54,955 bases of DNA, from positions 1-54,955 of the forward strand of contig JASWJB010000301.1 in assembly GCA_032433595.1 (NCBI GenBank). Direction: 5' to 3'. Below, piece by piece: positions 1 to 54,955 of this stretch. Source of the stretch: Conoideocrella luteorostrata (Eukaryota; Ascomycota; Sordariomycetes; Hypocreales; Clavicipitaceae). The position numbers and the translations under genes were made by a program. Position 1 is the first letter of the stretch. Each line of letters begins with the position of its first letter. The notes under the pieces were generated by a model, which did no database searches, was not told the origin of the DNA, and saw only the letters and a program-made list of their open reading frames with translations.

Positions 1-120
1 CCTGCTTGCGGGGGCGGCAGTTGCTAATGTGGCCATGCTCGCCTATCAGCTCGGTGCGCATGCCATCATTGTGTTTGCACCAGAGACAATCTTCATGCTT
101 CCGCTGTGGGCGTTTCTAGC

Positions 121-132
121 CACACACACACA
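121..132. repeat. CA dinucleotide microsatellite
   Basis: Six CA units immediately upstream of the peroxiredoxin start codon, within its promoter or 5' leader. Confidence 0.8.
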
Positions 133-150
133 CCTAAGTACCCCGTCATC

Positions 151-741
151 ATGTCTGCTCTCAAAGTCGGCGACTCTTTCCCCGATGGCGTCAAGTTCAC
201 ATACATAGCTCCATCAGGAGAAGACATTACCTCGTGTGGTATTCCTGGACCGTACGACGCCAGTGCCGGTATGTTTTTGCCTCTCTTTGCCTGCAAAAAG
301 GCGAGCGAGCAGCAACGAACAAAAAAGCAATCCTGTCCGCTATGCTAACTAAATGCCCCCACCACCGTAGAGTTCAAGAATAAAAAGGTCATCCTGGTCT
401 CCGTCCCCGGGGCCTTCACGCCTACCTGCCAGGCCTCCCATCTGCCGTCCTATATCAACAACCGCGAGGCTCTCAAAGCCAAGGGCGTTGACCAGGTCGT
501 CGTGATTGCCTACAACGACGCCTTCGTCATGTCGGCATGGGGCAAGGCCAACAACGTCAAGGACGATTTCATCATCTTTGCTGATGACAATGGCTTCAGC
601 AAGTCCATTGGTTGGACTCTGGGCGAACGAACTGCTCGGTACGCCATTGCCGTGGACCACGGAAAGGTCATTTATGCAAATAAGGAGGAGGGCAAGGGCA
701 TTGATGTGTCTGGCGCTGAGGCTGTTTTGCCCAAGTTGTAA
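151..741 (+). CDS. Peroxiredoxin, Prx5 / AspF3-PMP20 type
   Basis: Thiol peroxidase that reduces hydrogen peroxide and alkyl hydroperoxides, probably cytosolic or peroxisomal. Two exons, 151-268 and 371-741, joined by a GT-AG intron of 102 nt; the split codon gives Glu40 and the spliced product is 162 residues, close to the usual length of about 166. The redoxin signature PGAFTPTC places the peroxidatic cysteine at Cys59. A second cysteine, Cys29 in the ITSCGIP segment, sits where the fungal AspF3 group has its other conserved cysteine, which supports a two-cysteine mechanism (family knowledge). The block AYNDAFVMSAWGKAN is typical of Prx5. The C-terminus PKL resembles a weak peroxisomal targeting tripeptide; import is an inference. 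The start is the ATG at 151, just after a CA microsatellite at 121-132. It is convergent with the eL24 gene downstream. Confidence 0.95.
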
Positions 742-1223
742 ATGAGGAGAGCCTGGTCGGTATGCCGCCAGAAGACCCGATAGATGGGCAATCTACAGAA
801 TAGACTAGAAGCGGAATCGGAACCACATGATAGATGCGTAATGATGAACGGGATTATTGTAATCGATCGCGGCCATACATCGACTCGCGTGATTAAATGA
901 GCCTAATGGTAGACGCTACGTCATCTAAAGACTTAATTACCAAGTTTCGAGACTACAATGTATCAATTGGTTCACAGCGCAGGCACAAAGTCGATGGACA
1001 ATCAGGAGCATGTGTACTTTGAACCGTTGCACAGGCATGTCATTTGCTCAGCTACCAATGCGCCTTATGGCATTCCATGCACCCGAGAATTTGTAGAAGA
1101 ACCGGCCGGAAAGGACTCAAGAACCACAAGACTCCACCACTCTTCCCAGATTTTTTCTTCATTTCATCACGCTGTTTGTACCCGTCATGAAAACCAACCC
1201 CCCTAAACACACAAAAACAATGC
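742..1223. other. Convergent spacer, peroxiredoxin / eL24
   Basis: About 480 nt between two stop codons on facing strands. It should hold both 3' untranslated regions. No conserved reading frame or structured RNA was recognised. Confidence 0.6.
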
Positions 1224-2186
1224 TTAGCGAGTTCGGGCGGCGACCTTGACGGGCGCACCCTTGGCACCCTGCTTGCTGATGTTTCGCTGGGTTTGGCCCT
1301 TGCCGGCACTGGCGGCGGTCTTGGCCTTCTCGGCCTTCTTAGCGGCGGCGGCGGCGGTCTTCTTGTCCTTGCTCTCCTTGATGGCCTGGGCGCGAGCAGC
1401 AGATCGTGCCTCGGGTCGCATGGTGCGGCGCTCCTTGATTACATCGAGGGAAGCACCAACGATGGCACGCTGGGCTTTGACAGTTCGGCGGGTTCGCTTC
1501 TTGGCAACCTCCTATAGAATTTGTTAGTAGCTATTTCCAGTCGTATCGAGCGATGCCAGAGCCACATATATCCGGGTGCAGTGCTTTTGTCATTCTCTCT
1601 TTCATGAAATTCCGACCTCTCCCGAGCCTCATGAAAGACAGCCACAACTACATTACACTCGGTTTCGAATTGCGATGTGGTTTTGGTCTCAGGGTGTATG
1701 GTCGAATCATACCTCAGAGATACCCTTGCGGTGCTGTCGGCGGTATAGGACAGTCCAAGCAATGCGACGGGGGTTCTTTCGCTGCAGGAACAGCGACTCT
1801 GACTTTCCATTTTGGAATCGGAACACCTTGCTATCGCCACGGACGTAGATTTTACCCTGTTGATAGGATGCGTTAGCCAAGCCGTTAATTCTCATGTATA
1901 TTCGCCCGTCCCGTCGTCATGGTTGTTGCATTCCCCGCTAGGTTCTTCCAACAAAACTTCTTTTTGGTTCCTTCCCAATGTCCATTACAGTATTTCGTTC
2001 GCATCCGCCCTTGTGAATTGTCCTCCTCTTTTGAGCAACGCTTGTTTCAACCCGCAACGATGGAAGTACAACCCAATGACGACGGGATGGGACCTGAAAA
2101 ACTGAGCAAAAGGGAGCAAAAGAAAAAAGTCGTACCTTGCCAGGGTAAATTCTCTGGCCCGAGAAGGTATCGTCGTAGGTACGCAT
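1224..2186 (-). CDS. rpl24: 60S ribosomal protein eL24
   Basis: Structural protein of the large ribosomal subunit, near the intersubunit bridge. Three exons on the minus strand: 2186-2136 (17 codons, [10 protein letters not shown] start), 1856-1713 (48 codons, containing [10 protein letters not shown] and the [10 protein letters not shown] core) and 1511-1224 (96 codons with stop). Both introns are phase 0 with GT-AG ends; they are 279 and 201 nt, long for this window but common in ribosomal protein genes. The product is 160 residues, normal for the family, with a Lys/Ala-rich C-terminal tail. The first exon is too short to stand out alone, but its sequence matches the conserved eL24 N-terminus, which fixes the start. 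It diverges from tad1 across a 484 nt shared promoter region. Confidence 0.95.
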
Positions 2187-2670
2187 CTTGTCGCGGTTGT
2201 GAGTTTATAGCGACAAGGTGTATGTGTCGAGGACCGTGGATTTGGGGGGACGACGGATTGGCAAAAGTTGAGGCGGCGTGATACGGGCAATTTCTCGAAT
2301 TGGAGGTGTGTGTCGAAATGACTAAGCGCTCTAGGGCAGACGAGGCGCTAGGACTTGCGAAGAGAGCTGCACGTGCATGGTCACATGGGGTGTAAGGTGG
2401 TGGGTGAATAAAATTGTGGGGAGCCGCCGAGGTCGATTTTCCCAATTTGGTTCGATTGGCGAATCGTAGTTTATTCTGCGACAGCGGTTATACGGAGTAC
2501 GGCGTAACTAACTAGTGAGTAGCTGTGCTCACCATCACGAGCTAGTATGACAGACAGATGAGATTACATCTCATATATCTCGACATATGATCAGAAATAC
2601 AAAAGGCCAACTAAAAATTTCTGCCCGCAGATAATTGGCTCCGTGAGATGAGCCCCCCCTTAGTATTTAA
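2187..2670. promoter_or_regulatory. Divergent promoter region, eL24 and tad1
   Basis: 484 nt between the start codons of two divergent genes; it must carry both promoters and 5' leaders. No specific factor site was assigned with confidence. Confidence 0.5.
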
Positions 2671-4068
2671 ATGCCGACAACCTCTCGAGCCAATCTCATC
2701 GCGCGCGCCGTCATATCCCAGTTCAACAAACTCCCAGCCAAGCGAAAACCTACCATTCGAGACAATGGGCTTCATGAATGGGTTCCCCTGAGCGGGATAG
2801 TCGCCGAACAAGATGGGCACCTAACATGTTTGGCCTTAGCGTAAGCTCTTTTCTTCAAAACACACACACAAAAAGAGACAGAACCAGCATTGTATTTACA
2901 TTCCTTAAGCGTGAATATGTTCTAAAGGATCGATTCTTAGCACTGGCATGAAATGCCTTCCAGCGTCGAAACTGCAACAAGCAAATGGCAATGCTATACA
3001 CGACTGGCACGCAGAGGTTCTTGCAATGAGGAGCTTCAATCGGTTTCTTCTGGATGAGTGCAGAAATGTGCAGCGGGGGCAATCCAATGAAGTGTTAGAA
3101 CTGTCCAACATGTCTGGCAGCAAGCCATTCCGCGTGAAGGACAACATAAAACTGCACATGTACTGCTCCGAAGCGCCATGTAAGTATGGTCTCGCAGCCA
3201 GCTCAAAACCCCCTTCCCCGCATTAACTGCCCTGAGATGTGATTCTAATTGCATATGAGTAGGCGGAGACGCAAGCATGGAGTTGATCATGGCAGCACAG
3301 GAGGACGCATCCCCGTGGGATATTCCTCCCCCACCGCCGAATACAAAGGGAGACCCAGTAGCGGAAGATACACTCCCTGGCCGAGCCTACTTCTCGCAAC
3401 TTGGTATCGTTCGACGGAAGCCTGCGCGCGGCGACGCCCCGCCAACTCTTTCCAAATCGTGCTCTGATAAAATCACCCTGAAGCAATGCACATCGCTACT
3501 TTCGTCCCTAGCATCACTGCTCATCAATCCCTCAAACGCATATATTGAAACTTTGGTGTTGCCAGAATCTGAGTACTCGGCTGTAGGATGTGAAAGAGCT
3601 TTTTCCCGGCGCGTCAGGGCTCTGCTTCAGAGGCGTTGGTCGGGAGGATACAAGTTCAGCCCATTCGCCATTGAGACGACTGAAGAAGAATTTGAGTTTT
3701 CACGGAAGTCTGTGAGGAGGCGGGCTGATAAGATTGCGCCGAGCAATCTCGCCGCGGCATGGACATGTGGTGGAGTAGAAGAGACAATCCTGGGGGGTGT
3801 ACTTCAGGGGAGGAAACCATTTGATGAGAAGGGCGCAAGCAAGATGTCGAGAAGGATGATGTGGCTGGCTGCCAGGGAGGTATCGATCCAGTTGGATGGC
3901 CATGAGGACATCCGCCAGTGTTTGAGCAGTGCAACATACCAAGAGATTAAAGATGGGAGTTTGTTAGCGGAGAGACGGCATGTCAAACAAGATGTACGCC
4001 AGTCTGCCCTTACTGGCTGGGTCGCCAACCAAGGCGATTCAGCCTTCTCAATAAACACTGACCCCTGA
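2671..4068 (+). CDS. tad1: tRNA-specific adenosine deaminase 1 (Tad1/ADAT1)
   Basis: Converts adenosine 37 of eukaryotic tRNA-Ala to inosine (family function). Three exons, 2671-2840, 2941-3179 and 3263-4068, with two short GT-AG introns (100 and 83 nt), give a 404-residue protein. The zinc and proton-transfer residues of the deaminase core are visible: His80-Ala-Glu82 in DWHAEVLAMR, Cys137 in SEAPCGD (its codon is split by intron 2) and Cys203 in SKSCSDK. The C-terminal part carries the AAAWTCGG-like substrate-binding block of the ADAR/Tad1 A-deaminase domain. The ATG at 2671 begins MPTTSRANLIARAV, a plausible N-terminus for the family, which has no targeting signal. It is convergent with egd1. 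Confidence 0.93.
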
Positions 4069-4552
4069 ACGATAAAAACTGTGAGGGCATCCTATACAGA
4101 ATTGGACATAATGGTTAACATCATTAGAGATTTTTGGGGTTTTTTTTTCCTAGATGCGATTTGCGCCTTATGTACAAACCCACACCAGTAAAAGACTGTG
4201 TCGCGCTCCATGTCGCTTCATATCCACCTCTCCCTAGTCACAAATCCTGGCCATTTTTGCTACAATTCCTTCTGAGAAGAACCTCCCCCAACAAAAGCCG
4301 CAGATCAACCCATCCTTTCAAGTAGAGTAACTGGTGATGAGAGCCTTGTGTTGATTCCAATAGTCACGATTGTCTCATCCTCAATGAGAGCTGACAGGCA
4401 CCTAGTGTTTCATTTCAAGGCAAACCTCAGATTTCCCACATTCTCTCTGACAAGCAACCCTAACCAGTGTCCTCAACGACCTGCCCCCTCTTTCTCTCTT
4501 TCCCGCTCTTGGTGACATAGATTCGTTTTGGGGAAGATCCATGGGTCGATGC
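4069..4552. other. Convergent spacer, tad1 / egd1
   Basis: About 480 nt of 3' flanking sequence for two convergent genes, with a T-run at 4139-4148. No coding signal was recognised on either strand. Confidence 0.6.
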
Positions 4553-5290
4553 CTACTCAACCTTGTTCTCGTTTTCGAAGTTCTCGCCCTCAACAAGGTC
4601 AGGGATCTCGTCGTCATCCTCGCCCTTCTCGCCCTTTTGCATATTCTGATAGCTCTCTGCAAGCTTGCGGAGGGAAGCGAGAGAGTCGGGTCCAAGCTGG
4701 TTCAGAATACCAGGGACGAGCTCAGTCAGCTCCTTATCCTCACCGTTACCATAAATGGCAAAAGTATTGGAGGGAACAGCGGCGTGAACTATATCATCAA
4801 CCCAGAAATGTCAGCCAAGCGTTTTCTTCGAATGACCCTCATTGGCATTTTAATCCAAGCAGTTACGTACCCGTAGGTTTGTTGAAGTGGATGACATTGC
4901 CATCAGACTTGAACATGTTGACCTCCTCAATGGCCTGAATGGGCTGAGTGTTTAACTTCTTCAGGGTCTGTTGAAGTTTCTTGTCGTCGGCGCCGGATCG
5001 GGCAGGCGCACGCTTGACCTTTCTGCGGGGAGTGCCTTTGCCACTGCATTTCGATACGAATGGCCAATGGTTAGCATCCAACGTCTGAAATTTCCGTTCG
5101 GAGGCGACAAGGGATGCATGGAATTGTCGTCGGGTACACGATTGATTGAAACTTACCCTGTATACACGTATTAGACATCTTCGATTCTCCCATCACTCCT
5201 ACATGATCATGATTCTCCTCTGAAGGAAATTGACTCACCAGTTCGGGCGCTCGCGCCAAGCTTCTTAAGTCGCTCCTGGATGTCGGCCAT
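4553..5290 (-). CDS. egd1: Nascent polypeptide-associated complex, beta subunit (NAC-beta / BTF3)
   Basis: Ribosome-associated chaperone subunit that binds nascent chains with NAC-alpha. Exons on the minus strand: 5290-5239 (52 nt), a single nucleotide at 5157, 5043-4871 (173 nt) and 4788-4553 (236 nt, with stop). The total is 462 nt, or 153 residues, a normal NAC-beta length. The N-terminal ribosome-binding stretch contains the conserved GGKGT-RRKVKR motif, followed by the NAC domain ([38 protein letters not shown] blocks) and an acidic C-terminus. Without the one-base exon the reading frame and the second glycine of GGKGT are lost. The introns around it are 81 nt (GTGAGT donor, CTAAT branch site, CAG acceptor) and 113 nt (GTAAGT donor, CTAAC branch site, CAG acceptor). 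The family call is very secure; the microexon is an inference from frame and conservation. Confidence 0.93.
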
Positions 5291-6092
5291 CTTGAGAGGT
5301 TATGAGGGATAGGAAAGGAAAACTGATGCCCGCCCGCCTTTTGGTCAGTCCAAATTGATTAAAGTACATGGCCGGCCCAAGACACAATTCGTTGCAGGGT
5401 CAGCCGGACGACATCAGGTCGAAAACCATGAATTGCAGGGCCGTCGAGTGAGTTGTTACATACCGAGGAAAGATGAGGGGTTGCGTCAAAGAGGCTGATT
5501 TGTCGCCGACTACACGTACTGGTGATGGAGCAAAGGAAGAGTCGATTTTGTGCGTGCCAAGAGTTTTCGCGTGTGGAATATGTATTTGGCCGAGCATTTG
5601 CCCCACCCAAGCTCCCGCACCACTGCTGACAAACCGCGGCCAGCTATGAGCTGGGTATTGCTGGGGCTCGCTTGCCCCCAGATCAACCAGTGATGTCTTA
5701 TTTTCGCTCTCAGCTCGTTGATTGCTGTCCAATTATTTCTTATGATCCATGAGCAATGAGCAATCAGCGGTGAGAAACAACGCAGCAACCAGGCTGCTGT
5801 CCATTTCGGATAATGCGAGAGCGTGCAAAACATTGGGTGAGAAGAAATAATGATTTCGCCATGTTATTCAAGTACAGACATCCACGCCTACGAACGATTG
5901 ATTACATTGAATCCCAATTTCACGATTCTCCCCTACTGAGCTTGGAGCGCTGGATCAAGGCAATTCAACATTATAAGAATTAACTCAACTTGCTCATATG
6001 CATATTACTATCTGGTATATACGTTCAATACGAAATGAGCTTAGAAAATCGCTCTCAAATAAACACAGCCACCCAATTATTTTTCTTTACAT
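5291..6092. promoter_or_regulatory. egd1 upstream region and OPT gene 3' flank
   Basis: About 800 nt between two minus-strand genes: the promoter side of egd1 and the 3' flank of the OPT transporter gene. Several open frames up to 110 codons occur here, but they overlap one another in different frames and resemble no known family. Confidence 0.5.
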
Positions 6093-8716
6093 TTACCAGC
6101 TTGAAGGACCAAGGGGTGTGGTTACGTTCTCGATAAACTCCTTCGTCACGGCGGTGCCATTGTAATCTAGGGTGTCTTGCCACACCTTGGTCCCCCACCA
6201 TTCGGGGAACTGAGTCTCACTGAGACCCAAGCCGAGACCGGAAATGACGGTGCAGAGAGCTGTGCCAATGTCAAGAGCACCGGACAAAGCATAAGTATAG
6301 CGACTCCACCAACCGAAGAACATTCTGCGGATGGCAAGGTTGAAAATCAGGCCGACAATGACCCACTGGAAGAGGAAGTAAAGGGTAGCAGGAGGAATCA
6401 TTCCAGCGGCGCCAAACAGAGCGGGAGTAATAAGGTATCGAAGGAAGGTTCTGGGGTATCTCCTGGCAATCAAGAACTGAATCACAGGCACGATGAAGCC
6501 GATAAGCCAGAACCAATTAATCCAGGAGTAAATACCGCCGGCACCAAACACCTTCTTGGGGCCAATAACCCCCCAGATGACACTGGCGTTGTAAAACGTT
6601 CGGGCGTTGGGGCAAGTAAGACCCTGGGATTGCTTTGGGGTGCAAATCTCGTGAATGTTGCCACGTAGGAAGTTGTAGGTGCTAATCTGGACAAAAGACA
6701 ACCAGATCACAGCAAAAGCCTGGGCGGCGAACATGCTTCGGGGGGGGATCTTCATGTAATGGCCAACCTTCATATCAGAGATATAGTTGAGGCCATTGTA
6801 TGACAGCATGTAACCGTAGCTCTTGAACAGCATCATGGCAACGGGGCGCCCGGGCATCATGTAGCCGATGATCATTTCGGTGACGATGTTCAATCCCGTT
6901 TGCTGGTTGGTAATAGCCTGAACCATACCAATGGGAATGAAGAGAACGGCACCGATGAGAATGCAGATGATGTACGCCCACCAGGGCAGATGGGTATCCC
7001 AGACCTGGCATGCAATCATGCCAAAGGCAAAGCTGATGGCAAAAATGCAAGCAAACCACCATTCAGGAGCTTCCTTGTACTTGCGCATGAGCTTCATGTG
7101 CACATCAGGCTCATCATACTGCGAGTTCTTGGCGCGGTTGACCACGTCCTTTCCGTAGAATAAGATGACGTGCATTATGGTAGACATGAGACCGGCAAAT
7201 CCCATACCGTATGACAGAGAGAAGGTAGGGCCGAGGATAATGGGAGAGTAATTCTGATAAGCGGTCTCATTGACGGTGAATTCGGGAGTAAGGATGAGCT
7301 TTGTTTGATATGGCTGCGCGAATCTGTCGAAGTTCTGGTTGGCACTAATCGGCAGATATCGGTAGTACTCGGGGCCGGCAAATGCGAGACCAGCGGCACC
7401 AATAGTCATAATACAGATACCGGCAAACACGTTGAGGATAGCGAAGGCAGGGGATTGGAGAGGCGAGGTCAAGAAAGCAGTAACGGTCGACCAGTCCAGG
7501 GACATGGGCATGAGGCCAAAACCAGTATTACCACCGAAAATCTGGTTGACAACAACGTTGGACGGCGCAATCCAAGTCGGCCACATGAAGTAACTCAGAA
7601 AAGGGGCGATGACCAGAGGGAACCACTCCCAGACAAAGGTACTGCCGGCAACGAGGAGGAAAAAGCTGTATCGACCAATCTTCCATCCGTTGGTGGCTGA
7701 AGGATCCGACGCACTATGATCGTGAAGCGAGTACATGACCGTGCAGGTGATGAGAGTCGCGGGCCACACCATGGAGGATGGCCACACAAGGAATCGTCGG
7801 GCAATACCAGCAACACCGAAACCCATAGCTTGGGTAGAGACCATGAGAAGAATTTGAAAACCCCACCTAAAAAGAAAATTCATGGTCAGTATTAAAAAAA
7901 AGAGTTGACATTACGATGGACGAGAAAAAGAGGGCCAATGTTCACTTGAATTCCTGCTTGTAAAAGATTTCTTGGGCCAGCAAGATGTCGATGGCGTAGC
8001 TGAGAGAGCTGCCGGCAGCAGTCATCATGGTGATGATGGTATGTTCCTTGGGGTTGAAAGGACCGGGATTGATCTCGATAGAGCGGCCGAAGACTCTAAT
8101 GGTCTTGGCAGGCATGAACTTGGCCCAACCTACACCAATTCTACGATGCTCGCGGTTAGAATATAGACTCTACACACGAAATTGGCGGGTTCTAGACAGA
8201 AGCAAAACTCACGGGTAAGAAATAAGCTGGACAACGGTGGAGGAAATGGAGATTGGCGTGCGACGCATGCTGAGCAAGACATTGCATGCAGCCACGATGG
8301 TGCAAAGGAAAGCGCCAATAGACCAGGCTCGGAGGGTATTGACGGGGACATCCATATCGGTGGGAGGCACCTGTTGCGCATTAAATTAGCCAACCCGACC
8401 AGTGTCCTACCATCATGACTGTTCTGGGCTCATGAATACTAACCGAGCTGCGGACTTCCGGGTAGGGAGAGTCTTCCTGAATCAGCGACTCATCGATGGC
8501 GGCCTCCTTCTCGGCATTGCCAGAAGCGAGGGCATCGTCGATGTTGTCGAGCTTGTCGATATCCAAAAAGGGATCCCACTGATGCTGGCGTCTAAACCGG
8601 CGCAGTTCGCGCTCGGTGCCGGCGGCATTGGGCAGGACATCAGAGCCGGTGGTCTCGGCGGTGGTCTCTGCCGTTGTCTCGGTGGACTTGAGTCCAAAGC
8701 GTTCCTTGAGACCCAT
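6093..8716 (-). CDS. Small oligopeptide transporter, OPT family (isp4-like)
   Basis: Proton-coupled importer of small peptides, in the plasma membrane. Four exons on the minus strand, 8716-8444, 8370-8213, 8140-7946 and 7866-6093, all with GT-AG introns, give 799 residues, the usual OPT length. Family marks include SPYPEVR at residues 83-89 just before the first membrane span, and KIPPR at 581-585. Many hydrophobic spans follow (for example around residues 100-130 and throughout the large last exon), consistent with 12-16 helices. The N-terminus is hydrophilic and Thr/Glu-rich and lacks a signal peptide, as expected. The exact peptide or siderophore-like substrate cannot be read from sequence. 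A TATA-like element lies about 145 nt upstream of the start. Confidence 0.95.
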
Positions 8717-8859
8717 GATGGCCGGTCTATGGCTTACACCACTGTCAACAATGAACGTGGATGTTCGCTATGGGGGAGTGAAGGGGAGAAGATATGAACG
8801 GCTGTCGAGACAAGAGCAAAGCGGGAGAGGAAAAGTAAGAAAAGGGGACAGGCTTGGGG

Positions 8860-8866
8860 TTTATAT
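8860..8866 (-). promoter_or_regulatory. Candidate TATA element of the OPT gene
   Basis: A GATATAAACC sequence on the minus strand about 145 nt upstream of the OPT start codon. Position and sequence fit a core promoter; no transcription start is known. Confidence 0.35.
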
Positions 8867-8959
8867 CCAAGACGGCGAAGGCGAGAGCGCGCCCAGATGT
8901 CGAAGGCGTGTGGGCTGGAACAGGCCGTCGATCATCCTCGGACCCTTACTATGTAATAC

Positions 8960-9000
8960 AAGGTGCTACTAAGGTGCTGCTAAGGTGCTGCTAAGGTGCG
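8960..9000. repeat. 11-bp tandem repeat
   Basis: Three consecutive units of the form AAGGTGCTRCT (8960-8970, 8971-8981, 8982-8992) and a partial fourth, upstream of the OPT gene. Confidence 0.85.
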
Positions 9001-9738
9001 ACTCCTGCTACAATCGTCAGTCGACATCTAGTGCTACTTTCTATTTCTCATGTCACGCACACTGACGGCCGAGAACAGCAGAAATTCCCAGATACGTTGT
9101 AGCATATCACCGCGCCACCCACACCACCCCGGACAGGGGACGGAGTAATCCTTGACACACTGATAATGGAACCGGAGGGTGGGATGTTGGTGGATCCCCT
9201 GCGCCAAGAGCCGAGACAGAGGCCGTTTTTGGAGCTAACAGGGGGGTCCTGTGCCTCGAGGCCAGTGGTAGCGGCGGATGCATGCTGCAGTGCAAATGCG
9301 TCTGGAACATTGCTCTCTCTCCCTCTCAGGCCAGCGCATGGTTGCATCGCCTCAGCTTGGAATCGATGCTGGTTGGTTCGACACAAACAAAACATGGTGA
9401 CAGGGGAACAAAGCTCCTCCCAGATGCTCGACGGGACAAGCCCTTCCATCTTTGTTGGCGTTGGCTCCACCATCGTTAGCAAAGTACGGAGTACATACAT
9501 ATTGTAATCCCAAATTGTTGGTCGTTCAGCTTGTGCTACCGGGTGGTCCATTCGGCAGCCCCATCCCCATACCGTGGCACTAGCCGCCCCAGTGCAGCAA
9601 CGCACTGCACAAGAGTCTAGAGACCGATACGCCTGTAGTTTACGGGGAGGTAACGGCGACCTGCCTAAATCAGTCGGCTTGCCCGTTATTTCAGTCGTCA
9701 GGCGACACAAAGCTCAGTTTGTCTTATCATTTTTATAG

Positions 9739-9781
9739 TATCTACAGCAAACTATCTACAGCAAACTATCTGTACAGCAAC
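9739..9781. repeat. 14-bp tandem repeat
   Basis: Two exact TATCTACAGCAAAC units followed by a third diverged unit with two extra bases. It lies in the gene-free span upstream of the OPT gene. Confidence 0.85.
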
Positions 9782-11596
9782 TTTGACCAATGGTCCGACC
9801 CCATCGTGGGATCTTTTGTTTCTGCATCAATGATTTCCCCATAGCGCTCATTGTTTACTCGTGCAGCAACATCAAGCACGGCTTGAACAACGAGGAGACC
9901 GCAAATGCAGCGTAATGTGGCGTTCCAGGACGGAGTGCTCCGTTCAGATCGTGGAAAACGGACCTCCTCTGCTCCGTAGTCTCAAGCCATACGGAGTACA
10001 TGCGAATGGTAATGGGCCATAGGTTTATCTCGGCCGCCGGAATGACGGAATGGCCGCTCCAGCATGGTTGGTTATAACACTAGCAGACTCTGGGAGGTGT
10101 ACTCGGTAACTACGTTCCCCGTCAAATAGAATACGATGCCACGTCTGATGCAGGGCAATGCACATGGTGGCAATAGTAAAAGTCAAATGTCCCCGACGTG
10201 CCACCACGTCCGGCCAGGCAATTCAGGGATGGAGAATCCGGCCGAGGTGGCAATACTCTGTCTGGTACGGCAGTCTGGCAGATCTGGCACTGCGCATTGG
10301 CTACTGGCTGGTGGCACTTGATGGAAGATGGGGTCATCGGTCAGTTTGTTGGTTTCTGGTATCTGGACAGCGCGGGCGTGGGGAGGGTGGAGCCCTGTGC
10401 CAGCACCCCTGCAGCGCTAGCTTCTTTCTTATCTGGACACTAGTAGAGACTAGAGGCAGGGGTCGCTGGGGGTCGCTGAGGATCTTTTGTCAACACCACT
10501 TTGACTTATTAACTAATATCAGCCCTCTCACAACTGGCTGGGCAGGGGCCGTCTCGGGTTCTTGGGCGTGTCGAACCCAATTTGCCAGTTTCCTCCGCTC
10601 ACACCTCCCTTCGACTTTGCCTCAATACTCCGTGTACATACAAAGGTTTGATAGTGGCTTTGCTCAATTGCAGTTCCAGACTGATGTTTGATATTTTTGC
10701 TGGACAATACGGAGCACAACAGGGAGCTGTCCGGTTTGCAGCATCTGTACTGGTGTTGACGTGATGCCCCGCCAACTAGTCTATCAGCCAACCCCCATCC
10801 CTTCGCCGTTTTCATCTTCGACAGCAAAAGCTGAGACACGGCGCATTGTCGTGGGCACAAATTCATATGAGAAAAATACGTTACCAGTGCCCCCAGCGAT
10901 CAGTGGCTTGATGGTTCGGAGCACAGAGTACGGAGTGTTGATCGTATCGAGTATATGAGCGGCGCATGTCTGCAGCCCACGGATTATTAGTAGGAGAAAC
11001 TCAGATATTTTGCCGGCGGGGGCATCGCAGCCACTCGCCAAGCTCGAGATTCCGCCTTCTACGATCCCATCCGCCGTTTTTCCGCGCTTTGCACCTGCTC
11101 TTATTGCTGCCACCGTGCCCCGGGTTCATCGCTTTGACGCCAAAACAGAGCTGGTGGTGCGCCTGGCGCCAGCCTTCATCTCGCCTAGCCGCGGACGTTG
11201 CCTTTCACCAGGGGGGCTGCTGAAGCCACCTAGGTCAGCACCTCCTGCTTCTTTCGTCGTGATGCACTTCTCGTTCAATGCTGGCGACGGCGGTACGGTA
11301 ATGGTAGCGACAGGAGAAAGAGAAGCGCGGCGGCTCTGGGGGGCAACATGGGACTTTGAGACTGGCATGGATGACTTTACCCGTATTAACCAATAGTGCA
11401 ATCGCTGTAGCGCATCAAACGGCAGGCGATTGAATTTGAAGTTGAATTCCCCATACGAACTTTTGTCTGTCACAGAAAGGCGCCACACACCAGCTACCTT
11501 GGGGAACCTAATCTGCACAAGGCAACAGGGTTCAAGTGGCTTGTGAGGCCTGTTCGCGCGACTTTTCAAAGTGCTTGCATCATGGTCCTCCTTAAC

Positions 11597-11616
11597 TACT
11601 CCGTAGCTACGGAGTA
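11597..11616. repeat. 20-bp perfect palindrome
   Basis: TACTCCGTAGCTACGGAGTA is its own reverse complement. It consists of two TACGGAGTA-type 9-mers in inverted orientation around a GC centre. Confidence 0.95.
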
Positions 11617-12937
11617 CATACGTGGAATACAAATATGGACTGTCAGCGGGGGGATTGTATGCAATTGGCTCTACTCCGTACAACGGCGGCGTTTGGGCGT
11701 CAGGGTTTCTCCTTCTTCTTTCCATATAGCCGCCAACCTTAGCTTGTCTTGGCAGACCTTTTGAACCCCGACTTGGAACAGGCACTTTGCCGTACGATAT
11801 TGGATTATGCGCCATCTCTCAAGACTCCTCTATACAGTACAGCGATAACGCAATATTGATACCTAAACGAGTTTAGCAGGCACACTGACATGTACAAGCA
11901 GCGCTTGTTGGATGACAAGCGTCCCATCCAGCGAGCAATGCGCTCCCACGTATCTATTTGGACCCTCTCGAGACGGGGCATGACATGCTTGGGTGGACCT
12001 ATCGAACAGCTCGTCTAATCTTTCCACGATATACATACAAGAATCTGCTTGGCTGTGTTCCATCATGGGGTGCGGGTGGTCCATAGAAGAAAACAGGGCT
12101 AATTAATTACATTGGTTGTGGATGGAGGTGTAGGCGACGAGCCCGTACGTTGTAACAATCCGGATCTGGTTTTTTGGGAATTTATATCTCCCTTGTTCAA
12201 AAACGAGTTCCGACAGGCAGAGGAAATGGAGGCAAATCGAGGAGGCAAATCAACATGCACCTAGTTTGGAGGGAATACACGATCTTGACATTAGCACTCA
12301 CCCCCCCTTCGGAGGAGGCTCAGTCGAATTAGCCAACCGCGCGCTATTATATCTTATATATTCACTTCTCCTGGCAATATCCAGTTAAGGTCGACAAAGA
12401 TAAATAATAACACTTCTCCGCCTCTTTAACGTTCAACCCTGCCTCAAGGCCCATCTACTTCGTTCGTCTTTACTCGTGAACCGTTGAACATGAAATAATA
12501 TAATTTTTTGATTGGCTACAGTATACTAAGTACATGCTCAAGCACCCACTGTCCAAGTTACAGCGACACCATAGTTGTTCAAGTTGCACCAGTTGGTTCG
12601 AGCTGTCGCATCGGAGCAAGCCATTGATACGAACAGGCAGGGGGCGCGAGCTGTCAAAGAAGAACAAAGACAGAGAAAAAAAACCCCCCCGAGCTTCGAC
12701 TGATTGCAAGGCCGACCGTTGAGTCGAATCCTCCAGGCACTTTTGACCACATGTCTCTCCGCACCGCTGGCTGGATGGACGTGTCGTGTCGTGTCGTTAT
12801 CTGGGCGAGCGCCACGAGATCTCTAGGCATTGCTGGGCATCGCCAAGGACATGTCGCCAAGTCGGCTCAGTCGGTGCCGATAATACACGGCGACGGGGAG
12901 AGGTTGTGCGCCTTTGCGACCCCATCGCCTGACATGG

Positions 12938-12956
12938 TTTTTTTTTTTTTTTTTTT
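12938..12956. repeat. Poly-T run
   Basis: Nineteen consecutive T residues in the gene-free span; a mononucleotide microsatellite. Confidence 0.9.
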
Positions 12957-15488
12957 GGGTTGGCCCAGCTTAGATGGATGCCAATAAAACAACGGTGATG
13001 GTTGCCAGTGTTGTGTTGGCCCTCGACAAGACATTCGGCGCGTGAGGTGTGCACGCACCACCCCAGGATTTTGACTTCGCCAATCGACTTCTGGAAAATT
13101 CGTTCTCGACTAGCGGTGGCGAGGAGGCACTGTTAGTTACGCCATACGCCATAGCTTAACTACGGACTACACAACCATAGCAACTGCACCATGTAGCTAA
13201 GTTATGCTTACTCCGTACTCCGTATTCCCATGACCAGTTCGCCGCCAGGCGGTCGGGGAGCTGAAATGCCGTATTATGCACATGGTTGCTTGGATTACGG
13301 GAGTACCGTCCAGTGCAATGCAACTACATATGTACATCGTTCCGAGGTCCTCGCTCTGCAAATCCTCCCGTCCACCAACCACCCAACCCTGTCGCTTGTT
13401 TTGCCTTAGTGCCTGTTCCTGACCCCGGACGAAATGTAATCTTGGCCCCAACCAGAACGCTATTCACATGTGGCACCAGGGATCTGCTCGCACAAAAAGA
13501 TAGCTGGTTCTGACTACGGAGCACATAAGCATGACACAGCTCCCGCGATGCATCTGTCTATCCTTTTGGTCGAACGATGTGCACGGAGCAATGGAGGGCA
13601 CACCACACTCTTTAGCGCATCATCGGCGGGGGGATACAGGCGTGACAGGCTGGGCTACAGAGCATGTACTTGGAGAAGCCAAAATAGTTACACAACAAAG
13701 GGCACAGGGCTCGACTGAGTACGGAGTATGCCTCCATATGATAACCAGCTTCTAGTACTGTGCCCCGCCTACGTGCATACGATATATTAGTCGAGATTTT
13801 TACACCCTGTTCACCGCACCTCATGTGCTGATGCTGTGCGTCGTTATAAGCTCTCGCTCCGAATACCGAATCTACTGCTCTCGCAGTCGCTCGTTTGTGT
13901 TTCCTAGCAATGGGGTCCTTGCGCGCGAGAAAAAGCGGGCGTGGCAACTCCCGATAAAGGGGTGCGTCGAGTGCGTCAAGTAAGAAGTTAATATCACGAG
14001 ACGAAGTGCTCTGTGTGGCACTCCGTATATTGCAGTGCTGTATCAATGTAAGTGCAGCGGCTGGGGATAACACGAAGAACCGCTTCTGGTGCTTCGTACT
14101 TGATCTGTCGCTCACTCAGTCTTACGCCGAGACTACTCGTCTCCCGCGATGGACTGAAATGACTGGCTGACTGACTTGATTAGCCTCCTAGACTTTGGGA
14201 ACTTTTTGTCTGCTGCCAAGACCGCGGGCGAGGGCGAGATGTCCAATTCGGCGGAGACGAGAGGCTTGGTGGTGTCCGGCGACGGCCATTGTGATGCCGG
14301 ATGCCTCTCTCTCTCGTCTCCTTCCTCGCCACCTCCCCGTGGTCAGTACCAACCAGCCTCCACTCCTCCAACACGTCGTCTGCCCGCACACCACACCGAC
14401 ACACACACCTCTTACCTCATGAGGGCTCGGCTACTGTGCATGCATGCATGCGCATGCAACGCAAATTCTGTATTCTAGTCTGTGCTCCGCTCCAAGCTGC
14501 AATGTTTCATCCCGATCGATGAGGTTGCCACGCGCCACAGCAGCAAGGGCCATATCCCGCAGGCCAAAGTTAGCCCACCAATAGCCGTGCTTTATTTATC
14601 AATACCATGTTGGTTGATACAAACAGTGTTTCTTTCTTGTCGTGTGCCATCGGCGGGTTTCCCCAAAGAATCCGCGGCATAACCATGCGGTTGGTTCTTT
14701 ACCACCTCTAGCGGAGAGATTGGTTTTCTTCCTCTTCCCTCCTCCTTTCCCTTCTCTTTTTTGCGCCCTCACAAACCTTCCCAACACGGCCGTGGTCTTT
14801 TTGTCTCTCTTCAGCCGCACCGTTTCTAATGGCTGAGGGTCGCCTCCGGGTGGTTTTCGTGAGACCTATGTCAGACGCTTTCTGAAGGCCCCGTGCGGCT
14901 TAAGACTAGGGGTTTTTTTTTCCCTCAATCCTCGGCCTGTTGTGATGTCGTAGTTCATGACATGTCGACGGGAAGCCCAATCTCATTATCCATTTCCAGA
15001 CCCTCCTCGCGGGATCTGGAGTTGTAATACTAGCAAAACAGACTCTGGAGATTGCCGTCTGTACCCGCCTCCACAATGTTACCCCGTGTTCTTCCCCAGC
15101 TGCTCCATTTCTCCCGCCTTTTCTTCTTTGTCTTACCCTCCCCGGCCAGCTAGTTGACCAGACAAGGTTAACCGCCCGTTCCCCAGGCCGCGATGGATTC
15201 TATCCTACTAAACCTTGTTTTTTATTTGGTAATAATCGTACAATGTGATCTGCGGGGAAGGACGTGAGACAAAAGTCACTGATCGTACGTATGAAAGTAC
15301 AATGGGCTCCGTATCATGCAATGCTGCCAAAAGAGACAGTATGATTCTGCCCCGAATCCGTATTGAAAATTCCCAGATCTCCTTCCCATCTCGTATTATA
15401 CAGTGCAGGTCCTTCTGTTCAAAGCCTTCCCCAGGTTAATTCCGCCGGTGACAAATATTCTTGTTTTTAATCCCCGCATATTCCCGTC

Positions 15489-16179
15489 CTACTTTGAGTC
15501 CAGACCTACTTCTCGTCTCATCTCCTCCCGCTGTGCATCCGCCTCCTGCTGCTGCGTCTTGGCAGCACTAAAAACGGCCTTCTTCCGCCGCTCCTCTTCT
15601 TCCTTGAGCACGATCCAAACTTGATTTTTCAAACGTTAGTAGCTGTCTTGTGCTCGTTCGGTTCCATCGGGGCTCCCATTTCGGTTCTCGCCGAAAAGAA
15701 CAAAATCCCGTCATGTAACCCTCCTCTTTTGACATGGCCTTTTGACAGGGCCTTTTGACAGCGCCAAGCTGTCTACAGGACCTCGTGTTTTTTCAATTTT
15801 TATTGCCGTACCCCGTGTCTCTAACAGAATAATGAAGGAAGGTTCACTGACTTGGTTTATCCGATTTGGAATATTCCTTCAACCGCACCACAAAGTCATC
15901 AAACTCTTGCTGGCGCTCCTCCCGCCCCTCGATACTCTTCTTCAAAAGATCAGGGTTGTATCGTGATCGTAGCTCCTCTTCCGTCGGGGTGAGACGCATG
16001 GTTAATAGTGGTCCGCCGATACTAATTGCTGCGCCGCTGATGATAACAAAACAAGTTAGCTGTCATTCCTCCGTTGTTTGCACCCCAATGATAGCTTTCA
16101 TCATTGTGAGATCTCGCTGCGTGACATACCCGACTAGGACCTTGGTCCAGAGCCTCCAGTTCGTAGGTTGTTTCCCCAT
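15489..16179 (-). CDS. cbp4: CBP4, ubiquinol-cytochrome c reductase (complex III) assembly factor
   Basis: Small mitochondrial inner-membrane protein needed to stabilise newly made cytochrome b during complex III assembly (yeast Cbp4 family knowledge). Exons on the minus strand are 16179-16130, 16036-15852 and 15619-15489, with a GTATGT donor for intron 1 and a GTCAGT donor for intron 2; the total is 366 nt, 121 residues. The N-terminus [13 protein letters not shown] leads into a short hydrophobic span (about residues 14-29), then [15 protein letters not shown], the [20 protein letters not shown] block and a charged Lys/Glu-rich tail; this order is diagnostic of CBP4. No single exon is long enough to be obvious, so the model rests on the protein match across all three. 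The downstream neighbour is a gene-free span; upstream is the epoxide hydrolase stop. Confidence 0.92.
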
Positions 16180-16949
16180 GGCTGCCTTGGCTCCTCCTGG
16201 CTGTGTCGCGAGTGCTGCGCAGTATGTATCATCCGTGTGTCGCGGTTGCGCTCGCTCTGATTTCTCGTGGTTCCTTCGTTTTGGAATAGCCGTCGCCTGT
16301 TCTTTTTTTTTTTGGCGATGCGATCTGGTAGCTTTGCTCTCGAGGACTGGGAATATTGCCGGCCGCGATGGATGAGGTAAGCGGTGAGGGGGTAGGTAAA
16401 TGTAGGCATCATCGGCGCTACGGCCGTGTGGCTGTGCCGGAGTGGCTGTACTGCTCGCTGTAGGTTGTGTCCCCCATTAATAGTTGAAATAGTCTCCTAT
16501 GTTTTTCTTGGGACGTTATTTGAATGAATAAAGCCGTATAGCAGCCACGGGATAATTGGGATACTTTAAGGTATATGCACTCCAGACGGAGTATGAATTG
16601 TGGGATATAAACACGCATATCATTAGAAATTAAAGCTAGGATCGGAAAGGGTGCGTTGTCCGGCGGATGCACATCAAAGTCGGTGTAAGTTACAATAACA
16701 CTCGGAGTATCATGGCATTGCAGTTTAGTATTTACCGACATAATAATAGTGTACGACTTATATATCCTTACGAAGTCGACATTTCCAAAACAATCGAGTT
16801 TACCAATATTACGGCATGACCGACATATGATCATCAATTAAGCACAAGGCTCCCCTTCAAGACACCCTATCCTGGGCCATATTCATGGCGCCGCGGGTCT
16901 AATTCCGCGGTCATCCAATGCACAAGGACCTATTGAGACAATACTCATC
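16180..16949. promoter_or_regulatory. cbp4 upstream region
   Basis: About 770 nt between the cbp4 start and the epoxide hydrolase stop, both on the minus strand. It is AT-rich in its right half. No other gene was recognised. Confidence 0.5.
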
Positions 16950-18323
16950 TCAAGTAAACTGTCTAGCAACATGCTTCGCACCCTGCTCATACATCTCCCT
17001 CAAGTCCTTCACCAGCGCCTCTGGCCTCTCATGGGCAGCAAAATGCCCACCATCGGCATGAACTTTCTCAAACACAACGGGCCCGAGGGTCCTCCCCCAA
17101 GTCAGGGGCGGGAGAGACAAGTCCTTTGGAAAATACGACAGCCCCAACGGCACATTAGGCACGTAACCGGTGCCCTTTCCCGTTTCCTCGAGCTCCGCAT
17201 GAGTGCTTTCGTAGTAGATGCGCACGCTGGCGGCAGCACCGGCCGTCGAGAATTGATAGATGGAAACCCAAGTCAGGATCTCGTCATCAGTCCAGGGGTA
17301 GCTATCTGTCCAGTCGTGCAGCTTCTCATAGATCCATGCCAGCAAAGCAACGGGGTCGGCGAGAGCAATGCCGATTGTGGAGGGGCGGGTGCTCTGCTCG
17401 ACGTTGTATCCTCTGCCTTCGGTTTGGAACCACTCCGAGCGTCGGCAGAACTCTTTCTCGTAGCTGGTGTATGGGAGCAGCATGTGCTTGATGAACAGCA
17501 ACGGTGTCTTGGTGAACGTTGGGGGAGATCTGACCCGAATATAGTTGATGTGTGATGCGAGGCAGTGAGTCGGGTAGCGGATGCCGATCATGCGAGTGAT
17601 AATGAAGCCCCAGTCGCCGCCTTGAGTGACTATTTCGAGTTGATCTCCGTCAGAACGACACAACAAACAAATCTGAAGTGTTTGGGTGAAGGCTTTGCTG
17701 TCTGCGTCGGTTTGGCCATGGGACAGACTCACCGTATTTGTTGTATCCCAGCGCTAGCATGACCTTGTGGCAAACCTCAGCGTACTGGGGGATGCTGAAT
17801 CCCCTCTGCTTCACGGCGTCTGAGAAACCAAAGTTGGGGAGCGAAGGGGCCACAACATGAAACGACTGACCCTCCGCCGCGTCCGTGAGAAGCGGCAGGA
17901 TCTTCGCAACTTCCATGAAGTGTCCCGGCCCTATCTCTTCATGATTAGTTTCGCTTCCCGTCGTCGTGATATCGCAGAGTTGGCAAGAGACTCACAGCCA
18001 TGACAGAACAGGAGGGGGATACTTCCGGGACGGGGACTCGTTTTATGCACAAAGTGAACACACAGACTCCCAAAGCCCTCCACATTGACGGTTGTTTTGA
18101 ACTGCGGCAGCTCAGCATTCAACCTGGCTTCCTGGGCGCGCCAGTCGAACCCGTCTTTCCAGTACTTGGCGAGACGCTGGACGTCATCTCGGGGTGCGCC
18201 GTACGCCCAGTCATTGGAGAAGTCTACCTCGTCGGGGAGGTCGGATACCGCTAGTTTGTCCTTCAGCCTCTTTATGGCTGCGTCGGGCACGGCAATCTTG
18301 AATGGCGTCATGTTGCTGGTCAT
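16950..18323 (-). CDS. Epoxide hydrolase, EHN-domain / microsomal type (alpha/beta hydrolase)
   Basis: Hydrolyses epoxides to diols; in fungi such enzymes serve in detoxification or secondary metabolism. Exons on the minus strand are 18323-17996, 17930-17733 and 17629-16950; the product is 401 residues, typical for the family. The N-terminal EHN domain spans about residues 5-80 ([18 protein letters not shown], then the [10 protein letters not shown] block). The oxyanion motif is HGWPGH at 108-113, the catalytic nucleophile is Asp181 in TQGGDWG, and the likely catalytic histidine is His371 in DGGHFAAHE. There is no clear N-terminal membrane anchor, so the enzyme may be soluble. The intron 2 acceptor has an in-frame alternative about 15 nt upstream (adding five residues); the shorter form fits the family better. 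A TATA-like box lies about 155 nt upstream. Confidence 0.93.
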
Positions 18324-19169
18324 TTTGTTTGCTGCTTGTTATGTGCACTGGTGGTGGGTGATGTGGGGGGTATCAGTGTATGTTGTGTGACAGTTGAACA
18401 TGGACCGACAGCAGATGCTGATTGAACTTGGAGGGAGATGGTTGCTCTGCGATGTGTTGGACGAGCCCAGTCTTTTTATATCGCTGAAGGCGTTAATTTA
18501 ATGTGCATTGTCGGTAAGGAGGTGCAGGTAAAGTGCATGCAGATGATTACAAATGGAAGTAATTGATGTCACGCCCTAACCGTGTCAAACTGCGTGAACG
18601 GCCGCCGACGCAATGCAACACAGCGCAATGTCGGCCACGCGCTCTAGACTTGAGCACCAGTATGGCCCTACAAATAGAACACTTGACAAATAGCTCATTT
18701 AACATAATAGGAAATGCGTGTTCTGATAATTCAACACAAGTCATGAAACTAGTGTCAAGCCCATCTTATCATTGTACGTTGTGAAGCTAGTGTTACAGTG
18801 GGAGGCAACAAGTTCTTGCATCCCTTCGGGCTTCTTCAACGTCACCGTCACTTCTCTGTAGAGCAACCAAAACAAATGATTGATACTTTGTGTACCGACC
18901 TTCCGCTTCTGGAACTGATTCTACTCAATAGGGCATTGGGTGAATCAAATTCTGAAGAATTCTATCATTAATTGCATGTGCTTCCTTAGCTGCTTAGTGG
19001 GTTCGCGGTACCAGCAACCATGCAAAAACTTATTGCCTCATATGTAGTTGTATCTGCTGCGGGGCAATTCTCTAACTAGTTCTTCCAAATCTACCTCAAA
19101 ACCAAGTTAGCATTTGCCATCAAAACCCTCAGCTCGGAAAAGGGACAAAACCTCAAAATCATTCCTCGA
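18324..19169. promoter_or_regulatory. Epoxide hydrolase promoter and RdRP 3' flank
   Basis: About 850 nt between two minus-strand genes. Apart from the TATA-like box at 18473-18482 no further element or gene was recognised. Confidence 0.5.
18473..18482 (-). promoter_or_regulatory. Candidate TATA box of the epoxide hydrolase gene
   Basis: GATATAAAAA on the minus strand about 155 nt upstream of the start codon. It is a good match to a TATA element; the function is inferred. Confidence 0.4.
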
Positions 19170-22100
19170 TTAATCTTCCCCCGTTCCGATCACAGCAGCC
19201 AATCGATCAAGAAGAGCACTATCGGCCTCCGAAGTCGGCGTCAATCTGTCATCTGAATATATATCCTCGTCCTCGTCCTCATCATGGACAGCACTTCCAC
19301 TCTCTGGAACAGTCGGTGTGGCGGCCGGCGCCATTCCAGTAGCCAAGGGGTGAATTGCGACAGATTTGGAATGATCAGATAGAGGTTCCATGGGAGTGGG
19401 CGGGTTCATAGGAGGCCAGCGTTGAGCGGCCGCAAGTACAGCCTTCCCGGGCTTATAGGTTTTACCCATGGCAAGCTTGATCATGACCCAATGGAATATC
19501 CACGGGAAACTAATCAGCGGCACACGGGGTCTGTCTCCCTCATCACCATCGCCTTCGGGCTCGCGAGCAGCTTTATCCTGCTCCGCCGTGATCTTGTACA
19601 TAGCCGCGACAAATTTTTCTAGCGACTCCTCTCGCGACTCCTCTCGTCTATCGCTGCCTATTTCCTTGTAGCATTGCTCTCTGAAACGTTGCTTTAAAGC
19701 ACCGTATTCCTGGCCCAGCTCTTCCTGACGCTTGTAGTCACTGCCAATTCTGGGCTTGGACAATGCCCAACCGCTATAAAGCTCAAACTCGGTTTTGACA
19801 TCATACTGCACGAGAAGGCGGCCAACGGAGATGTCGTACTGAGTCTTGATTTTTTTGGCTGCGTTAAGCGTTTCTTGGCCGATTTCGAACTTTTCGAGAA
19901 TCCTGTTGTCGAATGCATGCTCCGAGCTGGGATGAAATTGGATCGTGTGTTTAACGACCTCATCGAACACCGCGCCCAATGCTTTGTTAGATCGGTATGT
20001 TATCTTCGCCCTCTTTTCCATAAAGTGCGGCCACCTCTTCGGCGCCTCTTTGCGGTCAAAAGTGGCTGGCTCTCCTGTTTTTGGGTAGTCTACAGCTTTG
20101 GAGTGTTGATCTGCCAGTTTTAAACCTTTTATGTCACACAGTCAGTATGAAAAGCCATGCGAGCCAAGTTGGTCAGAGGGCTTCTTACATTTCTGCGACT
20201 TTGGTCCCTCTTGATCTGCAAAGCATAAATGTGCTGTTGCAATCAACGGAAGAACATCATTTTTCATGTAGTTGACGAAGAACTCTCTCATGTCATCGAC
20301 CGCAACATCTCGGTCTAGTTCTCGGGGTTTTGGCCCTTGATAGTTCATCGGAGGATGATTCCATTCGCTGGGAATGAGCTCAGGGTCCCAGATGACGAAA
20401 AAGTCGTCACCGTCAAGATCGCCACCGGACAACATGTTTGGAATCGGTCGGTCTCCTGTCGAAGGGAAAATGACAACGTTACTCAAATGTCTCAATCTCG
20501 GATTGTCGACCGCTTGGACAACCCGAATATCTCCAGGATGAAGGGATGGATTTCTCCCCACAATGCAGACGCCATGGATGACGGTCTTCTGATTATGATC
20601 TGGGTTTGCGACCTGTAAGAAAATTTGAGGAAGCTTGTTGACGTCTTTGTCGGAGGAACCTTCAGTCTCTCGAGAGTGACCTCTAAGGGTTCCTGTTTCG
20701 TCGACACAGCCGAGAACAAAGGCACTCTGGGGAATATGTATCCGTGCCTTTTCCTTTAGTAGTCGAAATGACCAAGATATCCAAAGATTCAAAAGATTGG
20801 AAACGAATGGCTCCTTAACTCCAGGCGCGTCTCCCACAGCTCCAGATGTCTTAAAGCCAGCTTTCAACAGCTCAGCAAGCACCAGCGACGACTGATTCTC
20901 GTCGACAAACTTCGTGAGCAGCTGAACTGCAACAGAACAGTCCTTCGATGCCTTCTCAAATGATTGGATCTGGTCACGTAAGAGCCTAAGAAAGGCCATC
21001 TGCGGCACCCCAAGACTCTGGAGGATTGTGACGGTTTGTCGATTTAGTGTTGCAGTGGCATGGGTCGCACACCGAATGACCTCCAAACTCCTGGATTTGG
21101 AACTGAATTTGTCCTGGGAATGGCGAGTGTGAACTTCCATTCGCTTAACATGTTCTGGCCAAACGACGAGGACGCCTTTGCTACCGCCCATACGGAACTG
21201 AAATGCAGTTGGTTCGCTCAACACGTCTAGTGTCATGTCTTGCATGATGGCTTGGGCAAGAAACTTAGAAATGCGACCAACGCCATCGGTGAAGCAGTAA
21301 CCATTCCGTTCTATGTCATCTATGCGTTTGATTTCCGGTACAGGTATTCCCCTTATCTCCCGTGTTGTAGAAAAGCACTGGCCTAAGCGCGCGCCGTACT
21401 TGGCAACAATCTTGATGTGGTCAAATTGACCCATCCAGGCCCGCATATCGTCACAAGATACATTGTTGGTAGGGCAGAAGAAATAGGCACCGTTTTGCCT
21501 AAGCTGGGAATTTCCGAAGGCCAGAAATTCGTACACACGATGCCCAATCCGGATGCCTTCGAATAAAGTCCTCCTCACACGCTTCCAGATATCTTCGTTG
21601 TGGAACTTATTAATGCCAATGCTGCCAGATTCAGATTCTTCGAGGAACTGAATACGGAGAAACCGATCCTGCAATTGGCTGTATTGACGGAAGACCCTAT
21701 TAGATGTTTCCACAGTTGGGGTCGAGAAGAGTATTGTTGTGGGAGTAATGGATGCTTTTCGCACGTATGCACAATAGTGCGGAATTTTACTGCTAGGAGG
21801 AACATAAAACTCCGCGTCTTCCATATCGAAGAGTTCCATAGGCTCAAAAAGCTTACTATCTTGATCAGCAAGATATTCGAGTCGACGGGTGGCATCCTGA
21901 GGTGAGAGACTGGCGAGTCGTTGAAGAAACTCAAGACCAATTGTGTACTCATTCAGGATACCACGGGAAATGCAGACCTCAAGCTGGTATCGAACGACAA
22001 ACTCCAGGTGCACAATGGGCGGTAAGCCAAGTAAGGCCGACGGTTGATCTGCTCTGACCGAAGACGGATGATCCAGGAATTGCCATGCCCCGAGAGAATC

Positions 22101-22712
22101 CTGCGTGGTCTCGAATTCGCAGTTTCCACGGATTGTAACATTGCACTCTGCCAGGAACGACAGAAGACGTTCATATGACTTGGACGAGAGAGCGTCTTTT
22201 TTGAGTGAAAGTCGAAATGCAGTCCACCGTCCAATGTTGTATCCATCAGGCGTGTCACTTTGAAGGGAGACTGGATGTCTGAGATTTTCACTCGTTTGAA
22301 GAATATCAGTCGCTCTATACCAAATATTACCTGCACCCCATTGTAGCGAGTTATTGACAGTATCATTCTTTCGGAAATACTTGGGCGGGCGGGGCAAGGG
22401 GATGACCAGGTGTCGAAAGTTTTGTTCGCTTGAAGACTCAAAAACTGTTTTAATCGTAGACAAGTCAATGGAGATTTGAAAGATTGATCTGGATTTTGCC
22501 CAACTGTTGGCTTTCGAGGGCTCTGTGAACAAAGGAAAGAAGATATTGATCTGCCTGCGCTGGACATCAACCTCTAACGAAAGAGCAGCGGAATAGCTGG
22601 ACTTCATAATTCGCATTAAAGACGGCTTGAGCATGCATCCAAAACTTAGCGAACTCAGCTTAAGCTCCAATGCTCCTGGTCCTGGGGCAGCCAGGCGTCG
22701 TCGTGAGGCCAT
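19170..22712 (-). CDS. Eukaryotic RNA-dependent RNA polymerase (Rdp1/SAD-1-like RdRP)
   Basis: Makes double-stranded RNA from single-stranded transcripts and feeds the Dicer/Argonaute silencing pathway (family role). Two exons on the minus strand, 22712-20189 and 20125-19170, with a 63 nt intron (GTAAGA donor, AAAAG acceptor); the product is 1159 residues. The catalytic DLDGD motif is at about residues 765-769, in the context NMLSGGDLDGDDFFVIWD. Just after the intron comes the family block HSKAVDYPKTG. An N-terminal RdRP-type segment covers most of exon 1. The C-terminus is acidic (DEDEDEDIYSDD) and probably disordered. By its N-terminal blocks it looks closer to Rdp1/SAD-1 than to the longer QDE-1; that assignment is an inference. 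A stop codon lies shortly upstream of the ATG, so any extra N-terminal domain would need an unseen exon. Confidence 0.93.
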
Positions 22713-23337
22713 CTTGGTGGAAATGGTCTAGAACCAAGAGAGAAATTCGATAACTAAACCCAAGAGCGGATGAATGAATGAAAGGAAGGAAGAAGGGAAG
22801 GGCAGGGCATGGCATGGCTGGCGAACAGGCAAAGCGAGTTGTTTGTGGAGGTGCGTGTTTGTGCGCGTGCCGAGTTGTGTGACGAGACTCTTGCCACTTT
22901 CACGTTTCGCTGACTTTTAGGTGCGATTGCGCTGTTACACAAGTTGACCTCATGCACTGAGTATTTTGAATGCTTGTGCACGGGTAATCACGCCGAATAA
23001 ATGCAGGGTCATTGTTCGGCACAGCAGTCTGTTTGTTCCAAGCAACTCTCTCGGCAGTATTGTTACGAGATGCATACTAATTGTGCGTACGTTCTCTTAG
23101 CAATGGGCTAGACTTGCTCAGCCCACCATTATACTGCTTTATTAATTTGTTAAGTTGGCACGCAGGCGAGAGATAGTGTCCATTGTTATTGATGTCAGTG
23201 GAATACTTGATATCTCTGTCATATCATCAGAACTGAATCACCCGCCAAAAACAAAACAATAGCTCAACAATGAGCTGCATTCGCCATCGGACGCAACGTA
23301 GCTCTCTCCGGTATCTAGGTAAGTAGTTGAGACCGGA

Positions 23338-23368
23338 CATTTTTCATTTTTCATTTTTCATTTTTTTT
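23338..23368. repeat. ATTTTTC short tandem repeat
   Basis: Three to four copies of a 7-bp ATTTTTC unit ending in a T-run, in the RdRP upstream spacer. Confidence 0.8.
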
Positions 23369-25138
23369 CCTCCTTAAATGGCCCTCGTACGATTTGAAGT
23401 ACGGCTCCCTGACCCTCGCTGTAGACCAACGTTGAGTTACTGGCACATGACGACGCGACGAGCGTGGGTAATTCAGTTTCATTCTTATTTTCTAGAAGGG
23501 AAAAAAAATAAAATTTAATGATAACAACCGGCGTAAAGATGAGCTCTTACCTATGCCGTTTATTTGTAAATTGCACCGTCCCGAACTGACAATAAAACGC
23601 CTGAACAGTTAGCACAGGAGAGCCGCGAGCAGCAAAACCTATGTACTCGTCGTTTGCGCACAATCGCTAGACCGGAGTAATCGAGTGACCGCATAACAGC
23701 CCAGGTAGTTACTTATTTGCCCGGGTTGGACAGACCAGAACAATCTTTTTCATGGGAGCTATCAAAGTGAGCGACATTAGATGGGCTTTTGTGGCTAATG
23801 GTCGTGAACGAGTCGAGGTTGAGCAAACACTCTATTTGACATGCATTCGGAAACCCAAAACCCCGAAAACTAGCCAAATGCTGAACTGAGCTATCGCATC
23901 ATCCAGCATCGAAAGCGCCGTTTGCTACCGTCACGGTGACTGAACAATTGTGCTCTTGAGAGATGGGCTGCAAGTCATCATGTGGACGCGTCGCGTGGTG
24001 TGGCTGGTGTCGCATTCCATGCGTGCCATGCCATGCTCCTGGTGTTAACTTGGTAGTTTAGTTGACTTGCTCCCTCCGACAATACTCCGTGCATGTCTAG
24101 ACTCTGGCGACCAAGACGTGTAGAGCACGGAAGCTAAAAAGGCAAGAGCGCACATGCAATCATAAGATTAAACGGAGTGCGGCCATAACTGCACGACAAG
24201 GCATTACTACTCCGTAAATGATGGTCGTTTTTCTTTAAATTAGCCCGGAGTACTGCTTAATGACGATTCTTGGATGCTGGTTGGGCGGCTGGACAGACCC
24301 TGATTTGCCCACCTTGCCACACCACGCGCCAGATTTTGAGTCCCGAAACAAGGATAGTGCGGCTTTGGCGGCCAGGGGAAATGACGTTGGCCTGCTCCTT
24401 CCCGCTTGCGCCCGGTCTGGTTTTGGCCGCTGATTTGGCCAGCTACTAACTAACTACTTCCTTGTTTCTTGGGGCTTGAAATTTTCGAAACTGCGCCGTC
24501 GGCAACACTTTTGGACCTCCAGCTCCGGATAGTTCGTAAATACAGCTCCGTAACAGAGTTATCCGTACGTGGACCATGTCGTTGCCGTCACTACCTCGCA
24601 CCTGCGCACCTGCACTTGTGGCAGCTGCTGCCCTCTGCACGTCAACGTCTTGTAAAGTTCGGCTCAATTTCATTGCGCCGTTCAAACAGGCACTCGCCTA
24701 AAGTACCTAGACCCTTAAATGCTCGTGTAATCACAAAATAGTACTTGTACCGAGTACGGAGTAGTACATCCACACACCCCGGTTCCAAGTGTCATCTCTC
24801 CATTTGGCCAGTCCCCACGCGACACGGGGAAAATTCAAGAGACAAGTTGTCCTCCCTCGTTCACACTATCGGCTTTCTCAACCGACAACCCACCGTCTGC
24901 AGCATCCCTTCTGTCTCGACGTGTTTGTAATAATCCCTCGAGCTGTGAGCGCGCCTCTGGATAAAGGGCCGAGTGCCTCCGCGTTGCGATATTTCAGCTT
25001 TCTGCGTCTCCGTTTTGGCTTCTTTGCTGCACTGCCTGCGACAGCGAGAACCAAGTTCAACGTCTCAACGCTTGTCGCCCCTTTTGAGTTTCGGACCGCG
25101 CAACCAGTCCACACATTTACCGGTTGGACGACACTCCA

Positions 25139-25197
25139 GTAAGTATTACTTCGAGTCTTTGCACGTCTCGCACTCACTTACGCTTGCCTCCTCACAG
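25139..25197 (+). other. Probable 5' leader intron of the phosphotransferase gene
   Basis: A GTAAGT donor at 25139 and a CTCACAG acceptor ending at 25197 enclose 59 nt, 24 nt before the start codon. This fits a small fungal leader intron; no transcript supports it here. Confidence 0.4.
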
Positions 25198-25221
25198 TTT
25201 GCTCGTCGCATATCGCCCACC

Positions 25222-26648
25222 ATGGTCTATCTTCGACATAATCAGCTTCCGGCTCTGAAGGAGTACAAGTACTCCGCGGTCGACCGGTCGCTGACTTCGA
25301 AGTACATCCTGAAGCCATTTTACAACAACTTCGTCATTAAGCTGTTTCCGATGAGTATGGCGCCAAATCTCATCACACTTACAGGGTTTCTTTTCGTTGT
25401 CGTCAACGTCTTGACTCTGTTGTGGTACAATCCCGGCCTCGATAAGGATTGTCCTGCGTGGGTCTACTTTAGCTGGGCATTGGGCCTCTTTCTCTACCAG
25501 ACTTTCGATGCCGTCGACGGCGCTCAAGCGTGAGTACAAACCCTGCACGTTTGTCCCGGAAGCCCGATCTTGGAAATATTCGACTTTGTTGGAGTGGTGT
25601 GAAGGCAGTGGCCAACCCCGGCATCAGAAAACTAACACAACGTGCAGTCGCCGAACCAAGCAGTCCGGCCCTCTTGGAGAGCTTTTCGACCACGGCGTGG
25701 ATGCGCTCAACACCAGTCTCGAGGTCCTTCTTTTCGCTGGCTCGCAGAACATGGGCCAGGGTTGGAAGACCGTTGCAACTTTATTTGCCTGTATGTTACG
25801 TGAAACTCACCAGCCCCAATTCTTATCCAATGACCTTCACTTGCTAACCTGGTCCTTCAGCTCTCCTGACCTTTTATGTCCAGACCTGGGATGAATATCA
25901 CACCAAGACTCTCACTCTCGGCATCGTCAATGGTCCCGTCGAAGGTGTTCTCATTCTAGTTGTCGTCTACGCTCTTACCGGTCTGTTTGGAGGAGCCCAC
26001 ATTTGGCAGCAGAGCATGTTCCACGCAATTGGCATTCCCGAGACTCTTGGAATCCCGAAATTCGTTTACAACCTCTCCTTCACTGAATGGTACTTGGTTC
26101 AAGGCGCCATTGTTCTTGTCCTTAACACTGTTGAGTCGTCTTTCAATGTCATCCGAGCCCGTCGCGATCGTGGAGATCGCTCCCGAGGCGCACTTGTCGG
26201 TCTTGTGCCTTTCTTCGGCGTCTGGACCCTGATTGTCGCCTACCTTTATCTGCAGCCTACTGTTCTATACCACCATCTTGTGCCCTTTGTGTTTTTCGCC
26301 GGTATCGTCAATGCCTACAGCGTCGGCCAAATGATTACTGCTCACCTGGTCAAGCTTCCTTTCCCTTACTGGAACGTCCTCGCCCTCCCCCTAGCATACG
26401 GTGTCTTCGACTCCGTAGGTCCCATCCTCCTCAAAAGATATGGCTTTGGCTGGCATAGCGCTCTCGGCGACGGCGAATACCAAGTTTCCTACTGCTTCCT
26501 TATGCTTGGTGTTGCATTGGGTGTCTATGGCAGCTTTGTTGTTGATGTCATCGTGTCCATTTGCGACTTCCTCGACATCTGGTGCCTTACCATCAAGCAC
26601 CCTTGTAACGAATTTGGCCCCAAGATCGACGGCGAGAAAATCCACTGA
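25222..26648 (+). CDS. CDP-alcohol phosphotransferase (choline/ethanolamine phosphotransferase)
   Basis: Final step of the Kennedy pathway: transfers phosphocholine or phosphoethanolamine from the CDP form to diacylglycerol, in ER or Golgi membranes. Exons are 25222-25529, 25648-25790 and 25861-26648; the product is 412 residues, as usual for Cpt1/Ept1. The full active-site signature is present: Asp99-Gly100, Ala103-Arg104, Gly113, Asp117 and Asp121, with exactly the family spacing (DGx2ARx8Gx3Dx3D). The first intron interrupts the signature at Ala103. Multiple hydrophobic spans follow. Sequence alone does not separate the choline from the ethanolamine enzyme. The start sits in a good context (CCCACCATGG). 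RdRP lies divergently upstream. Confidence 0.95.
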
Positions 26649-27925
26649 ATACCAAGTTATCGATTTTTCGGTTGCACTTGACAAAAGTCCAGAACAGTAT
26701 TTATTTGAACCTATAATGAGGCTGTAAAGGTTCCGTGGGACTCTACTCACAAAAGAAGACAGTTTATTTTACGAAGACAGGAGCTTAGACGAACGAGCAG
26801 AGGGTTAACATCTATCTATCTATTCTTATATATTGGTGGAACGAGGTGAAGAAAGACGCGTTGGACGAATATCATGAGTATGGGGATACGAGTGTTCGCT
26901 GGAAGGTAAGAAACTAGTGTCTTTATGGGAAAGCTGCTGCAGCCGTCTTTACGCGCGCAAGGAATAGTGATAGAACCGCAATGAGAGCCTCTTTGGCTTT
27001 GACATAGAAAAGATCGGAGGGAGGAATCGGCTGCAATTTAGGGAGCGATACTTGATTTTGGAGTTACACGGCATGACGCTGGAGTATACGTTTGCGTTAT
27101 TGGTCTCTTCCTGTTCATGCTTGTAGCTGCACTTGTGCATCTAAAACCTATATTATTACATTTCAGTTTTGTGGCGCGCCTTGTGACTTGCATGCTTCGT
27201 TGGTTGCACTTATCGCATGAGGAATCCCCGAGGAATAGTGTTTTTGAAATGACCGCCATAGTATTTATAGTCGGGGATATAGTGACGGGCCCATTATCGT
27301 AGGGTGGACGAGCAGAAGATATACGACTACTGCACTCCTAGGGATCACATGAACGACGCGTCGTAATAAAAACCTTGATTTCTACAAGCTACTTCTCCTG
27401 AATGCTCATTAGAGCCAGAGAAAAAGAAAAAACTAAGAGTCATGCGCTAGGTTCGTGAAATAGCTCAATGAGTGCATATGTTGCACGTCATGACCTTTTG
27501 GCCAATCTCGGTGGGAAGTAGAATCGAGGGGCTGTGTTTGGGAAGGAGAGCGAAGTAGGATGGCACAACCGCCATTGCTAATGATAGTGGAAACGACCAG
27601 GCCCCCCCTTTCCAAGTTGACGCATTAGGTCTTGACCAGATGATCGTGGCATGAGGGCGTGTTCGTACGTGCTTTGTTGTTGGTTAAGACGCCTGCGCCA
27701 AGTTATCCTCTTGGTAGTTACTATTGGAGCTGACTAGGCAAACGAGGAAAAGAAAGAGCCTTTGGTATACAGCCCGGATGGCCGCAGAAATTCTTACAGT
27801 ATCTTGTTTTATCTCTTTTGTTTAACCTCAATTAACTATTCATTAGATACCTCCCTTGTTAATTCAGGTCCGCGTCAAGGCTGATTTTCTTCCAATTTTC
27901 AAGTTTCAATTTTCACTTTTTTTTT

Positions 27926-27942
27926 GGGGAGGGGGGGGGGGG
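27926..27942. repeat. G-tract preceded by a T-run
   Basis: Nine T residues followed by GGGGA and then twelve G residues. It is compatible with G-quadruplex formation. Confidence 0.8.
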
Positions 27943-28312
27943 TTCTGTCTTCCAGCGCCTTCCGTTCTACATAGATAACTAGGGAAGCAAACAAGCAGTC
28001 TTGGTGACTCACGCAAGCTCCCTTTGGTATGTATATAACTAATTGTCTCCCACGCGGGGAACTTCAAGAGCCCGTGGTAGACGATCGGCACGAGTACAAG
28101 AATATCACCCTCGTCTCAGAGACTACATACTCTAAGCGAATCTTCATGGTTCGTACGGAAATGTATTGGCGGTCAAGTTTGTCTATAAATTTCCATTGTG
28201 AAGCAGCTATGGACAGTTCGCGATGCTAAGGTAGCTTCTTGGGACGATGCGTTCGAGCTTCTGACTTGCAGGTTGGCTGTTTCGTGATGCGGCTTGGTTA
28301 GTCTACCGATAT

Positions 28313-28331
28313 GGGGGGGGGGTGGGGGGGG
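28313..28331. repeat. G-tract (10 G, T, 8 G)
   Basis: Nineteen bases with a single T interruption, about 370 bp from the other G-tract in the same spacer. Confidence 0.85.
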
Positions 28332-29208
28332 TATCTTGTGTTATCATGAGCCATAATCAGGTAGCCTCGCAGCCGATAGAAACGAGAACACGGAATGCAA
28401 CGTCATCACCACGTAGCAGAGCAAATAGAGTAGGACAAAGGCACTGAGCATGAAAGAAAAAGAACACAGGGTGAATTCCAAGATTTGAGGCAAAGTGCTC
28501 AGTGCCGCCTTTAGGGTTACAACGAGTCAATATGCAGGCATAAACAACATTCCGGTGCAAAGAGCAAAACCTGACTTAACGGAAACTAGCAATTTCATTC
28601 AACTCCGTATGACGAAACAAATGTTAAAATAACCCTCTTCATATAAATATATCCATATCCCAGAGATTATAAATCGTTGCAGTATGAAACCCGGTCAAAC
28701 CGTGTGTTCGCCATCTCACGACCACAAAAGGGGCTGAAGGGTTTATCTCATTTCAATGGACGCTCCAAAGAGCGGGTCACCAAAGAAGGAGATAAATGCT
28801 ATCTTCGGTTCGTCCATTGCAGGTGTCGAGACGACGGCAACAATAATCATCTCAATGGAAATTCCCAAGAACGTCATCGTGGGTAAGTAAGGATTGAATT
28901 TCATCGTCCCGCAATGAGCGACATCGGACATCTCGATCAATGTGAGGCCGTATACCACATCAATCTTCGGAGCGACGCTCAGGAAACGCAGTACCCATGA
29001 TCGTGATTGAACTCAATGACGCCTTTTGCCACCCCAAGATCCCATCCAACCAAAACGCCACATGTCCAGCCCTTATTGCTCACCGTAGATTTGTACCGAA
29101 ATAAAAATAAATAAATAAATACCTTACCGAGGACATGCTGTCGTAATATATGTAAGTGTGGTGCCATGCTTTTTCTTCTGAAACCTCGCCTCATTCTGGA
29201 TTGCTTAG

Positions 29209-30522
29209 CTACAAGAGGTCATCTGAGCCGCTTGCTACACTCTGTTCCATGGCCATTATAATTGCTTGCTCCGAAAACACAGGACCTTGTCCGTCACAGC
29301 GAGCGCAAGTTTTCAGCCGCTCACTAACGTCTTCAACATCGACCAAGCCACGTTTGTAGAGATCATGGTCAATGATAAAGTCCCAAGCCGCGCCGGCGGC
29401 GAGTAATCTCTCGCCGCTGTCTGAAGTCACGATGCGGTGGGAGGGAAACTTGTTCTGGTGGTTTTGAAGAACATTAGAATAGAAGTCGGTAGGGTTGTAC
29501 TCCATTGGACCAGTATTGCCAGGGCTGGGAGAGTGCGAGCTACTGCGCCCGTTGTTGACAGCAGAAGTTGCCCGCAGTATCTCATTTTCAGTCGAAATTT
29601 TTTGTATGTCCTTTTTCAAGCGCTCGTTCTCAACAGAGGCCTGCTGCTGTGCAGCCTCCATACTAGCGAGCTTTTTCTCCAAATCCTTGACATGTCTCTC
29701 TTTGCGTTCCCGAAAAGCACGTTGGCTGGCGGTCGTGGTGTCAGTTTACTTTGGCGCCACGATGAAATAGATTAAAAGAAGGCAAGACTTACGCAGCACG
29801 ATTCTGCGCTTTCCTCCGTGATTGGGCCGGAGTCAAGGATTCATCATCGTCACTGACTCCGCCGAGCCGATTCGGATCCTCGATACCGGCCTCGCCCTTC
29901 GGCGAGGTTGAATTGCCACTAACAAACCCATTCGCGACAGGACCTTGATGGTTGGTGAGTGCCGCCGATGCCGGCTGTTGCGCTTGCGGTTGATTTGAGA
30001 ATGCGTTGGGGATTGGAGGCGTAGGAGGGCCGGGGAAGTTGGAAGCCTGGTGTTGGGATGGATTGTGAAAGGTCTGGCTGTAATCGAAGCCTTGGAACTG
30101 GTCGGGGTTGCCATGTATAGCTTCGAATCCCTCCTAAAACGTGAGAAGACGGGTCAGTACAAATCTCATGTCTTTGCAGTATGCTCGTAAGCCATATGTC
30201 AAGGTCGTGCGCGGGTAACAAAACACGACGAGGCAGGGTCAGGCAGCTCCACTATGTCAAGCGCAATCGCAACGAAGAAGTCGCATGGCCAGCTGAGAGC
30301 AGCAGAAGGACGGAGCAGTTCGTTGTTCGTTGGCAGAGAAAGGAAAGGCAAACTGCGGCGCCAACCCAATAACCAGCACCAGAGCAGACTCACCGGAGGA
30401 GAAGTCGTGTTGAATTCGTCGGAAGCGGCAGAGTGGGAGTTGGATGGCGTCAGCGGGGGGAGAGGCATGAAGGCCTGGAACGGCTGGCCGCCGGCGAACT
30501 GATACTGTGACTGGAAGTCCAT
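29209..30522 (-). CDS. bZIP transcription factor, Pap1/YAP (AP-1) class
   Basis: Nuclear DNA-binding regulator; Pap1/YAP members usually control oxidative, drug or metal stress responses (family knowledge). Exons on the minus strand are 30522-30394, 30133-29793 and 29725-29209; the product is 328 residues. The basic region reads NRAAQRAFRERKERH, the NxxAQxxFR signature of this class, beginning at Asn154; intron 2 splits the codon of Ala157 inside it. A leucine-zipper coiled coil follows to about residue 210. The N-terminus is Gln/Pro-rich. Near the C-terminus there is a CARCDGQGP motif, a possible redox- or metal-responsive cysteine pair, followed by an acidic tail. It resembles Fcr3-like fungal factors, but no gene symbol is assigned. 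The 5.2 kb of gene-free DNA upstream would suit a heavily regulated gene. Confidence 0.92.
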
Positions 30523-33500
30523 GACGGCTTGCGAGCAAGAGAGGAGCACCGGTCGGCCTGGATACTTTGTTCAGAGACGGATGAGCAGATGTAAAGGACA
30601 AAACTGTCGCCAGCTCAGCGAGCAAGAGCAAGAGAGCCCAACAACGGCGAGTCGAGGAGGTGTGAAGAAGCAGGCTGGCATTAACACTCTGACGCTAAGC
30701 GGCCTCGAGGGTAACTGACGGGAGCCTAGCAGGGCCAACGCAGGGCGGGGCTGGTGGGGGTAAACGGGAGGCAAAGAAGGCAGAGAGACCGAGGAGCACG
30801 GTGGATAAAGAAGGTGCGAATAGTGTGAATAGTGTACTAGTACTCCGTAAATAGTGGCAAGTGGGCTGATGGGTGGTACACCGAGCCGTACGGAGGAACC
30901 CATTCTGTGTATGTAAATAGTCCGCTGCGGCTGTTGGACCTCGCTAGCTGGGTGGCGTCGCGGTGGTTGGGCTCATTGTCTCGATCCCCCCAAACTCACC
31001 CCCAAACCCCCTCAGACCGGTACTTGCTTTGGACGTGGAGCCTGCTGAAGAAGGGCATTGGGCCGCGCCACGCCACTTTAAGTGCGTCGAAGCCGGGGCG
31101 ATTGCTAGGAGCAGGCGTAGCGCCAACGCCCACGGAGGCATCCGGAGCTCTCCGTTGCGTGTTCGTACGAGTGTCAGGGTACGGCGCACACAGACAGGCA
31201 CTGGGCCAACATCAAGATGCGACAGCGTCAAGCTACGGAGTACATATACCTAATTTACCATAAGTAATGCCTAGCATGTGCATGTACCGACCCGTCAATC
31301 CTAGCCCGTGAGTGTCCCCACCGCTACACGTCCGTTGAGGCCGCCCTGCTGCACGATAAATCAAGCGTGGCACATCATACAATATCGGACTCCGAGCATC
31401 GGGAAGCAACAAGGCGCTGCTCCTTGAAGCAGTGATGCCCGGGATGGACTACCTGATCGCCAGAACGCTGAGGCACTGAGCAGGAAATATCCCTTTGCAA
31501 TACAAGTATTTGCATATTTGCACTACTTAAGTAGATGGTAAGTACGGAATACTTACTGTACGGAGTACGGAGTACATGGAGGACTTTTGGCACGCCACAA
31601 CCCCGTACATTGTGGAACGTGGAAGACATACGCCGTTCTTAAGAGGTCACACAGGGTGTCAGCCAGGCTACAGTAAAGGTACAGAGAGCTTACTCCGTAA
31701 ATGGGTACGATATAATTGCATAGCGTGTGCGTGGTCGGCGCCTCAGCATCATCAAGCCAATGCCAGGCGTCAGGGACATTCATGGACTAAATGGACTACA
31801 TGGACCGAACAAGCTTGACCGGTTGACACTCGACTATGCGACACAGCAGCCGACACAGCAGCTGGCACAACACCCTCCAGAAGAAAATCATGAGAGAGAA
31901 AGACGAAACGAGCATGGCCCAGTAACGAATCTTACAATTGATTGCGGGATCAACACTAATCCCTTCAACTGTTGTGCCCCCCCCTTGTCCTACTTTGAGC
32001 CTCCGCATTGGCTCTGACGGGCATCAAAGTCAGGACTCGGAAAACCTAATCTGTCAGCCACAGAGGCGAGTCACGGCTTGTTCCCCAGACCTCAACTCTC
32101 TGTCCTCCCTCAACTTCGACGGTTGCACAGACAACGAGATTCAAGGCGGCTTCGTGGCAGCAGTGCCAGGTTATCGCCCCAGAGATCGCCAGCTGTCCAC
32201 TACTTGCCATCCCAATCTGCTCACCTGCTCACGCACCTCTCAGGACATAGCCGCTGGCTGTGGCGCGGCGGTGTGAAAGCCATGACGGCGGGCTATTTAT
32301 TAGTTACCGGGACACATACGTAGAGTAGAGTGTGGGTGCTCCCTAATCCTCAGGTACCTAAGTAAGTTTCTTGAGGCAGCTCTAGGCCCTGAGTTAGAGC
32401 ATGGTTATCGTTAGAAGAGCATAATGGCAAATTTCAGTCTGACGCTTCCAACTGCAACCGCGGTGACACGAACGAAGCATTGGTTCTCACCTCTCGTCTC
32501 ACTATCCTCCCCTTCTTCCCCCCAATGATTTTTTGCTAATCATTCCCAAGACCCTGTGCAGCCAGTAACTTTGGTTTAATTGTCTCTGTCGACTGCAAAA
32601 CCCATTTGCCGGTTTCCCGAGATGACAAGAGACGTCAGCTCAACACACCCCTTTTCAGCCCGTCACGTTGGTCAGGCTGATCTCAGTGTCATCACTGAAC
32701 GCTGCAAACGCCACACCGCGCATCTGATATCACAGTACGGAGTACGGGGTACGGAATAGCAGCAGCCTTTCCACCTCGCCGCACCGTCGAGGAGCTTGGA
32801 GCAAGAGCCTGGCCTTGGCCCTGCTTCATCCATATGGCCTCCGATTGAGGTTCTGCCGTTCAGTTGCGTACTTGATCTTTCTGACTGGGCTGTCGTTGCC
32901 GTGATTTCCCTCGTGTTCTTCGCCCTACTGATATTTTAATCTAAAGGAAAACCCCAATTTCGCTCAGAATTTAGCTTGCCTCTGTCAAAACGCGGCACGG
33001 CGTAACGTTGCCAATCTCACGCTGCCATCTATCACTAGGTTCGCCGACAGCCTCCCGCCGGGCGTATCAATATCCCCACTCTTCCTCAAGACCACGTCAC
33101 TTGGGCTCACTTGTATCGATGGCATTATTGACATGCCCTTTATTAGCAACTGTCAAACATGCTGGTTCTCCTGGGAACGCTTACTTACTCAAGCACCTAG
33201 ATCATACCAGTGATATTTCATCCCTCCCTTCGTCTCGTCACGTCGATCGCTCCCCAGTCGACAGCACGTTCGGAATATTACATACCTTGTCCGCCTTCAT
33301 CTTTGGGGGAAGAACATACCGCGTACTCGCATTGCTTGGGCAGTCGATTGAAGAATGGGCAGTCGTCCTCGTGTTTATGCCATGTTCGATATTACCAAGC
33401 AGCACCAGAGAGGAGACCATGTTTAGGCCAAATTCTCCTTACTATTTTAGGTGCTCCTGGTGCATGCCGTAGAATCTGGGCCGACATAGACAGGGAATGC

Positions 33501-35752
33501 CGGGCATGGTGCGGACTAAATGTAGGAGCCGTCTTCGATTGTTCGTCGTTAGACGGGTCTACAGTGCTCCGTCAACCTTTGGTGTGAGTGAATGGGTTTC
33601 TATTTAGAGCTTGAAGCGCCGGTTGGCCACATCCCTAGTTTGATGAATCATCTCAGACAGTAAAGCTCCTTTTATCAGACACTTGGTATTGTAGAACCAA
33701 AAAACGGAGGGATGTGACAATTGATCCCTTACTACGGAGTTTGGTATGGAGTACGACATGCGTCAAAGGCAAATTGTAGTAGGATCGACTCTTCAGATAG
33801 GTAATCACTCCGAGTGCACTCCGAACTTCGTACATGGCCCTAAATTTATCATCCAGAATTTCCTCTTGGGAAGAATCCACCGCCAGTCTGTCTGTCGTGC
33901 CCTTGCCTCTCGAGACTATACATTTTATCAGGACAAAGGCTCAGCGTCTCTCATACGCAACAGTAGAAATCTCATCACACACAGCCTCAGCCACCCACGA
34001 CCGCACCGTCACCTTGAACTCCCGATCCACTCGTTGATGTGAAAATGACAACCACTCCGCATTGTCCCTCCCAGGTCACGCGGTCACGTCGTCTTGGTCC
34101 TGAATCCCTTTAGTCCTCAGCGCCAGCTGCTTCAGACTAGCAAACAGCCCGCTACATCCCTCGATCCGCTGTTGTAATTCCCAACAGCTCAGCTCTTGGT
34201 GCATTTATGAGTCAAGCCGGGCGATTTGGTTTCCGTAAGCCAGCCCCCCTTCGGCATACAGCCTCGCCGCCTCGACAGAAGGATAAGCAAAACGGAGCGC
34301 GTGAAGAACACCGTTTGAGCATCATATTGGTGCTCTTGGAAGCTTGAACACATATACTGGCTCGAACCTGCTGCGGCTAGCCCATCTTGTACTTTAGAAA
34401 ACGAGCAGTCGTGTAGATCTACGCAGCCGACATGCGAAACATCCCGCGTGATTACATGCTCCGAAGACGAGCGCGCCCAGAAAGTGAAAGCCTCCTCCTG
34501 GCTTCGTCTAACAACAAGCAAAAGAGGAGAACCACTCCAACTACGACAGCAACACAAAGCTAAAGATTCTCCATGTCCAAACTGGAAACCAGCAAAATAC
34601 ATCTGTAAATAAGTTGACTATGTATATCAGGTACCTTAAAAAGAGCACATCTAAGCTGGGACTAAACCCAGGCCCTAACCTTGACTGCAGTGCCAAGATG
34701 CGAATCAACCCCCCTGCATGCTAACTTGCTGAGTAGACCTTAGTCTAGCACCTCCAAAGTAGTGCTTTGCCAGATTGTATCCTTCCCCAGCGGCTGTCTT
34801 GGCAGCAGCTAGTGTGCCTGGTGCTCAGTCGAGCGGATAGCATTTTTATCATCGGTCTTTGCTTTGGCTTCAGCCTGCTCGGAATAGGAAGGATGTCCAG
34901 GACCTATCGTCCCCGGCGGTTTCGTCCACGGCTGACTTGGCTTTAGTCTGAGGCCAGGACGTCGGGTGGCATGGGGTTGTACACTATAGTGAGTGTTTTA
35001 AGGGTAGTCATCGCTCGGCCAGTACGTAATTATGTATGAACATGCAGTATGTCGCGAAAGTGACCGTCGATAATGCAAGATATCAGTCCATGTAACAGAC
35101 GCACTGACCGTGGGGTCATCCCGTTTGCCTGGACCCTGCGTCCCCCACGTGGAGCATCCGTACTCCATAGTTACTCCATGCAATAAGTTCTCCGTACTTA
35201 TTTCTGGGGAAACATTGATCGGCTGCCACAAACAGGGCAGCGCGAGTCTCACTATTTTGAAAGCGCATGTCTTCAATTTTGACAACTGATTATTATCTGA
35301 TCTCGGTATTGCGAAGCAGGTACATGATAGGTGCGTCCGAAAACTTATGCAACCAAACCTCATGAAAAGCAAGTCAAAACAACGATGCGAGGGTGCCTAC
35401 CACATGACCGTATGAAAGTAGACCTAGTCGGAAAAATGGAAAAAAAAAGACAATAGAGTGCCCATGCCCTCCTTATTAACGCCTTGGCTGTAATCAGAGC
35501 AAGACCTGCCTTTTACTCCAGTAGAAACAAAACTTCCATAATAACAGCAAAATTAATGCCAAAGACAAACTGTTCTAAGGCTTCATGGTAGGTAGACTTG
35601 CGTCGTATGCACCACACAACACACTCATAATGGGCTGAATAACGAACCAGATTGTTGTTCGCGAGCCGATACTCCAGTTCTAAAGAACAAGGGACATTTC
35701 ATAGAGAATACGACCGTAGCAAATAAGCCTTTGCTTTCTTAACCACTGGTTT
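30523..35752. other. 5.2 kb gene-free span upstream of the bZIP gene
   Basis: No gene was recognised. TACGGAGTA-type motifs recur at 30841, 31234, 31559, 31566, 31691 and 32736. Open frames such as 33008-33472 and 34189-34602 resemble no family. A weak tRNA-like fold occurs at 34640-34715 on the minus strand. The left part is probably the bZIP promoter and leader. Confidence 0.5.
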
Positions 35753-38700
35753 CTAACCAAAGTGCAAAGCCTCGGCCTTTTCGCAAGTGAAGAGGTTAAT
35801 GTGATGGTCACCACGGGCTGCACATCCCAAGATTGGTCGATGCGGGTGGAAAGCCGTTGCGGATATGGGAGCTCCTCGATTCTGCTGTAGGAAACTAGAG
35901 TATGGCTCGAGGCGAGAAAGCTCATTCCCATCAAGATTGAACACTTTGACCGCGTGCTGCGATGTACCACTATTGCACAATGTCAGTAAACACGTATATA
36001 CATAATGTGACAAGCAGCATCAGGCTCTCCAATCAGAAAGTAGAGGGTCACTTGGACTTACACTGCAAAGACGGGCAGATGCTCGTGCGTGCTGGCTGTG
36101 CGCAGCGTGTCCCGGGTCGTCTGGAAAGAGTGCAAGGGCTTGTCCATTCGGATATCCCATATCTTGACTTTACCGTTCCGACTGGCACTGACCAGTTCAC
36201 GCTGCCCACCTCGCTGCATGTGCACGCTCTTGATCCACTGCCGGTCTGATTCATCCTTCCACTTGCGAACCATCGAGTCCTGGGGCCGCTGTCTAGTATC
36301 AAACACTCGCACCGCGCCGTCGCCAAATCCTGCAACAAAAATGTTGCCGGTCATTTGATCCGACGTCAAAGACGTGACGCACGAACCGGACCTGGCGGGT
36401 ATATCCATGATACAAGTCTCGTGCGCTGCATACCACACACGGATCACTCTCACATCACCTGCCACAAGGACCCGGCCGGTCACTTGTTGCCAATCAAACA
36501 CCATGCCCGAGTTGACGTTGCTGGGAACCATGTGCGTCAAAGCCCGCCAGGAAGTTGCGAGTTCGACCTCCTTGTCCGAATCGTAATTGCGATACACACG
36601 GATCACGCCGTCCGAGGAGCCTGTCATGAGGAACGCCTGGTCATCCTCGTTTATAAACTTCATGTCGCTAATTTTAGATCCTTGAGGGTTGCCATTGGAG
36701 AACCGGCTCAGGCGATTCTGTTTCTTCCAATCCCACAAGTAGACAGTATTACCATCATCCGATACGGCCAAATGGTCCTCATACTGATGGAACGTCATCT
36801 TCACCGGCTGAGCTCCGTTATTCACAACCCCCAGTTGGTTGTTCCACTTGTGAGTACCCGCAATCTGCTTAAGAGGTTGGGTCTCCCTAAGCATATTCTC
36901 GTTACGAGCTCTTCTCCACAGACGGGCGTTATAGTCGGTACTGCCAGGCTCGTCTGCTTCGCTCGGCTTCATTTGTGGTTCGCGAAAATATTCAATAGAC
37001 CACTCAAGCAGTCTGCTTTTGAGCGGCAGAGTAGGGGGTTTTGAGAGATCCCTTTCTTCATAAGAACCAGTCATAGGCTCACGCGCAACATTGTACGTGG
37101 CTGGCGCAGATGCTTGGTCGATCTGTTCTGGAGGGGCAGCCATCTGATCTGGTCCGAGTTTGGACGATGGTGATCGTGGGGGCATAGGGCTTGCAGGAGT
37201 GCTGGGCCTTGATCTATCCTCGCCTCCAACAAATGACTGGAAGAGAAGGCTGGCAGTTCTGCGTAAGATGCCTGGCGATGGCAGCGGAGGCGTTGCTTGT
37301 CCACTCAAGTTGGATCGCTGCGCATTATGTGCCGCATTGCTCAAAATAGCCGCTTGTCTCGCTCTGGTTTGAATCTCTCGCATCAAAACCTGAGCTGCTT
37401 CTCCAACGGTCGAGTTGAGTAAGGCGTTATGCACAAAGTCGACGATTAAAGTAGCTTCCCGTTGCACCTCGGGGTGCGGGTCAACGCTTAGGATAAGCGC
37501 ATGTTTCCAGCAAGCCATGTAAACGGTATTGTGCGAGAGACCATGGGCAGTGGGCTTGATCGTACCGTCCTTCATTCGGTTCTCGGGTCTCGCGTAGTGC
37601 AGCCCCATCTTATAGTCCTGTCCATCATCCCGTGGTGGATAAATCAAGTATTCCTTTTCTTCCAGAAGCTGTTCGTATGCTGCGACAAGAAATTTACTTT
37701 CAAATCGAGTTATGAAGTGAGACAAGAAGATCAGAAACTCTTTGCGTACCATGGGGCTGCCATCGGTGCCCATCTCCAGGATCGTCCAGGCTATTGACTC
37801 TTCAACACGGGCCACCTCTTCCGTCAGATCCGGAATACCTAGAAACGTAGTCAAGGCATGGATCATCGAGGCACGAACTTCACAGCAGGGATCTCTCATA
37901 AGGTAGGCCAGCTTGGCGTAAGCATTTTCCCTGATTCCTCGCCATTTTGCTTCAGGCAAATCTTGCCACAATTGGCTAATGCACAGGCAAGCCCATTGTC
38001 GAAGCAAGGGATTGTGCTCGTTCTCTAGGTGAGCCAGGCAGTAGGACATGATATCCGTCTGGTTGCACACCATCTGGCCATTCTTGTAATCTTTGCAAAG
38101 CATCGCCAGAATGAAGGCACACATAGCCTTGTGCTCGTCGCTGTCGACAACGGGAAGTCCCTCAGAGGGCTTGAGGATTTGCGCAAAGTAGCTGTATCCG
38201 CTGTCTTTGATCAAGTCCTGTTGGCATGAGAGGTCCACGGCGATAAGTCTTGCCCATATGAAGACCATGACGGGTTTTAACTCTGCAGCTGCAGACTGAA
38301 GAAGTTTGAGCACGTAGGGGAATATCCCTATGCTGAGCGCCAGCTGAACAGACCACGGCCCTAGGTCCAAAAACCGACCCAACAAAATGAGAGCCCGTAC
38401 TCGATGTTGTTGACTGAGCAGAACCTGCAAAACGACAGGTAGTTGATCGGGGGGCCGTTGGGCAATAGCATCGCCCCTGGTCAGGTACACATCAAAGGCA
38501 GTAAGCTGTTCCGTAAAGAACGTGGAGTTCTGGTATTCGTATTCGATACCCTCAGCTTCCTTTCTCTCAAGCATAGGCAACTGCGCCAACGCCATGTCAA
38601 CGGCCAAGTCCCACGTTTCCCACAGCGGATGTTGATGCGTATCTGGCAGGGCTGGGTATGACTGCGGGTGGCAGCCGTAAACAGTCATAACTCTCTGCGC

Positions 38701-40288
38701 CAACAGGAAATTTCTAAATAGTGCAGCGACCATCAGATCTTGACGGAAAAATTTGCGGAACAAGTCTCGAGGCAAAGTGGTCCAAGCAATACTATCCGTA
38801 ATGGCAGTAAATATCCAGTTGAGCTCTCCAAGCGGTGTGCGTCTCTCTTGAAGACGTCCCGGGAGCTGCTTGGCGCGTTCAGGTGTCAAGTTGGTCTTGA
38901 GTGGATTCTGAAGTACGAAGAACCATAAAGCCATCTCTATCGGTGTCGTCAAACATGCTGTAAAGAGATCGGCAGGTAACTGTGGGTTGGTAGGGAGATT
39001 CTCCTTGACAGCGCAAGCAGCCAAGTGAATATAGGGCCGGAAGTTTGTCTTTTCATAATGAGGGTCCCTGTCTGCGGCGTCGTCTTCCTCCTCCTCATGC
39101 TTCTCCACGAAGCGATGATAATTACTGAGAATGTTCCCAGCTTCTGAGCAGTCCCAGACGAATATGGTTGGGGCTTGCAGCCAGTGCTGTAAGTCGTATA
39201 GCGACACTGGAATATACTGGGTATAATTCTTATTAAATACCCAGATCTCTCCAGACGCAGTTGGCTTAGGGACGCCGTGACCGTTGTAATGCAATAGAAC
39301 CCGCTCATCTTTGGCATTTCGGCGCAACGACACGCAAAACTTCTTTGTTTCCTCAACAGACGGGTCGAGATATTGCTTATAGCGAGCTCGGATAGCCAGA
39401 GTTTCATACTGAGTTTGGAGTGCCTTGCCAATGTTTTCCAACACCTTCTGGACCGGGGGCACAGTCGGATCGGTCCAAGCTTCGAGCTTTGCGCCAGGAG
39501 TTGTCTTGAGCTGGTCTGGAGGCTCAACCCCTATGTTTAGGCACACGGCCAGTGCCGCAGACACAGTCTTGAGCCTATCTCTTTGCCTCCAATCCTGGAG
39601 CTCATATTCAAGACGTTTCGGTTTTCCCGTCGTCTCGTGTCGTTTATCTGTGAAATACATATACCAGTTCTGGAATGGCATCATCAGCATATGAAGTGGA
39701 ACACATACATGGACATGCTTCCCGCAGGTCTTTTGGGGTAGTTTAGCTCGGGGAAACGTGTCATGCATGCAACGACTACCAGCAAAATTTCGTTTGCAGG
39801 TGATGGTATCACAACGATGACATGATAGGCACGTGTCCCATTTGCGCGACTCGAGCAGTAGCAAACACGAATGTCCAGCGTATAACAGAAGGGAATCATG
39901 GCAAACTTACACTTGCCAGCTGTGAGATAATATGTTCGGACTGATAGTGATCCTCGAAGCCATGTCGAGCTCCCCATTCACGAATCTCTTCTTCGGTATC
40001 AGAATCTTCGACAGCGCGTGCTGTGTAATCACTCTTGGACCGCTGCAGCTGTGGTTTAACTGGGCGTTTCCGTCTGTCGTGCTCGAAATCGTCTCGGGTC
40101 TCGGTAGAAACGGCATCATTGTTCCTACCGGGTGCGCTAGAGGGTCGTACGCTATCAGCGGTATTGTTAGAGAGGTCGTCGCGGTCCGGGCTGCTGTCGC
40201 CTTGACCTCGGAATCTTGATGTTGATGTCTCGCCATTGGTGGCAGGAGCCGACGGCACCGACCCATTCGGGTCCGATCGCAGTGTCAT
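35753..40288 (-). CDS. kog1: Raptor / Kog1, TORC1 scaffold subunit
   Basis: Substrate-recruiting scaffold of TOR complex 1, which couples nutrients to growth. Exons on the minus strand are 40288-39911, 39669-36062 and 35969-35753; the product is 1400 residues. After a low-complexity N-terminus (about 1-100) comes the raptor N-terminal caspase-like domain, with HYNGHGVP at 253-260 and WDCSEAG around 298-304. HEAT-like repeats occupy the middle, and WD40 blades the last 350 residues or so (for example IRVWYAAHE, VRVFDTR, VKIWDIR). Both introns have canonical ends; intron 1 joins the QLAS block to NWYMYFTDKRHE, a junction conserved in raptor. The ATG at 40288 (GCGGCCATGA context) is the first in frame; the frame stays open upstream to 40621 but has no ATG. 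Confidence 0.95.
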
Positions 40289-43200
40289 GGCCGCAGGGTG
40301 TCCATGAGCCGCGCAAGAATGTTCGTCTTGTCGCGGAGGCGACGACGCTTTGTGGTGCAGGATTCCCAGGCGCGAGGATGGCGATTTTGAAAGCCTGGTG
40401 GTTGATGGGATTGGCAATGGGCAATGCTGGTAATAATAGTGAATATTGGCACGGGCACTGGAGCTGGGGGCTGGCGCTGGATGTGCGGAGACGCAGACGC
40501 CGGACGTGGTTGTGGTTGTGGTGCTGCCCGCCGCCGGTGGAGCTTTGTTCTGCTGTGGTGGATGCTCTTGTTGACGAGTCTCGCCTATTGTTGGTTGGTA
40601 AAGTCCAGTCTCGACTTCCACTCTGCTGGCCTTTGACTTTTACTGTGACGAACCCAGCTCTTCAAAGGCTCTGGGGCGTGACGAGAAAAGCGCGCGCAGG
40701 TCAGCTTTTATGAAGCAGGAAAAATGGTGTCTGAATCTGAAAGGCCAAAGACGAAGTCATTGGTGAAGCATGATTGATATCAATGTGAATGGCCAAATGG
40801 GCGCGGGGTTCATTGGTTCGCTGGCGATGCAAAGTGGACATCTCCAGGCAGCATGAGGCTTAACTTGGCCAGCTGCCGCCGAGCTGCCACCAACATCCTG
40901 CCCATCCAACACTCAACTGGCGGACAAAATGTCCTCACTGCCACCTGCTTGCCACCTGCATGCCACCTCATCACCCACCACAACAAGAAGCCGACTACGT
41001 AGGTACCTACCTAGTCTCTCCCAACAGCAAATCAAGGAAAGCTCGTCGTTGGTGGCATAAGCTCAACACCTTCTCTCCCTCTCCAAACGGCACATGCAAA
41101 AAAGACGCCCGCTGGCGACAAACCGAAGGTTAAAGCCAAGCATAGTTCACCCACCTCGCATGCACTTTTCTGACTAAAAACCCGCCATTCGCTTTTTGCT
41201 AGCATGATTAAACGAAGTCTCTCATCGCCCAAAACTACTCCGTAAGACGAAGCAAGAAAGATGTTAGACCTCTTCGTCACCGACTACCACATGACAATCC
41301 GTTGCATGGTATTAGCGCCACTTCTCGATTGGCGCATCTTCCACAAGAACGGCTCGTGCATGTCCGGTCAGCACATCGAGTTGGGGTGATATTGGGCAGC
41401 TTACACGAAAAACACGCTCAGATTTGGGGTTCTTCTTGAATCTCCTGCGCATGGGCCACTGGTCAGCCGTAAACAAACATTTGCGCCAAATACGTGCCCA
41501 TCACTCCGTAGTGTTATATGACCTTGACCTTTGAAAATGTAAGGCGGCACGTGACCTTTGAAGCATTTCGTGATACTCAACCCCTATACGGAGTAGGGAG
41601 TAAGGACTACCCCATCCTCCATACCGCTCTTCAGGCTATTGATAATGAGATTGATCACTAATGTTTCCTTGTATAACAAATCAAACTTCATTTGATCCAT
41701 TGCCATATCGGATTCATGGGTCTTTGAAGTGCTTTAAAATGACGTATGAGTGATTATGCGCTTTGCAGCGATTTGGGGAGGGATCCACATGTCCGCGACT
41801 GCAACAGACCGGGAACGTACTCCGTACAATACCACTTATTGTACTCCGTACTCCGTATACATATATCCAGTCTGGGAAATATCGTTTTCTATACTATGTC
41901 TGCCGATCTATAGTCTTGAGAAATTGAGACACCCGGAATATGCAGCTCGGTCTGCCGCATTGAGCGGTTGGAATCACAAGGCACATCTAGCATCCCTCTC
42001 TGCCTCTCACCTCCTAACTGGTATGACGACAGCTGGCTCACCAATTACAAAATGGACTCAGCGCATGAAAGAATTGTTTAGGGGCTTGCAACGCTGGCGT
42101 ACCCAGCGGACAAAAGGTTCCTCGAACCGTTCCCAATGTGGGCAAGCACTAAGTGACACATTCGGAATATCATACGGCGTGCAATGTACTTCTTCATCGT
42201 CGTTTCTCCGTGGCCAATTATACCTCTGTAGCTCCATAGAACTCGGGAGAACCCAGGCAATAAGAGCTTCGAGAACAAAGGCCCAGGGGATCAGATCAGC
42301 TGTCGGCAAGGTACAGGTTGTGAACAGGGTTCATGACGAGGTCATTTAGTCAGCCGGCTGTTAGATGTGTGGCTTTTTGTCGCCGCTTACTACGGAGCCG
42401 AGGGGCAACCTGCTCCAACCTGACGCGAGAGCAATCTAATTCTGCCCTTTCTGCTGAAGATCGTCGTCCCGCGGATGTGTCTTTTCAGATAACCACCAGG
42501 TCAAATTGTATTTGTGCGCGGATGTCACATTGCTCGGAAGTCGGTGTAATCAAGCCTAGAAATTTGGACGCATGGCTGTTAGATGGCAAAGTTAGTTTAA
42601 TCTGTATTTCATATACCCTACCTACGTGTATTGGCTTATCGTCATGATAACTACTCCGTATGCCTGTACTATATACGCCAATCGGGATGCTCTGCATGAG
42701 TGATTATTGTACTACACCAAACAGGTTGTTAGGGTCCTCCTGGACATACCACAGCGTCAAGAAGCTCGCCCTTAATACGAAATGGGTGGACAAGATAGAG
42801 GACGAGCCAGGTGGTGCCCAGCCTGACAAAGATAACCCATCGACCAGCCAACATGGCGATTGGCAATTAAAAACACGTAGATCCTCCGTCTGAAATTGTG
42901 TTGACTGTGATGGGCTCAGATGCGTGATTGCTCGTTATTGGGGGTTTGTGCGCACCCCAAAAGGACAGAAAGCGACGTTGTCGCCTACATCTGTTCATGA
43001 GAGGCTGCAAGTCACGAAAGTACAGGCTCCGCACGGTGACGGTGATCCAAATTCGTGGTCCAGAGAAAAAATAAAAAGGTGGATGCGCGCGCCCACAACA
43101 CCCCTGACTAACTAGCCCCTTGATTTCCAGTTCGTGAATGGGTGATGGCGTGGGTAGCACTATGATTATCGCGCGTGCTGGCTCTGGCCATGCTCCTAAC

Positions 43201-45443
43201 TACTTACTTGTTTATACGACCAATATTGCAGGCTTTTGTTGGTCCCACGTCCCTGAAATCAAGAATCTCGTCCGGGGACGCTGTTGAAGATACAGCTTTG
43301 TAGACATCGGCATCAAGCCAAAGGCCCGATTATTCTGACATCTGCCAGCTAAAATTATTCGGACGCCTATCCGGTTAAATACCACGGAATTGGTTGTTAA
43401 CTGCACCAGTGCACGTCGTCGGGCGACCTCAAACACTACTAGTCCTTGTGTCATGTACTCCGTACGGTGCACGTCATTCCTCCACCAAACCACCAAGAAC
43501 AGACCAGCCACACCACCACGCTGAGGCCTGATTTGATACAGCCCGAGACGGCAAGACCCTCACTTGCCTCAGGACAGCCCGTCCAGCCATTCAAGGTGCC
43601 AGGACCGAGGCGGTCCCGCCCAGCATGTTGCGGTGGTCGCAGGTGTTGCACTAGACACCTGGCCGTTCTGCTCGAGCGGCGTCCACGCACTGCGGCAGAC
43701 GGAGTACGGAGTAGCACCATTCATTATCCATGAGCTTGCATCGATATTACCGTGGCCTCATGGGTTGTCCCCTAAAAAAAGAATGCCTCGTTGGACAGGT
43801 GAAACAGGCGCTGCCATTGGTCGAGCATGCACGGAGTACTGGTGCATTTGCTCATTCTCGCGGAAGCAAGCTCCCTCTGAGCGCGGAGTAGTAAGAAAAT
43901 GGGCCGGTTGTCACGCTGGTCACAGAGGCTCGACTTCCGCGTGGCCAACTCGTGCTCACACTGGGGTTCGTCAAACGCGGGCTGGCGTCTTGGAATGCTC
44001 CAGCCGGCCCAGCCCTGTGCCCCTTTTTCGAGCGTGTGTCCTGCCTGGTGCTGGGAAATCAACCCTCACCGACTATGCCCTCACCCCCACGGCCAGACAG
44101 CTGCTCCGTAATAATCATAAGGGACGCTGAAATGAATGTTCCTGCGTATGGAGTCTTACTACAGCAAGCCATGGCCGTTCATTATGCATGGACCAGTGCC
44201 CAGCCGCCTCCTCTTCCCCAGTCCCCATATGATAGGCAGGTGAGCGCAGTACCTACATACGGAATAAGCAGCCGAACGTGGGCTGCATGCACTCCATCAT
44301 GTTACGCTCTTTGTAAGATATGACGAAGAGAGCGTACGGAGCAGCTCATGTGCAGAGTAACTTCGGCGTGGTACCTGAAAATGCAGACGGATTGAAGACC
44401 ATACAGGGCAATATAATGCCATGATATTACCGAGTAGAGCTGAAAGTACGGTCCCATGCAATCAATTTTGGACCGTTGCGGTCGACGTGAACCCCCATGA
44501 GGGTGACGTGAGGTGGCATGGCTACCACTGCTGAGTGATGCGCTCAAGTGCTTGCTTGCCTTGCTGCCGCTCCGTTCGTCTGTCCGTCTGGTGGGCTCGG
44601 CTCCTCAGCCTGGATCCTCCTGGCCTCCGTAATTATCACATCACCAACCACCCAAAACGCAACTTGACTTCTTTGCTGGTCCTTGTTCGCTGACCGTCAC
44701 CCAGAGCGGTGCGCCTCTCAGTCTGGCGGCTCGCACCGATTTTTAATACAGGACGCTGCCCGCTTCTCTCTTCCCGCGCCTCTCAGCTTCTTTCGTTGGC
44801 GTCCCCTTCAGATAGCCGCAGACCGCAGGCCGCAGGCCGCAAATCACAAACCGCAAACCGCAAACCAAGCCTAGAATAGAATACCTGGATGTACGGAGTA
44901 CGGGGCGACGACACTAACTAGTCCATTCTGAACCAGTCCTCGTCCTTTGTCGAAAGGCCCGCCTCCACTATCCCCCCTGACACCCCCTTCTGGAATCCAC
45001 CCCCAAAAAAAGGCGGCTGGCCAAAAAATCCGTCGAGAACCTCCCAGGTCTGGCCCACTGGATGCATACCCAGCCATCTTCAGACTCGAGCGCCGGTTTC
45101 CTTGCTCCTATCTGCATCTTCGCCGGGAATTGCTGAGTCGCCGCCTTCATCCTCGCCGTCGCCTTCATCCTGGCGCTGGGCTGCAGTGTGTCTCTGTCTA
45201 CATCCTCCGCACACTGCCAAACGTTTCGAGTCCGGACTCAATTTAGCCATCCCGGACCCAAACTGTTCGCTCAGTCGCACTGCCTTCCCTGGGAAAGGCA
45301 GGGCATCGCATACGAGCGTCCCGTCTTAATTCCAGCATCCTCGCATTGGACACTCTATCCGATTGCACGCATCGATTAAATAAGCCTCGATAACGACTTC
45401 TCCCCCCCCCTGAGCTGACCGGTCACCCGGTCCTTGGGCAACC
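40289..45443. promoter_or_regulatory. 5.2 kb divergent spacer, kog1 and tea1-like gene
   Basis: No gene was recognised. TACGGAGTA-type motifs are dense between 41236 and 44892 (41236, 41587, 41818, 41842, 41849, 42652, 43456, 43705, 44892). A CCGCAAA/CCGCAGG minisatellite lies at 44815-44868. Open frames such as 41750-42349 and 43564-44130 resemble nothing known. The last few hundred bases are pyrimidine-rich, like a leader or core promoter of the right-hand gene. Confidence 0.5.
44815..44868. repeat. 7-bp minisatellite (CCGCAGG / CCGCAAA)
   Basis: About seven degenerate CCGCARR units upstream of the tea1-like gene. Confidence 0.75.
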
Positions 45444-48400
45444 ATGGCCTTCCTTTTCAAGTCCAAGAAGAGCCAGGACCGCACGTTGTCGAGTCGCGAT
45501 GGCAACTCAGGGTCGCAAGGGTCTATTCAGAGTACCGGCGCTCGATTAGCTCGCGATGAAAAGAGCGCCGCTCAAAGAGCTACTCCCACCGGAAGCATGA
45601 ATTCCATCGACGAAACGGGCACTGGAAGTCCCGAACAAGTTCGCCGTGGAGGAAGTCTAGAGCAGGGGCAGCCTTCAGATTTAGCCGTAAGTCGCTCGGG
45701 AAAAAAACCCCGGAGACGTTGGTGCCACTTGTTCGATTGTGCTAATTGAGTTTCTTTTGATAGCTTCGAAATGGATCGCAATCATCGAATCCCAATTCAT
45801 CGCTGTACCCGTGGTCGCAACGGCGGTTAACGTACACACCGCCAAATCCGACTCCTTTTCCTAGATATGGCGCCGCCGTCAATGCCACCGCGTCGAAAGA
45901 AGGCGATATTTATATGATGGGTGGTCTAATCAACAGTTCCACCGTTAAAGGCGATCTGTGGTTGATCGAGGCCGGTGGGAATCTAGCTTGTTATCCGCTC
46001 GCAACCACTGCTGAGGGTCCCGGGCCCAGAGTCGGACATGCCAGTTTACTCGTCGGCAATGCTTTCATTGTTTACGGTGGAGATACCAAGATCGAAGAAT
46101 CCGATGTCCTGGATGAGACTTTATACTTGCTGAATACCTGTGAGTAGAATGGTTTGCTGGTCGCACAGAGATACGGATGGCAGAAACTGACAGGCACCTA
46201 TAGCAACGAGACACTGGTCCCGCGCGCTGCCAGCCGGGCCCCGACCTTCTGGACGATACGGGCATTCACTCAACATATTGGGCTCCAAAATCTATATATT
46301 CGGTGGTCAGGTTGAGGGTTTTTTTATGAACGACCTCGCGGCCTTTGACTTGAATCAGTTGCAGGCGCCCAATAACAGGTGGGAAATGTTGCTGACAGGC
46401 GATACTTCTCCCAAAACGCCAGCAGCCCGCACGAACCACTCTGTGGTTACATACAACGACAAGATGTACTTGTAAGTATACCCCAAGGGACCCAGGTTTT
46501 GAACCAGGTCCGGCATACTGACTGGAGTGACACAGATTTGGCGGAACCAACGGTTTCCATTGGTTCAATGACGTGTGGTGTTACGATCCGGCCGTGAACT
46601 CATGGTCTCAACTGGACTGTATTGGCTATATTCCTGCCCCTAGAGAAGGCCATGCGGCCTCTCTAGTCGACGATGTTATGTACGTCTTTGGCGGACGTAC
46701 TGAGGAGGGTACCGATTTGGGTGATCTGGCTGCCTTCAGGATCAGTTCGCGGCGATGGTATACTTTCCAGAATATGGGCCCATCGCCATCCCCAAGATCG
46801 GGCCACAGCATGACTACTGTAGGTAAATCTATCGTCGTCCTTGGAGGTGAGCCTAGCTCAGCCACGACTACTATCAACGACCTGGGCATCATGTATGTTC
46901 TCGATACGACTAAGATTCGATATCCCAATGATGGTCAACAGGGAGCCCAGCGGGTAACTCAAGGGGCCCGCAGGCCGAGCACGAGTGACGCCGCAAATCC
47001 TGCCAACCGACAACTGGCTACTGCCTCTGCCATGCAAGATCCACGAAAACCTGGTATGGTCCCTGCTGGTGCTGGTGCTGGTGCTGCCGCTGCCGCCGCC
47101 GCCGCCGCTCCTGCGACCGCGGCCACTCCCGTCAACAAACCTCCCAACGTGTATACCTCATCACCTCCTGGGCAAGACCCTACTTTACAACAAAACTCGA
47201 CTCCCCCCTCGACCGCTCCTCCTGCGGCCCCTCCATCTAAGCTTCCCAGAGCGGGTGTTGCACCAAGTCCAGCTGGACCGCCTCCAGCTGGACCGACGCC
47301 AGCCAAACCCGCCGTCGAGGCGTCCAACATAGGCCGAGTTCGGGGCGCATCCGCAGATCGAACCGTCGTCTCCGGCTCTCCGCAGACTATAGCTGTTCAA
47401 TCTCCGCCTGTTGTGCCCGAGAATGAAGTAGTTGCCGTCAACGGGCGACGAACACCCACGCAGGCAGCTCAGGGGGTTCAGGCAGCCCAACTGGGAAGAA
47501 CTGGATCCAAGCAGGAACAGCCTGCCGTTGACGTGAGCAAAAGAGGCCACCGTCATTTGCAAGGCTCTCTGGATAGCGCGGCCGAGTCAGGAATGAGAGC
47601 TATTCGGCCGTCATCTCCGCCCCCTCCGACAAGGCAACCCAGCAACCCTCTTTCTCGTCGATCATCAGGCAGGAATTCGCAAACCGTGGCTCTTCTCAAA
47701 GAATTAGACTCAGCTCGGAATAGGAATGCGTGGTATGCTTCGGAACTGGAGCTCGCGCGAAAGGCAGGATATGTCTCGACAGCGACAATGAACCCACTCG
47801 ACGCCAAGGCCGCTGAGACATTTGACGACGAGGATAGGCCACTTATCGAAGCGCTCTTGGCGATGAGAACAGAACTGGCCAACGTGCAAAGTGCTGTGGA
47901 CAAACAGGCGATCCTTGCCGCAAAGCAAATTGCCGAGTCAGAGAAGCAACGCGACGCTGCCATTCATGAAGCGGTATATGCCAAAGCCAAGCTTGCTGCA
48001 CACACTGGGGGCAGCTCGTCGAGCACTCCTCAGTTGGACGGCGAAAGGGACGAACCCGGCGATCGATTTGGCGAAATGGCCAAGAAGCTAGCTGCAGCGT
48101 TGCATCTGCAAAAGGATCTCAAATCACAAGCGGAACACTTTAAAGCAGAATTAACGGCAGAAAAGAATGCTCGCCAACTAGCCGACGATACTACATCTGC
48201 CGCTCAAAGGCGTTTGACTGACTTGGAGGCTTACAAGCAGCAAACATCCGCCGAAGTTGAGCGGCTGAAGGCGGAGCTACATTTTGTGCAGCGAGAGGCC
48301 CGTGAGAACTCTGTGACATGTGCCGAGGCCGTGGCTGCACTAGAGTTGATCAAGGTGGAGAGGGGCGAGTTCGAATCCAAGTATAATGCCGCTGTCGGTT

Positions 48401-50049
48401 CGTCAAAGAATCACGACGAAACGTTTGAGTCCCTGAGAAGCGCCATCACGGCATCACAGGACGCCAGATCGCATCTAGAGAAGAAACTTGAAGAGGAACG
48501 CAGCGCTCGCGAAAAAATTGAAGACAAATTAAACAATCTAAAGATGGAACATGAGGCTCGCACGACGGAGCTGGTCACCTCGACTCAACGACTGCGCGAT
48601 GCTGAGGAACTCGCTGAGAAGCACGCTATTGAAGCGCGCACTCACCGCCAGGCACTGTTGTCAGGACTTGACAAGATGTCAAGTCGAGAACTGGCCGATG
48701 CTGGCAAGGGTGAAGGGGTTCAACGTGCTGCAGCCCTTCAGAAACAGGTTGCGACGGCCAACGAGTTGGTCAAGAAGTATCAACAAGAAGCCAATATCGC
48801 CGCGGACAAATTGCGCAGCGCTGAAGAGCGAATTGCTGGCCTGGAACAGTATCAGGAGCAGTCAAGCAGAGAGGGTGTCGCCATAAGAAGACAGCTTCAA
48901 TCTGCCCTGAGAGATACGCAAACTCTTCAAGCTGGTCACACGGATCTCAAGAAGCAGCTCGCTGGCCAGCAGCTCGAGACCAATGCCATGACTGTGCAAC
49001 ATAACGCGCTCAAGGATATCTTGGCCGAGCGTGGCATCAGCCCTACAGGCGCTGTGCGATCTCGCGGGCTGACCAGCCCCCGGACCAACTCTCCTGAACA
49101 AACCCGCCTGCGCGACTTGGAGGCGCAACTCCTCAATGCTACTACAGCGCATGAGGAGAGCAGACAGCAATTTGCATCTCAGCAGCAAGAGTCGGAGATG
49201 GCATACCGCGAAAAACTCCAACAGCTTGAGAGCGACTACCAATCGGCAGTGCACTACGTCAAAGGGACGGAAAGGATGCTGAAGCAGCTGAAAGATCAGC
49301 TGTCTCGATACAAGACTGATAACGGACGTCTGAAGCTGGAGATTGAGGAGCTAGAAGGCCGTCTTGAAGGTGACGGTGAAAGATCAGGAGGGGCAGCACA
49401 TGAAGGCTGGGAAAGCGAAAGAGATGCTCTGAGACAAAGAGTGGGGACTCTCGAGTCTGAATTGAGGACGTCGGGATCTAAGCTGGAAAAGAGTCTTGAA
49501 GCTTTGAAGAAGGAGCTGGCCGACAACAAAAGGCAGCGTGATGAGGCGGTCAAGACGTTGACTCTACATCGCGGTGATTTCGAGCAGCTACGATCTGAAA
49601 ATGCCCTCCTCGAGCAGCGTGCTGGCGATGCCGAGAAGAAGGTGGCTCTGCTCCTTGATCAAGTTGAGGTGTCGGTGGATAACTACCGACGACGCAGCCG
49701 TCAGATCCCCAGCGTGACGTCGGAGAGCACCAACGGTCTGGCGCTCGGGCACAGCCGCAATGAGAGTTCTGAAAACGAGAGTGTGTATGGCGAAACCCAA
49801 GATGCTAGAAACAGCGCCGCACTTGACAATCTTGCTAGTGAGCTCGAGACTCTTCGCAGCCACTGGGAGGCTCATAACAAGAACTACCGGTTGAGCAACA
49901 ACTTTGACTTTGACGCCCCGGTAGTTGCTGGCACGAAGCAGCCGCCACCCGAGGAAGCTTCAGCCAATACTGGCCTCAGCGAAAGCCTCGCCGACTGGAG
50001 AAAGAGGCTCGACACGGATGATCCCCGCTTGGGGGGCGACAAGGCTTAG
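45444..50049 (+). CDS. tea1: Tea1/KelA-type kelch-repeat and coiled-coil cell-polarity protein
   Basis: Cell-end marker that travels on microtubule plus ends and directs polarised growth of hyphae (Tea1/KelA family role). Exons are 45444-45686, 45764-46139, 46204-46471 and 46536-50049; the product is 1466 residues. Six or so kelch repeats span about residues 90-425 (for example YIFGGQVEG, FGGTNGFHW, YVFGGRTEEG). A Pro/Ala/Ser-rich linker follows, then a very long coiled coil from about residue 680 to 1370, rich in Glu, Lys, Gln and Leu. A trinucleotide tract at about 47062-47109 encodes a Gly-Ala then poly-Ala run. All introns are short with GT-AG ends. The start has a strong context (GCAACCATGG). 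It diverges from kog1; a degraded gene fragment lies about 125 bp downstream. Confidence 0.94.
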
Positions 50050-50173
50050 AGAATCAGAAGGCTTTCTTCACACGCACAAAATGGCAGTAATTGCCAGACA
50101 TGTCAAGATCTTGCTGCGCATTCCACGAAAAACAAAAAGAGAGAGAGACTATATACCCACTCATCCAGTCCAG

Positions 50174-50546
50174 TCTTGACTATGAGAAGCTACAGGTCAT
50201 TAGTGCTATGGGCGCAGGGTGCAAGAGCGATTCTACTAGAATTGTTGTTGGGGAGATGGGCGCAAGCGAAGATGATGGATGGCCTGCCACGTGCCACAAG
50301 ACGACGTCTGAAGTTGCTTGGTATCACGAATGGCATTCCGGTTGTGTATTCTATAGAGCAGTCGGGGGAAGGCAAGGCCGAGTTACTCCCCCTTGTCGAG
50401 GAGGAGTTTCAGAAAGGCTCAGTTAATGATCTTGGTGTGATGCCACATTTCAGAGTCAGGATATTACCAGTGATGGGCACCATGCCAGCAGTGTTTGGGC
50501 CAACAGCCGCCAACCACGTTATCCTCAGTATCACTGGCTACCCGCT
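50174..50546 (+). pseudogene. Truncated, frameshifted relic of a TcdA/Tcd1-type tRNA t6A dehydratase
   Basis: The intact family (E1-like, ATP-dependent) converts t6A37 of tRNA to its cyclic form. Here one frame reads VISAMGAGCKSDSTRIVVGEMG (50196 onward, ending near 50276), and another continues with RATRRRLKLLG, the GEGKAELLPL block, DLGVMPHFRVRILPV, GTMPAVFG and NHVILSITGYP up to about 50546. These are ordered, conserved blocks of the middle and C-terminal E1-like region. The frame changes near 50277-50284. The N-terminal nucleotide-binding half and the C-terminal membrane or tail part are absent, and unrelated sequence follows to a stop at 50587-50589. No start codon is suitable. It lies about 125 bp past the tea1-like stop, possibly inside that gene's 3' untranslated region. 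Identification is by recognised motifs only. Confidence 0.85.
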
Positions 50547-50589
50547 AAGACTGCGTCACCCAGTCGGCCTGGTCACCGTGTGCATTTAG

Positions 50590-52630
50590 CCTGGAAGCAA
50601 AAGGGAGCCATGGTTTGTTGTGGCATTCATATATGTGATGTTGTACTGTATATTCACGCACGCAGGGGCAATTTTTTTTTTTTTTCCCTCCGATTCTCTT
50701 TTCGATTGTTGCTGATACATAAGAAAAATCGGGGGCAGTCAGGAGTTGGGGGCTTCCATGATGATGTATTTCTGGTCTTTTTTGGTTCTTTTATCTTTTT
50801 ATCCTTTGTTTGGTTTTTTGGTCTGCTTGATCTTATTTATTCGCCATTCTATATCTCTCACGAGAGAAGTCGGCGCAGGATCTGAAGGGTTCGGATAATA
50901 CCCTCGCTTAAACGTCAATGTCTAAATCTTATTGATTGATTAAACGGTTTTGATTCGCCATTTGCATCGCGTGCGGGTGACTGCTTTGTTATCTATCCCA
51001 GGCCAGATGGGGAATCTTACCGCAGTGCAATGCGGCTGAAGCCAAGCTGCCATGCAGGGCATATTGACTGTTAGACTGACATGGGCGCAGAGAGTGAAGC
51101 GGCCGAGATCGAACCGGCGAAAGACCAATACACGTACGGAGTACGTTAACTACTGGGACGGGCGAGACGCAGGCAAGTACCTACATACGTACGTACCAAA
51201 CCGATTGCGTGGAGCATGCACATCAAGACCGACAGGCCTGATCACTGAAGGAAACAAAAAGCAGGAACATGACGACAGCATGAAAACCCTGCCAGGTGAG
51301 AAGATTAAGTTGACTATCTGTCTTAGCCAACGCATTTTGCAGCGCTGCCGTCGATTAGTGGCCTGCGGCAAAACCCCGAGCAAAGCTCAAAATATCGCGA
51401 GGCACCGCCAACGCAACAGGCGGTGATAACTACAAATACGTGCGAATTCCATATTGACGTTAATCATGGCTTACATGAGCAAGCTATAATATAACACGTG
51501 CCTCCGGTCATCAATTCTACAACTCAACGTGGCGTGGCTGCCTCTGCCGCCTGGTGGATCTTTTCCATCCACCGCATGATACAGTCCCCCAGCCGTCATT
51601 CCGAGCCACCACGCGACGGGATTTGGTTATTTCTGGGCTCGCATTACTGGACGCCCACTGTAGTCGACTAGACTACCAGTGGCGTCATATGCAGTACATG
51701 TTTAATTATCGCATTGACAAACTTAGGTGAACACTTAGGGTGCCGTACCCACCACTGCTGCTGCAGCCATTCTTAACTGCGGCGTGCCATGTACCAGTGT
51801 TGTAAGTGTCGTAATGTCCCAGCAGACTTTAGTCTAACAAAGAGATACATCGCTGCGGGCACGTCTTTTCAGCAGCCTGCTCACGTGGGTCATGATTATG
51901 GTCAATAAGGAGTTCAGCCGTAAAGGTAGGAATTACGGTCCGTTGCGAAGGCCTGCTGCGTGGCCGCGCGATGTCGGCTTTGCTGGGAGGTCCTCCATGT
52001 AGTTACCACTCATTCAGCATGGGTGGTGAGTAACTAGTTAGCATGGAACGACATGCGCCTGTTTGGACAGTACGGAGGAAGGGGCGGCCGGGAAGAAAGG
52101 GGACTGAGGCCGGAGGCGGGGGTGGCATAAGTTGGAAATGGCAGCGACTTTACGCTAGCAGGCAGAACCGATTTCGCGGGAATGTTACAGATGGTCATTG
52201 ACCAGGTCGGGCGGGTTGGGGTGGTATGGTCCTTATTGATGCATGAATGTGTTGAGTTAGGTGGGCACGTAGATGAGAGCTGGGGCCGTTATACCTCCAT
52301 TGGATGAGCGGACTGGACAAACTGCTACTTTGTGCTTCACAAGGGGAATAGACAGATGATCCGGGTATCTACAGGACCTGATCTATTATTCAAACCAAAC
52401 ACGAATTGCTCAAGATGACGACTCATATGTACAGCTTGCCTTCTTTCTCTCTGCATCTGTCCCATTTGCATGTCTGTCATACATGGCTCGCTCCGGTCGG
52501 TCGGTGCTCATACACGGTGACGTCGAAGTTGAGGTCGACTTTGAGCTGTTGCATGAACTTGTCGTGTCAGCAGGAGGACTTGGATGTACGCAGTGGTCTT
52601 TTATGACAGCGGGATAAGATAACCACGGAC
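50590..52630. other. Gene-free span between the Tcd relic and the first small peptide gene
   Basis: About 2 kb with a T-run at 50671-50686, a TACGGAGTA motif at 51135 and only unrecognised short frames (for example 51052-51426). No gene is supported. Confidence 0.5.
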
Positions 52631-52759
52631 CTAGACACCGAATGTGATACGATACCGAGAATTGCATCGCTCCCATAGCTTCCAGGACACAAAGATAACG
52701 GAAGGAAGGTTGACTAGCACGCCGATGATGGCGACGATGGCTTCCGGACCGAGATCCAT
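52631..52759 (-). CDS. 42-residue single-span membrane peptide, copy 1
   Basis: An intact 43-codon frame (ATG at 52759-52757, TAG at 52633-52631) that begins MDLGPEAIVAIIGVLVNLP and ends with a WKLWERC segment and a short polar tail. It has one hydrophobic stretch (about residues 8-25) flanked by acidic Glu6 and basic Lys27/Arg31, suggesting a small membrane peptide with its N-terminus outside or luminal and its basic C-terminus in the cytosol. The family was not recognised. Coding status rests on the paralogue at 54232-54360: the same length, no gaps, 20 of 42 identical residues and mostly conservative hydrophobic changes. The two genes also share a short block upstream of their start codons. 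It is too short for routine gene finders. Function unknown. Confidence 0.72.
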   Translation of the reverse strand: MDLGPEAIVAIIGVLVNLPSVIFVSWKLWERCNSRYRITFGV

Positions 52760-54231
52760 GGCTTTTAGCAAAACCACCGGTGGAATTGGTGGATTGTATT
52801 ATGTTGCTTGAAAATTTCAGTTCCAGAGATCAAATATATTTATTAAAGGATGTGTTTGCGAGTGCCTCTGCTGGGATATGGGATTGTTGTGCAGAGGCAG
52901 GAGGAAGGAGAGTTAGTTATATACGTCAATAAAAGTCAGATAAAGAAATTTTATCGGGTACATACATCTAGCAAAACGGCAGCGGGCTTGTATATGTACG
53001 TGGCCGGCAGTTTACCGGCGGCCCGAAAAGCCATTTTCCCGCGGCGACCCCTTTACAAAGTATCTCAAGTTCTGATACACACATATCCAGGCAATCTGCA
53101 TCAATAGCCACGATGTCGACCTTGCACATGCCGTGGGCAATTCAATCACACAAGTCGAGAACGGGTGGGTTGAAACTGTTCCCATACGACTGCATTAGGG
53201 TATGATGCAATCGAATTTTTCAGTTCTTTCACCTCCGGCATCAGATCTGTCTGTAGCGTCGTCACCCCCTCCAGACGTTTCCACAGCAGGAAACGAGTTG
53301 CTTCTGCCTCCCGGTTTGACGCCAGTGATTGTACAGCATGCGGATGTCGGAGTACACCTTTTGACGCTTCAAATGGAATTGCTGCTTCTGGGTAGCCGCA
53401 GCATTGGTTGTGGCTCGACTGAACCAGTGCGACCGCGAAAATTCCAATGTAAGAGGGGTGCCTTGCAAACGAACTAGCTGGCTTTAGTCAAACAGGTATC
53501 AATGCGACAGAATACGACCACGCCATGTGCCGTGGCGACTGGAGAACTGCTGTCGAGGCTGGGAGCTTGCAATGAGGTCACTACCATGGAGTATTCTCCG
53601 TATGCGCTCTGTATCGCTGTAGAAGAGAAAAGCGGGTCATGGGCAGGGGTGAAGGTGGTGAGAATAAGGTGAGAAATGTTAGAAGTTAATGTGGGTCCTA
53701 TATCTAAGTCGGAGGTGATTCGGAGGCTCGCGAGGCAGAGAGATGGTGCATGGTTAATGGAAGGAAAACGTCCAAAGACAAAGTGGAAGGTAATAGGCGA
53801 ATGTGGATATCCTTTTAAAGTAACTTGCAAGTGTGTTTTGTATTGAGGAAGTGAACACTCATGCTGGCCACGCTTGCTCATATTGAAAGGACAGGACATT
53901 GAAGCTGCGGCGATTAAGGTGTGTACATGACTTGCTTGATCTATTGTTCAAATGACAGCGAATATCCAATAACTTCTCATAATGATGAATTGACTTGCTG
54001 CCGACATGAGTAGACCTGTAAATTGTATCTCCTCCTCCTCCTCCTCCTCCTCCTCCTCTCCGCCTATGTTGCAGTTCCATCAACGTTCAATGTCGGCTTG
54101 CTCGCCCGCTCGCATGAGTATCAACGCACGCACGCACGGATGTTGAACTGCTCCTTGTATGTATTAGCAAATGTGTTTTCGTTCATAGGGAGATTGCAAG
54201 ACAAAAAAAAAAAAGACAAAAAAAGACAAAC
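52760..54231. other. Spacer between the two small peptide genes
   Basis: About 1.5 kb. The first 100 nt hold the upstream region of copy 1, including an AAAGGATGTGTTTGC block at 52846-52859. A CTC array lies at 54029-54060. Open frames such as 53474-53899 (minus strand) and 53202-53477 (plus strand) resemble no family. Confidence 0.5.
54029..54060. repeat. CTC trinucleotide microsatellite
   Basis: About ten CTC units between the two small peptide genes. Confidence 0.9.
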
Positions 54232-54360
54232 CTAAGCACCGACTGTAGTTTGATTAGTCTGTGTATAACGCTCCCATAGCTTCCAGCAGACTAAGGCGAC
54301 GGTTGGAATGTTGACCAACAAGCCGACGACGGCAATGGCGGCTTCTTGGCTAAGACCCAT
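54232..54360 (-). CDS. 42-residue single-span membrane peptide, copy 2
   Basis: An intact 43-codon frame (ATG at 54360-54358, TAG at 54234-54232) that begins MGLSQEAAIAVVGLLVNIP and continues with a WKLWERY segment and a Thr/Gln/Asn-rich tail. The layout is the same as in copy 1: Glu6, a hydrophobic stretch at about 7-25, the conserved Asn17-x-Pro19 kink, the Trp26-Lys-Leu-Trp-Glu-Arg31 block and a polar C-terminus. A longer open frame in the same register runs upstream to 54684 with other possible starts, but only the 42-residue part matches copy 1. A GGATATGTTTGC block about 100 nt upstream matches copy 1. The family is not recognised and its function is unknown; a secreted signal, a membrane regulator or a stress peptide are all possible. 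Confidence 0.72.
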   Translation of the reverse strand: MGLSQEAAIAVVGLLVNIPTVALVCWKLWERYTQTNQTTVGA

Positions 54361-54707
54361 GGCTATTTGTCTGAGCAGATGGGGAATTTTTTTTCTTTTT
54401 TCGTTTTTTATTGGGTTTATTGAAGAGAGTTTAAATCTGTGGCAGTTGGATGTTTGAAGGATATGTTTGCAACAGGAAGCGGCCGCAACAAAAATCGAGG
54501 CCGAGTTGCGTGGTGACGGTACGGTGCGTGGAGCATACTGCGTACAGTGTACAGAATAATAGCCACAAGGGGGGACAATGTAAGCCGGTAGTGGTGCACC
54601 CCCTACTACATTGTCAAATTGACTGCGTTGACGCTGACGGCCACAACGAAGGCATTTGAATCTCGATTTTGATGAGAATTGCATCGATAGCTAGCTAATT
54701 GAACGTT
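54361..54707. other. Upstream region of small peptide copy 2
   Basis: About 350 nt with an AT-rich leader, a T-rich tract at 54388-54410 and the GGATATGTTTGC block near 54459-54470. It ends at the transposase relic. Confidence 0.45.
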
Positions 54708-54955
54708 CTAATGCGCGGTATAACCTCCTCTCAAAGCGACGACTTCATTGAGCCGGGTTGGCATTGAACAAATCCACTTATTAATAGTCTCTTGAGGAAG
54801 CTTAGCCCAGGCCTCTTGGCCCGACTACCGGCTTAAATATGGGCCATAGCAGGAACATCCTCGTCCAGCACTCGCTGCATAGATGGGCAGCAGGTCGAGC
54901 ACTCCAGATGGGAGCATTGGATCGATTCGCGGACCTCGGCGCCCGAAAATGCCTC
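54708..54955 (-). mobile_element. Decayed Tc1/mariner-like transposase, C-terminal end, cut by the window edge
   Basis: On the minus strand, one frame ends with AWAKLPQETINKW, then CSMPTRLNEVVALRGGYTAH and a stop at 54710-54708. This is the typical C-terminal pattern of Tc1/mariner DDE transposases (a W-x-x-I, SMPxRL, GGYT ending). Further left on the minus strand a second frame shows NAPIWSAR and LLWPIFKP, which resemble the DNAPIHTAR and WPP-SPDLNP blocks. The part that should contain SPDLNPIE is disrupted by stops and a shift of frame. The copy is therefore dead and truncated. The 5' half lies outside the window, and no terminal inverted repeat could be defined. Confidence 0.55.

What the first reader, a model, noticed from the sequence alone, without database searches (positions are those of the whole stretch)
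5044..5239. One-nucleotide microexon in the NAC-beta (egd1) gene; one codon built from three exons
Seen: exon 1 ends ACT-G at 5239 with a GTGAGT donor; the next acceptor (TACAG) is followed by a single G at 5157 and at once by GTAAGT; the next acceptor (TGCAG) precedes T-GGC-AAA-GGC at 5043. Joining G + G + T gives GGT, Gly18, and restores the conserved GGKGT motif. The total CDS is 462 nt; without the microexon it is 461 and the frame breaks. Both introns (81 and 113 nt) have their own branch-site-like CTAAT or CTAAC. The alternative is recursive splicing at the same G, which yields the same mRNA. One-base exons are extremely rare.
Basis: partly seen in the sequence, partly recalled or inferred. 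Interest (0 to 1): 0.88.

Follow-up and report, generated by a model that had tools for sequence, protein, structure and literature searches.

The report
One-base exon in fungal chaperone gene
A fungal gene for a protein that helps newly made proteins fold appears to contain an exon of a single DNA letter, without which the message is garbled; indirect evidence from related fungi suggests this tiny exon is old, widespread and usually missed by genome annotation.

Summary
On the minus strand the NAC-beta (egd1/BTF3-type) gene is exon 5290-5239, intron 81 nt, a lone G at 5157, intron 113 nt, exon 5043-4871, intron 82 nt, exon 4788-4553 (462 nt, 153 aa). Of 7,776 two-intron GT/GC-AG combinations tested, only this one gives the conserved ARTGGKGT protein, and no single canonical intron does. 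Among 300 listed homologues, 75 of 76 that I class as transcript-type read GGKGT exactly, against 29 of 224 genome models; another junction is intact in 210 of 224. In 21 models the insert begins as read-through of the micro-exon G and its donor would. So the one-base exon is very likely real and probably old in Pezizomycotina. One-base exons are known in plant APC11 and VPS55 and Fusarium CYP621A, so this is a new member of a known kind with unusual apparent depth. No RNA reads and no relative's DNA could be examined.

The parts
5239..5290 (-). egd1 (NAC-beta) exon 1, coding, 52 nt; ends ACT-G (first base of the Gly18 codon)
5158..5238 (-). intron 1, 81 nt, GTGAGT...TCTAAT...ATACAG, phase 1 in the Gly18 codon
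5170..5175 (-). branch-site-like TCTAAT of intron 1
5157..5157 (-). one-nucleotide exon G (second base of the Gly18 codon)
   Evidence: unique solution; chance estimate; relatives' proteins
5044..5156 (-). intron 2, 113 nt, GTAAGT...GCTAAC...ATGCAG, phase 2 in the same codon
5070..5075 (-). branch-site-like GCTAAC of intron 2
4871..5043 (-). exon 3, 173 nt; starts T (third base of Gly18) GGC AAA GGC
   Evidence: protein match in own genome
4789..4870 (-). intron 3, 82 nt, GTACGT...ATATAG
4553..4788 (-). exon 4, 236 nt including TAG stop
5229..5234 (-). alternative donor GTCAAT, 4 nt downstream of the main donor; the rival single intron 5234-5044 would give ARTGDGKGT

Best explanation
Base 5157 is a constitutive one-nucleotide coding exon of the NAC-beta gene. 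Two ordinary U2-type introns interrupt the same glycine codon, one after its first base (phase 1) and one after its second (phase 2), leaving a one-base exon between them; Gly18 is assembled from three exons (G + G + T). Each intron has its own donor, branch site and acceptor and is recognised across the intron, so exon length does not matter for recognition. Because the acceptor of intron 1 and the donor of intron 2 are one base apart, the two are most likely removed one after the other, in either order; both intermediates have normal sites (ACTGG|GTAAGT or TACAG|GTGGC). Errors meet a stop soon: keeping intron 2 gives GGG-TAA at once (18 aa), keeping intron 1 stops after 27 aa, skipping the G after 44 aa. 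The arrangement appears to be inherited from deep within Pezizomycotina and is often missed by gene predictors. Shown here: sequence anatomy, uniqueness of the solution, conserved protein. Inferred: splicing in this species, order of removal, the DNA structure in relatives.
For: Unique exact solution among 7,776 combinations. Chance 8 of 20,000. Gly18-Gly19-Lys-Gly-Thr is invariant in 17 fungal homologues aligned with the window's protein (chosen as exact readers) and present without insert in the PDB's BTF3 chains. Transcript-type homologues exact in 36/36, 35/35 and 4/5 in the three searches; genome models in 13/84, 14/75 and 2/65 (totals). Control junction (exon 3/4) intact in 210/224 genome models and 75/76 transcript-type. 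Of 45 transcript-type/genome-model pairs with at least 96% identity after the junction, the transcript-type member is exact in 45 and the genome model in only 3: for example P0027 reads TGGKGT while the Trichoderma asperellum and T. atroviride models (100% over 132 aa) read TGYVAK... and TECSAL... and T. evansii (99.2%) TGTGKGT; P0051 reads SGGKGT while the Cordyceps militaris model (100% over 133 aa) has 12 residues in place of the Gly. Twenty-one of 224 models begin the insert G-[Y/F/C]-V, which is what GGG-TNN-GTN (micro-exon G plus its GTNNGT donor read through) would encode, and two read G-x-V-C, as the +4 donor joined to that G would; 16 of 60 regex-extracted inserts fit where composition predicts 1.5%, YV alone in 14 of 60. 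Intron definition in Pezizomycotina: PMC5639578 (passages).
Against: No RNA reads from this species. No DNA of a relative was found, so the relatives' gene structure is read back from proteins through the genetic code. 29 of 224 genome models read GGKGT exactly, including Pyronema and Wilcoxina (P0158, P0174) and five with a divergent N-terminus; some lineages may have lost one or both introns, or were annotated with RNA evidence, and I could not tell which. One transcript-type protein (P0289) does not match. 'Transcript-type' is my label from the source column (no ncbi/nr/uniref source, plus UniRef entry P0009 named after a firefly, which I take for a fungal contaminant of a transcriptome), not a recorded library type. 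GTAAGT-type first donors, which would give an extra Asn or Lys, are absent among the 47 one-residue inserts; unexplained. Counts are not phylogenetically independent, only the best 120 hits per search were listed, and the third query (P0229) itself carries an insert, which favours inserted models.
Confidence: 0.93

Rival explanations
1. A single intron 5234-5044 with the donor shifted 4 nt (GTGA|GTCAAT) is used; the protein carries an extra Asp (ARTGDGKGT) and no micro-exon exists.
For: It is canonical GT-AG and in frame; public Claviceps models P0002 and P0003 have exactly this residue, and 47 of 224 genome models have one extra residue here.
Against: The donor GTCAAT looks weak beside GTGAGT four bases upstream; the Asp breaks a motif kept in BTF3; 0 of 76 transcript-type proteins have one extra residue here. 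The extra residues (T, I, D in 41 of 47) are those a +4 shift of GTACGT, GTATGT or GTGAGT would make, as expected of a predictor's repair.
Confidence: 0.04
2. Assembly or sequencing error: the genome really has an extra G beside the exon 3 acceptor and a single ordinary intron; the internal AG-G-GTAAGT is a coincidence.
For: One base is enough; draft assembly of 620 contigs.
Against: The internal core with both branch sites occurs in 8 of 20,000 shuffles; models of many relatives deviate at the same codon in ways that imply the same one-base shortfall, which separate errors would not give.
Confidence: 0.02
3. Recursive-like splicing with an obligatory order (intron 1 first) rather than two independent neighbouring introns. 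This overlaps with the best explanation: the mRNA is the same.
For: Removal of intron 1 leaves a donor at the junction, as in recursive splicing; tightly packed, consecutively spliced introns (stwintrons) are documented in Pezizomycotina (PMC5639578, passages).
Against: The donor of intron 2 is contiguous and already complete, so no splice signal is interrupted (a stwintron's defining feature); AG and GT do not abut, so it is not a zero-length recursive site.
Confidence: 0.15
4. One non-canonical intron (GT-CA, TG-AG, GA-GT or AG-TG ends, 194 nt) gives the exact protein.
For: Four such deletions give the exact protein; they also would confuse gene predictors.
Against: Needs unusual splice ends where complete canonical signals exist; does not explain the G-[YFC]-V models.
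Confidence: 0.01

Closest known systems
Single-nucleotide exon of CYP621A P450 genes in Fusarium (PMC12940212, 2026; parts 1 and 2 of 3 of the text read)
   Same: One-base exon G in an AG-G-GT core, central base of a glycine codon in a conserved motif, fungus, missed by nearly all the gene models listed there; SRA reads there support its splicing.
   Different: A P450 gene said to be rarely expressed, in one genus; here a housekeeping gene, with protein-level signs in several classes and no RNA reads.
One-nucleotide micro-exon of plant APC11 (PMC4674806, abstract and Results read; PMC8831610, passages)
   Same: Constitutive one-base exon required for frame; construct tests showed that the base itself is carried into the mRNA.
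   Different: Plant gene, base A, 422-nt intervening stretch; different gene and origin.
One-nucleotide micro-exon of plant VPS55 (PMC8831610, passages)
   Same: Conserved one-base exon with GTRAGT donor, missing from reference annotations.
   Different: Plants; some species make isoforms with and without it.
Stwintrons of Pezizomycotina (PMC5639578, passages)
   Same: Two U2 introns packed together, removed consecutively, mis-annotated.
   Different: There an internal intron interrupts a splice signal of the external one; here all signals are intact and one exonic base lies between.
Xlr2 micro-exon in Trichoderma virens (PMC11121469, abstract and outline)
   Same: Micro-exon in a filamentous fungus.
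   Different: A regulated switch exon (its size was not read); here regulation was not examined.

Membership tests
single-nucleotide (1-nt) exons | one exonic base flanked directly by AG and GT | tested here: met
   ATACAG|G|GTAAGT, base 5157
single-nucleotide (1-nt) exons | required for the reading frame and a conserved motif | tested here: met
   Skipping gives a stop after 44 aa; unique exact solution; frame alone can also be kept by the +4 donor at the cost of an extra Asp
single-nucleotide (1-nt) exons | flanking introns with complete canonical signals | tested here: met
   GTGAGT/TCTAAT/CAG and GTAAGT/GCTAAC/CAG
single-nucleotide (1-nt) exons | conserved in related genomes | tested here: inconclusive
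   Protein-level signs strong; no relative's DNA available
single-nucleotide (1-nt) exons | transcript reads carry the base in this species | not testable with these tools
   No RNA reads for this genome; nearest transcript-type protein P0001, 95% identical, reads TGGKGT
stwintron | internal intron interrupts donor, branch or acceptor of an external intron | tested here: not met
   Both donors, branch motifs and acceptors are contiguous; definition from PMC5639578 passages
recursive splicing at a zero-length exon | acceptor AG directly followed by donor GT | tested here: not met
   AG-G-GT, one base between; the definition is recalled
NAC-beta / BTF3 (EGD1) | NAC domain and full-length match to known BTF3 | tested here: met
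   PF01849 83.1 bits over cut-off 21.3; BTF3 chain E 1.9e-42 over residues 5-151

The most novel reading that the evidence does not exclude
The one-base exon of NAC-beta was already present in the ancestor of most or all Pezizomycotina (Sordario-, Leotio-, Eurotio-, Dothideo-, Lecanoro-, Orbilio- and possibly Pezizomycetes) and has been kept in a housekeeping gene since then, making it the most deeply conserved fungal one-base exon that I know of; lineages that lose one of the two introns would look as if an intron had slid by one nucleotide, so the gene is a ready-made test for apparent one-base intron sliding.
Probability: 0.75. Interest if true: 0.82.

Novelty: new member of a known kind. 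Interest (0 to 1): 0.72.

Why it matters
A one-base exon cannot be found by exon-based recognition, so its stable use in a housekeeping gene would be a clean natural demonstration of intron definition and of consecutive splicing. If its age is confirmed, such an exon is not a short-lived accident. It would also explain why NAC-beta models from filamentous fungi so often go wrong at Gly18: 195 of the 224 genome models listed here are not exact at this junction, most with inserted residues, some with a Gly fewer or with exon 1 replaced or missing (30). That is a concrete error annotation pipelines could fix, and it offers a test of whether apparent one-nucleotide intron sliding arises by loss of one of two adjacent introns.

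Tried and rejected
One search's first enumeration used a target peptide beyond the stretch given, so its empty result was void, and its exon 3 end was one base short (the early stops quoted from it lie upstream and are not affected); redone. In one search the two 'exact' lists used a target lacking one Gly and were void; one search replaced them (the single-intron frame-keeping list stands). The control-junction test failed first (faulty regular expression, 0 in every group), was too strict (69/76 and 199/224) and is reported (75/76 and 210/224); I did not sort each of the 14 genome-model failures into substitution or mis-join. Searches use different patterns and differ slightly (exact 29 or 28, one extra residue 47 or 49, one Gly fewer 14 or 10).

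The count of CAGGGTAAGT in the whole genome (58 places; backward control 86) shows no enrichment and says nothing about exons. A motif-based survey of intron lengths in the window (30 candidates, median 125.5 nt, 12 of at least 190 nt) mixes in false introns; length alone does not exclude a 195-nt intron and I do not use it. Searches for NAC-beta DNA in viral contigs and bacterial/archaeal contigs found no relative. Considered and rejected as names: stwintron and zero-length recursive site (defining features not met).

The category 'exon-1 donor read-through' (28 models) rests on a loose pattern and is not used as evidence. I did not look for CYP621A or other one-base exons in this genome, nor for NAC-beta gene structures outside Pezizomycotina.

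Literature: 10 searches of an open-access library listed no title or abstract start about a NAC-beta one-base exon; subscription papers are mostly not held. [quoted passage not shown] 2017) is known to me from a reference list and recall only; one search returned that it is not held.

Full report
What is there. On the minus strand the window holds a complete NAC-beta (egd1/BTF3-type) gene: CDS exons 5290-5239, 5157, 5043-4871 and 4788-4553, 462 nt, 153 aa. Pfam finds the NAC domain (PF01849, E 1.3e-23) and solved BTF3 chains (mammalian, as I recall) match over residues 5-151 (E 1.9e-42). A search of the whole 46.4-Mb, 620-contig genome found this copy only. By close homologues with names (Claviceps maximensis, 94%) the organism is a hypocrealean fungus; that placement is inference.

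Is the one-base exon required? Exon 1 ends ACT-G and the next recognisable coding stretch begins T-GGC-AAA-GGC, one base short of the conserved Thr-Gly-Gly-Lys-Gly-Thr. I enumerated pairs of GT/GC-AG introns of at least 30 nt with the first donor 41-69 nt after the ATG: of 7,776 combinations only GTGAGT...ATACAG|G|GTAAGT...ATGCAG gives the exact conserved protein. No single canonical intron gives it. Of 563 single introns, six keep an open frame but with extra or changed residues; the plainest uses a donor four bases downstream and adds one Asp, ARTGDGKGT. An internal AG-G-GTRWGY with branch-like motifs serving both introns occurs in 8 of 20,000 shuffles that keep dinucleotides, the first six and the last 34 bases; 438 of 20,000 if any GT is accepted as donor.

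Relatives. No fungal NAC-beta DNA was found in the collections open to me, so I used proteins. Three searches listed 300 distinct homologues (the best 120 each of 4,147, 3,955 and 4,920). I split them by the source column: those seen only in lgn, jgi, ena or merc, plus P0009 (a UniRef entry named after a firefly, which I take for a fungal contaminant of a transcriptome), I call transcript-type, because an uninterrupted reading on short contigs implies spliced RNA or an intronless gene; the others I call genome models. Exact R-x-G-G-K-G-T junctions: 36 of 36, 35 of 35 and 4 of 5 transcript-type, against 13 of 84, 14 of 75 and 2 of 65 genome models; in all 75 of 76 against 29 of 224 (Fisher 3e-45, inflated by relatedness). 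The third query (P0229) carries an insert and favours inserted models; the first two searches alone give 71 of 71 against 27 of 159. At another junction of the same proteins (exon 3/exon 4) 210 of 224 genome models and 75 of 76 transcript-type are intact, so the trouble is concentrated at Gly18.

How the models go wrong is informative, though I read it back through the genetic code and saw no DNA. Forty-seven have exactly one extra residue (T 18, I 16, D 7, H 2, E 2, S 1, A 1), as expected if a predictor moves the donor GTNNGT by four bases (GTAC-T = Thr, GTAT-T = Ile, GTGA-T = Asp); this window would give Asp, and the Claviceps models P0002 and P0003 have Asp. Asn or Lys, which GTAAGT would give, are absent; I cannot explain that. 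Twenty-one have an insert starting G-[Y/F/C]-V, which is what the micro-exon G followed by its own donor encodes when read through (GGG-TAY-GTN and so on); two more read G-x-V-C, as the shifted donor joined to that same G would. In a separate extraction 16 of 60 inserts begin [YFCSLWH]-V where composition predicts 1.5%, and 14 begin YV (several are close relatives, so the p-values are overstated). The 21 come from Pyricularia, Trichoderma, Drechmeria, Colletotrichum, Fusarium falciforme, Stachybotrys, Lasiosphaeria and Zalerion, from Aspergillus, Penicillium, Paecilomyces, Elaphomyces, Emmonsiellopsis and Cladophialophora, from Rhynchosporium and Sclerotinia, and from Orbilia and Drechslerella (names). 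I looked up one species each for Orbilio-, Pezizo-, Leotio-, Eurotio-, Lecanoro- and Dothideomycetes; other class assignments are recalled. Dothideo- and Lecanoromycetes show the one-residue form. Pezizomycetes give only a looser sign (Rhizina undulata P0294), and the Pyronema and Wilcoxina models there are exact (P0158, P0174), so that class is open.

Matched pairs are the most direct evidence. Of 45 pairs of a transcript-type protein and a genome model with at least 96% identity over at least 120 residues after the junction (19 and 29 distinct members, up to five models per query), the transcript-type member is exact in all 45 and the genome model in 3. P0027 reads RTGGKGT, while the Trichoderma asperellum and T. 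atroviride models, identical over the remaining 132 residues, read RTGYVAKSQQ... and RTECSALP..., and T. evansii (99.2%) reads RTGTGKGT; P0051 reads RSGGKGT, while Cordyceps militaris P0092, identical over 133 residues, has 12 residues in place of the Gly.

Against. Twenty-nine genome models are exact. Some may rest on RNA evidence; some lineages (five models with the QEILKKK/KAKFG-type N-terminus: P0083, P0089, P0098, P0102, P0107) may have lost an intron. One transcript-type protein, P0289, lacks the exon 1 sequence and does not fit. I have no RNA from this species and no relative's nucleotides.

Mechanism. Two complete U2-type introns lie at phases 1 and 2 of one glycine codon. In Pezizomycotina splice sites pair across the intron (PMC5639578, passages), so a one-base exon is no obstacle in principle; simultaneous occupation of both neighbouring sites is unlikely (inference), hence consecutive removal in either order. 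Errors meet stops after 18 (intron 2 kept), 27 (intron 1 kept) or 44 (exon skipped) residues, which could expose them to nonsense-mediated decay (recalled general knowledge). It is not a stwintron (no signal is interrupted) and not a zero-length recursive site.

Known context. One-base exons: Arabidopsis APC11 (PMC4674806, abstract and Results), APC11 and VPS55 across land plants (PMC8831610, passages) and CYP621A in Fusarium (PMC12940212, parts 1 and 2 of 3), which calls itself the second example and the first for a fungal gene. Ten searches of the open-access library listed no report for NAC-beta. Verdict: very likely real, a new member of a known kind, with probable conservation across much of Pezizomycotina as the new and testable point.

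Noticed in passing
window 3277-4068 (+): ORF with an adenosine-deaminase (editase) domain (PF02137, E 6.7e-12), convergent with egd1.
   Followed up: no
window 6093-7883 (-): Large OPT oligopeptide transporter ORF (PF03169, E 2.1e-144) upstream of egd1 on the same strand.
   Followed up: no
window 20142-22712 (-): RNA-dependent RNA polymerase ORF (PF05183, E 8.6e-180), by recall the type used in RNA silencing.
   Followed up: no
window 36058-39864 (-): Raptor-type ORF (PF14538 and WD40 matches).
   Followed up: no
window 46573-50049 (+): Kelch-repeat ORF (PF24681).
   Followed up: no
window 11126-11815, 16950-17732 and 19170-20021 (all -): Three ORFs of 229-283 aa without a Pfam match; they may be exons or chance ORFs.
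   Followed up: no
P0083, P0089, P0098, P0102, P0107: Genome models with a divergent N-terminus (QEILKKK/KAKFG) all read TGGKGT exactly; this group may have lost one or both introns and would be a good place to look for an apparent one-base intron shift.
   Followed up: no
P0124, P0126, P0127, P0161, P0183, P0196, P0200, P0235: Genome models with one Gly fewer (RIGKGT) rather than an insert; perhaps a different predictor repair of the same junction, not worked out at base level.
   Followed up: no
P0289: Transcript-type protein whose N-terminus does not match exon 1; possibly an intron-retaining transcript.
   Followed up: no
P0022, P0079, P0080, P0125, P0130, P0138, P0198: Genome models that also carry extra or changed residues at the exon 3/exon 4 junction.
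   Followed up: partly
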